Under the pieces are notes generated by a model. That model saw nothing but the letters and a program-made list of their open reading frames with translations, had not been told where the DNA came from and searched no databases. A stretch of 64,000 nt of DNA, from positions 6,352,543 to 6,416,542 of the forward strand of contig NC_049994.1 in the NCBI RefSeq assembly GCF_000003815.2, written 5' to 3'. The position numbers and the translations under genes are program-made. The first letter of the stretch is position 1; each line of letters opens with the position of its first letter. Shown here piece after piece: positions 1 through 64,000 of the stretch. This stretch comes from Branchiostoma floridae. Lineage: Eukaryota; Chordata; Leptocardii; Amphioxiformes; Branchiostomatidae.

Positions 1-516
1 AGCTACATCACGCCTTTGGGCCAATGGTTGTAGTGTGGCGAATAAGTCGCTGCCAACAATGTTCCTTAACCGTTTTTGTACTCTATTGAGGCAGGTCAGG
101 GAGTTCTGGGAGGCTCCAGCCCAAATGTGACAACAATATTCCATTTGGGGCCTTATCTGACTTTTATAAAGATAAAGAATAGCAGAGGGGGTAAGATATT
201 TTCTGGTTCGGTACAAAGAGCCCACCATTTTCCCAGCTTCCTTCGCAACGGATTGGATGTAACAATTCCACTTAAGATCAGGTGTAAATTTTAGGCCCAA
301 GAGTCGCTCAAAGCATTGGGCTTCTTTAAGTAGAGTCCCACTCATTTGGACCGGTGGCAGGTTCGGATCGGATCTCTTATGATGGAACGAAAGAAGGTTT
401 GTTTTTGAAGGGTTGAAGGTCACAAGCCACGTTTTGCCCCATTGAACTGTATGATCAAGGTCAGCAGAGAGATTAGCTGCAAGGGAGCGGTCATTACATC
501 TCTTGGATGTGTGGCC
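1..516 (-). mobile_element. LINE reverse-transcriptase 3' fragment
   Basis: The reverse complement of 1-516 is one uninterrupted reading frame without a start codon. It reads as the C-terminal part of a non-LTR retrotransposon reverse transcriptase: an FNPSKTNLLSF block (about 375-420), a GLKFTPDLKWN block (about 265-300), then YLYKSQIRPQMEYCCHIW (about 121-176) and NRVQKRLRNIVGSDLF (about 35-85). The thumb-region pattern Y.S.IRP..EY...W..A is typical of CR1/Jockey-type LINEs. The element is cut by the window edge and its 5' part is missing. It lies in the intron that follows the last visible exon of ACE gene A, in the same orientation. The assignment rests on motif recognition; the exact clade is not determined. 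Confidence 0.8.
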
Positions 517-1006
517 AAATACTGACTGGCAATTAACTGGCATCTACTGTACTGCCAAAATATAGAGCTTTCTTGATGGCAACTGTTGTGAATCCCTTCC
601 TTTACACAATCTACAAGCCTTCAGAACTAGGTGTTTACGGGTGTCTACTAGCATGATAATTTCTAACATCCATTTCATTAGTTCACTGCCATGAAGAGGT
701 CAAATGGCCTTGCATTGAACAAACCCGTTAAAACATAACAACAACAGAACCGTAAATAACTTCATCAGGTTGGCAATTATTCAGAGACGAGGGGGAATAC
801 AAGCTGAGCCACGTTTTAGACGGCATTCTTTCTGCTGCAGCGCCACCTACATCGGCTATAAGTAGCAGCAAGAAGTAGTTTCCAGTCATTTTACCCTGAT
901 GATGGTGTCTGATAGACATAGAAACGTTGGAAGTACTCCTTAGTTGTGCCTAAAGAACCTTACTATATGACCAACAACAGAAGTAGATCTATGCTGTTGG
1001 GCCTAC
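517..1006. other. Intron of ACE gene A, no further exon seen
   Basis: This stretch lies downstream (in gene sense) of the exon ending at 1007. I looked for the next conserved ACE exon (the [20 protein letters not shown] block) on the minus strand and did not find it, so that exon must lie to the left of the window. No other feature is recognisable here. Confidence 0.6.
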
Positions 1007-4000
1007 CATTGTCGTCTTCCACTGTGTCCAAGAGGCCGATGCTCTGTAGGTGTCTCGTAGTGGACACGGACAGTGCCAGCAGGTCTCCCACTGCTTCATG
1101 GAAACCCGGGTTTGCTCCACCCCGGAACGGGACGGGGTGATGCTTGTACTGTAGGAAGTACTCGATGTGCCCCATCTCGTGGTGGATGGTGACCAGGTCG
1201 ATCATGTTGATGTTAGTGCACATCTTAATCCTGTATACAGACATAACGTTTGTTATCAATCAATCATTCGCAGGCATCATAGTCTTATGCATAGCTTAAT
1301 CCTGTATCCAGACATAGCATTTGTCATTACTTTCAGAGAATCATGATTTGAAGCAAATCTAGTAACATTCATGACTATTTAAATCACTATCACCATCGAG
1401 CTGATAGGTCAGTGAGAGGAAACATTTAACATATCAGGGAATGTTTAAGACACTTAATTTTGGAAAAGGTTCTGTTATAATAGTGTTGATTCAGAACATT
1501 TACTGCGACAATAGAGAAGGAACATGCAACATCGAGTGAATATGAACATCTGGATCATTTGGCTGTTTGTTGGGAAGGAGGTGGGTGCTACCTTTACCAT
1601 CTACACCATTGGTTCAATGAAGCGTTACTCATCAATTAAATCAAAGTAGATAGAAGGTAAACATTGTGCCTCAGATGCTATTAGCAACAAGGAGGTGTGC
1701 AAAAACAATTACAGTGATGGCTCTTCAAGTTCGACAGGTATATGATATAATGAAGCCATAGAATATGTCATTCTGTGGCTTCAACTCATACAGGTATAAG
1801 CTCAAAAAGATACTGTAAATGCAGAAATGTTCGCGGTGGATTAATGTTCACGGTTTTCACGGTGACCACTCCACCGTGAACTTAAAGCCACCGCGAACAT
1901 TTTTCCATGGCATTACCAGACTATCGTACGTGGTGCCAACGCGAACTTGAAACCACCACGAAAAGTCCTCTTTCCCGCTACCGCGAAATTAAATCCCCGC
2001 GAACTTAAATGCATTTTTCATACATGACCTACCTGACGTCATGAGCGTTGTAGAAGTCCCATGCAGACGCGTGACAGACCACGTTTCTGTCTGCGGGTTT
2101 GACAAACATGGAGTTGTTCCAGAAGTTCTGCGGCATTTCGATTTGACCCATGTCCTTAAAGAAGTCGTCTGATGTGCGGAACATCCGATCAACTGTCCAT
2201 CCCTGACATGGACATTAATGAGTATTAGAACTTCCAGATGCTATTGTTTACGTTAAACTTTGCACATAAGATATTGATGAAGAAAGAAAGCTATGAGTTA
2301 TGGATTGTTCTAGCATTCAAGTACATGCTACTGGCAAGTTCTATTATCAATTGCAATCTCATTTATTAGCTTCCCATAGTCATCGTATTAGCGTTGTGTA
2401 AATCGAGCTAAGTTTTAAACAGCACTCTGAAGGTAGCAAAGAGGCACTGTTGTCATGAATAAAGATTTACTGGTCTGATTCAAACATTCCATCTATAAGA
2501 TTAGATAGAATGAAACTGCTCACATCTGCTTTCATCTTTGGTGTCACATCAAGGCTGGTCTTGCCAGGGTAAGGCTCCACAAGGTCGTAGATGTTGATCC
2601 AAGATTGAGACCACATGTTACCTGTATTGTACAAACATTTAAAGTTTCTCATTACGGGGAAAAACAGTAGATCATCTGCCCCCTCCCCCTTGCGGAGTAG
2701 GGATAGGTAGGACTTCGGCAGCTCCCAACCCTCATTTCGGTTCAGCTTCACCCCGCGCCGCAAGGAGGCGGGGGGATGGGGCAGATGATCTACGCAAGCC
2801 TGGCCTAGTCTCGTATTCTCTCGCGAGATCGAGTCTAGGTCATTCTCCGTGATGATCAAGATGTGTTGTCGGACATCGAATATTTGGAGATATGTACCTT
2901 GCCTTTAAAGCAGTCACTGTTGGAAGAAGATTGTATACTGTATACATACGTGACTGACGAACCTCTTCAATGGATTTTTCTTAAATTGTCTTTTCAAAAG
3001 CAGTATACAAGGCTTGAAATACTGAATTTTTACATTGTGTTTTATGTATTTACCCAACACGTGTGCAGGGATAGGTCCTGTAGCACTGATCTTGTCCTCT
3101 CCGTATTGTTCCCTCAGCTTCTTCCTGACATAAGCGTGCAGGTTGTTGTACAGAGGCTTGAGCTGGTTGTACAGGTTCTCAAGCTGCTCCTGAAAGTCAG
3201 GTATGTCATACCAGGAGCGCCAGTACGCACCGGTGTCTGCCCAGTTCTGAGCTGCATGGATACACAGTTTCATGTGACATACGAAGCATATTTAAGTAGC
3301 ATATACGTAGTATATACAGTTACTGTAGCGTTACACAAGCATTAGACATCTAGAAACTTGCGAACACAACATATGTGTAAAACGTTTGTGGCTGCATAAC
3401 GCTAGTAGTTTTGAGATAGACAAATTCATTAACAGTTATAGACACTACTGCCATGTTTGGAGGCAATCACATTCTTTGCGCTTATTTGAAGACCACATGC
3501 CCTACAACTACATCTGTACCTAAGTACTAAATCAGTATCTTACCATCTTGACTGACAGCATCGTTACTGAGCTCCACGAAACGTGAGTATTTGTCCTTCA
3601 GCTGTCTTCCCACCGCGTCCCGCCAGCCTTCCCAGCAGAACCGCAGCCGGTCGTAGTCACGGCTGCTGGCCAGACAACTGTACAAATCTGTGCACAGAAA
3701 AAATGTTGATAGGTAAGGCGTTGAGCATTGAAGAGCGTTCATGTCAATCTTATTTATATCCCCTCTCACCTCCAATGGCACCGCTTATACGTATTTTCAT
3801 TGTATCAGGCTTTTCCCCTATGAGTTATCCTTGTTTTCGGTCTCCCCTTTCCCTTGGAATCTCTTCATTTGCTTTCCTTTATAAACTTTCCTCTCACTCT
3901 TTCTGTCTACCGTATCTCAGGATCAATCCGGTGTCAGGGCTGGTAATTATAACGCGTGGGAACAGTATGACATAAAAACACAAAACACACAAAATGTAAG

Positions 4001-5416
4001 AAATGATCATCACGAGCACAACGTGTGTGACGTTATATTTCTTCACTTACACTTATACTTTCAGTCGTTTCCGCAAGCAGCCCATCAAGGCCCCGTATTA
4101 AAATATGACCTTACCTGGGTTCAGCGCCATACAGTTTGACGGATCGTCATACTCGCACGCCTTCCCAGTGGAATAAATGTTGTCCATCTCAGACATTATA
4201 TTGTTGAGCTGGAAAGTATATTTTACAGTTTTGATTGGAGCAAAAAGGAGCAGTAATCATAAGTGCTTCCTTTAATGTAGTTTTCATGCGGATGAAATAT
4301 TATCATAAGACATTCCTATGTTCAACGGTTAGAAAACCAAGATGGCGACCAACACCATGACACGAACAACATCTGCTGGATTTGCATATTTCTGCATACA
4401 ATATGACATGTAGTATCTATTATTATTTACCTTTTCATAGAATCATTCGTGTGAAGAAGTATTCAAATTTACTACATTTGAAAAACAAGATGGCGACAGT
4501 CAGCTTGACACGAACGACATCTACCGGATTTGTATATATCTGCATGCAACACTGACCTCCTCCAGCTTCGCCTGGTCCTGCTGAGCTGCGGTTCCAAGGC
4601 TGCTGATGCTATGGAAGAGTCTCTTAAGCGTTGCATTGTTGAAGTTCTGCCAGTCGAACTTGGAGGCATTTTGAGCCACTTCTTTGCCGAACTGGGCAAC
4701 CGCTAAGCTGGCTGCAACCTGGTAATAGTTTTGACAGAACAATGTTGCACGACTATCACTTTGGTCCATAGCAGCCATGGTCGTGTGTACCCAATGTGTC
4801 CTAACAAAAGACGCATAGGTTTAAATCGAATACACTCACAAACCATCTATTACGCCCAGGAGTGCTTTTCAACATCTACTATAGTGCACAGACAAGGCAT
4901 GATTGAAAATGTCGGTAAGAATTCTATCCTACTTGTACTAAGTGAACTTTTCTGCTGTTGCTCTGAATTTTCTACAGATGCGTGGGAATTACAATTTTTC
5001 ATTGTTAGATCTTTCAAGCATCAAACTAGTTTATGGTTATTGTTGTTGTTGTTGTTGTCTTTGTATGTGTTGTCTCTCTTGTCGTAGCAGTGGAAGAGGC
5101 AGTGGTCATCGGTATAATGAAAAAAAACAATACTCAGGTAAGACCTACCCACATACTAAATGTCAGTACAATCCATTCAGATTTATGCTGGTCTTCTACA
5201 CAAAATAACAAAAACACATACACACAAACGCTACCCAAAATGTAACCTTCTTTGCGAAGGTAAATATTAGGTTGAGACATAACAGCCTTACCTGCTTCTG
5301 GGCATTCTCCTGTGTGAGGTTCGTGTTAAAGTTCCAATAGGCCACTACAGTGTCGTAATAGACCTTCTCAGCTTTGGCGTTGTAGTCCCAAATGAAGTCC
5401 CATGCCTCTTGCTCCT
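1007..5416 (-). CDS. ACE gene A, second catalytic domain (partial)
   Basis: Zinc peptidyl-dipeptidase domain of the angiotensin-converting enzyme (M2) family. Exons on the minus strand, in order: 5292-5416, 4557-4718, 4115-4208, 3544-3687, 3054-3251, 2524-2621, 2033-2202, 1007-1230. All have GT donors and AG acceptors, and their phases agree. The first exon has no signal peptide. It joins the LDLa exon (5833-5955) in frame: a lone A completes AAG with the following AG. So this is the second domain of gene A, not a separate gene. The last exon carries HHEMGH and, 28 residues after the first zinc histidine, the glutamate ligand in GFHEAVGD. The exon before it has CHASAWDFY, which forms part of the substrate pocket in this family. 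The remaining exons (substrate-binding KFH and YIRYF, C-terminus) are beyond the left edge. Confidence 0.9.
1811..2017. mobile_element. MITE, family 1 copy 1
   Basis: Starts TACTGTAAATGCA and ends with a decayed AAATGCATTT. The interior is rich in GCGGTGG / CCACCGCGAA inverted segments. Related copies are at 29724-29936, 43725-43876 and 52515-52755. This copy ends about 10 bases before the splice donor of the exon at 2033-2202. Confidence 0.75.
2666..2860. mobile_element. Foldback (inverted-repeat) element
   Basis: Imperfect inverted arms: GTAGATCATCTGCCCC near 2668 pairs with GGGGCAGATGATCTAC near 2778-2794, followed by a CTCGCGAGA-rich segment. It lies in an intron of ACE gene A. A relative sits at about 40540-40760 in gene C; both share TTGCGGAGTAGGG and GGCAGCTC. 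Confidence 0.6.
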
Positions 5417-5832
5417 CTGCGGAAACACGGCACACTGTAACTGTGGGAAGGCTGTGAGATCTTACTTCGTATATACTGGACCAGTATTATAGCATGATGC
5501 TTTGATATTTGTTTTCCTGAAGACAATTTCGCAGAAAATGTACTCTGTATTGTCATATGGGTTCTCACAATTGCAAACGTGCCTATGATAGTTTTAATTC
5601 TTAGATGAGGAATGGCAATGCGATATGTAGATATTGTAGGTAAAGCAAATGGCCTTCAACCGTGGAAAGCACCCGAAAATCACGATCAGGACTATCTACA
5701 TTTTGTTGATGACATAGTTTTAAGTAGGTACTGTTAATATCTTTTGTTGCCTTCATAAATATACCTCCGGGGTCACTGAATGAATGCATAGATTATCAAA
5801 CTAACGAGCAAAGGAACGAACGAGCTTCTTAC

Positions 5833-8800
5833 TATTGGGACAATCTCGTTCATCGGAGTTGTCAGTGCAGTCGTTAACTCCGTCACAGCGGTCCCCTGGC
5901 CGGATGCACTTGGACCCGTCAGCACAGGTGAAGCCGTCGGTCGCCTCACAGTCATCTGGGAAAGGAAACACGAAAATTCTTTCAAATTAAGCTGACCAGA
6001 AATCTCCTACATTTTTTTACTTCAAACTGTTGCAAGAAATGAAACCAAGGTTAACGCTACACAATAGGCGGACAAGGCAGCTAGTGCCTGGCCATTCTGT
6101 TATTCATAATAAATGAAGAGGTCATAATTTAGGAGAAAATATCCATGTTTTGTACCAACAGCATTCGCCTATCCTGCTGAACTTGCTAGTGAACGTTGAC
6201 TATGGACAGGAAGTGTGATTTACATACGAAAAGAAATGTTATTTGTAAGCAGTACATGCATTTCCTTTATAGAGAGGTTTCTGTAACCGACGAAACTCCC
6301 ATTTCAAGAGACGAAGTGTATTCGCTTACTATCTGAGATGAACAATGGAAATCTAACCCTGTACTGATGTGTAGCCAGATTTGAATTTTGAATTTGTACT
6401 CACAAGGAGGAGCCCAGCTTTCATCCCAGCCGAGTGTCTCTCCCTGGTTCTGTTGCTCCAACCATGTGATGAGTGGCTGGAAGTAGTCCACGAGCGGCAG
6501 AGCAGACATCACCCTCTGTCCACCGGTGATCGCCTCCATGGCTTCTGGCCACTCCTGACTGGATCCCATCCGGAGCATTCGGCTGTTTTTTTTTAGACAG
6601 GGGGGGGGGGGGGAGCGTGCGTTACATTTATCATATATACCATCGGTTCAATGAAGTGTTACTCAATCAAATTAAAGTAAATAGCTATATAGGAGGTAAA
6701 CGTTGTGCCTCATGTGCTCTAAGACTTAGGTCAAGCAGATTTCGGGAGCGAAAAGAATTATATAAATGGCATCAAAATACACAAAATGGCAAAATAAGAT
6801 TCATGAGAATGATCTGTGTATACTTTTAGGTAAACAGTTTAATTTTTCGTTTCTTAAAACATCCTGACCGGGCCCCGCTTTGGAAATGTGACCTAAGGCG
6901 TAGGCATCGGTGCCCGTCATGGCAGTAGCCCCGGCCGGACTCCAAAGCCATAAATGTGCCCCGGTGGACTGCCGGATACCGGTTATTTGTTACCACGTGC
7001 CAGGCCGATTTTAACGCCGACTTACATTCAACAACCTGGTTCCTGACCGGTCTCAAGGTGTCTCACGCGGTCACGCCCGAAAGTGTAAAAAACAACCCGT
7101 GAACTGTCCGACAGGGTCCCTCTTTCCAATTGGGACCTAAGCCTAAGCGAGGAGGGGTGCAAAAAAGAGAATTACAGTTATGTATCTATGCAGACCTTCA
7201 GGTTAGACAGGAATATGCATATAACAACTCACGCCAATTTTTCCCCAGCGGCAGCCTTGTTGGGTCCTGCAGAGATGTCACACTTGTGCAGCGGACCGGT
7301 GTGTCCGGAAGTATCACACAGGGCCTTGTGGAACTGGAACTGAAGGATGAAGCTCACGAAGTACCTGTAAGCAAAAATGCATATGAGCTTGTGCTTTATT
7401 AGTTTGCCGACTCCTCCCAACTATATTGTATGATCTGAATGCTCTCTCTCTCTCTCTGTCTTAATCTATTTGTACATAGATACATTTTAGATAGATACTT
7501 TTAGATGAAAAGATTACCTAATAGAGCAGACATGTTGTTTTTATAAGGATTCTTCCTCGGGCCATATGTATTATCTAATATATCATTATCATATGTACAC
7601 CTCTTGTCTCTTTGAAAGCGACAAGTAACCACAAAAGCAGGAAGGAAGGTATTTCAAAGAGCGAATGTTATTCAAGAATCATTCTTAGTTAAAACGTTCA
7701 CACAAGAACATGATACACTTTGACAAAAAGCAGACCTGATGTAAGGGACGTTGGCAGGGATGTGGAATTTGCATCCGGGGTCAAAATCTTTGGCGTGGTT
7801 CCTCGGGACAGGTGGCACGATACCCTGGTAACGAGTCCTGGATGGAAAAAATAAATTAGTGTGCAGCAAAGAGATATTGTTGGAACTTGAATGATATTTG
7901 ATGGTCCTTGGACTGAGTGATAAAAAACACCAGCAAAGACGGAAATTGTTGTAGTTTTTTCTGTGTAGTTCTGACCTGAGTTTCCACTACTGTGTGGTTC
8001 TGACCTGAGTTTCCACTACTCCCGATTGTGCATGAATACGTTTTGTAATGATTTTATTAGACTGTGTTCCTGGTTGTACGTGTACGTGAGTTAGAAATTT
8101 GTCCTAATTGTTACAGTTAGACTGTGTGATTCTGAATCTGACCTCGAGTTTCCACCACTCCTGGTTGTACGTGAGTTAGGTTTGTCCCAGTTCTGTTAGA
8201 CTGTGTGATTCTGACAGGAGTTTCCCCCGTTTTTGGTTGCACATGTACATGGGTTAGAAGTTTGTCCTAGTTTTTTGTGACTGTGTGACTGTGTGATTCT
8301 GACCTGAGTTTCCACCACTCCTGGTTGTACGTGAGTCAGGTTTGTCCTAGTTCTGTTAGACTATGTGATTCTGACCTGAGTTTCCACCACTCCTGATTGT
8401 AGGTTTCCGGGGTGATGGATCCGTTGAAAACTCCCCATCTCCACTGGTCCATCAGATATCCGAACGGTAGGAAGGAAACCTTGTCCAGGGCCATACTCAT
8501 CAGAAAGTTGATGTCAGACTCTGGATGAAGAGAATTAGACATAGTTGGTGACTTTTGCAAAGCTATGCTGTTTATCTCGTATAGAGTCCCTTGCCAAATA
8601 GCAAACAGGAAAATCCTCTGTCTTAAAGCTTACCGTTGTCGTCTTCCACAGTGTCCAAGAGGCCGATGCTCTGTAGGTGTCTCGGAGTGGACACGGACAG
8701 AGCCAGCAGATCTCCCACTGCTTCATGGAAACCGGGGTTTGCTCCACCCCGGAACGGGACGGGGTGATGCTTGTACTGTAGGAAGTACTCGATGTGACCC

Positions 8801-11800
8801 ATCTCGTGGTGGATGGTGACCAGGTCGATCATGTTGATGTTAGTACACATCTTAATCCTGTGTCCAGACATTTATCATTACTTTCAACGAAACATGATTT
8901 GAAGCAAATCTAGCAACATTCATGGATATGAAAATTATCAGGGGATGTTTAAGATACTTAATTTTGGAAAGGTTCTGTTATAATGATGTTGATTCAGAGC
9001 CTTCACTGCAATAGATACGAAGATGCAACATCAATTTAATATTCTGTGGCTTCAACTCATACAGGTATAGCAGGGCTCGAAAAATTTTTACCTGCACCGC
9101 TCTGAATTTAGGAAGTGTGGATCATACTAAAATTGTTCAGGAACCATTCCTTTTTTATACTTTATAGGTGGTAACAGTCAATGTAGCTAATAGCAATCCA
9201 CATACACCTAGATGATATGCCATTTTACTATAAAACCCAGTACATGGACCAGTGCAGGTTAGCTGCAGGTAGACACCAGAAATACATACACAGCTCCAAT
9301 TTTACCTGTACTAATCTGCATATGCAGGTTTTATTTTGAGCCCTGTATAAGCTCAAAAATATATGTCGTCATACATGACCTACCTGACGTCATGAGCGTT
9401 GTAGAAGTCCCATGCAGACGCGTGACAGACCACGTTTCTGTCTGCTGGTTTGACAAACATGGAGTTGTCCCAGAAGTTCTGCGGCATCTCAACTTGACCC
9501 ATGTCCTTGAAAAAGTCGTCTGATGTGCGGAACATCCGATCAACTGTCCATCCCTGACATGGACATTAATTACTGTTAGAACTGTATACTAGTGTTTCAC
9601 TTTGTAGATAACTGAGATATTCATAAAGAAAGATTACTTAAGGTATGCCGTATGGCCTGTTGTGGTAATGAAGCAAATGGAACAAACGCGTCTGCTTTTG
9701 AATTGCAAACCCATTTTACCACTTCGTACGTAATGACTATCAATACTGAACATAGTCATAGTCATAGGCATTGTGTAAACCATAACATAGATGTTGATCA
9801 TCTATCTTCAAATATAAATGAAAGGGAGCTTCTTACATCTGCCTTCATCTTTGGTGTCACGTCAAGACTGGTCTTATTGGGGTAAGGCTCCACAAGGTCG
9901 TAAATGTTGATAAAGGATTGAGACCACATGTTACCTGTATTGAACAAACAAATAGACAAACGAACAAGTCAAGCTGTCACCACAGACAAAAACAAACAGA
10001 AGATAAACAAACACAAAAGCTTCAAGCTTAAATATATATCCAGGCAGAGTATGTTTTAGTGATATGATTAAAAGCAGAATGCAAATGATTAGTGGCGAGG
10101 AGCCCACTAATCATTAAAAACGTGAGACTTTTCATCAGCCATTGCCTCCAAAGAAGAAGTCAAACCTCCCAGTAAAGAATGTAGAATAATGCATAAGGTA
10201 GCTGTATAGAACAGACACTTGTTACTTTTTGCTGTCTGCACCCTTGCAATTAGCCTACGATATGGGCATGGATTTGCAAATAGATAAACAATTATAATTA
10301 CCCAACACATGTGCAGGGATGGGTCCAGTGGCACTGATCTTGTCCTCTCCGTATTGTTCCCTCAGCTTCTTCCTGACATAAGCGTGCAGGTTGTTGTACA
10401 GAGGCTTGAGCTGGTTGTACAGGTTCTCAAGCTGCTCCTGAAAGTCAGGTATGTCATACCAGGAGCGCCAGTAGGCACCGGTGTCTGCCCAGTTCTGAGC
10501 TGCATGGATACATTGAGTTGCATGTGACATGAATGGCAGCGTTAAACATTTCTAAAGTTCAAGACACAAAGTGCACTGTCTCAATGCGTATTTGATGCTG
10601 CAGATTAGATTCGAGACAGATCAAATGCAGAACAGTTATTATGGCAATCTTTTAGCTTCTAATCTGAGAGACTTGAGCGCAGTTTTCATTAAAGGCGTAT
10701 TGGAAGACTTTTCTCATCTACAAGTCATCAATCTTTCTTCAATCTTTATTCATTAAATCAACAATACAGAGTTNNNNNNNNNNNNNNNNNNNNNNNNNNN
10801 NNNNNNNNNNNNNNNNNNNNNNNNNNNNNNNNNNNNNNNNNNNNNNNNNNNNNNNNNNNNNNNNNNNNNNNNNCAGTGTGGAGTAAACTATTACAACAAC
10901 TAGACAGAGTAGACACGACATAAACAGTACAAAGACAAAAAAACACTTAAGCATCAGTCAATGATTTGTTATATAGTCTGATAGTATGGTGTAGGAAGGA
11001 GTTGCGCAGTCTGGAGGTCCTTGCTTTTGGGATAGAGATGCAACCTGAACTTCGTAGTGACCTCCCAGTGACTTCTGACCTGCCTATAAGTGCTGCCTAT
11101 CACACGTAAGATACCTGTAAAGATGCTAGTCAATTATCATCTTACCATCTTGACTGACAGCATCGTTAGTGAGTTCCACGAAGCGTGAGTATTTGTCCTT
11201 CAGCTTCCTGCCCACCGCGTCCCGCCAGCCTTCCCAGCAGAACCGCAGCCGGTCGTAGTCACGGCTGCTGGCCAGGCAACTGTACAAATCTAAAAAAGTT
11301 GAGTAATGAGTTGACTATCAAGTAGCCTTCATGTCAGTTTTCATTTCTCTATCACATTATTTCACTAATAGATACAATCTTAACTTCTCTTACTAGTAAA
11401 ATCATGTGATAGAGGGGTGCTATCACATTATTTTACTAATAGACCAATCTGTCTTTTACTAGTAAAATAATGGGATAGAGGAATGCTATCACATACTTTC
11501 ACTAATAGACACCTTCTTAATACCTCTTATTAGTGAAATAATGGGATTGATTGATCTTATAGGGTAGTCCCTTCAGTCTAGATGACTGATTTCCAAGGGA
11601 GCCCTGACACATGTTCGCACATGTTTACACGGCGGGGTTATATCGCCCCTTACGGGGTGACATACCCTTTCGCTGGTAAATCACCGTGTGGCTGATACGG
11701 TATGGAGGATCGCCAGGCCTCGATCCGGGTGATTTGAAGTGAATCACCAACTCCAGACAGATGGGCTTGTTCCATCTCACACCGCACCATCGCACGTGTG

Positions 11801-14800
11801 AGGGTTCTTTAATGTGCATGGGGTGTGACTCTCCCCATACACGGGACCTCCATTTAACGTCCTATCAGAGGGACGGCCCTAGCCGAAGCTAGGTATTCAT
11901 TTTCACCTGAGTATAGTGAGGAAATCCGTGTAAAGTGCCTTTCCCAAGGGCACAAGATCGGTGACACGCAGTGGAATTCGAACCCGCCACCTCTCGGTCA
12001 CGAGGCACAAATCCTGCCGCTGCGCCAGACGATCTCACGTCATAGAGGGGTGCTATCACATTATTTCACTAATACAGCTAACTTAACTTCTCTTTTAGTA
12101 GAATAATGGGATAAGGGTGCTATCACATTATTTTACTAATAGATACAATCTATTCTTGCTTCTTGCTTAGACCAGCATTTCTTTCTCTTGCTAGTAAAAT
12201 AATGTGATAGAGGGGTGCTATCACATTCTTTCACTAATAGACACAATCTTTTTTTCTCCTACTAGTAAAATGATGTGATAGAGGGGTGCTATCACATTCC
12301 TTCACTAATAGACCAGCCTTTCTTTCTCTTACGAGTAAACTAATGCGATAAAGGGGGGTTATCACATTCTTTCATTAATAGACACAACCTTTTTTATATG
12401 AGTACGAAGATAGCTACTGGTGAAATAATGTGATATCATTATGTCAACAATTATCACGTGTAAAAGTAGTTAACACGGTTTTTGACAGAAACACTTTTTT
12501 GAACTAAAATAATGTGATAAATATACAGTGCTTTTTTTCATATTCATAGTCCTTAGTTTTTGTCTTGCTTTCTCCACACTGATACAGAAATAAGCTCTCT
12601 CTTTTTTCCTAACCTGGGTTCAACGCCAGACAGTTTGACGGGTCGTCATACTCGCACGCCTTCCCAGTGGAATAAATGTTGTCCATCTCAGAGAGTATGT
12701 TGTTGAGCTGAAAAACATACTTTCCAGATTAATTCTATTGAAAGAAGGAGTTTTAGTACCTTTAGTGCAATTTAATACTATTTACCTTTAATCTTTTGCG
12801 TCATGAAGTATTTTCATTTACTGCATTTGAAAAAACAAGATGGCGACTGTCAGCTTGACACGAGCGACATCTGTCGGATCTGCATATATTTGCATACAAT
12901 ACTGACCTCCTCCAGCTTGGGCTGGTCCTGCTGAACTGCGGTTCAAAGCTACTGATGCTATGGAAAAATCTCTTAAGTGTTGCGTTNNNNNNNNNNNNNN
13001 NNNNNNNNNNNNNNNNNNNNNNNNNNNNNNNNNNNNNNNNNNNNNNNNNNNNNNNNNNNNNNNNNNNNNNNNNNNNNNNNNNNNNNNNNNNNNNNNNNNN
13101 NNNNNNNNTTTACCATCACACTGACCTCTAAAATCCAAGGTCACCACAGGGCCTTTTGAATTCCAAAACACTACCTCAAAGTTACCTTTTCGTTTATTTG
13201 ACATATTTCATATGTGACTTTTATGTGACGTCATGATAAGATGTACAAAGCCGTCGCCGCCATGTTGGTGGTTTGCATGGATCCAAGACGGCGATCAGTC
13301 ATTCAAGGTAGCAGAACACAGTTTTCGGCCTGTGGGGATTTCTATAGTTAAGGGCCACAAGGTGACTGGCTTCGACGCGGAAAAAACTATAGTAGGATGC
13401 ACTCGGTTTAGGAATTACCAAAAACGGATATGTTCGAGTTCAGGGTACAAGCCACAAAATATTGAAAAAAAATAAAATCCTGTAGGCTCATCGCCTTCTC
13501 ACGCCCACTTTGAAACGACGCTCTGCGGAGGTCAAATAACTGCAGCCCGCTCACACTAGAAGGGCAGTTGCGTAATGTGGCGCATTTATACACGAAATAG
13601 AAAACTTTCACAATCCAAACCATACAGTCTCAGAGCCGACACCTTCCGTGACCACGTAGCACAGATTATATCTGGCTGCCCCTCAAATAAGGCTTTTTAC
13701 CTCTCCCTCAACAAGTTTATCCGTACTACTTTATGTACCCGCGTCATGGACCCGGGGGTCGCGCATAAATACTGTGTTCTGCTACCTCAAAACACACTAA
13801 AAGCATGATTTACAAAAATACTCTCTAGACATACGGAGACATGCTGATTTAGAGGAAAACCAAGTGGAACATTTCACACATTTTTACTTTACATTGTTGG
13901 AGAGCATCACTAACCCTTTCATGTTGCGATCGCTAATACGTGAGTTATCCGCCCGTAACCTCGGCTAATAATTAAGGGTTTATGACCCGCCCCGAGGTGT
14001 ATATGGTGTCATAACGCCTTGTCCTTTGCTATAACCACAGAATTTCATTCTGACCAATCAGAAGGAGCGATACACACCGAACTGAGCGGAATCTATGTGT
14101 TATTGCGTCATAACCAACATGGAACATGGCCTTCTGATTGATCCACGGCGCATGGCTATATGATAACACCGGTTATCACTTCAGTAATCTCCAACTCATC
14201 TGGAAGCTCGAGGCCTGACAGACAACATCCATCAATTGTTTTACCTCAATTCACCTGACCTCACCTCATAGGACCTAACCTGTGCAACTATTCTCGCTAG
14301 TTAAGTCGTCGCCAGCGGCTTTTGACATTTTTATTCAAACAATAAGGCAGAAGCAGTTTTCACGCACCACACATTAATTACAGTTTCATGAAACCTGTCT
14401 TGTAATCGTCCCGGTCCATGGGCATCGCCAACTTGTCTTATCTAAGGATGGCTGCTTTCTTTTTATATAGCCAAAACATTTTATGGCTTGTATGGAAGAT
14501 ATCTATAGCTTCGAGATTCGGGAAAAATTCTCTAGATATACACAAAGATCAAAGATAGAAGTGAATCAACTCTTTAAACTTTTCTTACTTTCTGACATTA
14601 CATAGTCACGTAGATGCACTAATACTACAGAGGAATATTATCACCTGTTCCTGACTGCGATTATTAATACCTGTGTTATTCGTGAGTAATGCCAACCTGA
14701 CAACATAGGTTATGACTTCAGCAATTTTGACTCAACTTTTGCGTGCCTGCGAAGCTGGTGTGTTACGCCGAAGGGTGGTTATACCGGCTTTATAGATACA

Positions 14801-16436
14801 GATACAGATTAACAAGGTCGAAGGCGGACAGTCAACATACCAATATTTAATATCTCTATTGAGGTGACTTTACCTCATCTGACCTATTGTTTACAATTGT
14901 CCCCGGTCAAAGACTTGTTACTGATGGCTCTTGACATGTTCATTAAACCGATAAAGGTAGAAGCCATTCTCACGCACATACAGGTCATTAATCTGATACA
15001 TTTATGTCCACCTGCGTTGTCAGTAGTGAAGAATGTACTGTACGTGTCGCTACATGTGCAACTAACACACACAGCTCCGGCACTGTCAAGAGTTTTGGTT
15101 AGGCCACAGCAAGTAAATTTTATTGAGAACATTAGCGCGCTCATTAATTTTTCGCCTGATTTCAGAAAAAAATCCTCTTCGGGGATGGTCAGATAGACAA
15201 AGATAGGCAAACATGTTGTGTTGTAGCCTAATAATCATACCTGTAGAAGTGACACTAGGGAGGTAGCCATAACAGTAGGTGCAGAAGTGCAATTTGTTGG
15301 ATAGTTGTAAAAGTGCCACCAAAATGGAAGCCATGAATGTAGTTGCCAGTTTGGCAGGTTATACCAGTGTACCACACTAGTATCACTTTTACTACACTAG
15401 TTTACTTCTTTGATACATGAATGAATGCCTTGATAGTTGTGATGCCACGTTTTGTCACTTCAAATCTTGTTACGACGTTTATGGTGTCTATTTTGAAGAT
15501 TTAGCCATCTTGTTTTTTTTACCATCTTGCTTTTATTCGTGCTCTTTCTTTTGCACTCTGCATAGGATATCATGCATAAAATTTACTTGTTGTGGCCTAC
15601 TTAGAGTTTCATAAAACCTGTTTTTTAATCGTTCCCACCCATGGGCACAACCAAATCGCATTATCTACAGATGGCTGTTTTTTTGCTTGTTTGGGAAAAA
15701 TTCCAACACGGTACTATCTAGATATGCGCGAATATCGAAGATATGTTTAGAGAGAGGTGAATGAAATCTTTAAACTTTTCTTACTTTCTGACATTACACA
15801 GTTACGTAGATGTACTAACACTCCTGAGTAAAATCATCACCTGTTCCTAGATGCAATACGCGAGTTATTAGTAAGTAATTCTAACCTGACAACATAGGTA
15901 ATCACTTCAGCAATTTTTGACTAAACTCTTTAACAAGGTCGAAGCCGGACAGTCAACATATATACCGACACGTATCTTATCTTATCTCTATTAAGGTGAC
16001 TTCACCTCATCTGACCTATTGTATACAATTGTCTCCGGTAGAAGACGTGTTACTGATGGCTCTTGACATGTTCATTTAACCGATAAAGGTAGAAGCCATT
16101 CTCGTGCACATGCCATTAATCTGATACATTTATGTCCGCCTGCATTGTCAGTAGAGCAGGGTGACCCATGAACTGTATGTGTCGCTACATGTGTAACTAA
16201 AGGTGGACTCTCCCTGCACTTGGGGCACCGGTGCGGCACTGCGGGGTTCGTAGATGATTTCAGAGATACAGCACGAATTTTCTTCCGTTTTGTGTATTTT
16301 GTTGTCTTCTAAGTCATACTTTTACGTATTACGCAATATCTAAATGATGTAAATCGGAGATAATAACAAAACAGTGCCGCAGTGAACGAACCCCGCAATG
16401 CCGCACCTGTGCACCAAGTGCAGGGAGAGTCCACCT

Positions 16437-16511
<75 letters not shown>

Positions 16512-16875
16512 CACACACACATACACACAGCTACGGCACTGTACGAGTTTTGGCTAATTGCTAATTTGAAAAGTTAATTGAAACATGTTCGGACCGAGAT
16601 TCTCATGTTTTGGAGTTGATTTTTCGACAGGGCTTGGAAAAAGTGTATATTTGTAAATAAATGAAAATATGAAGTCACTTCTTAAATGATTTTGATAACG
16701 TCTGATGCGTCTTTTACACTCTCGTGCCGTGCATTCCCGTCGTCATAGTAACGGAAGCTACTTCAAACGACTTGCACGACAAATACAGACTTAAGATGTT
16801 TTTCTCAGATAGAATATGACTAAAAACCAACCTCAAAACCTTAGTGGGAGAGAGGGGCGAGAGACAGAGAGAAAG

Positions 16876-16916
<41 letters not shown>

Positions 16917-19900
16917 CAAAGAGAGAGTTAGAGAGAGAAGAACGTTTATAAGGCGATGACAACATCTGTAGAGTATAACGTCCTTGGGTAGAGCAAGACC
17001 TTTTTGGGTAGAGGTTATGTGAGGACGGAAAGAAGGTAAATTAATGTACGTTGTTAAAATGTTACGCTCAATTAAAATTCTAAAGCCAAAGACGCACATA
17101 CGCAATCATCGTCTTGTTAAATTTCGGAGCACGTTGTAAGAAACATAAATCACTGTCTTAAAGAAAGGAATCTTGACACAAACTGGGCGTTGCCAATTTG
17201 CACGAAATAGTAGGGGTTCTGTTTCGCACATATGAGCTACTGAACGATATACATATGACTTGCAGGTTGTTTTTCTGAAACTTTCTCACAGTAGTATAGA
17301 ATACACGACTTTAGAAGCTCAATGCTGACAGAATAGACATGACAACAGTGCTGCACAAAAGATCACAAAACAAAGCGACAACAGGGTAAAGGTACAAGTT
17401 GAGGTGTCCAAATTTTATGCTGTGTTAAGCTAAGGGCACAACCCGCCGTACGTGCAAATACGTGCTGTCAACGTGTCAAAACGTGGGCAATCTTTTGGGA
17501 TCCGTAAGTGCTAAGTACCACCTCCGTATACGAACTCGTAGGGAATCCGACGGATTTTAGAGCACGCAGGCACGCCGTAGAACTTGACGTGCAGGCAAAA
17601 CTTTGTGTTGCTGTGTTGACGTACTCCCTCCCTGCTCTTGCCAGTCCCCACGTTTTCAAAAATACGCGGCGGACGTGGCCTCCCCAAAAAACGTACGGAC
17701 AAATTGCACGTACGGCGGGCACCGGCTGTGCCCTTAGCTTCAGGGCCTCGCGTTTATCTCAGGTTGCGATTATCAATACGTGATCTATCAGCGTGTAACC
17801 CCAGCCTAACAATGTGGGTCATCACTTCAGCTATCTTCAACTCAACTTATCTGGAAGTTCGTGTTGGGATAGCTAACATTCAGTCATTTGTTTACCCCAT
17901 TTCACCTGACCCTCCTCGAGCTCACAGGACACCTGGCTCTCCGATAGTTGACTCGATATTGATGGCTCTTGACATGTTCATCAAGCCGATAAAGGTAGCG
18001 CACATGTCATTAACCTGATACATTTTCTTCCACCTGCGTTGTCAATAGAGCAGGGTGACCCATGAAATGTATAAGTTTGGAATAATGGTTAAGTTTAAAG
18101 GTTGTTTTTTTTTTATTACCAGCGAAACTATGTCTGGACTGAGATTTTCATGTTTTGGGGTTATATTTGCAGTTAGGCTTAGAAAAAGTATTTATTTGTA
18201 AATATGAAGCCACTTCTTCAAAGATTTTGATACAAAGCCCGATACATCTTTTATACACTCGTGCCGTACGTTCCTAGCCTCTACCAGGCTCCGCGGATCG
18301 GTGGTCTAATTGTATAAATTAGACAAATAGAGTCTATAGTACGCTAGGGGAGTTAGCCGCCAGAAGTCAGAAGCCTTCTGGCGACTATAGACTCTATTTG
18401 TCCAATTTCTACAATTAGACCACCGATCCGCGGAGCCTGGTAGATGCCAGTGCGTTCCCGTCGTCATAGTAATGGAAGGTGCTTTAAACGATTTGCACGA
18501 CAAATACAGAGTTAAGATGTGTTTATCAGATAGAATACAAATAAAACCCAACCTCATAAAGTTAGGGAGAGACATAGAAAGAGAGAGAGGAAGAGAGAGA
18601 GAGCCATAGAGAGAGAAAGAAATAGGGAGAGAGAGGGGGGCAGAGAGAAAGAGAGAGAAGAAAAGAACGTTCATAAGGTGATAACATTTGTAGAGTGTCA
18701 AGGTATGCGTTCGGTATGACGTCCTTGGGTAGAGCAAGACCTGTTTGGGTAGAGGTTATCTGAGGACGGAAAGAAGGTATTTAAATGTACGTTGTTAAAA
18801 TGTTACGCTCAATTAAAATTTCAAACCAAAGAAGCACATATGCAATCGTTAAATTTTGGAGCACGTTACAAGGAACATAAATCACTGTCTTAAAGAAGGG
18901 AATCTTGACACAAACTGGGCGTTGCCAATGTGCACGAAATAGTAGGGGTTCTGTTTCGCACATATGAGCAACTGAACGATATACATATCCTCCGGCATCT
19001 AATGACTTGCAGGATGTTTTTCTCACAGTGGTATAGAATACACGACTAAGCTCAATGCTGACAGAATAGACATAGACAAAAGTGCTGCAAAAACGATCAC
19101 AAAACAAAGCGACAACAGGGTAGAGGTACATGTTGAGGTGTCCAAATTTTACGCTGTATTAGCGCCTCACGTTCATCTGTGGTTCAAAACCTACAGTCCC
19201 ATGGTCGCAGTTGCTGTGGCAGTTGCTGTCGTATTGAGGTCACCTGAGTGGCGCCGAATGGCAGCTCGATCCACACCCTTGCGATTTAGGCCCGCCATTC
19301 GCAATTCGGCCCCTGGCTGCTAAGGGAAAGTACCCCCCCCCACACACACACACAAATAATGACATAATGCCAATGCGAATCGATTTCTCATTTCCTACTT
19401 CACTGCCCATTACTTAATAATCCTCGTCACACTCTCTTCGGCAAACTTTCCAGGATCGTAGGACATCTTTTCGATATTTTCTCTCTTTCTGATGGTGAAA
19501 TCAAACATTTACTACTTTTTCGTACTTCCCTTTGCAACTATTCCACAAACTGTTTGATTATGTCTTCAACCCAGAACTACATTGTGCAAACTGGCCGTTT
19601 CTAACCATGTTTTTTTGTTCCGTATCCTACCAAAATTTCCGGGGGTGGGGGGTACCAGGACTTGCGCTTCTACCAGTCAATACATTTAATTTAGTATTCC
19701 ATTTGTACAGACTTACTGCATCTTGTCAATCATATGTTATTCTTATTTTCCTTTAATAGCGGCACCGATATAAGTTGTCTTAACTTGAGTGGGCCGCTAC
19801 TTGTCTGTTATTTTGCCTTTATGTGTTTGTTCAATAAAAAAAAAAATAATAATAACATCCCAGGTTGCGATTATCAACACCTGAGCTATTCGCGCGTAAC

Positions 19901-20796
19901 CCCAGTCTGACAACGTAGGTCATCACTTCAGCTATCTTCAACTCAACTGGACAGCCGGCATTCAGTCATTTGTTACCTCATTTCACCTGACCCTCCTCGT
20001 AGGACTTACCTGTACAACTGTCCCCGATAGTACGACAGGTATCTCACTAAAGCTGCGGCACGTTGGCTACCTCACTAAGACTGACGGAAATCACCGATGA
20101 AAAGGAATCTTTTCTGGCTTTGTGTATTTTCTTGTCTTTTTAGGCCTCCTTTCCACGAGACTGCGATCGCGCTGTGCTCTCAATGTGACATAAATAGGAT
20201 GTGCGTAACGTTCGCTTTCACACTGGGCATATCATACAAAACGTAAAAGTGTGACTGAGAAGACAACAAAACACACACGAGTTTGCTCAGTACAAGGCCA
20301 TTGACAACTTTTGGGCACCGAAATACGCTAATTTTCGCTAATTTCAAAGTTGGTTAAAGTTCTCTAATAAAGAAAGGGAGTTTGCCTAGAAAGGTAGTTT
20401 GCCGTGGAAGGGAGTTTCGAGGTTTTTAGCGGCGTTATAGAAACTGAACCAACTTTGAAACTAGCGAACCGCCCCCATACATTTAAAGCCAGTTCCGCTT
20501 GAAATCTGGGAAGCTAGGTAGTTGGCGAGCTTGTCAGAATTAAAAATTAGTCAACTTAGATGTTGTACGCACTGAAAAGACTATGTCCCTACCTGTTTCT
20601 GGCTATTCTCCTGTGTGAGGTCCGTGTTGTAGTTCCACGCGGCCACAACACTGTCATAGTAAACCTTCTCAGCTTTAGCGTTGTAGTCCCAAATGAAGTC
20701 CCAGGCCTGCTGCTCGTCTGTGATGCCCTGAGGAGCGACATTCTGAGCTGACAACAACACGAACAGTAGAGAGAGAACCTCCGCCCTCCCTGCCAT
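5833..20796 (-). CDS. ACE gene A, signal peptide, first catalytic domain and LDLa module
   Basis: Secreted or surface zinc peptidyl-dipeptidase (ACE, M2 family). Exons: 20593-20796 (ATG at 20796, signal peptide residues 1 to about 23), 12907 to at least 12986 (cut by a gap), 12614-12707, 11146-11289, 10302-10499, 9837-9934, 9384-9553, 8634-8857 (HHEMGH and GFHEAVGD zinc site), 8376-8520, 7736-7837 (KFHIP...PYI, substrate binding), 7233-7364 (RYFVSF), 6404-6582, 5833-5955. The last exon is an LDLa module with six cysteines and the calcium-binding pattern DCTDNSDE. It splices in frame into a second ACE domain (5292-5416 onward), giving a two-domain enzyme. Exon 12 has one codon more than in genes B and C (ITGGQR against ITGQR). 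Exon 2 has a one-base deletion that would break the frame unless it is a sequence error. Exon 6 differs at WINI to FINI and PGK to PNK. Confidence 0.88.
7965..8402. repeat. Tandem repeat containing copies of the exon 9 splice donor
   Basis: The unit is TGTGTGATTCTGACCTGAG, then TTTCCACCACTCCTGGTTGT and a GTGAGTTAGG-like tail. Copies start near 7973, 8000, 8138, 8211 (degenerate) and 8299. The unit at 8371-8400 is the real 3' end of exon 9 of ACE gene A (NQEWWKLR codons plus donor). The array is therefore a local duplication of an exon-intron junction. Confidence 0.85.
10774..10873. other. Assembly gap, 100 N
   Basis: A run of exactly 100 N, the conventional size for a gap of unknown length. 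It lies in the intron between exons 5 and 4 of ACE gene A. Confidence 0.95.
11330..12530. repeat. Tandem array of palindromic ~70-bp units
   Basis: Each unit reads CTAGTAAAATAATGTGATAG, a short AGGGGTG loop, then CTATCACATTATTTTACTAA, so each can form a hairpin with arms of about 20 bp. About eight units are visible (near 11400, 11460, 12045, 12110, 12210, 12280, 12350 and a degraded one near 12430). The array is split by a SINE-like insertion at about 11580-12036. It lies in the intron between exons 4 and 3 of ACE gene A. Confidence 0.8.
11580..12036 (-). mobile_element. tRNA-derived SINE
   Basis: Read on the minus strand from 12036, it begins with a tRNA-like head: an A-box-like TGGCGCAGCGG (about 12016-12026) and a B-box GGTTCGAATTCC (11973-11984). 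It continues into a body with a GTTAAATGGAGGTCCCGTG block (about 11845-11865) and a TTAAAGAACCCTCACACGTG block (about 11793-11812). A truncated relative on the plus strand is at 29455-29640. The superfamily is not assigned. Confidence 0.7.
12907..12986 (-). pseudogene. Frameshifted exon 2 of ACE gene A (visible part)
   Basis: Compared with the equivalent exon in domain 2 (4557-4718) and in genes B and C, this exon lacks one base around 12946. The plus strand reads GCGGTTCAAAGC where the others read GCGGTTCCAAGGC. The [17 protein letters not shown] reading is lost and continues out of frame to the donor. The 5' half of the exon falls in the adjacent gap. This is either a real disabling mutation in gene A or a consensus error beside a low-quality gap. 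Confidence 0.7.
12987..13108. other. Assembly gap, 122 N
   Basis: Run of N that removes the 5' part of exon 2 of ACE gene A. About 82 coding bases are missing there, which fits the gap size. Confidence 0.95.
16199..16438. mobile_element. MITE, AAGGTGGACTCTCC family, copy 1
   Basis: Near-perfect terminal inverted repeats of about 50 bp: AAGGTGGACTCTCCCTGCAC at the left, its complement at 16419-16437 at the right. The interior includes TTACGTATTACGCAATATC. A decayed copy is at 51713-51936. Confidence 0.85.
16439..16528. repeat. (AC)n microsatellite
   Basis: About 90 bases of AC dinucleotide repeat with one AA interruption, starting at the right terminus of the MITE at 16199-16438. Confidence 0.95.
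16860..16935. repeat. (GA)n microsatellite
   Basis: Purine-rich GAGA tract. A homologous, more interrupted tract is at 18560-18660 in the duplicated segment. Confidence 0.9.
17427..17740. mobile_element. MITE, AAGCTAAGGGCACA family, copy 1
   Basis: Inverted termini AAGCTAAGGGCACAACCCGC and, at the right, the complement ending TGCCCTTAGCTT at 17740. The interior contains ACGTACGG-type short palindromes. A second copy of similar length is at 58965-59274. Confidence 0.85.
18281..18443. mobile_element. Foldback MITE with ~65-bp arms
   Basis: The left arm starts CTACCAGGCTCCGCGGATCG and the right arm is its complement ending at 18443. The arms continue through GGTGGTCTAATTGTA and AATAGAGTCTATAG. 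The homologous segment near 16725-16740 lacks the element, so this copy inserted after the local duplication. CGTTCC occurs on both sides (target duplication candidate). Confidence 0.85.
18560..18662. repeat. (GA)-rich microsatellite
   Basis: Interrupted GAGA tract homologous to the one at 16860-16935. Confidence 0.85.
20333..20470. mobile_element. MITE, GCTAGTTTCAAAGTTGG family, copy 1
   Basis: Left end CGCTAATTTCAAAGTTGGTT, right end CCAACTTTGAAACTAGCG. The interior AAAGGGAGTTTGCCTAGAAA is shared with the copy at 44664-44820. Confidence 0.75.
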
Positions 20797-20807
20797 CTTG
20801 CCCCGCT

Positions 20808-20835
20808 TTAACAACTATTCAGGGGGCGGTGTACT
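20808..20835 (-). promoter_or_regulatory. Conserved GC-box-like motif upstream of ACE gene A
   Basis: ACTATTCAGGGGGCGGT (plus strand) lies just upstream of the ATG. The same motif occurs at the same distance before the ATGs of genes B (about 31660) and C (about 47263). The GGGGGCGG core resembles an Sp1-type site. It may be core promoter or 5' UTR; function is inferred from conservation only. Confidence 0.45.
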
Positions 20836-22420
20836 TGGGAGACCAGTTCGGTTGGAGCTACCATTAGGTTGTTTATAAACAGGTAAAGGGATGTAAAGGT
20901 AAAGGTATTATGTATCATTTTATAATGTATTCCCGTAGAGTTTGGGGCAGTGTGTTGTTATCCACTGTGTCAAGGACATGGTATATTGGAAGGTGTAGCC
21001 CATCCCTCTCCTACCACCGACTTTCTTACTTCCGCGTCCGAAGTCAGCTACCCATATGAACACCTGGGTGGAATGGCCATTTTCCTACGGTGCTGCAGTG
21101 GACTGTGTATATATGTATGTGTGTTTGGTTACTTACCGCTTACCGGTGTGTTTTTTTTCGTGGACAGCATAATTCAAGAAGCTGTGGATGGGTCTCCATT
21201 ATATTTGATAGTTGAGTAGCGGTTGTGTGAGCAAAGGTCAAGTTCGAACATATTTAACCTGTTATTTTCCTATGGTACTGCAGCGGGCTGCGTATGTATT
21301 TATGGGTGTTTGTGGGCAACATAACTGCCGGTGGTTGTGCATAATATTTGGCGGGGACCATACATCTGGCTGTGTGTGTCTATGAACAGCGTAACTCGAG
21401 TAGCCCAAGCTGTGGCCATAAGTTGTAAGTAGAAGATAGTTCTTCGGGCAGAGAGTATGTGCTGTACATTTGGGTCCCCCTACTTTTTTAATTGCCTATT
21501 TTGTTTCAAACTTTGGACGAGAATAACTGATGAACGTGTGGACAAATGACTGATCGTCAAAATTATTCCTATGCAGATATTCTTAGTCAAAAAAACTGAT
21601 GGCACTTCACTAGAAATGTTGATATCATAGCGGAAGTATGAGGTCTTGGAACTCTAGTTTCCAATATGATTAATAAAGCTTAAATCTTACCTTGCAAATG
21701 GATATGATATCATACAAACGTTTTCAAACTTACTCACCAACCACGTTTATTGTACGGCTTCACGTAATTATACATCATACAAAGGAACTGGTAACTGTCC
21801 TTGACGGACTTAAAATGTACCAGAGGTAAAGTCCACATTACGCGTTGATAAAGTTAAGATAAAGGCATATATTTCCGTTGCTATCCAAGCACTGGCACAC
21901 TCTAATTGTCTATGTGTTATTATCATGGGCAAAGATTAATGGATATTACAAAGTAAATAGAATGAAATCAAATTTAATATCATTCTGATGTGTCGGGATT
22001 CAGGACCTGCAACTGCAAATCCTTCATGACCCCATGGCGCATGCGTACTGTCTGGGATATTAACATGCAAATTATATCATCAAAAGTAAGTAGTCTGTAG
22101 CAACATTCTAGATTTGTTTCACATTGTACACTGTGTTTCTTCAAATAGTGCATACTCTTCATCTCCTGTTATGTTGTTAGCTTAATTCTACCGCTAGTTG
22201 TCTTATACAATATAATGTAACATAAGTTTGCCTTACATTGTACCCGTTCTAAAAATGTTGTGCAATAAACTTTGACTTGACTCAAAATCAAGTAGAGCAA
22301 TGAGTAATTGCCAAGACTATTGTACATCATTTTTACCTATAGATTCAATCAAAGTTTCAAATAAATCTAATGAACTACAGTAACCATAAGTCACCACAAG
22401 AATGGAGGTTGATTTAAATA
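20836..22420. other. Intergenic region between ACE genes B and A
   Basis: No gene found. The sequence is colinear with 31680-33440 upstream of gene B; shared blocks include CACTGTGTCAAGGACATGGT (20965; 31798) and GACCTGCAACTGCAAATCC (near 22001; 33224, one mismatch). It holds copies of a dispersed repeat with AGTAGCGGTTGTG and GTATGAGGTCTTGGAACTC (21640). Confidence 0.7.
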
Positions 22421-22430
22421 TAGATTTTCC

Positions 22431-22689
22431 TAGCCTCCATAGCAGGCTCTCTGGGGCCTTTTGTTGGCTCATTTTACCTTTTGCTTTTCCGTGTGNNNNN
22501 NNNNNNNNNNNNNNNNNNNNNNNNNNNNNNNNNNNNNNNNNNNNNNNNNNNNNNNNNNNNNNNNNNNNNNNNNNNNNNNNNNNNNNNNNNNNNNNAGCAC
22601 AGCATCAGTGACCCAGTACAAATAGAAATGGCCAGCAAAAGTGTATCATGAGCCCAAAAAAGGCCCCAGAGAGCCTGCTATGGAGGCTT
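22431..22689. mobile_element. MITE flanked by a 12-bp direct repeat (contains a gap)
   Basis: Inverted termini GCCTCCATAGCAGGCTCTCT (from 22433) and AGAGAGCCTGCTATGGAGGC (to 22687), about 26 bp and perfect. TAGATTTTCCTA is present on both sides (22421-22432 and 22689-22700). The homologous segment near 33445 has the site once and no element. A 100-N gap (22496-22595) lies inside. Confidence 0.85.
22496..22595. other. Assembly gap, 100 N
   Basis: Run of exactly 100 N inside the MITE at 22431-22689. Confidence 0.95.
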
Positions 22690-23009
22690 AGATTTTCCTA
22701 AGTAGTTCGTTATTAGCGGAGGTAGAGGCTGAGAAGAAAATTTTTCCTTATAATAAATGAAACTTTCCCAGGCTTCTCACACCTTACCGACCAACAAAAA
22801 GCAATCTTCTTGCTTAAGTCGTCCAACCCCTTTATCTATGACAATGTTGGACAATTCATCTCCCACTGCATTGCATACGGAAAAGAAGTCAATCCATCAA
22901 ATAGCACAAGTAGAAGTAGATTTAGAATAGATGTTATTTCCCGTTCATCTATAAATATCATGTTCCTTCTTTGTTAAGTATGCAATTATGTATACCAAGC
23001 TGTTTGTAA

Positions 23010-23390
23010 TTCCGGCACTTGGGACATAGCACTACCCCCCCCCCCCCCCCGCAACAAAACTTTTAGCTCCTGCAACTAAAACAACAAGAGCCAATTGACT
23101 CATTTGCATTAACTGTGTCTTAGCCTTGCTATCCTTTGAAATCCAAATTGTCTTCAGCTTGACTTTGCCTTACCTTTGTTTTCTTTGCAATCCAAATTGT
23201 CTTCAGTCTGAATTGTCTTACAACGTTTCCTATTGGACATCGGAAATTGTCTTCATTCATAGTTAGAGTATAAAAGACCAGTTTCTTCCAGATCACTTCA
23301 GTGTCCCTGACGAAGGATAGTGGATTCTATCCGAAACGTCTGACCGTTTCAAAACCATATCCAGTTGCTTGAGTAATTACTTTTTTGTGT
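23010..23390 (+). repeat. Dispersed repeat with hammerhead-like core, plus-strand copy
   Basis: At 23307-23313 the sequence is CTGACGA (matches CUGANGA). Then comes a hairpin-forming GGATAG...CTATCC, then GAAAC (23333-23337) that can pair with GTTTC (23346-23350). Upstream are GAGTATAAAAGACC and several AATTGTCTTC motifs. Related sequence on the minus strand occurs at 25085-25370, 35455-35700, 37340-37705 and 39085-39215. This looks like a dispersed retroelement-type repeat; the ribozyme reading is a hypothesis because a stem I is not obvious. Confidence 0.5.
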
Positions 23391-23517
23391 TTGTAATTAG
23401 CCTTCGGGTATGAGCTTGCAAGAATAGTATTATAGATTTTGAACCCTTTTGAAGAAAATTGAGACTGATATTGTTCCCCGTAGTTGTTTATGCCTTTGAC
23501 CAGCGATGGTTACGACT

Positions 23518-23600
23518 CTAATTCAGCATTGCAATCAGGATGCAGACGACAGAAGAGATGAAGGTGGTCGCCATGGAAACGGTGACACTCTGTGCCGATG
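23518..23600 (-). CDS. Terminal exon of ACE gene B, GPI-signal-like tail
   Basis: The acceptor CCACAG precedes 23600. The exon completes GCA (Ala) with the last G of the LDLa exon, then encodes 26 residues: small or polar SAQSVTVS followed by a hydrophobic run ending [10 protein letters not shown], then TAG. There is no basic cytoplasmic tail. Small residues, a short spacer and a terminal hydrophobic segment are the pattern of a GPI-attachment signal. A very short transmembrane anchor is the alternative. The same exon is present in gene C at 34012-34094. Confidence 0.75.
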
Positions 23601-26600
23601 CTGTGGATGAAGAATATTACTATAATGATTTTCTTCGTCATGATAATATAAGTGCTTTAATGTTTGTGTTGATTCTTGAAGAAAATGACTCAAAAATCGT
23701 ACGGAGTGACCTTTGTTACCACGTTGTAACGTGCACGTTTTTCAATATCAGTTTTGATTTTGACAATGAAATGATAAACTGCATGGTATAGATAGGACAT
23801 AGAGAGATATGCAACCCGGAAAATTGAAAAGAAACTTAGTAAATTAATCAAGATATGAATTTCGTAAATAACAGGCGACATACAAATACTCTATCCAGAC
23901 AAATACTCTGATTCCGGAAAACCTTGATTATTTAAAAATAGATTGACCAAACGAATAAATATTTGTAGTTATGATATATCAAAGGATAATGAATTATGTA
24001 GGTTTCAATTAGGTGTCTCCACGAAGAAAGGTCTGCAGAACAAAGCCAGAATTCTGGTTTAGGTTCCCAGAATTCTGGCAGAATCCCCAGAATTGGCTTT
24101 CTTCACTGAGGCATCTTATTCATCATCCTTTGATATATCATACCATATAATTCATCTGGTCAATACATTTTGAAATGATTATGGTTTTCCAGAATTGAAT
24201 TGTTCGTCCGGAATTATCCTGTTAAATTTGTTAACCATATATATGGGTAGGCGAAGTTGATACCCTTATAAGGTCAATTGTAATGCGTTCTTACCGGCGG
24301 GACAGTTCTTTTCATCGGAGTTGTCAGCGCAGTCGTTAACTCCGTCACAGCGGTCCCCTGGCCGGATGCACTTGGACCCGTCAGCACAGGTGAAGCCGTC
24401 GGTCGCCTCACAGTCATCTGGAAAAGGAAACACAGAAATTCTTTCACAATAAGCTGACCAGGTTCACTTATAGTTTTGTGACTTCAGTCTGTTGCAATAG
24501 AACGGATACCAAGGCTACACCATGAGCAGACAATTTATTTTAGAATTTTTAAGTTGCAAAAGGACAAAACACAATCCATGTTAGCCACTGCTTTGTTCTC
24601 CAAATTTACTGTTCCCCAAAAGGACAGTCACTATGGAATGGAGATGAGAGCTATGTTCGTACGTATTTATGTCTTCACAGAGTTTCTAAATTCTAAGAAA
24701 TTCATTTCTGAAGAGATGAAATGTATTTACTTTGCTCGTAAGGTTTGGCAAAAGGTGTTGAGAGCTTAAGTTTTTGGTCATGATCTGTACTCACAAGGAG
24801 GAGTCCAGCTTTCGTCCCAGCCGAGTATCTCTCCCTGGTTCTGTTGTTCCAACCATGTGATGAGTGGCTGGAAGTAGTCCACGAGCGGCTGAGCTGACAT
24901 CGTTCTTTGACCGGTGATCACCTCCATGGCGTCCGGCCACACCTGACTGGACCCCATCTGGAGCATTTGGCTGTGTGAGGGGGGAGGAACAGTTACCGAT
25001 TGTGGATTCTGAATTAAGTCAAGTCAATTCAAGACCATCTATACGTCGATGAAGGTTAGACATACAGGTAATAAGATACACCAGAAAACAGTTACTCATT
25101 GACAAGCAACTGGATATGATTTTTGAAAACGGTAGGCGTTTCAGACACCATCGGATGTCAATCTTTCGTCAGTGATACTGGAGAGATCTTTTTGGAGAAA
25201 AGTTTTTATATCCTAGCTATGAGTTGATATGCAAAAGAAGGAAGACACTTTTTATTAGTACAAAGAAAACAAGGGTATTAAAAGACAAGACAGGGGTACG
25301 ACTATGTTGATTGGTGGTGTCGGACACGTCTGACCGTTTCCAAAAGCATATCTAGTTGCTTGAATAACTACTATTTGACGTAGTCAAAGTTGCTATCTAC
25401 ACCACTGGTTTACCAGAAAAATGCATCAAATGTAGGTGCTCCAAACAAAGAGGAGTTAACAAGTACAATTGTGTCTTCAAGTATGACAAGTATATGATGT
25501 GGAAACTCTCACGCCAATTTTTCCCCAGCGGCCGCCTTGTTGGGCCCTGCAGAGATGTCACACTTGTGCAGCGGACCGGTGTGTCCGGAAATATTACACA
25601 GGGCCTTGTGGAACTGGAACTGAAGGATGAAGCTCACGAAGTACCTGATAGAATGTGGCGAAAAAATCGATATAGCGTTATGATATAAGTTTGTGGCTTG
25701 GTTCCATTTTGTTAGTTCCTCCCGAAATTATTACAGAAAGGACTTTACAGACCATCTAGCTGACAGCAAGAGATTATTTTATACGTGCTTTTCGGGTATT
25801 TGTGGCTGTTTACCTATTATCAAATCTAAATGCTCTTTATCTTCCCTGACAGCGATACACATTCAAATAGAAAGGTTTACAAGAGACAAGCGCCGCTCAG
25901 AATGCATCTTCGACTTAAGAGCAAGAAATAAACACACAGCAGACCTGATATAAGGGGCGTTGGCAGGAATGTGGAATTTGCATCCGGGGTCAAAATCTTT
26001 GGCGTGGTTCCTCGGGATAGGTGGCACGATACCCTGGTAACGAGTCCTGGATAGAACAATAGATTTTACAATTAGTTCACTGCATATTGTTGCAATTTAA
26101 ATTATGAGTATTTATTGGTCCTGTTGGTGTACCTAATCTCCAAGCAGATTCCTCCGTGGCATAAGACAGTAACATAAGCTGGAGAAGGAGTTAANNNNNN
26201 NNNNNNNNNNNNNNNNNNNNNNNNNNNNNNNNNNNNNNNNNNNNNNNNNNNNNNNNNNNNNNNNNNNNNNNNNNNNNNNNNNNNNNNNNNNNNNNNNNNN
26301 NNNNNNNNNNNNNNNNNNNNNNNNNNNNNNNNNNNNNNNNNNNNNNNNNNNNNNNNNNNNNNNNNNNNNNNNNNNNNNNNNNNNNNNNNNNNNNNNNNNN
26401 NNNNNNNNNNNNNNNNNNNNNNNNNNNNNNNNNNNNNNNNNGTAAGTTTCAGGGGTGACAGAGCCGTTGAAGACCGCCCATCTCCACTGGTCCAGCAGGT
26501 ATCCGAACGGCAGGAAGGAAACCTTGGCCAGAGCCATACTCATCAGGACGTTGATGTCAGATTCTGGATGAAGAAAATTAAGCAGTTACATGTAGGGGTT

Positions 26601-29600
26601 GACTTATTCTTTGTCGTATAGACTTATTCTTTGTCCATTGCCAAATAACAAACAAAATAAGATCCTCTACCGTAAAGCTTACCGTTGTCGTCTTCCACAG
26701 TGTCCAAGAGGCCGATGCTCTGTAGGTGTTTCGGAGTGGACACGGACAGAGCCAGCAGATCTCCCACTGCTTCATGGAAACCCGGGTTTGCTCCACCCCG
26801 GAACGGGACAGGGTGATGCTTGTACTGTAGGAAGTACTCGATGTGCCCCATCTCGTGGTGGATGGTGATCAGGTCCATCATGTTTATGTTAGTGCACATC
26901 TTAATCCTGCATTCAAACACAACGTCTGTTATTACATCCATGATTTGAATTAAATTAACCCTATTCAGACGGGGGGGGGGGGGGTGAGGCCCGCGTGAAC
27001 TTTCAGTCGTATAACGCTAGAACGGCTTACGCTAGAGCCACCAAATTTAATGAGTTTTCCTATAATACTGTTGGTAACAATTTCATGATGTTTAAGATTT
27101 GTTTAGTTGCTATGGCAACCGTTTGTTGACAGGCATTTTTTTTACAAAAATCGGTATTCTCCGTTCTGCTAATGTATTTTTTCACATTTATTTGCCATAT
27201 TACTGCTATTTTCTTACATAAATAAAATCTTATGTTATCTAGAATATCTTTCATAATTATAGGTGCATAAATCATGCTACTTTGATGACGTCGTCAATTG
27301 ACTTTTGCGATCATTTGTTGCAATACAATCAAAATGATGACGTCATATAATTGCGTCACAATTCCTAAAATCTACATATCTACATCATTTCCTGAAAATT
27401 TGTTGGTTATATGATAGGTTCTTTAAGAGTTACAAGACAGATCTAGAAGGGTAGGGCCCCCCCCCCTCTTCGGTCTGAATGGGGTTAAGTCACATTCATA
27501 CCTATTAAAATTACCATTACCATCGACCTTACAGCTAAGTGTGCGACAAAAATGTGACGAAAGGGTCTCGAGGGTCTGGGTTTGAGTTCAAATTTCTCAT
27601 AATCTGCTGCGAAATGGCATTTAATACTGGCATAGCTAAAAAGCGTAAAAAGTGATGTGTTTCTGGTGCGAATTGGTTTTGGGCCCGAGTTTCACTTCCT
27701 TGTATTTCTATGCGTTGTTAGTGATTCGCCCGTTGACCCAGATTCACCGTCCATATGCGTTCTGTGAGCCGTGTTGCTATGCCTCGCGCGTCGTGTTATT
27801 GTTAAAATCTCAGTGTTACGATTTTCTTTATTTTTTGCTTGATTACTCCTAGGTGTATTCTCTTTCCGACAATATCAGTCATTTTCAAGACTAAACTATA
27901 GGTGATGGGTATATTTCCACGTCAAAATTCCCTTTTTTTGCATATCTTTTTACGTGAAAAAAACTTTCCTTCCCCCAAAATTACGAAAAGTAGAGAGAGT
28001 GAAGAAACTGAAATCCGGCTGTTCGTAAAGCTGGAGTGATACCCTTCATTTCAATATACGGCTTTTCTGCTTTAGATTTCTTTTCTTGAAGAGACGGCCT
28101 CTCGACTTGAGGGTGCGAAGCCTCGATTTGAGACCCCAAATAAACTGAGGTGTGCACCGTTAGACGTACTAGGGACTGTTTATTTATCTATTTATTGTTT
28201 AAGACACTCAATGTTAGAAAAGGTTGATATCTGGTGCAATGATGTTTATATCTGTATAAACATCATGGCACCAGATATCAACCTTTTCTTAACTCCGTCA
28301 ATAGACAAGGAGCGAGTGAATATGTCATTCTCTGGCCTTAACTCATCCTACCTGACATCATGAGCGTTGTAGAAGTCCCATGCAGACGCGTGACAGACCA
28401 CATCTCTGTCTGCTGGTTTGACGAACATGGAGTTGTCCCAAAAGTTCTGCGGCATCTCGATTTGACCCATGTCCTTAAAAAAGTCGTCTGATGTGCGGAA
28501 CATCCGATCAACTGTCCACCCCTAACATGGGCATTGGTAAGTTTCAGAACTGACGTTCAATAAACATTCATTTATTCATAGATGCTAGTATTTACGTTCA
28601 ACTTTGGACATGACTAGGGCATTCGTGAAGAAAGAAGCTATGAGCTATGGCTTGTTGTGGTATTCAAGCAAATGCACGTTCTTTTATAAATTTCAATCTC
28701 ATTTTAATAGCTCCCTATACCGGTTTAGATGCATCTATTCAGCCCGTAGATATAGTATTGGCGTTGTGCAATCTGAGCTGACTTTGAAACAACACTCTTA
28801 AGCTAGCACAGAAACATTGCTGACTTATCGGCAAAGATTTAATAGATATAACAGATGGAATGAAACTGCTCACATCGGCCTTCATCTTTGGTGTCACGTC
28901 AATATTGGTCTTGCCAGGGTAAGGCTCCACAAGGTCGTAGATATTGATCCAGGACTGAGACCACATGTTACCTGTATGGATGACAATCAATCAATCAATC
29001 AATCAATCTTAAGCTTCTCATTATGCAAAGAGAAGAGAACAAACAATGGCGTCAACTTTTAGATAACGTAAGGCATGCAAAGCTTGAAATACTGATCATA
29101 TGTGTACAAGTATTGGATTTACCCAACACATGTGCAGGGATTGGTCCACTGGCACTGATCTTGTCCTGTCCGTATTGTTCCCTCAGCTTCTTCCTGACAT
29201 AAGCGTGCAGGTTGTTGTACAGAGGCTGGAGCTGGTTGTACAGGTTCTCAAGCTGCTCCTGAAAGTCAGGTATGTCATACCAGGAGCGCCAGTAGGCACC
29301 GGTGTCTGCCCAGTTCTGAGCTGCATGGATACATTGAGTTGCATTTGACATAAGGGAGCTTGAATGTACACTGTACAGTAACGTCAAGCAATTGCAAATT
29401 TCTAGACACAGCGTACACTGTCTCAAGTCGTATTTGATGCTGCAGAACGCTACTAAATGGAGGTGCCGTGTCTGGGGAGAGCCCTTCCCCAGGCACGTTA
29501 AAGAACCCCCTCACGTGCGATGGTGCGGTGTGAGGTGGTGAAAATCCTTCCGTCTAGAACTGGTGATTCTCCACAAATCACCCGGACTCCAGGAAGAATA

Positions 29601-31645
29601 GTGACATATCAGTCACTAATGGAGATCTGTATAACCAAACCAAACTAAATGTAGATTTTAGACAGATCAAACGGAGAACAGTTATTATTGCCAAATTTCC
29701 ATTTCTAATCTGAGAGACTCATATACTGTAAATGCAGAAATGTTCGCGGTGGATTAATGTTCGCGGTTTTCGCGGTGACCACTTCACCGCGAACTTAAAA
29801 CCACCGCGAAAATTTTTTCTACTATGGTATTAGACTGCATTCTATGGTGCTACCGCGAACTTAAATCCACCGCGAAAAGTCCTTTTTCCCGCTACCGCAA
29901 ATTTAAATCCCCGCGAACTTAAATGCATTTACAGTAGTGCTGCCTATCACCCTAGTACACGCACGACATCTGTAAATATGCTAGTTGATTAGCATCTTAC
30001 CATCTTGACTGACAGCATCGTTAGTGAGTTCCACGAAGCGTGGGTATTTGTCCTTCAGCTTCCTGCCCACCGCGTCCCGCCAGCCTTCCCAGCAGAACCG
30101 CAGCCGGTCGTAGTCACGGCTGCTGGCCATGCAGCTGTACAAATCTGTACAGAAAGAAAAGGATTTGACAAGTGAAGAGTTGAACATCAAAGCCTTCATG
30201 TCAATTCTATTTTTCTCCTCATTGGTCTTTGCAAAGGCACTTCTAAATTAAACAAATTTTCCCCTGTGCTACATTTTTCCTCTGTGAGTTTTTAATATTT
30301 TTAGTCTTTTGCTCTTGATTTCGCTACATTTCTTTGAAAATCGTCTCTCTGTAGGCAATCTTTTCCACTCCCTTACCTGGGTTCAGCGATAGACAGTTTG
30401 ACGGATCGTCATACTCGCACGCCTTCCCAGTGGAGTAAATGTTGTCCATCTCAGAGAGTATGTTGTTGAGCTGAAAAACATACTTTCCAGATTAATTTTA
30501 TGGACAGGAGTTTTAGTACCTTTAGTACGATTTAATGCTATTAACCTTTCATCATTCGCGTCATGAAGTATTTTCAGTTACTACATTTTTGAAAAAAAAA
30601 ACACAAGATGGCGACTGCCAGCTTGACACGAACGACATCTGTCGGATCTGCATATATCTGCACGTAATACTGACCTCCTCCAGCTTCGCCTGGTCCTGCT
30701 GAGCTGCGGTTCCAAGGCCGCTGATTTTATCGAAGAGTCTCTTCAGTGTTGCATTGTTGAAGTTCTGCCAGTCAAACCTGGAGGCATTTTGAGCCACTTC
30801 TTTATGGAACCGTGCTTCTGCTAAGCTGGCTTCAATCTGAAAAATAGTTGTGACAAACAAATGTCACCTTTTGTCATTCTACCATCACACTAGCCACTAA
30901 ATTCAAAGTTATCATAGAGCCTTTTTAATTCCAAAAACACTATCCCCAATACCTTTCGGTTGATTTTAAACATTTCTTTTGTGGCATTGCAGGGTAACAG
31001 CGCAAATCTGATCTGTGTGTTTTGATAGCATATAGTTTTCATCTTTCAGAGGTGCAACAATTTATGGCACGTGCGTTCTGTAATAACGTCAGATGTGCTT
31101 CTAGTCCTAGTCATTTGTGTGTTTTGTGTGTTTTTATTGGCCAAGAATGTTTACCTTTGTTATGAAACGGAAAATACAGTGCAATCCAGCGTCTACAGAA
31201 GTAATACAGTACGTACTTAATCTCAATATTCCCACCCCACTTTCCCACACAACACGTCATCGTCAGAGGTTATGAAAAAACATCTCTGCTACATACCTTC
31301 AAAAAGACCGATTGTGGTACTAAAACATTTTTTAACTTAAAGAAATTCGCCATTTCAGGTGGCGTTGGCGCTAGAGTTGAACAAGGAATTAGTCAACTTG
31401 GATGTTGTACGCACTAAAAAGACTCTAAATTCTGTCTTTACCTGTTTCTGGCTATTCTCCTGTGTGAGGTCCGTGTTGTAGTTCCACGCGGCCACTACAC
31501 TATCATAGTAAACCTTCTCAGCTTTAGCGTTGTAGTCCCAAATGAAGTCCCAGGCCTGCTGCTCGTCTGTGATGCCCTGAGGAGCGACATTCTGAGCTGA
31601 CAACAACACTAACAGTAAAGAGAGAACCCCAGCCTTTTCTGCCAT
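23518..31645 (-). CDS. ACE gene B, angiotensin-converting enzyme-like with LDLa module
   Basis: Complete 14-exon gene, 684 residues. Exons: 31442-31645, 30675-30836, 30377-30470, 30001-30144, 29123-29320, 28874-28971, 28352-28521, 26683-26906, about 26419-26563 (3' end in a gap), 25945-26046, 25513-25644, 24795-24970, 24295-24417, 23518-23600. Zinc peptidyl-dipeptidase (M2) removing C-terminal dipeptides. Residues: signal peptide 1 to about 23; CHASAWDF at 343-350; HEMGH at 374-378 with third ligand Glu402 (spacing of 28, as in mammalian ACE); KFH at 503-505 and PYIRY at 511-515, equivalents of the substrate C-terminus and chloride-site residues; LDLa 617-657 with six cysteines; hydrophobic tail 658-684. 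All visible junctions are GT-AG with matching phases. The catalytic set is intact, so an active extracellular enzyme is expected; substrates are unknown. Confidence 0.93.
23900..24205. mobile_element. Foldback element in ACE gene B intron 13
   Basis: Long imperfect inverted repeat. TGATATATCAAAGGATAATG (about 23971) pairs with CATCATCCTTTGATATATCA (24121-24140), with further pairing of CCGGAAAACC (23913) to GGTTTTCCAGAA. The centre carries three CCAGAATTCTGG-like palindromes. It lies between the LDLa and terminal exons of gene B. Confidence 0.7.
24295..24417 (-). CDS. LDLa exon of ACE gene B
   Basis: A 123-bp single-exon LDL-receptor class A module with six cysteines, [10 protein letters not shown] and a DNSDE acidic box that would bind calcium. 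The homologous exons in genes A (5833-5955) and C (34691-34813) have the same length and phase (both ends phase 1). Such symmetric exons are easily shuffled, which may explain how it was added to an ACE domain. Confidence 0.9.
25085..25370 (-). repeat. Dispersed repeat with hammerhead-like core, minus-strand copy
   Basis: On the minus strand: CTGACGA at 25166-25172 and GAAAC at 25138-25142, followed by CATATCCAGTTGCTTG. It lies between exons 12 and 11 of gene B. The relative at 35455-35700 is at the same position in gene C, so it was inserted before B and C separated. Gene A lacks it there. Confidence 0.5.
26195..26441. other. Assembly gap, 247 N
   Basis: Run of N that removes the last ~23 bases of exon 9 of ACE gene B and its donor. 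Confidence 0.95.
26955..27488. mobile_element. piggyBac-like non-autonomous element (MITE)
   Basis: TTAA at both ends (26955-26958 and 27485-27488) encloses termini CCCTATTCAGACGGGG at the left and GTCTGAATGGGG at the right, i.e. inverted repeats of about 15 bp starting CCC. TTAA target duplication with CCC termini is the signature of piggyBac superfamily elements. No transposase is encoded. It lies in the intron between exons 8 and 7 of ACE gene B. Confidence 0.75.
28984..29007. repeat. (AATC)n microsatellite
   Basis: Five to six AATC units next to exon 6 of ACE gene B. Confidence 0.9.
29455..29640 (+). mobile_element. Truncated SINE fragment
   Basis: Contains TAAATGGAGGTGCCGTG, GTTAAAGAACCCCCTCACGTG and ATGGTGCGGTGTGAG, matching the body of the minus-strand SINE at 11580-12036. 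The tRNA-like head is absent. Confidence 0.65.
29724..29936. mobile_element. MITE, family 1 copy 2 (best preserved)
   Basis: Perfect 13-bp ends TACTGTAAATGCA and TGCATTTACAGTA. Interior short inverted motifs are built on TTCGCGGTGG and CCACCGCGAA. It lies about 65 bp from exon 4 of ACE gene B. Confidence 0.85.
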
Positions 31646-33524
31646 CTTGCCCGCTTTACCAACTATTCAGGGGGCGGTATACACTCGGCCCACTTCATTT
31701 GGAGCAAACCATAAGATTTTCTAACTGGTAAAGGTAGGTAAAAAAGTTATAATTTATTCCTGTAGAGTTTGAGGCCGTAGGTGAGGAGGTTGTTATCCAC
31801 TGTGTCAAGGACATGGTATATTGGAAGGTGGAGCCCATCCCTCTCCTACCACCGCCTTTATATACCTACTTCCCCATCCAAAGTCAGGTACCCATATGAA
31901 CATCTGGGTGGTATGACCATTTTCCTACGGTGCTGTAGAGGCTGTGTGTGTATGTATGTATGTATGTGTGTTTGTTTACTTACTGATTATTGGTGCTTGT
32001 GCATAATTCAAGAAGCTGCGGGTGTATCTTCATTATATTTGATAGGTGAGTAGCGGTTGTGGAAACAAAGGTCAAGTTTGAAAGTTGTTAACCTAGCGTT
32101 TTCTTACTGTACTACAGCGGACTGGGCTGCGAGGTCAACATAACTCAAGAAACTGTGGATGGATATTTATTACATTTGGTAGGTGAGTAGCGGTTGTGTG
32201 AGCAAAAGGTCAAGTTCGAAAATAGTTTACCTGGCATTTTTCCATATGTATGTCTCTTCGTTTGTTTGTGATCATAATAACGCAAGACACGGTGGACGGA
32301 TATTCATTATATATGGTAGGTGAGTAGCGGTTGTGTGAGCAAAGATCAAGTTCGAAAATAGTATGGTATTGTTCGAATAGTATTGTGTAGATATGTATGT
32401 GTGTTTGTGGACAACATAACACAAAAAGCTGTACATGGCTGTGTATAATATTTGGCGGAATGGTAGTGGTCAAATAGCTAGTTCAGCAAGAAACCTATAT
32501 AACTGTCTTCGCCAAGTATGTCATGTTTTCGGTATGTTTGTAAACCTTGAATGTCTGTGTCTGTCTATGAACGTAGTAACTGTCTGTCTGTCTGTCTATG
32601 AACATAGTAACTCGTGTTGCCCAAGCTGTGGTCATTAGTTGTAAGTGGAAGATAGGTCTTGGGGTTTAAGCCCCCTATCGTTTTTTTTTCAATTGCAGGA
32701 GCCGATCTTGTTTCAAACTTTGGACGAGAATAACTGAAGAACGTGTGGACAAATGACGGATCGTCATGATTTTTCCTATGTAGATATTCTAATTGAGAAC
32801 ACTATTGTCTTCACTCGAAAAGGTTGATATCATGGCGGAGGTATGAGGTCTTTAAACTCTAGTTTCAGAATTTTTTCCAATACGTGAATAGTACAGTTAT
32901 GTTACCTTGTAAATTACTAAGATATCATTAAAACGCTTCCAAACTTACTCACCAACCAAGTTTTATTCATACGGCTCCACTTGTAGGTTATTCATAGGAA
33001 ATGTTAACTGTCCTTAACGGACTTGTCTATAAATGTACAGGAGGTAAAGTCCAAAGTACACGTTGATAAAGTTAAGATGAAGGCATAAATTTCCGTTGTC
33101 ATCCAAGACTGACACACTCTTATTGTCTATGTGTTGTTGTTATGGGTGAACATCAATGAAGATCGCAACGCAACTTGATAGAATGAAATAAGATTTAATA
33201 TGATTCTGACGAGTCGGGATTCAGGACCTGCAACGGCAAATCCTTCATGACCCCATGACGCATGCGTACTGTAGACATCAGCATTGATATTTTTTCTGGG
33301 ATATCAGTATGCAAATCGTGTCATAAAAATTATGTAGAGCAATGAACAATTGCCAAGAAAATTGTACATCATTTTTACCTCTAACACCAAAGTTTACAAT
33401 GAATTCAATGAACGAGTCACCACAAGAATGGAATTAAATCTAAGTAGATTTTTCAAACTAGTTCGTTACAAACGGAGGCAGAGGCTAATTTTGAACATCC
33501 CTTTTGTTGTAAACTGTTTTGTGT
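31646..33524. other. Intergenic region between ACE genes C and B
   Basis: No gene found. It is homologous to 20836-22430 and so is part of the tandem duplication unit. It contains the GC-box-like motif next to the gene B ATG (about 31660) and a dispersed repeat with AGGTGAGTAGCGGTTGTG (32050, 32175 and 32315). Confidence 0.7.
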
Positions 33525-33917
33525 TAAACTTTACTTCCAACACTGAATTAAATATAGGGACTTACCCCTCTAAATTTTCGGTCAATCTCCGTCGACCTTG
33601 TTCACAGAAACCCATCTCCAGCAGTGACGTCAGGATCACGCCACTTTTGCAGGAGGGGGTCATAAGTATCAGAAAGTCTATGTCGCCCCCCGTCTCTGAG
33701 TGCGGGCCGGTGAGCTCTAATGTGCACTGCCTCCTTCACTCTTCGTGCGAAAAATTCCTGTTCTGATACTTATGACCCCGTCCTGCAAAAGTGGTGTCTT
33801 CCTGACGTCACTGCTGGAGATAGAAGGGGCCATTCTGTGAACAAGGTCGACGGAGATTGACCGAAAATTTAGAGGGGTAAGTCCCTATAGTTAATTCAGT
33901 GTTGGAAGTAAAGTTTA
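33525..33917. mobile_element. Foldback element downstream of ACE gene C
   Basis: Arms of about 130 bp: TTACTTCCAACACTGAATTA and AGGGACTTACCCCTCTAAAT at the left, complements at 33870-33917 at the right. They continue inward through GACCTTGTTCACAG, GTGACGTCA and GTCATAAGTATCAGAA. A single-arm relative is at 58611-58768. The outer edge abuts the polyadenylation signal of gene C. Confidence 0.8.
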
Positions 33918-33921
33918 GCAA

Positions 33922-33927
33922 TTTATT
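33922..33927 (-). terminator. Polyadenylation signal of ACE gene C
   Basis: AATAAA on the minus strand (TTTATT on plus), 85 bases after the stop codon of gene C. Confidence 0.5.
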
Positions 33928-34011
33928 CTAAAAACACAAATAAACTTTCATGCTAAGACTGATGTTGTTACTAGTAGTTGTCTATGCTTCTGACCAGCGA
34001 AAATTACGGCT

Positions 34012-34094
34012 CTAATTCAGCATTGCAATCAGGATGCAGACGACAGAAGAGATGAAGGTGGTCGCCATGGAAACAGTGACACTCTGTGCCGATG
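34012..34094 (-). CDS. Terminal exon of ACE gene C, GPI-signal-like tail
   Basis: 83 coding bases after a CCACAG acceptor, nearly identical to the gene B terminal exon. It encodes [13 protein letters not shown]-type polar then hydrophobic residues and ends in TAG. It is joined in phase 1 to the LDLa exon. Confidence 0.75.
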
Positions 34095-37000
34095 CTGTGG
34101 ATGAAGAATATGACTATATGATTTCCCTCATCATGATAATATGACTGCTTTGATATTTGTTTTGATTCCTGAAGAAAATGACTCAAAAATCGTAGGGAGT
34201 GACCATTTTCACCATGTTGTCAACTTGCACATTAACTTTTTTAATGCCAGTTTTGATTTTAACTACAAACGGGTAAACTGCATGGTATAAATGGGAGATA
34301 CAGAGAATTTCAAAAATGGACAAGGAACCTAAATATTAAGTTGACTTGCAATTAAGATAGGAATTTCGTAAATTTCGTCACCACATAGCATCAACTCTCA
34401 TAATTCGACCGGATGCCATAATACCTCCACATGAGAGGAATACATGAATTCAAAGTAATTTAGAGAGATGTAATATGTGAGCATCAGTAATGCTAAGGTA
34501 TATTCGCTGCAGACATTTAGGTGTTAAAGGCAACATTGAGAAGGCTTCTATACTATTTTTTTGACGTGGCGATATTATGGCACCTGGTGGAATTATGAGA
34601 GGTGATGTTACATAAATAGGCGCAGTTGATACATCTTTATTAAGCCTTTAAGGTTGGAAGTATTCATGGCCAATCGTAAAGCGTTCTTACCGACGGGACA
34701 GTCTTTTTCATCGGAGTTGTCATCGCAGTCATTAACTCCGTCACAGCGATCCCCTGGCCGGATGCACTTGGACCCGTCAGCACAGGTGAAGCCGTCGGTC
34801 GCCTCGCAGTCATCTGGGAAAGGAAACATAAAATTATTTCACGATACGCTGACTAGGTTCACTTATAGTTTTGTGACTTCAGACTGTTGCAATAGAACGG
34901 ATACCAGCGCTGTGCCATAAGCAGAAAACGCATTCTAAATTCTGTCGTTCGAAGAAAATGAACAATTTCAAAAGGACAAAAGCAACCAATATGCTTGCCA
35001 CTGCTTTGTTCTCCGAATTAACTGTTTTCCAAAAGTTGCTATGGAATGGACAAAAAATGTTCGTAAGCATTTATGTCTTCACGGAGTTTGTATAATTTAA
35101 GAAATTCATTTCTCAAGAGATGGAAATGTATATCACTTCGCTCGTAAGGTTTGGTAAAAGGTGTTGAGAGCTTTGGCTTTTGGTTATGATCTGAACTCAC
35201 AACGAGGAGTCCAGCTTTCGTCCCAGCCGAGTGTCTCTCCCTGGTTCTGTGTTTCCAACCATGTGATGAGTGGCTGGAAGTAGTCCAGGATCGGCTGAGC
35301 TGACATCGTTCTTTGTCCGGTGATCACCTCCATGGCGTCCGGCCACACCTGACTAGATCCCATCTGGAGCATTTGACTGTGTGAGAGGGGGGGGGGGGGG
35401 TAGGGGGGCAGTTACCATCTATACGTCGATGAAGTTTAGACATCCAGGTAATAAGATATGCCAAAAAGCAGTTTCTCGAGCAGTTGGATATGATTTACAG
35501 ACACTGGAGAGATCTTGTTGACAGAGTTTTATATCCTAGCTAGTTGGAGGACAGGTGAATAACTATGAATTAAAATGCAGAAAAGGAGCGAAAAGAAGTT
35601 TTTGTAAACCAAAGGAAACAAGCGTTAGACAATTTGAGACTATGTTGCTTCGTGGTGTTTGAAACGTCTGGCCGTTTCAAAAATTACGTCTAGTTTTAAT
35701 AACTGCTTTTTTTGCGTAGTTACCATCTACACCACTGCTTTACCAGAACAAAGCATAAATGCATCAAAGCAATGTGTCATAGTGCTCCAAGTAAAGAGAA
35801 CAAAGCATAAATGCATCAAAGCAATGTGTCATAGTGCTCCAAGTAAAGAGAACAAAGCATAAATGCATCAAAGCAATGTGACATAGTGCTCCAAGTAAAG
35901 AGAACAAATCATACATGCATCAAAGCAATGTGTCATTGTGCTCCAACTTGCCTCCAAGTAAAGAGGAGTTAATAAGCACTAATGTGTCTTTAGTTTGACA
36001 GGAACATGATAAGAAACTCACGCCAGTTTTTCCCCAGCGGCTGCCTTGTTGGGCCCTGCAGAGATGTCGCACTTGTGCAGCGGACCGGTGTGTCCGGAAG
36101 TGTCACACAGGGCCTTGTGGAACTGGAACTGAACGATGAAGCTCACGAAGTACCTAATAGAATGCAGTGAAACAATCAACATATCGTTATAGTACTGGTA
36201 TGTTGCTTGGCTTTATTTTGTTATCTCCTTCCGAAAAGGATTAAAGAAAGCTTTACAGACCCACTAACAGAACGCAAAAGATATTTCTTATACATGTTTT
36301 CAGGTTTTAATGGTTGTCTATCTATTATCACTTTTAAGTTCTCTCTATCTGCAGCGACATAAACAGAATGATTTACAAGAGACAAATGCCGCTCAGAAAG
36401 CATCTAGGGAGCATTAGATAAATAAACACACAGCAGACCTGATGTAAGGGGTATTGCCAGGGATGTGGAATTTGCATCCGGGGTCAAAATCTTTGGCGTG
36501 GTTCCTCGGGATAGGTGGCACGATGCCCTGGTAATGAGTCCTGTATAGGAGTAAAGACACCATTGTGGGTCCTGTTATCTAATATGTCAATTATAATATA
36601 ACCATAGTGTGAAAAACACCTTCAAGAGCTGATAATGATGCTAGATCTTTTAGACCAATTCTAACCACCACTGCTGGTTGTGCTTGAGTTACGTTAAATT
36701 GCCCTAGTTCTGTGTGACTGATTGTGATTCTGACAAGTATCTTTGGCAGAGATGTACACAATGCATATCATTAATATGTACATAATGAAATGCAAATTAT
36801 GTACATTTTGACTTAATTTGCATACTTAATGAGGAAAAGCTACATTTACATTGATTTCCATTTTAGAACTCAAATATATGTATCATACGTATTTTGTGGC
36901 AGGTGGAAAATTAGCAGATTATAATTATGCAAATAAGTCCTATTTGCATAATAAATGTGAAATTGTCCAAATCCACCTAAGTAAATGTATTACATAATTG

Positions 37001-40000
37001 GATGTTCAATACTGTGGCCTGTGTAAGTTAGCCAAATAAAGTTGTACATAACCAAACATAGATTATACATAATCAAAATATTTCATGGAGGTATAAGGTC
37101 TCCGAACTCTTTTTTTTCCCCCTAGTTATGTCAGGCTGATGTGTGATTCTGACCTGAGCTTCCACCACTCCTGATTGTATGTTTCCGGGGTGATAGAGCC
37201 GTTGAAAACTCCCCATCTCCACTGGTCCATCAGATATCCGAACGGCAGGAAGGAAACCTTGTCCAGGGCCATACTCATCAGGAAGTTGATGTCAGACTCT
37301 GGATGAAGAGGATTCAACAAATAAGAAGTGTTATTCAAATTCGTCAGAAAGCAGTTACTCAAGCAACTTGATATGATTTTGGAAACGGTCAGGTGTTTCA
37401 GATATCATCCACTATTTTTCGTCAGTGACAGTTAAGAAATCGTAAACAGACTGTTTTATACTCTAACTATGAGTGCAAAAGAGCTGAGACAATTTGAATT
37501 GTCTAATTGGAAACAAGGTAAGACACAGTCAAGCATAAGACAATTTTGTATTCCAGTATGACACAAAGGCAAGACAAAGGTATGACGAAGTTGATTCAAA
37601 TTAGAAAATTTTTCCCTGCTGTTTTAGTTACAGGAGCTAATTAACGTTTTGTTGCGGAGGTGGGACAACAATGCCCTAAGTACTGGAGAGTTCCATACGT
37701 AGGCCCCCTTTCCAGAGATATTCACTTACGGGAAAGTTACTTTGAATCGCAAAACTTATTTCAAATCTCTTTGAGAATTTCTTGCCAAAGAACAAAAATA
37801 GATTGAAGTACATCCTCTGCGCATGCTGTAAAACTTACGATCGTCGTCATCCACTGTGTCTAGGAGGCCGATGCCCTGTAAGTGTGTTGGAGTGGACACG
37901 GACAGAGCCAGCAGATCTCCCACTGCTTCATGGAAACCCGGGTTCCCCCCACGCCGGAATGGAACAGGCTGATGTTTGTACTGTAGGTAGTACTCGATGT
38001 GACCCATCTCGTGGTGGATGGTGACCAGATCATCCATATTTATGTTGGTGCACATCTTAACCCTGTATGTAGACATATTTGATTTTGTCAAATATGATTT
38101 GAACTTCACTGAAATACTGATAGAAATTGACATAGTAAAGCTTTACGTACTTCATTTTTGTAGACGGTGTAAATCTTTCACCAACAAGCTTTCATGATCA
38201 GTCTTCTGACTCCACTGGAGTTGTACTGAACAGAAACCTATACCACGTGACCTGGACGGAAGTGTGACGTCAACAACGGGTCAAAGGTGCCAGGAAGTCG
38301 GTATCGGCCCCCGTCTGTTGACTGAGGGATGGTCGATGGGCTCTAAAGTAAATGGCTTCTTCAAACTCTTCTAGGACACTGACGATGACAATATCCTAAG
38401 AGGATTCGGGTTTAAGGGATCTAAATTAGAGCCCAATCACCCTTCAATGAAGACGAGAGCCGATACCATCTCCGGGAAACCTTTCACCCATTGCTGACGT
38501 CGTACTTCTGGTTAGGTCACGTGAAATAGACTACAGGTCATTTCTACTTGAGATAGGTTGGTAGAACCTACTGACAGCTAGTTAATGCAATGAAACATTC
38601 CACATACCCCTAGACTACTTGAAATAATGAAAAAAATGTTGTGATTTCAAAGCCTTAATTGTGGTATTTCAGCCACATCCCAGATAAATAGTTATAAATT
38701 TCCTATTCTGTGGTGTCAACATATAAACTCGAAACAAACTCATCATAATGACCTACCTGACATCATGAGCGTTGTAGAAGTCCCATGCTGACGCGTGACA
38801 GACCACCTCTCTGTCTGCTGGTTTGACGAACATGGAGTGGTCCCAGAAGTTCTGCGGCATCTCAACTTGACCCATGTCCTTGAAGAAGTCATCTGATGTG
38901 CGGAACATCCGATCAACTGTCCATCCCTGACAAGGGTTTGTATAACTGTTAGAACTGTGATATATCGATAGCTAACTGCGTGTGCTCATTGCTCATATTT
39001 CTAAGAGGACCATGGAAAAATACAGCAGATGCCGATTGCTGCCACATCTATGCAATAGCTGCAAAGAAGATCACTTATGCACCCAAAATCAGCTACTCAA
39101 GCAACTGGATATGATTTTGAAATGGTCAGACGTTTCTAGTAGAATCCACTACCTTTGTTCATTGACACTGGCGTCTGAACGTTACCAAAATCATATGCAG
39201 TTGCCTACTTTTTTGGCGTATCTCATTACCCGGATGTCTAACCTTCATCGATGTAAAATTCCCTTATGAATTACGGACTCATTTCATAATCTCTCAACCC
39301 TCTTTGTGGTGCATCCATACAGCCAGTGGTAATCGTACTGGTGTATTTGAGAGGATTCAGAGTGCCAAAATTCTGGAGACATAGCAGAGGTGGTCTTAAA
39401 TTATTGTCAAAAATTTCCTTATGAAAACAGTATGAAAGGGGGTATCTTACATCTGCCTGCATCTTTGGTGTCACATCAAGACTAGTCTTGCCAGGGTAAG
39501 GCTCCACAAGGTCGTAGATGTTGATCCAAGACTGAGACCACATGTTTCCTGTATGAAGACAAAGCGTCAAGCTGTCAACACTGGCAAAAGCAAAGAAACC
39601 GAAAACAACCAATCAAAAACAATCGCTGGTAAATCATATCAAGTTAGGTAGTGAATTTTTGTACTAATATCTGACCACTACAGGCAACAGTTTCTTTCCC
39701 CAGGCGGCAAAATTATGGAACTCTCTCGACGACACCTGTTTCCCTCCTGTCTACAACTGATTAGCCTTCAAAACAAATGTCTGACGAAATCCCCGTGCAC
39801 AGTTTCCAACTTCTTATTTCATTGCCTTGCAGTGGTCTTGTGACTTTGCTTTGAACAATCTCATTGAAAAAAAAAGCAGCATATAATGTTCAGAAGCTTT
39901 GGATTTGTACTTCAACGGTGTTCTGTATTTACCCAATAGATGTGCAGGGATGGGTCCAGTAGCACTGATTTTGTCCTGTCCGTACTGTTCCCTCAGCTTC

Positions 40001-43000
40001 TTCCTGACATAAGCGTGCAGGTTGTTGTACAGAGGCTGGAGCTGGTTGTACAGGTTCTCAAGCTGCTCCTGAAAGTCATCTGTCTCGTACCAGGAGCGCC
40101 AGTAGGCACCGGTGTCTGCCCAGTTCTGAGCTGCATGGACACGTAGAGGAAACTCTGGTTCACTTTTATCCGTGGGGTAACCTTTATCTGATGTTTTAAA
40201 ACCAGGGCATTACGGGATATGAAGTCGACGGACAACGGATTCAAATTGAAATGTTTTCCAGATATGGTAGTTTGTGACCAACGTCGATCGAGCTGATCCC
40301 CTAAAATCCAATTTTAATACACCGGATATAGGTAACCTCTCGGATAAAGGTGAATTTACATTACATGTGACACTTGGAGCTGCACAGCAGGATGAAGTTC
40401 TGGCGTTAAAAAAACTCTCACTCACTTTTACATGGTACTAGTATCACATTTGTAAGTTTGTATGCTCATTGCGTTAATAGAATTTTCGTAAAGCAGTGAC
40501 TACTTTTCAAAGGTAAACACACGTACCTCCTAATTTTTGATGGCTATCAGTCCATCGTGATCGCAGAGCGACCTAGTTCTCGTGAGAATTGCGAGAACTT
40601 GGTCGAGACTTGCGTGGATCTTCTGCCCGTCACCCTGCCTCCTTGCGGAGTAGGGGTAAGCTAAGGACTGTGGCAGCTCGTTACATGTGAGAATTCGCAA
40701 CTCTCGCGAGAACTAGGTCACTCCGTGAGCAAGATGGACTGATAGCCATCGAAAATTTGGAGTTTTTTGTGTTTACCTTTGAAAAGTGGTCACTGCTTGA
40801 CGAAAATTCTACTAACTGTGTACGTATTACGTGACTAATGAATCTCTTCAACGATAAACTAATTAACATCTTACCATCTTGGCTGACTGCATCGTTACTG
40901 AGTTGCACGAAGCGTGGATATTTGTCCTTCAGCTTCCTGCCCACCGCGTCCCGCCAGCCTTCCCAGCAGAACCGCAGCCGGTCGTAGTCACGGTTTTTGG
41001 CCAGACAGTCGTACAAATCTGTGTACAGAAAACGCGTTATAATGTGTTAAACATCGTAGGCCCTTCATGCTAGTTTTCCTTTTTATGTTACAATTTTAAG
41101 ACCCTATATACGTACACAAAATAAAGTGCTTACCAGCAAGCTTTCGATCAGGCCTCTGATCCTTTTCAAGTTGAAACCAAAGCCTAAGTCACACATCCGG
41201 ACCGGAAATGTGACGTCAGCAAAGGGTCAAAGGTGCTTGGCAGTCGGTATCGGCCCCCGTCTCGGTTGAGGGAAGGTTGGTAGGCTCTGATGTAAATGGT
41301 CTCTTTCACTCCCGTTGACTACCGTCACAGATTCACTTACATTCAAGACTTAGTATGATTTTCTTCTTTTTTTTCCCCATAAACAGTGACTTTACATTAC
41401 AACTACAGACACAGCTATATGAGACTGTGTATCACACATTTTCCTTAGTGGTTGTTAACTCTACATTTCTTCAACTACTCTCTAGTTTCACTAGTTGTAC
41501 TCTCTTACTCTGCTTTTGACCCTAACCTGGATTCAGCGCCAGACAGTTTGACCGGTCGTCATACTCGCACGCCTTCCCAGTAGAGTAAATGTTGTCCATC
41601 TCAGAGAGCAAGTTGTTAAGCTGAAAAACACATTTTTCAGATTAATTGGAAAACTTATAAAGTTACCAAAGCTGAAACCTTGCGATACATCTTTTAATAG
41701 GGATATGCATGTATCATTATAATTCCCTCACGTTTTCAAGAAAACATAAAGAACAAGATGGCGTCTGTCACCATCACACGAACGACATCTGTCGGATTTG
41801 CATATATCTGCATGTAATACTTACCTCCTCCAGCTTCGCCTGGTCAGTCTGTGCTGCGGTTCCAAGGCCGCTGATTTTATCGAAGAGTCTCTTCAGTGTT
41901 GCATTGTTGAAGTTCTGCCAGTCAAACCTGGAGGCATTTTGAGCCACTTCTTTGTCGAACGCTGCTTCTGCTAAGCTGGCTTCAACCTGGAAGTAGATTT
42001 AACAGAACACTATAATTACATTGACAGTATATGACTATGTGTGAATTGAATTGTTGACATATTCCAGAATAGAAAATGTACGGATGTGCACAACTACAAG
42101 ACTGAAATATGCGCGATTATGTTAAAAACGGGAAAAGACTTATCATATTATAACATGGATTAAATGCGTGCTGGAGATAAGGGTCTGGGCATGGTATGCA
42201 CAGTGTTTTTGAATCCTATGTAAAATTTGTTATGTTATTTTCTCACTGCGTTCCATGTATTTATCCATTGAATTTGAAATTTGAAATAAAGATCTATGAA
42301 AAAACTACATTTTATCACATTACTATAATTAGACTGAACCGTACGAGGTGTGATTAATAGCATCATCCAGAAATAAGCTTAAGGTGTACAAGTAAAATGT
42401 TGAGGGAAAACTGCATAGTATAAAGCATTTTATAAATAACTACTGAATGTTTTTAAATCTTTCAAAGAAAATATTTTCGTAAGAACGGATTTCCATTATT
42501 TTGGGCACATATGCAGGTAGCTTGAATATAACGTACACAATTAAATGCAATTGCAAATTAACAAAATAAGACTAATTTAGTATTATTGATCACAACCCTT
42601 TTATATTATCAATAAAAAAGGAAGTTTACGAAAGTTCGAAATATCTCCCGGAGGAATGAGGTCTCGGAACTCTGTATCTGTATTAAGAAAAATTACTTAC
42701 ACATAATTCGGCAGTCAGGCTATCTCGCTCGGCACGTTTAAACTCGATAATGTTTAACGTGCCGTTATTGCGGTGAAGGTTACAAATTGAATGTTTGGTT
42801 TTTAACACGAGAATTGAGTAAACTCATTTTCGTATATCCGGCTATGTAACCACAACCACTCTGGTATTCTGGGATTCTTTCTGACGTCAAAAGAAACGCC
42901 ATACTCACAGACATTATGTGTTCAGAAGATTGATTAAAATAGCAATAATTACACTATAGCTATTGGGTAACAACCAAAAGCACAATATGGCTTTAAACAG

Positions 43001-46000
43001 AACAGAAGCTTATCTAGGGAACGTTAAAAAAACGGAGCATTGCCGTTATTTTCAAAATATTGCAGCGACTGTCGACTTGATACTCCTAAATGCCATTTTT
43101 TTCAAAACAAAGGATATTGGTTAACCTGTGGATAAAGGTGAACTAGTTATAGCATTACCACAGCCTGGAGGATAACTTTAGCTATAGCATTACCACAGCA
43201 CGAATGAAGCAATTCTGAAGGATATTAATCTTATCTCCACCAAACACGGTTCTGATACACGTACTAACAAAGTGAATATTGACACAAAACGGAAGCTACC
43301 ACTTTTCCAAGACAGGAAGGGGGGGGGTCTGTTTTGAACATTGAGCCACGGAACGAGTTTGTTATAGCTTTCATATCCATTTCATTGTAATTGGCAGTTT
43401 TTTGGGGCAATTTTCTCACAGTAATACAAAATGAGTGACTAATAATAACTTGATGTGATAGATATGCTAGAAATGTCACAGAAAGGGAAATTCATCAAAA
43501 CAAAATGGTATGAGACATTGAAGCGACTTTGTTTATTTTTTATTTTCATACACCTGGGTAGCCTATTCAGTGCTAGTACACTGGTTTTCAATATGACTAT
43601 CTCGTTCAAACGACATCCACCTCACTGCGAAATATAACATCAACAACAACACTTTGTATACGTGGATACAACATAGTTTTAGTTTCTCTATATCTTCTAT
43701 TGAACTTTGGCATCCACAGAAAGATACTGTACGAATTTAATACCACCGCAAGCATTTTTCCATCATAAGAGACTACAGTGCATGGTGCTACCGCGAACTT
43801 AAAACCACCGCGAAAAGTCATTTTTCTCGCTACGTATACCGCGAAATTAAATCCCCGCAAACTCAAATGCATTTATACAATCGACGGAACAACAGTGTAA
43901 CAGTTGGGGCGTCTCTCCGTGTATTTGCTGAGCTAACACTTACCCGGGGTGGGGTCACAAATTGATAAGATTTATCTATACCACTACCTGTCACCGAGGA
44001 CAATAAACATTTACGGCTGCTCAATTTGGATTGCACTCAAGGCCGTCGATGACTGTTATAAAACTGGATATATGATGTTCAGCACTGAGTTTTCTTAACA
44101 CTGGACCCAGCGAAAGAGATTGTTGTTGTAGAGACGGGTTACTGAAAGAAAATGGTGTTACTCCATTTGCGTGTATGAAAAATCGCCCTTTCCCCTATGT
44201 TATTCGTTTAACGTATTCCTGTATTTGTCCACACCTGCTATATTTGCCCACACCTGCTATATTTGTCCACACCTGCTATATTTGTCCACACCTGCTGTAT
44301 TTGTCCACACCTGCTGTATTTGTCCATGCCTGCTGTATTTGCCCACACCTGCTATATTTGTCCACACCTGCTGTATTTGTCCACACCTGCTGTATTTGTC
44401 CACATCTGCTGTACGCTGTACGACATATTCTGTGCCCCCCTCCCCAATGTGTAAACGTCCTCGAAATGTCATGTGTTCTTATCCAAGGTTTGTCATAAAA
44501 AAGGATAAGCAATGTTCTTTTCCTTTTTTTCATATTCAATGCAAGTGTTATTTTTGACAATATGCCATTGCCACATTCAACTTAGCTCTAGAAAACAGCG
44601 TGCTTCTCTCTACGTTATAGTCTCCTTCTCAAACTTCGAGTGGGGCAAGCTTCTATTTTTAGCTGTTTGGCTAGTTTCAAAGTTGGGTAAGGTTCTCTAA
44701 TGTCGGGAAAGGGAGTTCCTAGAAAGGCAGTTCGCCGTGGAAGGAATTTCGCCACCTAAAAGGACAAACTCCCACTTCGGGCATTACAGAACTTACGCCA
44801 ACTTTGATAGGCTAGCCAACCGCCCCCCCCCTCCCCCACCCCTCTAAAAAATAAAAGCCAGTCCCTCTCGAAGTCTGCGAAGGAGGCTACTATATGTTAC
44901 TCGTTTTGACCTTTCCTGTATTTAACGACATCTGTTCTGCCTACATGACGACATAACCCTTGCCCCCCACCCCACCCAGGGTTAACCGCCGTCCTAGATA
45001 TGTCAGGTGTCCGATACTATATCTCCCCATGAGTTCGCACTTACCGTATGTAGCCACGGAGTTGTGTGACTGACGCTTGCTGTGAGGTTAAATTCTTCAG
45101 CATTCCAGCCAAGTTATTCCCATTCCTTTGTTCATTGACTAATTAGATATACAAGACTACAGGCAGTTTTTGATTATCTCTTTAGATTCAATAACTCTCA
45201 TAACTCTTGGCTTAACTGTCATAACTCAAAATGCATAAAAGTTTGCGTCGTTATCAGAACAGGTGCTGTCACGTTTAGCCCCACCTGATTTTATACCAAG
45301 ATTTTCGATATTCACGTATGTTAGGCTTTATTTTTCAGTAATTAAAATCTTGATATCTATTTTGTCGTTTGTAGTCACTGTACGAAAGTCACTTGACACT
45401 TTGCTGTGTCAATTTAAGTGTATTTCGTCACAGTATTGACCGTTATACTGAAATATTCCCTGTGTTATATAACCTCTGGAATCGTGTTGCGAGCAAGTCA
45501 TGTCAGTCTGTCTCTAAAAGGCCACCCGTTGGAAAAAAAGTTGTTTGCTAACGTAACGTTAACAGTTTTCTGACGAATAAAATTCAAAGCCAACAATACT
45601 CTTTCCAACACCTTCACAATAACCTCATTAAAACTGCTTTCCAAGCAAGAGTTCTTTTCACATTGGTTGGAACCAGTGGCTTAGCAACGATACTTTTACA
45701 GATATGTTGTTATTTAGTGTTGCTATTTATATTAATGTTATTGTGTTGTTTCTGCCCAGGATTGCCTGAAAAATAGGTCTAGGTTTGACATGAGCTGCAT
45801 TACTCCTGGTTAAATAAGATAAATGCGTTTACTACCGACGTACACAGACTTATACCGTTTGTATTGTTTATTAGGGCGCCGTCACAAAAGTCATCATGCG
45901 ATCGTCGTACGATTTTTATGCCATAAGATTTTCAAGCAGGCTGTGCCAGAACCAACCACCGACTTAGATCCCTAACATCATTTTGGGTACCAAGACAGTT

Positions 46001-47248
46001 GAAATTTGCAGGAGACGCGTACGTTTTTGTCCTCCCAAATGCCCTAAGATAGCGATCGCACGACGATCGTACAACCTATGTGTGGCTGCGACCTTGGTTG
46101 AGTTGAGGCGACCAGTTGCTTCAACAGTAACCTTCGGTCCTACAGTTTACGTACGTGACGCCAGTTGTTGGTACACGTTTGATTGTATCCCGTTCATTAA
46201 CAATGACATGTCCATCAGGCAACCCTTACAGGCGCAAAATCTAAAACCAACACCGTACTCACCAACGGTTTAATTCAAAAGTCAATTTTTCAAAAAAAGA
46301 TAACGGACCAGTCGCCATTAAACGAAAGCCGACGATTTCGTAGCTTAAAGCAGCTTTGCTTCTGTTTATTGTTATATGGTTTGTTTACCGAAGCAGGTCT
46401 AAAGTGGTTTTATCTACATGTATGTGAGATTTTAGTGGCCTTGATACCAAGTAGCGTTCGCAGACGGAAACTTCACTTAACTTGGCGGAAGTATTCTTCT
46501 TCTCCAATTTCTTCTAGTGCACAACTTTGTTTGGTGTTTGAGTTATTTTTAACTTAAAACAGGAGGGCTTGGTTCGGTAAAGGGTAGCCTACAGTTAGAC
46601 GTGGAACTGAGGTGTCTTGTTCAATATAGGAGGGTCTACATGGGGAATCCCGACAACGATTTACGTTGAATTCAGAAGAACGCCCTACGTACTACGCTAA
46701 ATCATGGAGGGCAATTACGCTTAATTTGGTCGCCTCGCTGCGAATTACGTAGATAAGATGGTTTTCCCTTTTCCCGAGTTGCAGGGAAAAAATAGGCTCT
46801 CTACGTCTTACGGAAAAGAGCATGCAGACCCTCATATAGTACGCACTGCATGTGGTAATGCTAAATTCTGTCCTTACGCAGTTACTGTAGACCCTTCAAA
46901 GTTGGATATTCAAACCTTGAGACACGCTTACGGTATTCTAAAACTGGATTGTACTTGTGTTCTAAACGCACTGGATCCTTCTGGAACAAAATAGGCAGCA
47001 AGTCAACACATATTAGTACATAGTGGACGGAGATGCAGCCTTACCTGTTTTTGACTATTCTCCGGTGTGAGGTCCGTGTTGTAGTTCCACGCAGCCACAA
47101 CACTGTCATATAAAACCTTCTCAGCTTTAGCGTTGTAGTCCCAAATGAAGTCCCAGGCCTGCTGCTCGTCTGTGATGCCCTGAGGAGCGACGTTCTGAGC
47201 TGACAACAACACTAACAGTAGACAGAAGACTCCCGCTCTCCCTGCCAT
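34012..47248 (-). CDS. ACE gene C, angiotensin-converting enzyme-like with LDLa module
   Basis: Complete 14-exon gene, 684 residues. Exons: 47045-47248, 41825-41986, 41527-41620, 40875-41018, 39933-40130, 39451-39548, 38757-38926, 37839-38062, 37154-37298, 36439-36540, 36022-36153, 35201-35376, 34691-34813, 34012-34094. Same order as gene B: signal peptide, M2 zinc peptidyl-dipeptidase domain (HHEMGH and GFHEAVGD in exon 8; KFHIP and PYIRYF over exons 10-11), LDLa, hydrophobic GPI-like tail. It is the most diverged copy: exon 4 reads [10 protein letters not shown], exon 8 reads FRRGGNPG where the others have FRGGANPG, and exon 5 reads ETDDF where others have IPDF. Intron 1 is large (about 5 kb). 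No frame break was found and all junctions are GT-AG, so it is probably functional. Confidence 0.93.
34691..34813 (-). CDS. LDLa exon of ACE gene C
   Basis: Six-cysteine LDL-receptor class A module. The last acidic box reads [11 protein letters not shown]. Same size and phase as the exons in genes A and B. Confidence 0.9.
35455..35700 (-). repeat. Dispersed repeat (decayed copy of the 23010-23390 family)
   Basis: It retains GCAGTTGGATATGATTT and GTCTGGCCGTTTCAAAA, but the ribozyme-like core has been lost. It sits between exons 12 and 11 of gene C, the same position as the gene B copy. Confidence 0.5.
35747..35957. repeat. 52-bp tandem repeat, about 4 copies
   Basis: Unit AACAAAGCATAAATGCATCA then AAGCAATGTGTCATAGTGCT then CCAAGTAAAGAG. 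The first three copies are nearly identical; the fourth has substitutions. It lies in intron 11 of ACE gene C. Confidence 0.9.
37340..37705 (-). repeat. Dispersed repeat with hammerhead-like core, minus-strand copy
   Basis: On the minus strand CTGACGA is at 37419-37425, followed by a stem-forming stretch and GAAAC near 37395. It extends through a TATAAAA-like site and AATTGTCTTA-like motifs to a poly-A-poor end near 37705. It is colinear with 23010-23390 in the opposite orientation. It lies in the intron between exons 9 and 8 of gene C. Confidence 0.5.
38200..38525. mobile_element. Degenerate foldback element
   Basis: GTGACGTCAACAACGGGTCA at the left pairs imperfectly with TTCACCCATTGCTGACGTCG at the right; inner arms carry GTCGGTATCGGCCCCCGTCT and GAGAGCCGATACCATC. 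A one-arm relative with TGACGTCAGCAAAGGGTCAA is at about 41165-41330. Confidence 0.6.
40540..40760. mobile_element. Foldback element in ACE gene C intron
   Basis: TTGATGGCTATCAGTCCATC at the left pairs with GATGGACTGATAGCCATCGA at the right; inner arms GACCTAGTTCTCGTGAGA and CTCGCGAGAACTAGGTC. Related to 2666-2860 in gene A. Confidence 0.75.
43725..43876. mobile_element. MITE, family 1 copy 3
   Basis: Starts TACTGTACG, contains ACCGCGAACTTAAAACCACC and ends AAATGCATTTATA. It is internally deleted relative to 29724-29936. Confidence 0.7.
44220..44412. repeat. 19-bp minisatellite
   Basis: About ten copies of TATTTGTCCACACCTGCTG with few substitutions. Because 19 is not a multiple of 3, the array stays open in several frames; this does not imply a protein. 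Confidence 0.95.
44664..44820. mobile_element. MITE, GCTAGTTTCAAAGTTGG family, copy 2
   Basis: Left end TTTGGCTAGTTTCAAAGTTG, right end CAACTTTGATAGGCTAGCCA. It shares its interior with 20333-20470. Confidence 0.75.
45873..46096. mobile_element. Probable MITE (GCGATCGTCG inverted repeat)
   Basis: ATGCGATCGTCGTACGAT near 45896 pairs with ATCGCACGACGATCGTAC near 46053. Outer ends GGGCGCCGTCACA and TGTGTGGCTGCGACC are weakly complementary. Confidence 0.5.
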
Positions 47249-47975
47249 GTTGTCTGAATTACTAACTGTTCAGGGGGCGGTGTCCGTACGTTTGTTCAGT
47301 TTAGTTTGGAACATACCATTAAGTTTTCCGAGGGAAGGGGTGGAAATGTATTTGCACGGAAAGTTACGATTCAAACTTTTGGCGTGGTGACTGACTATTG
47401 GCTATTTGAACAACCCTTTCGTGAATCATTGAAAGTTATTTTCAAATGTTAGTATATTAACGTTCTATTATGTTCGTATTACAGATTGATAGATTGAAGA
47501 AAGTAACTGCGTTGCCTCACAAAGAAAAATAAATATCATTCAGCGATGTTTTACTCAATTTGAGCCAGATATCCAATATAGCTTTACTCGTCTTAAACGA
47601 TTTAAAGTTTTTATGGAAGAATGTGAGATTATAGATGCCTGTTCAGTGACACGCATCCAAATTAACCTCCAGAAGATTGTATGTGTACAGTGTCGGTCTT
47701 TGTGTATATCTCTGCCAGCCCAGTTTTAGGTATCAAGGATATAGCTGTTTCCTATCCGTTATCACTTAGTCTCTAGACTATGTTACGTGCCTCAAATTAC
47801 ATGTACACTTTACCGCTTTAAATAGAAATAAAGACCTGGCTTTGTGCGATCTACCGGGACAAGAGAGTATTCAAAGTGCCAAAACAGTATCCAACATAGC
47901 CTTATTTGCAGACTTGAACGTTAAGAGGTAACTATTAAACCCGTATGAGGTCCACATTGACATCTTTTTCTCACG
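47249..47975. other. Intergenic region upstream of ACE gene C
   Basis: The GC-box-like motif (TGTTCAGGGGGCGGTGT, about 47267) is conserved with genes A and B, but the rest of this 5' flank is not homologous to theirs. Nothing else is recognisable. Confidence 0.55.
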
Positions 47976-48131
47976 CAGTCGTACGCATAATACGCACCGC
48001 ATACGCACCTCAACTATTTTGTGCCAGTTTTAGGTACGCGTACTGGGCCGTGCTGTCCGTATTGCTTGCGTATCTAAAACAGACTCAAAACTATTGAGAT
48101 GCGTATGAGCTGCGTATTGTGCGTACGACTG
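47976..48131. mobile_element. Foldback MITE
   Basis: CAGTCGTACGCATAATACGC at the left, complement GTATTGTGCGTACGACTG at the right. The next arm segment CAACTATTTTG pairs with CAAAACTATTG. Confidence 0.75.
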
Positions 48132-48846
48132 TGTATCAAAAATATCAATACGGACTACTCTCCAGGCAGAGATTAAGCTACCGTTTTCTTGCTGTCTCGT
48201 GGCCTTAGACATCAAGGAAATAGTACAAAATAGCTATAGAAAGCCCGATAAAAACGCCTTAACAAACGTCGAAAACGGTTCCTAACCTCTGCTTGGAGAG
48301 TAAATACGGTACGGACGTGATATAAACGCTCGTGTGACCACATCCTTAGGTAAAGGTTACAGGTAAACACGTTCCACACCGAATGTTTCTTTTGCAAAGT
48401 TGTTTGGTCAGTCTGTTGACCCACTAGGCAGCTATGTATAGTCTATTGTTAGAGAACCACAGGTGTTGTTTAGTAAAGGGCTTTACACTGACAACAGCAA
48501 CTATCAACTGCAAACAACATGGGTGGGGTGAAGGTAAGGTCAACACCATTCAATGCAAGTTGGGGGTGAACAACATACCTCTACAAATACTGTGTGTACA
48601 ACTAATCAAAATAGGTGCCTTGTTGAAAAAAGAATGAATAACAACAAGCAAATTGGTTCGTGTTGATTACAACTTGATGAGTTGCATGATCTATCTACAG
48701 TGATCTATCATTGTTTGTGAGGCCGATTCTATGTAACGTCTTGGATAACAAAGTTATGTTGTACACAACCAATAGTTTTATTAAAGCTACGTTTTAATGA
48801 CCGTAAGGGCAACTCTGCAAACCGCAGCTCAAATTCCCTTAGGAAG

Positions 48847-48976
48847 TAGCCTGGGTACCATCCGGAAAGTAGTTCGCTCCTCGGCGTTCATTATATACTA
48901 TATACTATATACAGTCGCTTCTCTGCTGTTCCAGCGAACATAGGAGCGAACTACTATCCGGATGGTACTCAGGCTA
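48847..48976. mobile_element. MITE, TAGCCTGRGTACCATCC family, copy 1
   Basis: 130 bp with ends TAGCCTGGGTACCATCCGGA and TCCGGATGGTACTCAGGCTA; arms continue through AGTAGTTCGCTCCT. A second family member is at 57151-57268. The flanks are a short direct duplication (GACCGTAAGGGCAA at 48799 and 48989). Confidence 0.85.
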
Positions 48977-49129
48977 GACGATTTGGTGACCGTAAGGGCA
49001 ATTCTGCATGGTTTCTTGACACACCCCAGCTCAAATTTCCTGAGAAAGGTGACAGTCACCTAAACGTTGCATGGTCTTGAACAAACATTATGTTTTGTAC
49101 AAAGATTACTTCCATTGACAAGCTATCCG

Positions 49130-49530
49130 TGTGCGAAAGAACGTGCAAATAATGTATGGTGAAAGACGAAACACATTTTATGTCAAACTGTTTTTTCTAC
49201 GATCACGAAAGAATTTTAAAAGAGTTGTTTGAAGAGGGCACCAAATCCAACCCAAACTTCCTCACATTCACTGACAAAAAGAAAACAGTTCTCCTTCTAA
49301 CATCACAAAACCCACATATAATAGAAAATGTGGGATCTTTCACCTTCCACTGTCTTCGAAAAAGAAGTCGGACCCAATAACCCAGGATCTAGAGCTAGAT
49401 TTTACTAGCTTTAGACTAAAGTAGACTATTGTGTTATTGTTTTTACACTGTTTGAATCTCTTGTGTTACCTGCAACTAGCCCACGGGTAAGAATTTGCAA
49501 TAAACTTTACGTTTTCGTTGACTTACAAGT
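49130..49530 (+). mobile_element. LINE 3'-end remnant
   Basis: The frame starting at 49156 encodes MVKDETHFMSNCFFYDHER. The pattern C..C...E.HF...C..Y...R is usual at the C-terminal end of non-LTR retrotransposon polyproteins after the reverse transcriptase. An in-frame stop (TAA, about 49148) precedes it, and the frame ends at 49380. A TTTGCAATAAACTTTACG tail follows. A similar tail (TGCAATAAACTTTGAC) occurs at 22260. Confidence 0.5.
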
Positions 49531-50299
49531 GCCCTACCAGTGACATTGTTTTCAGAGCTGCTGCCTGTAACATGTCTTAACGAAATAAACAAAATTTGAT
49601 TATCATGAAATCACGAATTGCCGTAGTTTCATCTAGCACTTTAATTGAATTACATGCAACAAAATGAAATCAGCAACATATAAACTTTTCATGTCGGTCA
49701 GACTATGTGACAGACGTGCAGTTTCCTACAGTTCCGACAGGGGGCGTGGCTGTCACAATGGTTGCCAACTTTCTCTCAACTGCTGTCTGCGTGCTGTCGG
49801 CTCTATTGATAATCTATTCATTTTTCTTAAATTCGTTTATTAGTAAATCAAGTGTGAAGGTTGTGAAAATCACCTCAAGGTGTTGTCTCAATGTCTGTTA
49901 TACACGTGCAACATAAGTCAACGAATACTACTTCAGATATTGTACTATTTTGTTGTTGTTATTAGTGCAGTAACAAATATATTACTCCCCCAAATTATAC
50001 TAAAATGGTAAGCTTTGACGTTACTATTTTGTAAAAAATACACTAGATCCTGTTACCAACGCCTATTAGATTTCATTCTGAGAATCTCAATCAACAAACA
50101 AATAGATAAATATTAGACAAATACTTAAGTAAAAAGGCAGCAAGCAGCATACATCAAAGTTCGTCTATTTCATTAAATATTTTTGTAGAGTGGTAATGTC
50201 GTATTTTTCATTCTACGTAAGGACCGGATTTGGATCAAATAGATGATATATTAGCGGCAAGACTCTAGCATCTGCGTGTTAAAACTTACACTTACATAA

Positions 50300-51346
50300 C
50301 TATTGACTGTATGGAATGATAGTGGCAGTATCCGTGCCACAATGACCAACACAAGTGACCACAAGAAAGTTGGGTCCTGCCGCCACAGCGCACAAGTCCG
50401 GCATGTCCGTCATGATGTGCCGCACAAACTTGCCTTCGCTGTCGAACACGCTCACCCGCCAGTTCCCCCTGTCCACCACGATGACGTTACCCTTCAGGTC
50501 CAAGCAGATACCGTGCGGAGAGTCCAACTGTCCATCCCCGCTACCGAACCTTCCAAACTTCTTATACTTCTTCGTCACTTCGCGTCCTTCCATGAAAACA
50601 TGGACGCAGTGCAGCCAACTGTCGGTAACGTAAAGGTCTCCTTTCTGATTCACTGCAACGCCGGTCGGCTTCCTTGTGTTTCTGGGCCCCACGACTTTCA
50701 CTGGCTCGCCGTCAGGTGTGATGACGTTGACACAACTTTCACTATATCCTTTCCTCTCTACCATTCTTGAACGCTGGTCGGTGAAAACAATCTCTAGCGG
50801 ATTTGCAGGATATACAGCGACCTTTTCTTCTTTTTCTTCCGACGTGCTGCTTTTCTTCTTAGAACTACTGGTTGCCTTTGGTGCAGGTGGATCTGGTGGA
50901 AAAATACATGGTCTAACAGCAACACCGCTGGTGACACCTGTAAGGGGAAGGTCTAGCTTTGTCAGGAAGCGTCCTTCTGTTGAGAACTGGACGAGCAGGT
51001 TGTCATAAAGAAGCTTCTTTTCGTTCACGATGATTGTCCCTACGACCCAGAGGTTACCGTCCTTGTCTACGGTGACATCATGTGGCTTGAAGAGCTTGGC
51101 TTTAAAAATCCCCTTCACAGCCGTGTTAAACATGCGAACGACCTTCCCACGGGTGTCACACACCATGATACGCTCGTTCGAGCAATCGGCGATGAAGATT
51201 TCCGAAGCCTGAGAGACGGCGACGCCGGTTGGACGACGGAACTCGGTCTTTCTAGATCCTCTGCCGCCAAACCTCACCATCTCTATCGTCTCTTCCTTTT
51301 CCGTGTTCTTTTTTCCGTCGCTATTTTTGCCCCTTTTGTCCGCCAT
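50300..51346 (-). CDS. NHL-repeat protein 1
   Basis: Intronless 348-residue protein. The N-terminus (1-24) is charged and has no signal peptide, so it is probably cytoplasmic or nuclear. NHL-type beta-propeller repeats are visible at about 26-73 (RRPTGVAVS...IFIADCSNERI), 85-110 (FKPHDVTVDKDGNLWVV), 222-255 (RKPTGVAVNQKGDLYVTD) and 262-306 (LDSPHGICLDLKGNVIVVD). A Ser/Lys/Glu-rich linker lies at about 157-175. There is no RING, B-box or coiled coil, unlike TRIM-NHL E3 ligases, so the role is probably a binding scaffold; partner unknown. Residues 213-347 are identical to those of the divergent neighbour at 52873. Two GTAAGT donor-like sites (50290-50295 and 50284-50289) lie just after the stop. 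Pyrimidine-poor context around the ATG at 51346 gives no further start evidence; it is the first Met of the frame. Confidence 0.9.
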   Translation of the reverse strand: MADKRGKNSDGKKNTEKEETIEMVRFGGRGSRKTEFRRPTGVAVSQASEIFIADCSNERIMVCDTRGKVVRMFNTAVKGIFKAKLFKPHDVTVDKDGNLWVVGTIIVNEKKLLYDNLLVQFSTEGRFLTKLDLPLTGVTSGVAVRPCIFPPDPPAPKATSSSKKKSSTSEEKEEKVAVYPANPLEIVFTDQRSRMVERKGYSESCVNVITPDGEPVKVVGPRNTRKPTGVAVNQKGDLYVTDSWLHCVHVFMEGREVTKKYKKFGRFGSGDGQLDSPHGICLDLKGNVIVVDRGNWRVSVFDSEGKFVRHIMTDMPDLCAVAAGPNFLVVTCVGHCGTDTATIIPYSQ

Positions 51347-51712
51347 GGCCGCTGGCAGCCACGTTGTAAAGGCACTGGAAAAACTGGCTAGGCGGGACTC
51401 GAAGGATACACTCTGCGCATGTCATGACGTCATAGATCCGCAAGGGCAAAGTCGTTAGGTTAAAGGTCAAAGTAATAGAAAACTTATTTGAAATTGAACT
51501 ATTAATCATAATTTGTATACGTACATTCTAGTTTTATCTATTTCAAGAGACTGCAAAATCACAGAAATACATTATAAAACATGCTTCGGAAATACAGGTA
51601 TGACAAAGGATGTTTCTGCTAGTTGTAAGCTACACGTGATTCTCCATGTATGGCCTATGTTATACTGTCGCGATCTCTAGGATTTAAAATCACTTCCATC
51701 GCTATAGGCCTA

Positions 51713-51936
51713 TAGGTGGTATCTTACTGTACTTGCGTCACGCTTTCGTCACTGGGGGGTTCGAAAGATACTCAACAAATTTCAGAGATAAAGAACGAAT
51801 TTACTTTTTCATGATTTTACGTATTACGCAATATCTAAATTATAAAAAAAAATCGGAGAAAATAAGAAAACAGTGCCGCAGTGAACGAAGCCCGCAGTGA
51901 CGCAAGCTTGATGCAAGTGCAGTGAGATACAACCTT
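51713..51936. mobile_element. MITE, AAGGTGGACTCTCC family, decayed copy 2
   Basis: Left TAGGTGGTATCTTACTGTAC, right GTGCAGTGAGATACAACCTTA (complementary with mismatches). It shares TTACGTATTACGCAATATC and AACAGTGCCGCAGTGAACGA with 16199-16438. Confidence 0.7.
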
Positions 51937-52214
51937 AAGCGTACATAATTTAGCCCGATCGGTTTTGCAGTGAGTAACTGCCTCCGGGCTGTTTTGACCC
52001 TGTCCTGACGCACCAAAGGGCATTTTCGGGTTACTTCACAATCTTCCATAGCAGCGGACGTAATTAATGCAGGAGGAGGCGTGGCCTATTTAACAATAGC
52101 GCCATTCTATCAAACATCGTACATTGCTACAATGACAGATTCCATACTACACTAGAGAGGTCATTTGCTCAGTAAAAAAATTAACGGGTCTAATAAAATT
52201 AGTGGCAAGTGTGC

Positions 52215-52395
52215 CGATGTTGACACACTGGCAACACCAAATCCGTAGGTGTTTTTGGCACCTTTAGACAGATTAGCCGTGAGGCTCGGTGGGCGTCATT
52301 CCACCGTCATGGGGGCAGGGGCATGGCGAGTATTGAACTCGGGACCTACTGATTCTGATTCCAACGCTCTAGCCGTTGCGCCACACAGACACACA
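52215..52395 (-). mobile_element. tRNA-derived SINE fragment
   Basis: On the minus strand: GTGGCGCAACGGCTAGAGCG (A-box-like, about 52365-52384) and CCGAGTTCAATACTC (B-box-like, about 52329-52343). The B box is one base off the usual GTTCRA, so it is treated as a SINE head, not a functional tRNA. Confidence 0.55.
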
Positions 52396-52514
52396 TTTGC
52401 TTAGTATTGATTACAATCCATCCAAATTTTATAGTATTGTTCTGTCTTAAGTTGTCGGCTATCGAAGATTAAGACAAATGAACCTACGACAACAAGAAGA
52501 AGAAGACAAATAGT

Positions 52515-52755
52515 TACTGTAAATGTTTAAAGTTCGCTGGGATTTAATTTCGCGGTAGCGTGAAAATGGAGTGTTCGCGGTGGCTTTAAGTTTGCAGTAG
52601 CGCCATAGACCGTAGTCTCCTACTGCAATAGAAAAATGTTTGCAATGGTTTTTTAAAACCATTGCAAACATTTTTAACTTAAAAGTTCGCGTTGAAGTGG
52701 CCAGCACGAAAACCGCGAACATTAAACCACCACGAACATTTCTGCATTTACAGTA
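52515..52755. mobile_element. MITE, family 1 copy 4
   Basis: Ends TACTGTAAATG and TGCATTTACAGTA. The interior includes a near-perfect 44-bp palindrome (52632-52675). It lies about 120 bp upstream of the NHL gene 2 start. Confidence 0.8.
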
Positions 52756-52872
52756 TTTCAAAATGTCTTGCCTAAAGGCTTTCTCCTAGTTTGCCCGGTT
52801 TTGCAGGCTTCTATTTTTAACCTTGAGAAGCGTTATATAACATACTTTTAACTGTTAGGTTGAAACGTAAAC

Positions 52873-53919
52873 ATGTCGGAGAAAAAGGTAACTTTTAAAG
52901 ACGGCAAAAAGAAAGAAGATGATGGTGAAAAGGAAGTAAAGAAGGTGACGTTTGGAGGCAGAGGATCACGTAAGAACCAATTTTGCAGCCCAACCGGAGT
53001 GGCGGTGTCAGAATCTTCGGAAATCTTCTTCGCAGACAGTTTGAACGAGCGAATCGTCGTGTGTAACACCCGAGGCAAAGTCGTCCGTGTTTTCAACACT
53101 AAGGTGAAACGTCAACTAATCCAACCACACGACGTTTCTGTTGATAAGAACGGGCACTTGTGGGTTGTTGCGACTTTGTTTGAGGTGAAGAGAAAGGCGT
53201 ATATCCGTCGGAATATGCTAGCACAGTTCTCAAAACAGGGTCGTTTTCTGACGAAGATTGACCTTCCCCTAACTGGTGTCACCGGTGGGATTGGCGTGAG
53301 AACCGACATCGGGCATATACGCGTGCAAGCTACGTCAGAAGAAACGACTTCGAAGAAAAAGAAGAAGGGTGGTGAGACGAAAGAAAATGATGGACTTGAA
53401 AAATTCACAAATTCAGTAGAGGTGGTAGTCACTGACCAGCGCACGAGGATGCATGAAAGGAAAGGTTACAGTGAAAGTTGTGTGACAGTCTTCACCCCTG
53501 AGGGCGAGCCAGTGAAAGTCGTGGGGCCCAGAAACACAAGGAAGCCGACCGGCGTCGCAGTGAATCAGAAAGGAGACCTGTACGTTACCGACAGTTGGCT
53601 GCACTGCGTCCATGTCTTCATGGAAGGCCGCGAAGTGACGAAGAAGTATAAGAAGTTTGGAAGGTTCGGTAGCGGGGACGGACAGTTGGACTCCCCGCAT
53701 GGTATCTGCTTGGACCTGAAGGGTAACGTCATCGTGGTGGACAGGGGGAACTGGCGGGTGAGCGTGTTCGACAGCGAAGGCAAGTTTGTCCGGCACATCA
53801 TGACGGACATGCCGGACTTGTGCGCTGTGGCGGCAGGACCCAACTTTCTGGTGGTCACTTGTGTTGGCCATTGTGGCACGGACACTGCTACTATCATTCC
53901 GTATAGTAATGATAAATGA
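52873..53919 (+). CDS. NHL-repeat protein 2
   Basis: Intronless 348-residue paralogue of the gene at 50300-51346, transcribed away from it. The N-terminus (1-28) is Lys/Glu-rich. NHL repeats are visible at about 29-75 (CSPTGVAVSESSEIFFADSLNERI is the first strand set), 82-105, 220-253 and 260-304. A Lys-rich linker (SKKKKKGG region, about 155-178) is in the middle. Residues 211-345 are identical to residues 213-347 of protein 1, with only about 14 synonymous base differences over 405 bp, while the N-terminal half is much more diverged. No RING or B-box. A GTAAGA donor-like site starts four bases after the TGA stop (53923-53928), in the same relative place as in gene 1. Confidence 0.9.
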   Translation: MSEKKVTFKDGKKKEDDGEKEVKKVTFGGRGSRKNQFCSPTGVAVSESSEIFFADSLNERIVVCNTRGKVVRVFNTKVKRQLIQPHDVSVDKNGHLWVVATLFEVKRKAYIRRNMLAQFSKQGRFLTKIDLPLTGVTGGIGVRTDIGHIRVQATSEETTSKKKKKGGETKENDGLEKFTNSVEVVVTDQRTRMHERKGYSESCVTVFTPEGEPVKVVGPRNTRKPTGVAVNQKGDLYVTDSWLHCVHVFMEGREVTKKYKKFGRFGSGDGQLDSPHGICLDLKGNVIVVDRGNWRVSVFDSEGKFVRHIMTDMPDLCAVAAGPNFLVVTCVGHCGTDTATIIPYSNDK

Positions 53920-54702
53920 TAGGTAAGAATATGACTAAATGTAGTAGAGATCGCAGTCATCTGCTGTCACAGTAACACTGTTTGAGGTGTATTTGTGCCC
54001 GTGCGCGTTTTTTTTTTGTGTGTGCGCGCGCTTGTGTGTGTGTGCGTGCGTGTGTGTGTGCGCGCGCGCGCGCGTGTGTGTGCGTGTGTGTGTGCATGCG
54101 CGCGAGTGTGTGTACGTGCGTATGTCGGGGTCGGTAGCTGAAAACTACGTGGAACGTTAAATCCATTTATTTCCATATTTGTGACTACAAAATGACGAAA
54201 ATTTGATCTATTGCATTGTAGATACATTCTTTATGCTGATTACCGTTTGGTATCTGTGTTTTCGCTGCCAAATTGATAGAAATGACGTATGGCATCATAC
54301 ATTGAATCATTATTTGATTTTATTGCTATTATTATTGTTCTTATCATAGGTTTATCAATATATAGCTCGTTTGTGCAAGTATACTTGTATACTACTTTGT
54401 GTTATTCATTTGTTGTACGTTAGGTAATGTTTTGTTCGTACAAATATACGCTTATACTACTTGTTATTGTTTTATTTGCTTATAACGTTATACTACTTTG
54501 TGTTATTCATTTGTGACCCAAGGCCCTACGTAAAATAATGGTCATACCACTGAGTGACCAAACTTAGTCAAAAATGACAAAATCAAATAAAAAAATAGAA
54601 ATCAAAATCTGGACCAAAACGTCTACAGTTTGCAAAAAAAAAAACACTGACCGCAATGATACAAATAAAAAAAACAGAGTTGCTCTGAAAAGTTTTAATC
54701 TC
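53920..54702. other. Intergenic region, convergent NHL gene 2 and PLPPR-like gene
   Basis: AT-rich, no gene. Contains the GT/GC-rich microsatellite at 54010-54120 and a repeated TACTACTTTGTGTTATTCAT motif (54391 and 54491). Confidence 0.7.
54010..54120. repeat. (GT)n/(GC)n microsatellite
   Basis: Alternating purine-pyrimidine tract of GTGTGTGCGCGCG type, potentially Z-DNA forming, about 90 bases after the NHL gene 2 stop. Confidence 0.9.
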
Positions 54703-54708
54703 TTTATT
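54703..54708 (-). terminator. Polyadenylation signal of the PLPPR-like gene
   Basis: AATAAA on the minus strand, about 160 bases after the stop codon at 54869. Confidence 0.5.
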
Positions 54709-54868
54709 CTTTCCGTAATTTCCTGACATCAGTAGCAAATTATCCATCAAAATGTACATTACATGTAAATATAATAAATAGGCAGTTAATCTATTCAGGT
54801 GCATATTCATAATAAATTCTATGTCGTATTATAATTCATAAATTTGTATGTCAATATTGTATGTACAG

Positions 54869-57773
54869 TTAGTAATCGGAGTCCCAGTCAGAGGCGGTTG
54901 CATGGACCTCTCCCCTCCGTAGTTTAGTCACCTTGGCCAGTTTGTCGGGACTGACCTTGACATCCAGCAATCCAGACACAAAAATTATCTGAAAGAGAAA
55001 AAGATACAAATAACACTCACCTTAAAAAAACGCATGCCTATCAGTTTTATCCATAGGTTTTCGAATTCAAACGGCCATTTACAAAATGCCTTTTGTGCTT
55101 TAGGGCAAAATACAAGGATATATCATACAGTATCCTAATCCTTGGTTGATATCCGTCTGCTTATGTAAGTGAAACGAGCAAGAATAATTGACAAATATGT
55201 TTCAAAATACTTTTTCTGAAATATTGATAGACCTTCGTGTAATCTTTATGATATAATGTTGATCAGTAATTCTTATGAAATACACGTTTGCTGTATGGCT
55301 TGCAATTTTTAAAAATGGCCAAGATACAATGCCCTGGATGCACTTGGTTTATGTGACTCTTTTGGAATGAGTGCAGTTTCACATTGTCCTCGTCTTTCTC
55401 AAAGAATAAGAAAATGATTGAAATTGCGGGTACAGTTATTGTCAAATTTACTGACGAACATCAGTCTTTTACTACTTTTATCAGGGTTTAGTGAACATTA
55501 CAGAGTTGGACAAGTTTTCTAAAATTCACTTTGCCCGAACTACCTTTTCACTTGTCCACTTTTAAATGGCATTTATCTAATTACTGTTTTCAATTCCATC
55601 AATGGATTTATTTTATTGTTAGCTCTATTTTTCTGTGTTGACCAATACTTGAAGTATATCAAAATCTCTCTAATGGAAAAATATTACTTGTCCGATCAGA
55701 CAAGTGGGGTAGGACATGCACTTGCTCTGGACAATAGGGCTAGTGGACTTGTCCAACTCTGAATTGTTAGTCGCATGGTGGCGTTAGTACAAAAAACTGC
55801 GATCCCAAACGTGACTGAGTCAATAACCCCCTCCCCTAGTCTAAGAGAATCGCATATCCAACTTGCCGTGAGGAGTGCTATGGTCCCACCGAACACCCAG
55901 CCCGCCAGGATCTCGTCGAACACGTGCTGGTTGTCCGCTACTTGTGACAGGGAGACGACCTGAGCCAGGATGAGCGCGAGCAGCTGCACCAAGGGCCGCA
56001 CTAACAACGGGTCACCCCAAGGCCACCGCACCTGCAGGTACATCTGGAAACAAAAGTTATCATAATTCCTGTTTGTTTATTATTGTTTATTTATTATTGT
56101 TTTTATCTAGACAGAAAGTAATCATAATCCCTGTTATTGTCTATCATTCTTCATTCATTATTGTTTATTGTGTTATATTGTTTTATGGGTGGAAAGTAAC
56201 GATTACTGTTACTGTTGATTATTGTTAATCTACTATTGTTTATCTATTTATTTATTTATTTATTGTTGTTTATTAGCTGGAAAGAAAGTAATCATTATTC
56301 GTATTTGTTTGCTATTGTTTTCTATTATTGTTTATTTGACTAACCTTCATTCAACTAAAACTAACATGCTTATCTCCTGTTTTCCACTCTTTAGTCTTTT
56401 AATTTTCTTCTCTTTTCTTTTTTCTTTCACGTTCATTCATATATCTTCTTCTCTCATTATTTGTCCTCAAAGTTTCTTTATGCTAGGGTCATATTCCCCG
56501 CCCGAACGGAAAATTAAATTTTATGTCAATAAACATGCACAAGTAAAATTGTTGAATTACTTTGGTACTTTCTGTGCTTTTGTTGTCATCAAAATACTGA
56601 ATATATTACGTCTAGTAGTTTTGACTTACTACTATATGTAGGTAACATATTAAAAAGGATGTGGTTGTAGATATGAATGGTACTGCAGCTATATATATGG
56701 ATGAGTGTTGCAGGATCAGAGACGTTGATGCAGTGTATGAAAGATGTACAACACAAACTATCTAATAGATAAACTTACATTAAAGAAGACCATACTGTAC
56801 ACAGCGATGGCTGCATTTTCTGACCAGTAAGAAAGTCTGAAAAGATAGAAAAGGATCCGATTCAATAAATGAAAAGAACACGCCTTTATACTGTAGCTAG
56901 CCCATGTTAATCTTTACTTTTGCACGAAATACCTAATTACGCTAAAACATGTGTGATGGCATGAATACGAAATCATTTGTCTCTACATTTTTCCAATCCT
57001 ACAACTAAGAATTGGATGATCTAAAACGACACTCCTACCCCTTAGAAAGTTAAGAATGGAATGATCTAAAATAACATTCCCAACCCCTTAAAAAGCTAAG
57101 AATGGAATGATCTAAAACAAAAATTTCATCCCTACAACCAAGGAAGTTATTAGCCTGAGTACCATCCTCCGTAGTAACCGCTGGCTCACGACTTTCGGTT
57201 GCTAACCACGTGGTTAGCAAGCGAAAGTCGTGAGACAACGGTCACTACAGAGGATGATACTCAGGCTAGGACGTTATATCCTATAACGTTATATCTTATA
57301 TATTATCTTATGTAACGTCCTTGCTACAACCAAGAATGGAATGATCTTAGAGTAAATAAAACTCCTACCAATAAAACTTATAATGGAATGGCATTAAACA
57401 ACACTCTCACCCCTAAGACTAAGAATGGAATGACCTAAAACAGAACAAACCTGTGGTCGTTGACGTCTATCCCGTCCCTCGAGCATGCGCCGACAGACAC
57501 CAGACCCATTGCGCATGCCTGGCCAGTGACGTTCGGTCTACAGTAACTGAGGAAGTTTGGCTGAAACTCCCCCACAGTCAGTGCCGTGATCCAATGTGAA
57601 GCGTCCGTCATCAGAAATCCGAACTTGAACGATAGCGCAGCACGGGTCATTCTGCCATGAAGAATGTCGTAGACCTTGTCATGTGACATCTCGACAACTT
57701 CTTCTATATCCTTCGCCTTCGCTGCGGCTTTCAGAAGGACGCTCTTGACAGCCTCCATTTCGACGATCAAAAT
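54869..57773 (-). CDS. Phospholipid-phosphatase-related (PAP2/LPP-like) protein, 3' part
   Basis: Four 3'-terminal exons, in gene order 57451-57773, 56779-56836, 55867-56043 and 54869-54988 (ends SDWDSDY then TAA). Phases are consistent throughout. The family is multipass membrane lipid phosphatases. The second half of the LPP fold is recognisable: GEFQPNFLSYCRPN (C1 region), YWSENAAIAVYSMVF (C2) and SLSQVADNQHVFDEILAGW (C3). Family consensus is KX6RP, PSGH and SRX5HX3D. Here C1 lacks the lysine and has QP for RP, C2 has WSEN for PSGH, and C3 keeps only the histidine (SQ for SR, E for D). It is therefore probably a catalytically dead PLPPR/PRG-type protein. Hydrophobic segments match the last transmembrane helices (LLALILAQVVSL, GWVFGGTIALL). 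The intron after 55867 has a GC donor. The 5' exons, encoding the N-terminal membrane helices, were not found between 57774 and 64000. Confidence 0.75.
57151..57268. mobile_element. MITE, TAGCCTGRGTACCATCC family, copy 2
   Basis: Ends TAGCCTGAGTACCATCCTC and GAGGATGATACTCAGGCTA. The inner arm GCTCACGACTTTCG pairs with CGAAAGTCGTGAG around a GCTAACCACGTGGTTAGC centre. It lies in an intron of the PLPPR-like gene. Confidence 0.85.
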
Positions 57774-58610
57774 CTAAACAGCAAAGATATAATTCTATTC
57801 ATTACCTTCACCAAGTAAGTTATATTTTCGGTTATGGCATTGGTGTGTGAGTCTTTGAGGTTAACACTACATAACTCGAGAAGCTGAGTATGGATTTTCA
57901 TGATATTTGGTACTTGAGTAGCGGTTGCGGGAGGGGAAGGAAGGTCGAGTCCGTTTGTTTGTGGAAAACATAACTCGAGACGTTGCGGATGGTTTTGCAT
58001 GATTTGCAATTGATGGATAGGTAGGGGTTGGGAAAATGAAGGTCAAGCTCGATTATGGGCCTCCAGGCAGCAAGTTATGGTACTGCAGCGGAGGTTCAAA
58101 GCTGGAGGTAAAATTTTCCTCAAGTGCCCATTCATGAGTTTTTAGTGGATACGTCTTCTTTTTTTTAATTCCAGTGGCCGATTTTGTTTTAGACTTTGAA
58201 AGGGAATAACTCCAGAAAGGTTGGACGGATTTTAATGGTAGTTGGTGTGTTGATAACCTTTTTTAGTTTGTGTGATGATTTATATAAACAAGTTATCATT
58301 ATGTTAATTTATACCTAATTTATATAGTCAATTAAGAAAGTTGAGAAATATCATGCACTACACGATAAGACATGTTTTTTTTTGGGGGGGGGGCAGTAGC
58401 TTTATATACATTCGCCAAGAAGGTTAATATGTTATTGGTAGCGTTCGTGGGGAACGCAAGTACATGCAGTAATTTGCTACTTTGGTAGGTACTCGCTCTT
58501 CAGTAATACATGAATGATAGTAAAAATCTTGAATAAAGGCATTGTTATTTGCATGAAAGTTCATCTGTGTTGGTAGAATACATTAATGGAAAACATTGCT
58601 AACACTTTAT

Positions 58611-58768
58611 CTCCAACACTGATTAAACTATCAAACAATTAAACTATAGGGACTTTCGGACGAACTTCATCGACCTTGTTCACAGAATGACCCTTCTATC
58701 TCGAGCAGTGACGTCATGAACACGCCACTTTTTCAGGAGGGGGGGGCATAAGTATCAGAAAGTGCATG
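58611..58768. repeat. Single-arm relative of the 33525-33917 foldback
   Basis: Contains TATAGGGACTTTCGG, ACCTTGTTCACAGAATG, CAGTGACGTCATGAACACGC and GCATAAGTATCAGAAAG. No second arm follows. Confidence 0.65.
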
Positions 58769-58964
58769 ATTATTTGTTTTATAGGGATGTGTTCGTGGAA
58801 CTCATTAAACAGGGAAAGGATTATGTTAAGTTAACGTACAGACTGGATGTGGATAGTTTGTGATGTGATGGCCATTGTTGTGAGTGAACTGGTCCTGTTT
58901 GATTGACATTGTGGACGTGTCTTCTACAGAGCACGCAGGCGTCATAAAGGACATATACAACCTA

Positions 58965-59274
58965 AAGCTAAGGGCACAACCCGCCGTACGTGCAAATACA
59001 TGCTGCCTACGTGGGCAATCTTTTGGGATCCGTAAGTGGTAAGTACCAAATATTATTTGGAGCACGCAAACGCGCCGTAGAACTTTACGTGCAGGCAAAA
59101 CTTTGTGTGCCATCGGGCTTCGGATTCGCCCCCCTTACATGCATGTACGGGTGACTCGCTTGCCCTGTACAGCCGACCCTGTAGTACGTTTTTAGAAATA
59201 CGTGGCGGACGTGCACGTGGCCTCCCAAAAACGTACGTACAAATCGCACGTACGCCGGGTTGTGCCCTTAGCTT
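58965..59274. mobile_element. MITE, AAGCTAAGGGCACA family, copy 2
   Basis: Ends AAGCTAAGGGCACAACCCGC and CGGGTTGTGCCCTTAGCTT, about 310 bp, same size as 17427-17740. Confidence 0.85.
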
Positions 59275-60081
59275 TAGGCTTCACTAATGTCAATGATGAA
59301 TAATTTACTGTGCGTATATAGGAATGGGAACGGGATATGACATACTAGGCAACACATTCTATACACATTACGTACATTATGTTCTAAACACCTGAAGTCT
59401 TACCAACTGTAAAATTTTTAACCTTATATTCACACCCTTAAGCCACTGAACTTTCTCTAGAGGGATAAAAACTAGTTTAACCACTGGCTAATGTGTCTGC
59501 CAGATAAGTACCCATTATTCAGATGAACAAAGACTCAGAACCCAGTCACGATACATAGCACTCCGTAAGTTTCTTTTTTTAAATTTTCCTTTTTTACAGG
59601 CTAAGATAAGATAGTTATAGTGGATTTTTTTACATAATTTTCATTTGGTGCGGGTCAATATGTAGAATTTTCTGATCCCTGAACAAAATTGGTGAAAGTG
59701 GTTAGACTATATGTTTTGACCTTAAGTTTGACATTCCCTATCGCATGGAGACACTATAAGGATAGCGTGTGAGATTCTTTTCTTCCTCCGAGTATGTTAA
59801 ATAAATTCGAACAACTGCAAATTTGGCCACGTAAAGGCAAAGGCACACTTAGTTACAATAAGCATGCGAATATCTTCACTTGAACGAGACCGATCCAAGA
59901 TGGCGTCCAGGTAGGACACAATGCTGAACGCCCTCCGCTTAAAAACGCTGTTTTTGAGCGCATGCATTGAGTTTACCAGTTCACACCTTACCAGAACATG
60001 GATTACATGGTTAGAACGCGTTTGACCAAGAGAATTAGGCGCTCCGACTGCCAAACAAATGTTCAGCTCTAAGAAAGCTAG

Positions 60082-60255
60082 TCTCCAAACAGACCCTTCG
60101 GTGCCTTAGAGATACTTAAGTAGTATCAAAGCTGGCCAAGGAGTATAGCCGGCCAAAGGGAGTCAAACGGGCACCGGTGCCGGATATACTCCTTGCTTTA
60201 TTGGCCAGCTTTAATACTATCTCTAAGGCACCGTATACCATAGGTCTGCTTGGAG
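60082..60255. mobile_element. Foldback MITE
   Basis: TCTCCAAACAGACC at the left, GGTCTGCTTGGAGA at the right. Inner arms GGTGCCTTAGAGATA and TATCTCTAAGGCACC, then GCTGGCCAAGGAGTAT and ATACTCCTTGC. Confidence 0.8.
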
Positions 60256-60279
60256 ATTCATGGCATATACATGGGTCAT

Positions 60280-60870
60280 TGACCTGGATCAGTTCACTTC
60301 ACTTGACATGAAAGGCTATTATAAAGAATCCATTAAAGCAGCTCTTAGTCGTCAACTTCAACAATATGTCGCCAAGTTAGCCGAGGTGCAAGCCAAAAGG
60401 GACAAGTTGAGTCAAGTAGTAATGAGACGGTAGGATGTGCTGGAGGGTAGAATTGACAACCTGAAAGTGGCAGACATGGAGAATGCACCCCTCCCACCCC
60501 ACCCACCTCCTACTCGATCAACTTGATACTCGAACAATACACGAGAACATTCGCAGAATTCCAGCGCTGCCTGGGGAGACAGGGGAGGATTAACTCTTGA
60601 ACTAGTGAGCCTTCGTCTATCTATCGCGCTCATCGGCTTGGTTCAGCTAGGAATTCCGGAAAGACAACTTTGCACGCGTTATGGTGGGAAAATTCGTATC
60701 ATGGCAAGACCGCGATCGACTCTTCCGCGCCCGAGCTAAACTGAAGGGAAAGAAGGATGACCACGGGAGACCCTTGCTGATTATTGCGGACCTAACAAGG
60801 AAAACCATCGCACCTTCTCAGCTGCTTTGTCTCAAAGGAGAGACAACTTGATCATAGCCTGGATACCATA
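60280..60870 (+). pseudogene. LINE ORF1-like remnant
   Basis: Broken frames read as a coiled-coil segment (GYYKESIKAALSRQLQQYVA, then KLAEVQAKRDKLSQ) followed after stops by VGKFVSWQDRDRLFRARAKL and LLIIADLTRKTIAP. The order (coiled coil, then a basic RNA-binding C-terminal domain with FxDLT-like motif) resembles L1-type ORF1 proteins. It has in-frame stops and shifts, so it is a dead copy. Assignment by pattern only. Confidence 0.4.
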
Positions 60871-60887
60871 CCCCAACCTCAACTTAA

Positions 60888-60912
60888 TATATATATATAT
60901 ATATATATATTA
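60888..60912. repeat. (TA)n microsatellite
   Basis: About 12 TA units, 18 bp after the LINE ORF1-like remnant. Confidence 0.9.
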
Positions 60913-62134
60913 TTATATCTTTCGTGTTGGGGTCTGGCAGGATGGCTGTAGAAAGATTCTCGAAGGCCCTTGATCAGAGGGATGAGAACCTAGGATTGAT
61001 GACCACTCACACCACAGGTAGCCAGCCACAGCACACCACAGTTGGTCAGCAGGCTATCACAGTAGCGAATCACGGACTAAATTTTTAGATATGGCTCAAG
61101 GGTGTATTGAGTTATTTTTCAAAATAACAACAGAACTTTGTTCAAAACTGCAAGCTTTGTACCCTGTTCGATAAACTGAGATCTCAACGAGGTAACAACC
61201 TCTAACTCAGAGGTACATGTGGTGTCTTATCTATAGTAACTGCTACATTTCATCTCTTACTGGTCACTGTTATGGATTCAAAATATACAGTTGGGGGTCT
61301 TTAACCAATCATGGCTGGGGTGTAAATTGCCTCATTCTGATTCTGCTGGTGGAGTTTTTTGCCCACTATAAGGGGCAAAATTGAGAAGAAGGCATATCCC
61401 ATTCGGGAACTTCTTACTTGTAGCATTAGAAGTTATGTATAGGTGAACATCGTTGAACATTAATTATGCAAATGAGGTCCTCGTCTGCGTAAATCATCAG
61501 AAAATGCGATAAAAACATTTTTTAACATAGATTGTGTACGTCTGTTCTTTGGAAGAGATGATCAAGTAAACAATCTATACAAATGAGAACCTTATTTGTA
61601 TGAATAATGACAAACACAATTGATCCATGGCCAGCAGTTGTAAAAGGTAAAAATATTTGGCGAAGGTATGGGGTCGTGGAACTCTAGTTGCACGTAATTT
61701 GATGTTAAGCCTTTGTATTGGAAATTGAACAACCCATAGTGAGCCTTTGAATTTTGTTGTTGTTGTCTTATTCTTTTTGTTATAAAGTCCTCCTAACCAT
61801 TATTACAATCATTATAGTAATCACAAGCCATGTTTTGCATAGATTTTGAGGTTGGCCATATCCTGAGCTCATTCCTTTGCTTATGGAACGATATCTTGAT
61901 TTATTATTATGTTAATTTTGATTCTTGCATTTTGTTAATGTTGATTACTATTTTCCTATGTTGGATTGATTCACTCATAGTCGTACTAGCTACAGTTTGT
62001 GTTATGTATAATAATACTCTAATAATGAAACTTGCCCAAAGAAGTGCATAAATAAGCTTGACATTATCACTGTTGCAAGTTAACAAGACATAACCTAAAA
62101 CTCAGAACTTCTTCCCTATGCACAGGAATTTACC

Positions 62135-62598
62135 TATAGTCAAACCCGCCCAATCGACCACACGTGGGACTGGGAAAAAGCGGTTGATTTGAACAGGTGG
62201 TCGGTTAGAGGAGTATCGACTCACAACATGCCCGATGCATAGTGTAAATGGTTTCCGTTGTGTTTAATGGCAAAGATAAAACACACGCACCGCATCTGCC
62301 GCCATCATTATTTTAACATAACATCGTAATGGCAAATCCGACGCGAACTGGCCGAATTTGGCACAAAATCGCGCTAATTATCATCGGAAATCGAGGACAA
62401 CTCAAGGTCGAAAATGACGCGGTCGTTATGGACAGGTATTTGGTCCTATGTGGTCCCAATTTTTGGCGGTGGCGGCCGCGTTGGCCGGGTGGTCGCTGTG
62501 AAGAGGTCACTTAATGCTTACGTCAATGTGGAAAATTTTCGGGACCGAGAAAAAGCGGTCATAATGGCCAGGTGATCGCTGGGGTAGGTTTGACTGTA
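62135..62598. mobile_element. Probable MITE (CAGTCAAACC termini)
   Basis: Left TATAGTCAAACCCGCCCAAT and right GGGTAGGTTTGACTGTA form inverted ends of about 15-25 bp. Internal copies of AAAAGCGGT and GGTGGTCG / GGTGATCG suggest subterminal repeats. Confidence 0.6.
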
Positions 62599-63303
62599 TC
62601 ATAATTATAGCGATCCAGTTGCCTAAGGCAATTTTTGGCAACCTTAAAAAGACTTAGGATCATACTGTGTCAAAAGTCTGAAGAAAAATATTATTGTTTT
62701 CATCCTCAAATTAAAATTTCATTGCACAAACAAATCCTTGGTAGCTCATAAACCATGCCTTTAGCATATTTACTAGCAATAAACTATCACTTTATTTATG
62801 ATCAGCCTTCTTGATAAAGATGACAAGTGGACACCATATGTCCTGTACGATCAACTTCATTTGATGGAAAGTTCTGTTGATACACACTGACCAAATGCGA
62901 TAACAGTGTTGTTAATCCATACCAAATGTCATGTTGTCTGGCTGATTATATTAAATAATACTTAGTAAGTAAGTAAAGAAAAGGCATTGCTTGACCTTCA
63001 GTCAAAAGTATTCTAATACTAACTAGAAAGGCCGACATTTCCTTGAGAGCAAACACAAAATATTTCAGCCATCTCCCTTCCCGTGGAACAATTTTCCAAA
63101 ATCAAAATTCATGTGTGGATTGAAATATAACAATAATGTGCTGTGTGGACTTTCCATATTTATGGCAATCGAAACGTACACATTTCTCTTTGTCCGAAGG
63201 GGATTTGTCAACTACATTATGGTGTCCTTACCAAGCGTCTGATGACCTAATCTTCTAAAGTTCTTATAACTGTCATTTCACGATTGTGTTTTTTGTTTTT
63301 CAG

Positions 63304-63437
63304 ATTTTTCTCCTGACAACCAACTTAAATCTAAGTGAACAATGTCTTCAACCCGCAGCGATGTCTCTGTGCTCATTCCTTTCGCCAAGGAAGACAACGG
63401 CACCAGAGAAGTCTTGCGCCAATGCCCAACAGTACAG
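63304..63437 (+). CDS. First coding exon of an unidentified gene
   Basis: A strong acceptor (TTTTTGTTTTTCAG) precedes 63304, then 38 bases of 5' UTR and an ATG at 63342. 32 codons follow (MSSTRSDVSVLIPFAKEDNG, then TREVLRQCPTVQ) before CAG/GTAGAT at 63437/63438. No signal peptide and no recognised domain. The rest of the gene lies to the right. The frame remains open past the donor to 63569, so an unspliced form with a short tail is possible. Confidence 0.5.
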
Positions 63438-63829
63438 GTAGATGTAAAAGTTAAAACATGCAACGAGGCCCACAAGGGGGATTCTTTAAACACCCTTGGC
63501 GACGCCGAGGGTGTTATGGAACCCCCAAGTGGGCTTGTGACCCTATTTGCCCATAGTATGCCTGAGTGACCATGTTCTCTTTTAGAACATAGCCCGAAGA
63601 CTTTCTTCTTCTTTTTCTAAAACTGAATCAAGGACAATTTATATTCAGGATATTGCATTATATTTAAAAAAAGAGATGATCTGAGTTAAAGTCAGTCTCT
63701 GATGATCAATGAACCATACTCCTACGCAGGGACATCTAACAGCCAAACCACCTGTCTGGATGTGCCCTGCTCATTCAACCGTCACTCTTGATTCCTGACC
63801 GCCCTTCGTATAAATATTAAAGAGTTTAC

Positions 63830-63832
<3 letters not shown>

Positions 63833-63909
<77 letters not shown>
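63833..63909. repeat. (TA)n microsatellite
   Basis: About 38 TA units. Confidence 0.95.
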
Positions 63910-63912
<3 letters not shown>

Positions 63913-63978
63913 ACGCCCGGCTTTGAAAACAGAAAGTCTATCCTCTGATTGACTGACATCTGTATGGAGAGTGAGAGA

Positions 63979-64000
63979 CGGGGGGGGGGGGGGGGGGGGG
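63979..64000. repeat. Poly-G tract at window end
   Basis: About 20 G in a row up to the window edge. Shorter G or C runs at 6601, 23034, 26970, 27456 and 35387 suggest either real homopolymers or sequencing artefacts. Confidence 0.9.

What the first reader, a model, noticed from the sequence alone, without database searches (positions are those of the whole stretch)
1007..20796. Two-domain ACE built with an LDLa linker
The LDLa exon of gene A (5833-5955) ends in phase 1 and joins in frame to a second ACE domain that has lost its signal peptide exon. Somatic ACE of vertebrates also has two M2 domains, but without an LDLa module between them. Here a two-domain form sits beside two single-domain paralogues, so fusion of adjacent tandem copies is the simple explanation: the terminal exon of one copy and the signal-peptide part of the next were lost. 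This may be an independent origin of a tandem-domain ACE.
Basis: partly seen in the sequence, partly recalled or inferred. Interest (0 to 1): 0.72.

Follow-up and report, generated by a model that had tools for sequence, protein, structure and literature searches.

The report
Two ACE genes fused in tandem
In what looks like a lancelet genome, a deletion appears to have joined two neighbouring copies of an ACE-type enzyme gene into one gene for a double enzyme, and each copy kept the small LDL-receptor-like module that its relatives also carry.

Summary
Gene A reads, exon by exon, signal peptide–M2–LDLa–M2–LDLa–LDLa–hydrophobic GPI-like tail (1,364 aa with one exon masked). Its last seven coding exons lie left of the window. 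The LDLa is not a special linker but the C-terminal module of this ACE clade: neighbours B and C read signal peptide–M2–LDLa–tail, and LDLa follows M2 in 6 of 7 clade members and 0 of 5 paralogues outside. The DNA before the second domain matches the intron leading into the paralogues' tail exon, then switches to the inside of exon 1 within about 25 bases (5441-5417). One deletion of roughly 2.5-2.9 kb explains the fusion. The likelier acceptor makes the exon 5292-5440, not 5416. A1 and A2 group with B and C; grouping with human N and C domains is rejected. An independent two-domain ACE in Branchiostoma floridae was proposed in 2012 (PMC3354321); my eight literature searches listed nothing on LDLa in ACE. 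Against it: no RNA evidence, and A1 exon 2 is frameshifted beside an assembly gap.

The parts
20593..20796 (-). A1 exon 1: start codon, signal peptide, start of M2 domain 1
   Evidence: hydrophobic N terminus
12907..12986 (-). A1 exon 2, visible part only; one base short of A2, B, C (frame broken); rest hidden by N run 12987-13108
12614..12707 (-). A1 exon 3
11146..11289 (-). A1 exon 4
10302..10499 (-). A1 exon 5
9837..9934 (-). A1 exon 6
9384..9553 (-). A1 exon 7
8634..8857 (-). A1 exon 8 with HEMGH zinc motif and third zinc ligand
8376..8520 (-). A1 exon 9
7736..7837 (-). A1 exon 10
7233..7364 (-). A1 exon 11
6404..6582 (-). A1 exon 12, end of M2 domain 1, ends in phase 1
5833..5955 (-). LDLa exon of unit A1, now between the two M2 domains; phase 1 to phase 1
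5417..5441 (-). Interval that holds the fusion breakpoint: tail-exon intron homology on one side, exon-1 homology on the other
5292..5440 (-). A2 exon 1 (fused exon): no signal peptide, no in-frame ATG upstream; preferred acceptor gives start 5440, alternative 5416
4557..4718 (-). A2 exon 2
4115..4208 (-). A2 exon 3
3544..3687 (-). A2 exon 4
3054..3251 (-). A2 exon 5
2524..2621 (-). A2 exon 6
2033..2202 (-). A2 exon 7
1007..1230 (-). A2 exon 8 with HEMGH motif; exons 9-12, two LDLa exons and tail exon follow outside the window (C16:6349007 down to 6344567)
23518..31645 (-). Gene B: signal peptide-M2-LDLa (24295-24417)-tail exon (23518-23600); exon 9 partly hidden by N run 26195-26441
34012..47248 (-). 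Gene C: complete signal peptide-M2-LDLa (34691-34813)-tail exon (34012-34094)

Best explanation
Gene A is a fusion of two neighbouring copies in a tandem cluster of ACE-type (M2) peptidase genes whose normal unit is signal peptide-M2-LDLa-short hydrophobic tail (probably a GPI-anchor signal). One deletion ran from the end of the last intron, or the first bases of the tail exon, of the upstream copy into the middle of exon 1 of the next copy. It removed the stop codon and anchor signal of the first unit, the spacer between the genes, and the signal peptide of the second. The LDLa exon ends in phase 1, and both the lost tail exon and the new fused exon start in phase 1, so the reading frame survives. 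Inferred: the product enters the secretory pathway once, folds as two zinc peptidyl-dipeptidase domains spaced by a calcium-folded LDLa module, and is held at the cell surface by the A2 tail after two more LDLa modules. Shown here: anatomy, frame, homology and junction. Not shown: transcript, protein, activity, anchoring.
For: Readable splice borders are AG/GT with matching phases; the joined reading is open for 1,364 aa when A1 exon 2 is masked. Pfam finds two M2 and three LDLa stretches. B and C show the parental unit with a tail exon. DNA before the fused exon matches the tail-exon regions: scores 71 (A2), 70 (C), 55 (B), ranks 1-3 of 51 acceptor regions, next best 49; 0 of 1000 dinucleotide shuffles reach the value for A2, B or C, 18 of 1000 for C6a. 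From 5419 on it matches exon 1 of five other copies at about 75-86%. Tree and AU tests. Zinc ligands, the main catalytic positions and chloride ligands are kept in both domains. dN/dS A1-A2 over exons 3-11 is 0.10; A2 exon 1, which has no start of its own, has 0.11 (bootstrap 0.02-0.35).
Against: No transcript or protein evidence. A1 exon 2 is frameshifted and carries further private changes beside an N run. The 24-nt tail-exon part of the match is by itself no better than exon 7 or exon 4 starts (19-21 against 21), so a breakpoint inside the tail exon is not proven. In an earlier test the whole A1-A2 intron beat all 200 shuffles against C (67 against 36) and B (52 against 42) but not against A2's tail intron (44 against 47). 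A poly(A)-like ATTAAA lies in the interval at 5598, so transcripts ending after 5833 are possible. The LDLa exon is less constrained: A1-A2 4 synonymous and 6 nonsynonymous changes.
Confidence: 0.75

Rival explanations
1. The two-domain reading is genomic only: A1 is a decaying copy (frameshift in exon 2) and A2 is expressed alone or not at all, so no two-site enzyme is made.
For: A1 exon 2, visible part: one-base deletion plus further private changes against A2, B and C; the first domain is not intact in this assembly.
Against: The damage lies directly beside an N run, where assembly errors are common (general knowledge). The other A1 exons have intact splice borders and frame, and dN/dS to A2 is 0.10. 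A2 exon 1 lacks a start yet shows dN/dS 0.11, although part of those changes may predate the fusion.
Confidence: 0.15
2. Separate transcripts: A1 ends after its LDLa exon by intron retention (secreted M2-LDLa), and A2 starts from its own promoter and first exon, as in the germinal ACE of mammals.
For: An ATTAAA at 5598 and short open ATG frames lie in the interval; the internal promoter of mammalian ACE is described in PMC1325048 (passages). Mixed use with the fused transcript is possible.
Against: None of the ATG frames between 5832 and 5417 listed looks like a signal peptide (my reading); no tail exon is found there. A first exon further upstream was not searched for.
Confidence: 0.07
3. Assembly artefact: the tail exon of A1 and exon 1 of A2 were lost by collapse of repeats in the assembly.
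For: The window has four N runs within its first 27 kb (10774-10873, 12987-13108, 22496-22595, 26195-26441).
Against: No N lies between 5955 and 5292. Exon 1 of A2 has dS 0.74 to A1 and B and 1.0 to C, so it is not stitched from those copies. A two-domain B. floridae sequence was reported in 2012 (PMC3354321); whether it is this locus I could not check.
Confidence: 0.03

Closest known systems
Branchiostoma floridae two-domain ACE (Fournier et al. 2012, PMC3354321; section 5 and passages read)
   Same: Two strongly similar M2 domains in one protein; independent domain duplication proposed there. It may be this very gene.
   Different: The parts I read mention no LDLa modules, tail, neighbouring units or junction; I could not link their accession to this locus.
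Vertebrate somatic ACE
   Same: Signal peptide, two M2 domains in tandem, membrane anchor; zinc, main catalytic and chloride positions shared.
   Different: A1 and A2 are not the N and C domains; LDLa module between and behind the domains; GPI-like tail instead of a transmembrane helix with cytoplasmic part.
Anopheles AnoACE9 (PMC1325048; passages read)
   Same: Independent two-domain ACE with hydrophobic C terminus and GPI-anchor prediction.
   Different: 1,225 aa with no LDLa mentioned in the passages I saw; different lineage.
B, C, C6a and C1 paralogues in the same genome
   Same: Same exon pattern and LDLa exon after M2; same tail exon in B, C and C6a, one tail candidate in C1.
   Different: One catalytic domain each; the parental type of the fusion.

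Membership tests
Peptidase family M2 (ACE), PF01401 | Match to the family profile over the full domain | tested here: met
   Two stretches in the fused model, 1671.7 bits, cut-off 23 (A1 exon 2 masked)
Peptidase family M2 (ACE), PF01401 | HExxH zinc motif plus third ligand and key substrate residues | tested here: met
   Both domains: H383, E384, H387, E411, Q281, K511, Y520, H353, A354, H513, Y523 positions as in the human C domain; subsite positions 162, 282, 376, 380, 403 differ (residue numbers recalled)
Two-domain (somatic-type) ACE | Two M2 domains in one reading frame | tested here: inconclusive
   Open with A1 exon 2 masked; exon 2 itself is partly hidden and frameshifted; no RNA
Two-domain (somatic-type) ACE | Both sites active, shown by assay | not testable with these tools
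   Residues only
Orthologue of vertebrate somatic ACE | First domain groups with vertebrate N, second with vertebrate C | tested here: not met
   AU test p 1.22e-54 and 8.71e-69; human N and C are sisters (one vertebrate species)
LDL-receptor class A module, PF00057 | Six cysteines with calcium-site acidic residues, profile match | tested here: met
   36.1 bits, cut-off 24.1; six cysteines and DxxxDC..DNSDE seen directly
GPI-anchored protein | C-terminal hydrophobic stretch ending the protein, preceded by small residues, no cytoplasmic part | tested here: inconclusive
   Tails of A2, B, C and C6a end in about 15-18 mostly hydrophobic residues at the stop; no GPI predictor was available

The most novel reading that the evidence does not exclude
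Lancelets evolved their own double-headed ACE in which calcium-folded LDLa modules serve as the spacer between the two active sites and as the stalk above a GPI-type anchor. It was built by one deletion that exploited the phase-1 borders shared by the LDLa and tail exons. The other copies of the cluster keep the same borders, so read-through splicing or later deletions could yield further multi-domain ACEs.
Probability: 0.45. Interest if true: 0.58.

Novelty: new variant of a known kind. Interest (0 to 1): 0.42.

Why it matters
Two-domain ACEs have been argued to arise repeatedly (vertebrates, Ciona and Anopheles in PMC1325048; Ciona and B. floridae in PMC3354321), which suggests that a double active site is useful in itself. 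Here parental-type single-domain units still lie next to the fusion and the breakpoint can be placed within about 25 bases, so how a tandem-domain enzyme is made can be read directly. The LDLa modules give a linker unlike that of human ACE, which makes domain cooperativity testable with a differently built molecule.

Tried and rejected
LDLa as an insertion made for the linker: rejected, because B, C, C6a and C1 carry the same exon after their single M2 domain. C6b, whose 3' part is rearranged, and the partial copy on contig C200 show no LDLa in the stretches fetched.

Truncated second domain: rejected; the window edge cuts it and the remaining exons are present to the left.

Acceptor at 5416: kept as an alternative only. 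Five in-phase AG sites keep the frame open into A2: exon starts 5464 (-4.8), 5440 (7.2), 5434 (-1.2), 5416 (-1.9) and 5407 (-15.1); the 51 leave-one-out scores run from -4.8 to 16.4, and 2 of them are below -1.9.

Proof that the junction lies inside the tail exon: I first read (alignments to A2, B and C all ending at tail-exon base 26, with GTTTCC in the same codon phase) as proof. The control shows that the 24-nt exon part alone is not distinguishable, so I claim only that the breakpoint lies between 5441 and 5417.

Simple sister relation and recent age of A1 and A2: proteins give A1+A2 at 93/93, not starred, but introns are a patchwork. Ten of 11 introns were compared; intron 2 A1-B 0.89, intron 6 A2-B 0.80 and 0.79, intron 7 3' part A1-A2 0.89, intron 8 A1-B 0.70 and 0.67, intron 10 B-C 0.73 and 0.75, intron 12 B-C 0.85 and 0.79; most other values are at the level of unalignable DNA. 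By dS over exons 3-11, A1 is slightly closer to B (0.161) than to A2 (0.190). Exon 1 of A2 has dS 0.74 (Fisher p about 0.0015, with the synonymous-site number for exons 3-11 typed in as about 265). Gene conversion is my reading; no date is given.

A second copy of the junction in the genome, and a species check with a lancelet fluorescent protein: not done, because the genome search did not answer after.

Structure prediction was not tried: the product is spliced and partly outside the window, and the tool asks for proteins that the DNA gives letter for letter.

Literature: eight searches. No listed title or abstract start concerned LDLa joined to an M2 peptidase; (both Pfam names) found 0 papers. 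I opened three papers. The library lacks most subscription journals.
Full report
What was checked. The window is G000:C16:6352543-6416542 of a 513-Mb genome in 431 contigs. From size and recall I take it to be an amphioxus (Branchiostoma); no record names it. A whole-genome search with PF01401 gave 82 exon-level matches on contigs C1, C2, C6, C16 and C200; the tool calls such counts lower bounds. I fetched the DNA around every listed group of matches and mapped exons with tblastn.

Gene A. On the minus strand A1 has 12 M2 exons from 20796 to 6404, then the LDLa exon 5833-5955. A2 has eight M2 exons inside the window (down to 1007). Its exons 9-12, two LDLa exons and a tail exon lie left of the window (C16:6349007 down to 6344567). 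The splice borders that can be read are AG/GT with matching phases; two borders are hidden by N (A1 exon 2 acceptor, B exon 9 donor). With A1 exon 2 masked, the joined reading is open for 1,364 aa and holds two M2 and three LDLa stretches.

The LDLa is old in this clade. B and C, the two neighbours, are single-domain genes: signal peptide, 12 M2 exons, LDLa exon, and a tail exon reading [31 protein letters not shown]. Tblastn and a cysteine-pattern scan found LDLa after M2 in A1, A2 (twice), B, C, C6a and C1. It was not found for C6b, whose 3' part is rearranged, nor for the five more distant paralogues C16b, C16c, C16d, the plus-strand C16 gene and C2, within the flanks fetched. That is 6 of 7 clade members and 0 of 5 outside. 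The C6a and C1 modules pass the Pfam cut-off. The LDLa between the two domains is the inherited C-terminal module of the first unit.

The junction. A2, B and C show what should follow A1's LDLa exon: an intron, then an 83-nt tail exon. In A1 there is instead a 392-nt interval up to the exon that starts at 5440. The DNA at 5515-5421 aligns to the end of that intron and the start of the tail exon in A2, B and C; none of 1000 dinucleotide shuffles reached the score (71, 55 and 70; best shuffles 63, 54 and 54), while for C6a 18 of 1000 did. Among 51 acceptor regions of the four units the three tail-exon regions are the best matches (71, 70, 55; next 49; median 32). Taken alone, the intron part ranks 1, 2 and 4, and the exon part is not distinguishable from exon 7 or 4 starts. 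In a cruder test of the whole interval, C and B beat all 200 shuffles and A2 did not. From 5419 onward the sequence is exon 1 of an M2 unit, starting after the signal peptide. The breakpoint therefore lies between 5441 and 5417. In intact neighbours the equivalent stretch (rest of tail exon, spacer, start of exon 1) is about 2.85 kb (B to A1) and 2.5 kb (C to B), worked out by hand from the coordinates, so one deletion of that size suffices. The LDLa exon ends in phase 1, and both the tail exon and the fused exon begin in phase 1, so the frame is kept.

Which acceptor. The matrix was built from the 51 acceptors of these same four units. With 5440 the linker reads ...[22 protein letters not shown]. 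Either choice keeps the frame.

Origin. A tree of 14 M2 domains puts A1, A2, B and C together (100/97), then C6a and C6b (100/99), then C1 (100/99), apart from the human N and C domains, which are sisters (98/97). Holding A1 with human N, or A2 with human C, is rejected (p 1.2e-54 and 8.7e-69) (a simpler tree agrees). Human is the only vertebrate in the set. A1+A2 has 93/93, below the strict mark; A1+B is disfavoured on protein (p 0.019), yet by dS A1 is slightly closer to B (0.161) than to A2 (0.190), and introns give a patchwork of closest pairs. I read this as gene conversion within the cluster, so the 94-95% protein identity of A1 and A2 does not date the fusion. A2 exon 1, at the junction, has dS 0.74 against A1 and B while exons 3-11 have 0.19, which suggests an old fusion whose core exons were homogenised since. 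This is inference.

Is it used? Both domains keep the zinc ligands, the main catalytic positions and the chloride ligands; five subsite positions differ from the human C domain, and position 518 is V in A1 and T in A2. dN/dS of A1 against A2 is 0.10 over exons 3-11, but higher in the LDLa exon (4 synonymous, 6 nonsynonymous changes). A2 exon 1 has no in-frame ATG upstream and no signal-peptide-like exon in the interval, yet shows dN/dS 0.11 with bootstrap 0.02-0.35. That is hard to explain unless it is translated as part of a longer protein, although some of those changes may predate the fusion. Against this, the visible 80 bases of A1 exon 2 are one base short of A2, B and C and carry further private changes beside an N run. 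In this assembly the first domain is not intact. An assembly error at a gap edge, skipping of exon 2 (162 nt in A2, B and C, in frame) or real decay are all possible; I favour the first.

Known work. Fournier et al. 2012 (PMC3354321; section 5 read in both parts, passages) state that one B. floridae and one Ciona sequence have strongly similar N and C domains, implying independent domain duplications. The 2005 Anopheles paper (PMC1325048; passages) reports the independent two-domain AnoACE9 with a hydrophobic C terminus and a GPI-anchor prediction, and Ciona as another case. PMC4967905 (passages) warns that a lancelet fusion with part of an M2 domain was a gene-prediction error; that case is a mitochondrial carrier, not this one. 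The eight literature searches listed nothing on LDLa modules in ACE.

How it most likely works (inference). The protein enters the secretory pathway by A1's signal peptide, folds as two ACE-type peptidyl dipeptidases separated by one calcium-binding LDLa module, and ends in two LDLa modules and a hydrophobic tail without a cytoplasmic part, probably exchanged for a GPI anchor. It would trim dipeptides from peptide hormones at the cell surface or, after shedding, in body fluids.

Verdict. The linker is less special than proposed and the independent origin is not new. Not found in print by my searches: the modular unit, the complete architecture with LDLa, and the junction at about 25-base resolution. 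The main caveat is A1 exon 2.

Noticed in passing
window 50300-51421 (-) and 52864-53919 (+): Two long open frames in opposite orientation encode NHL-repeat proteins (PF01436, 84 and 74 bits) whose C-terminal halves are almost identical, an inverted duplicate pair.
   Followed up: partly
window 7961-8401; L024 258-287 and 332-361: Tandem repeats in A1 intron 9 contain pieces resembling the 3' end and donor of exon 9; C6a has two extra copies of the same [10 protein letters not shown] end. Possible decoy donor sites.
   Followed up: no
L017 (C16:3906086, 3906430, 3906601): Three extra partial copies of exon 9 precede the full exon 9 of the C16c M2 gene.
   Followed up: no
L010 (C16:6338528-6339865): The plus-strand M2 gene next to gene A has two copies each of parts of exons 7 and 8; mutually exclusive exons or local duplication.
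   Followed up: no
L026, L027 (C6:24648273-24654659) and L032 (C200:10248-12931): C6b has a second set of M2 exons 9-11, and contig C200 carries matching exons 9-12; this may be a partial duplicate or an unmerged haplotype.
   Followed up: no
window 1-543 (-): Open frame inside the 4.5-kb intron 8 of A2 that reads like a reverse-transcriptase fragment of a non-LTR element by eye; Pfam gave no match.
   Followed up: partly
L011 (C16:6345998-6346120 and 6345146-6345262): A2 ends with two LDLa exons in series, both phase 1 to phase 1, a local exon duplication not seen in B, C, C6a or C1.
   Followed up: yes
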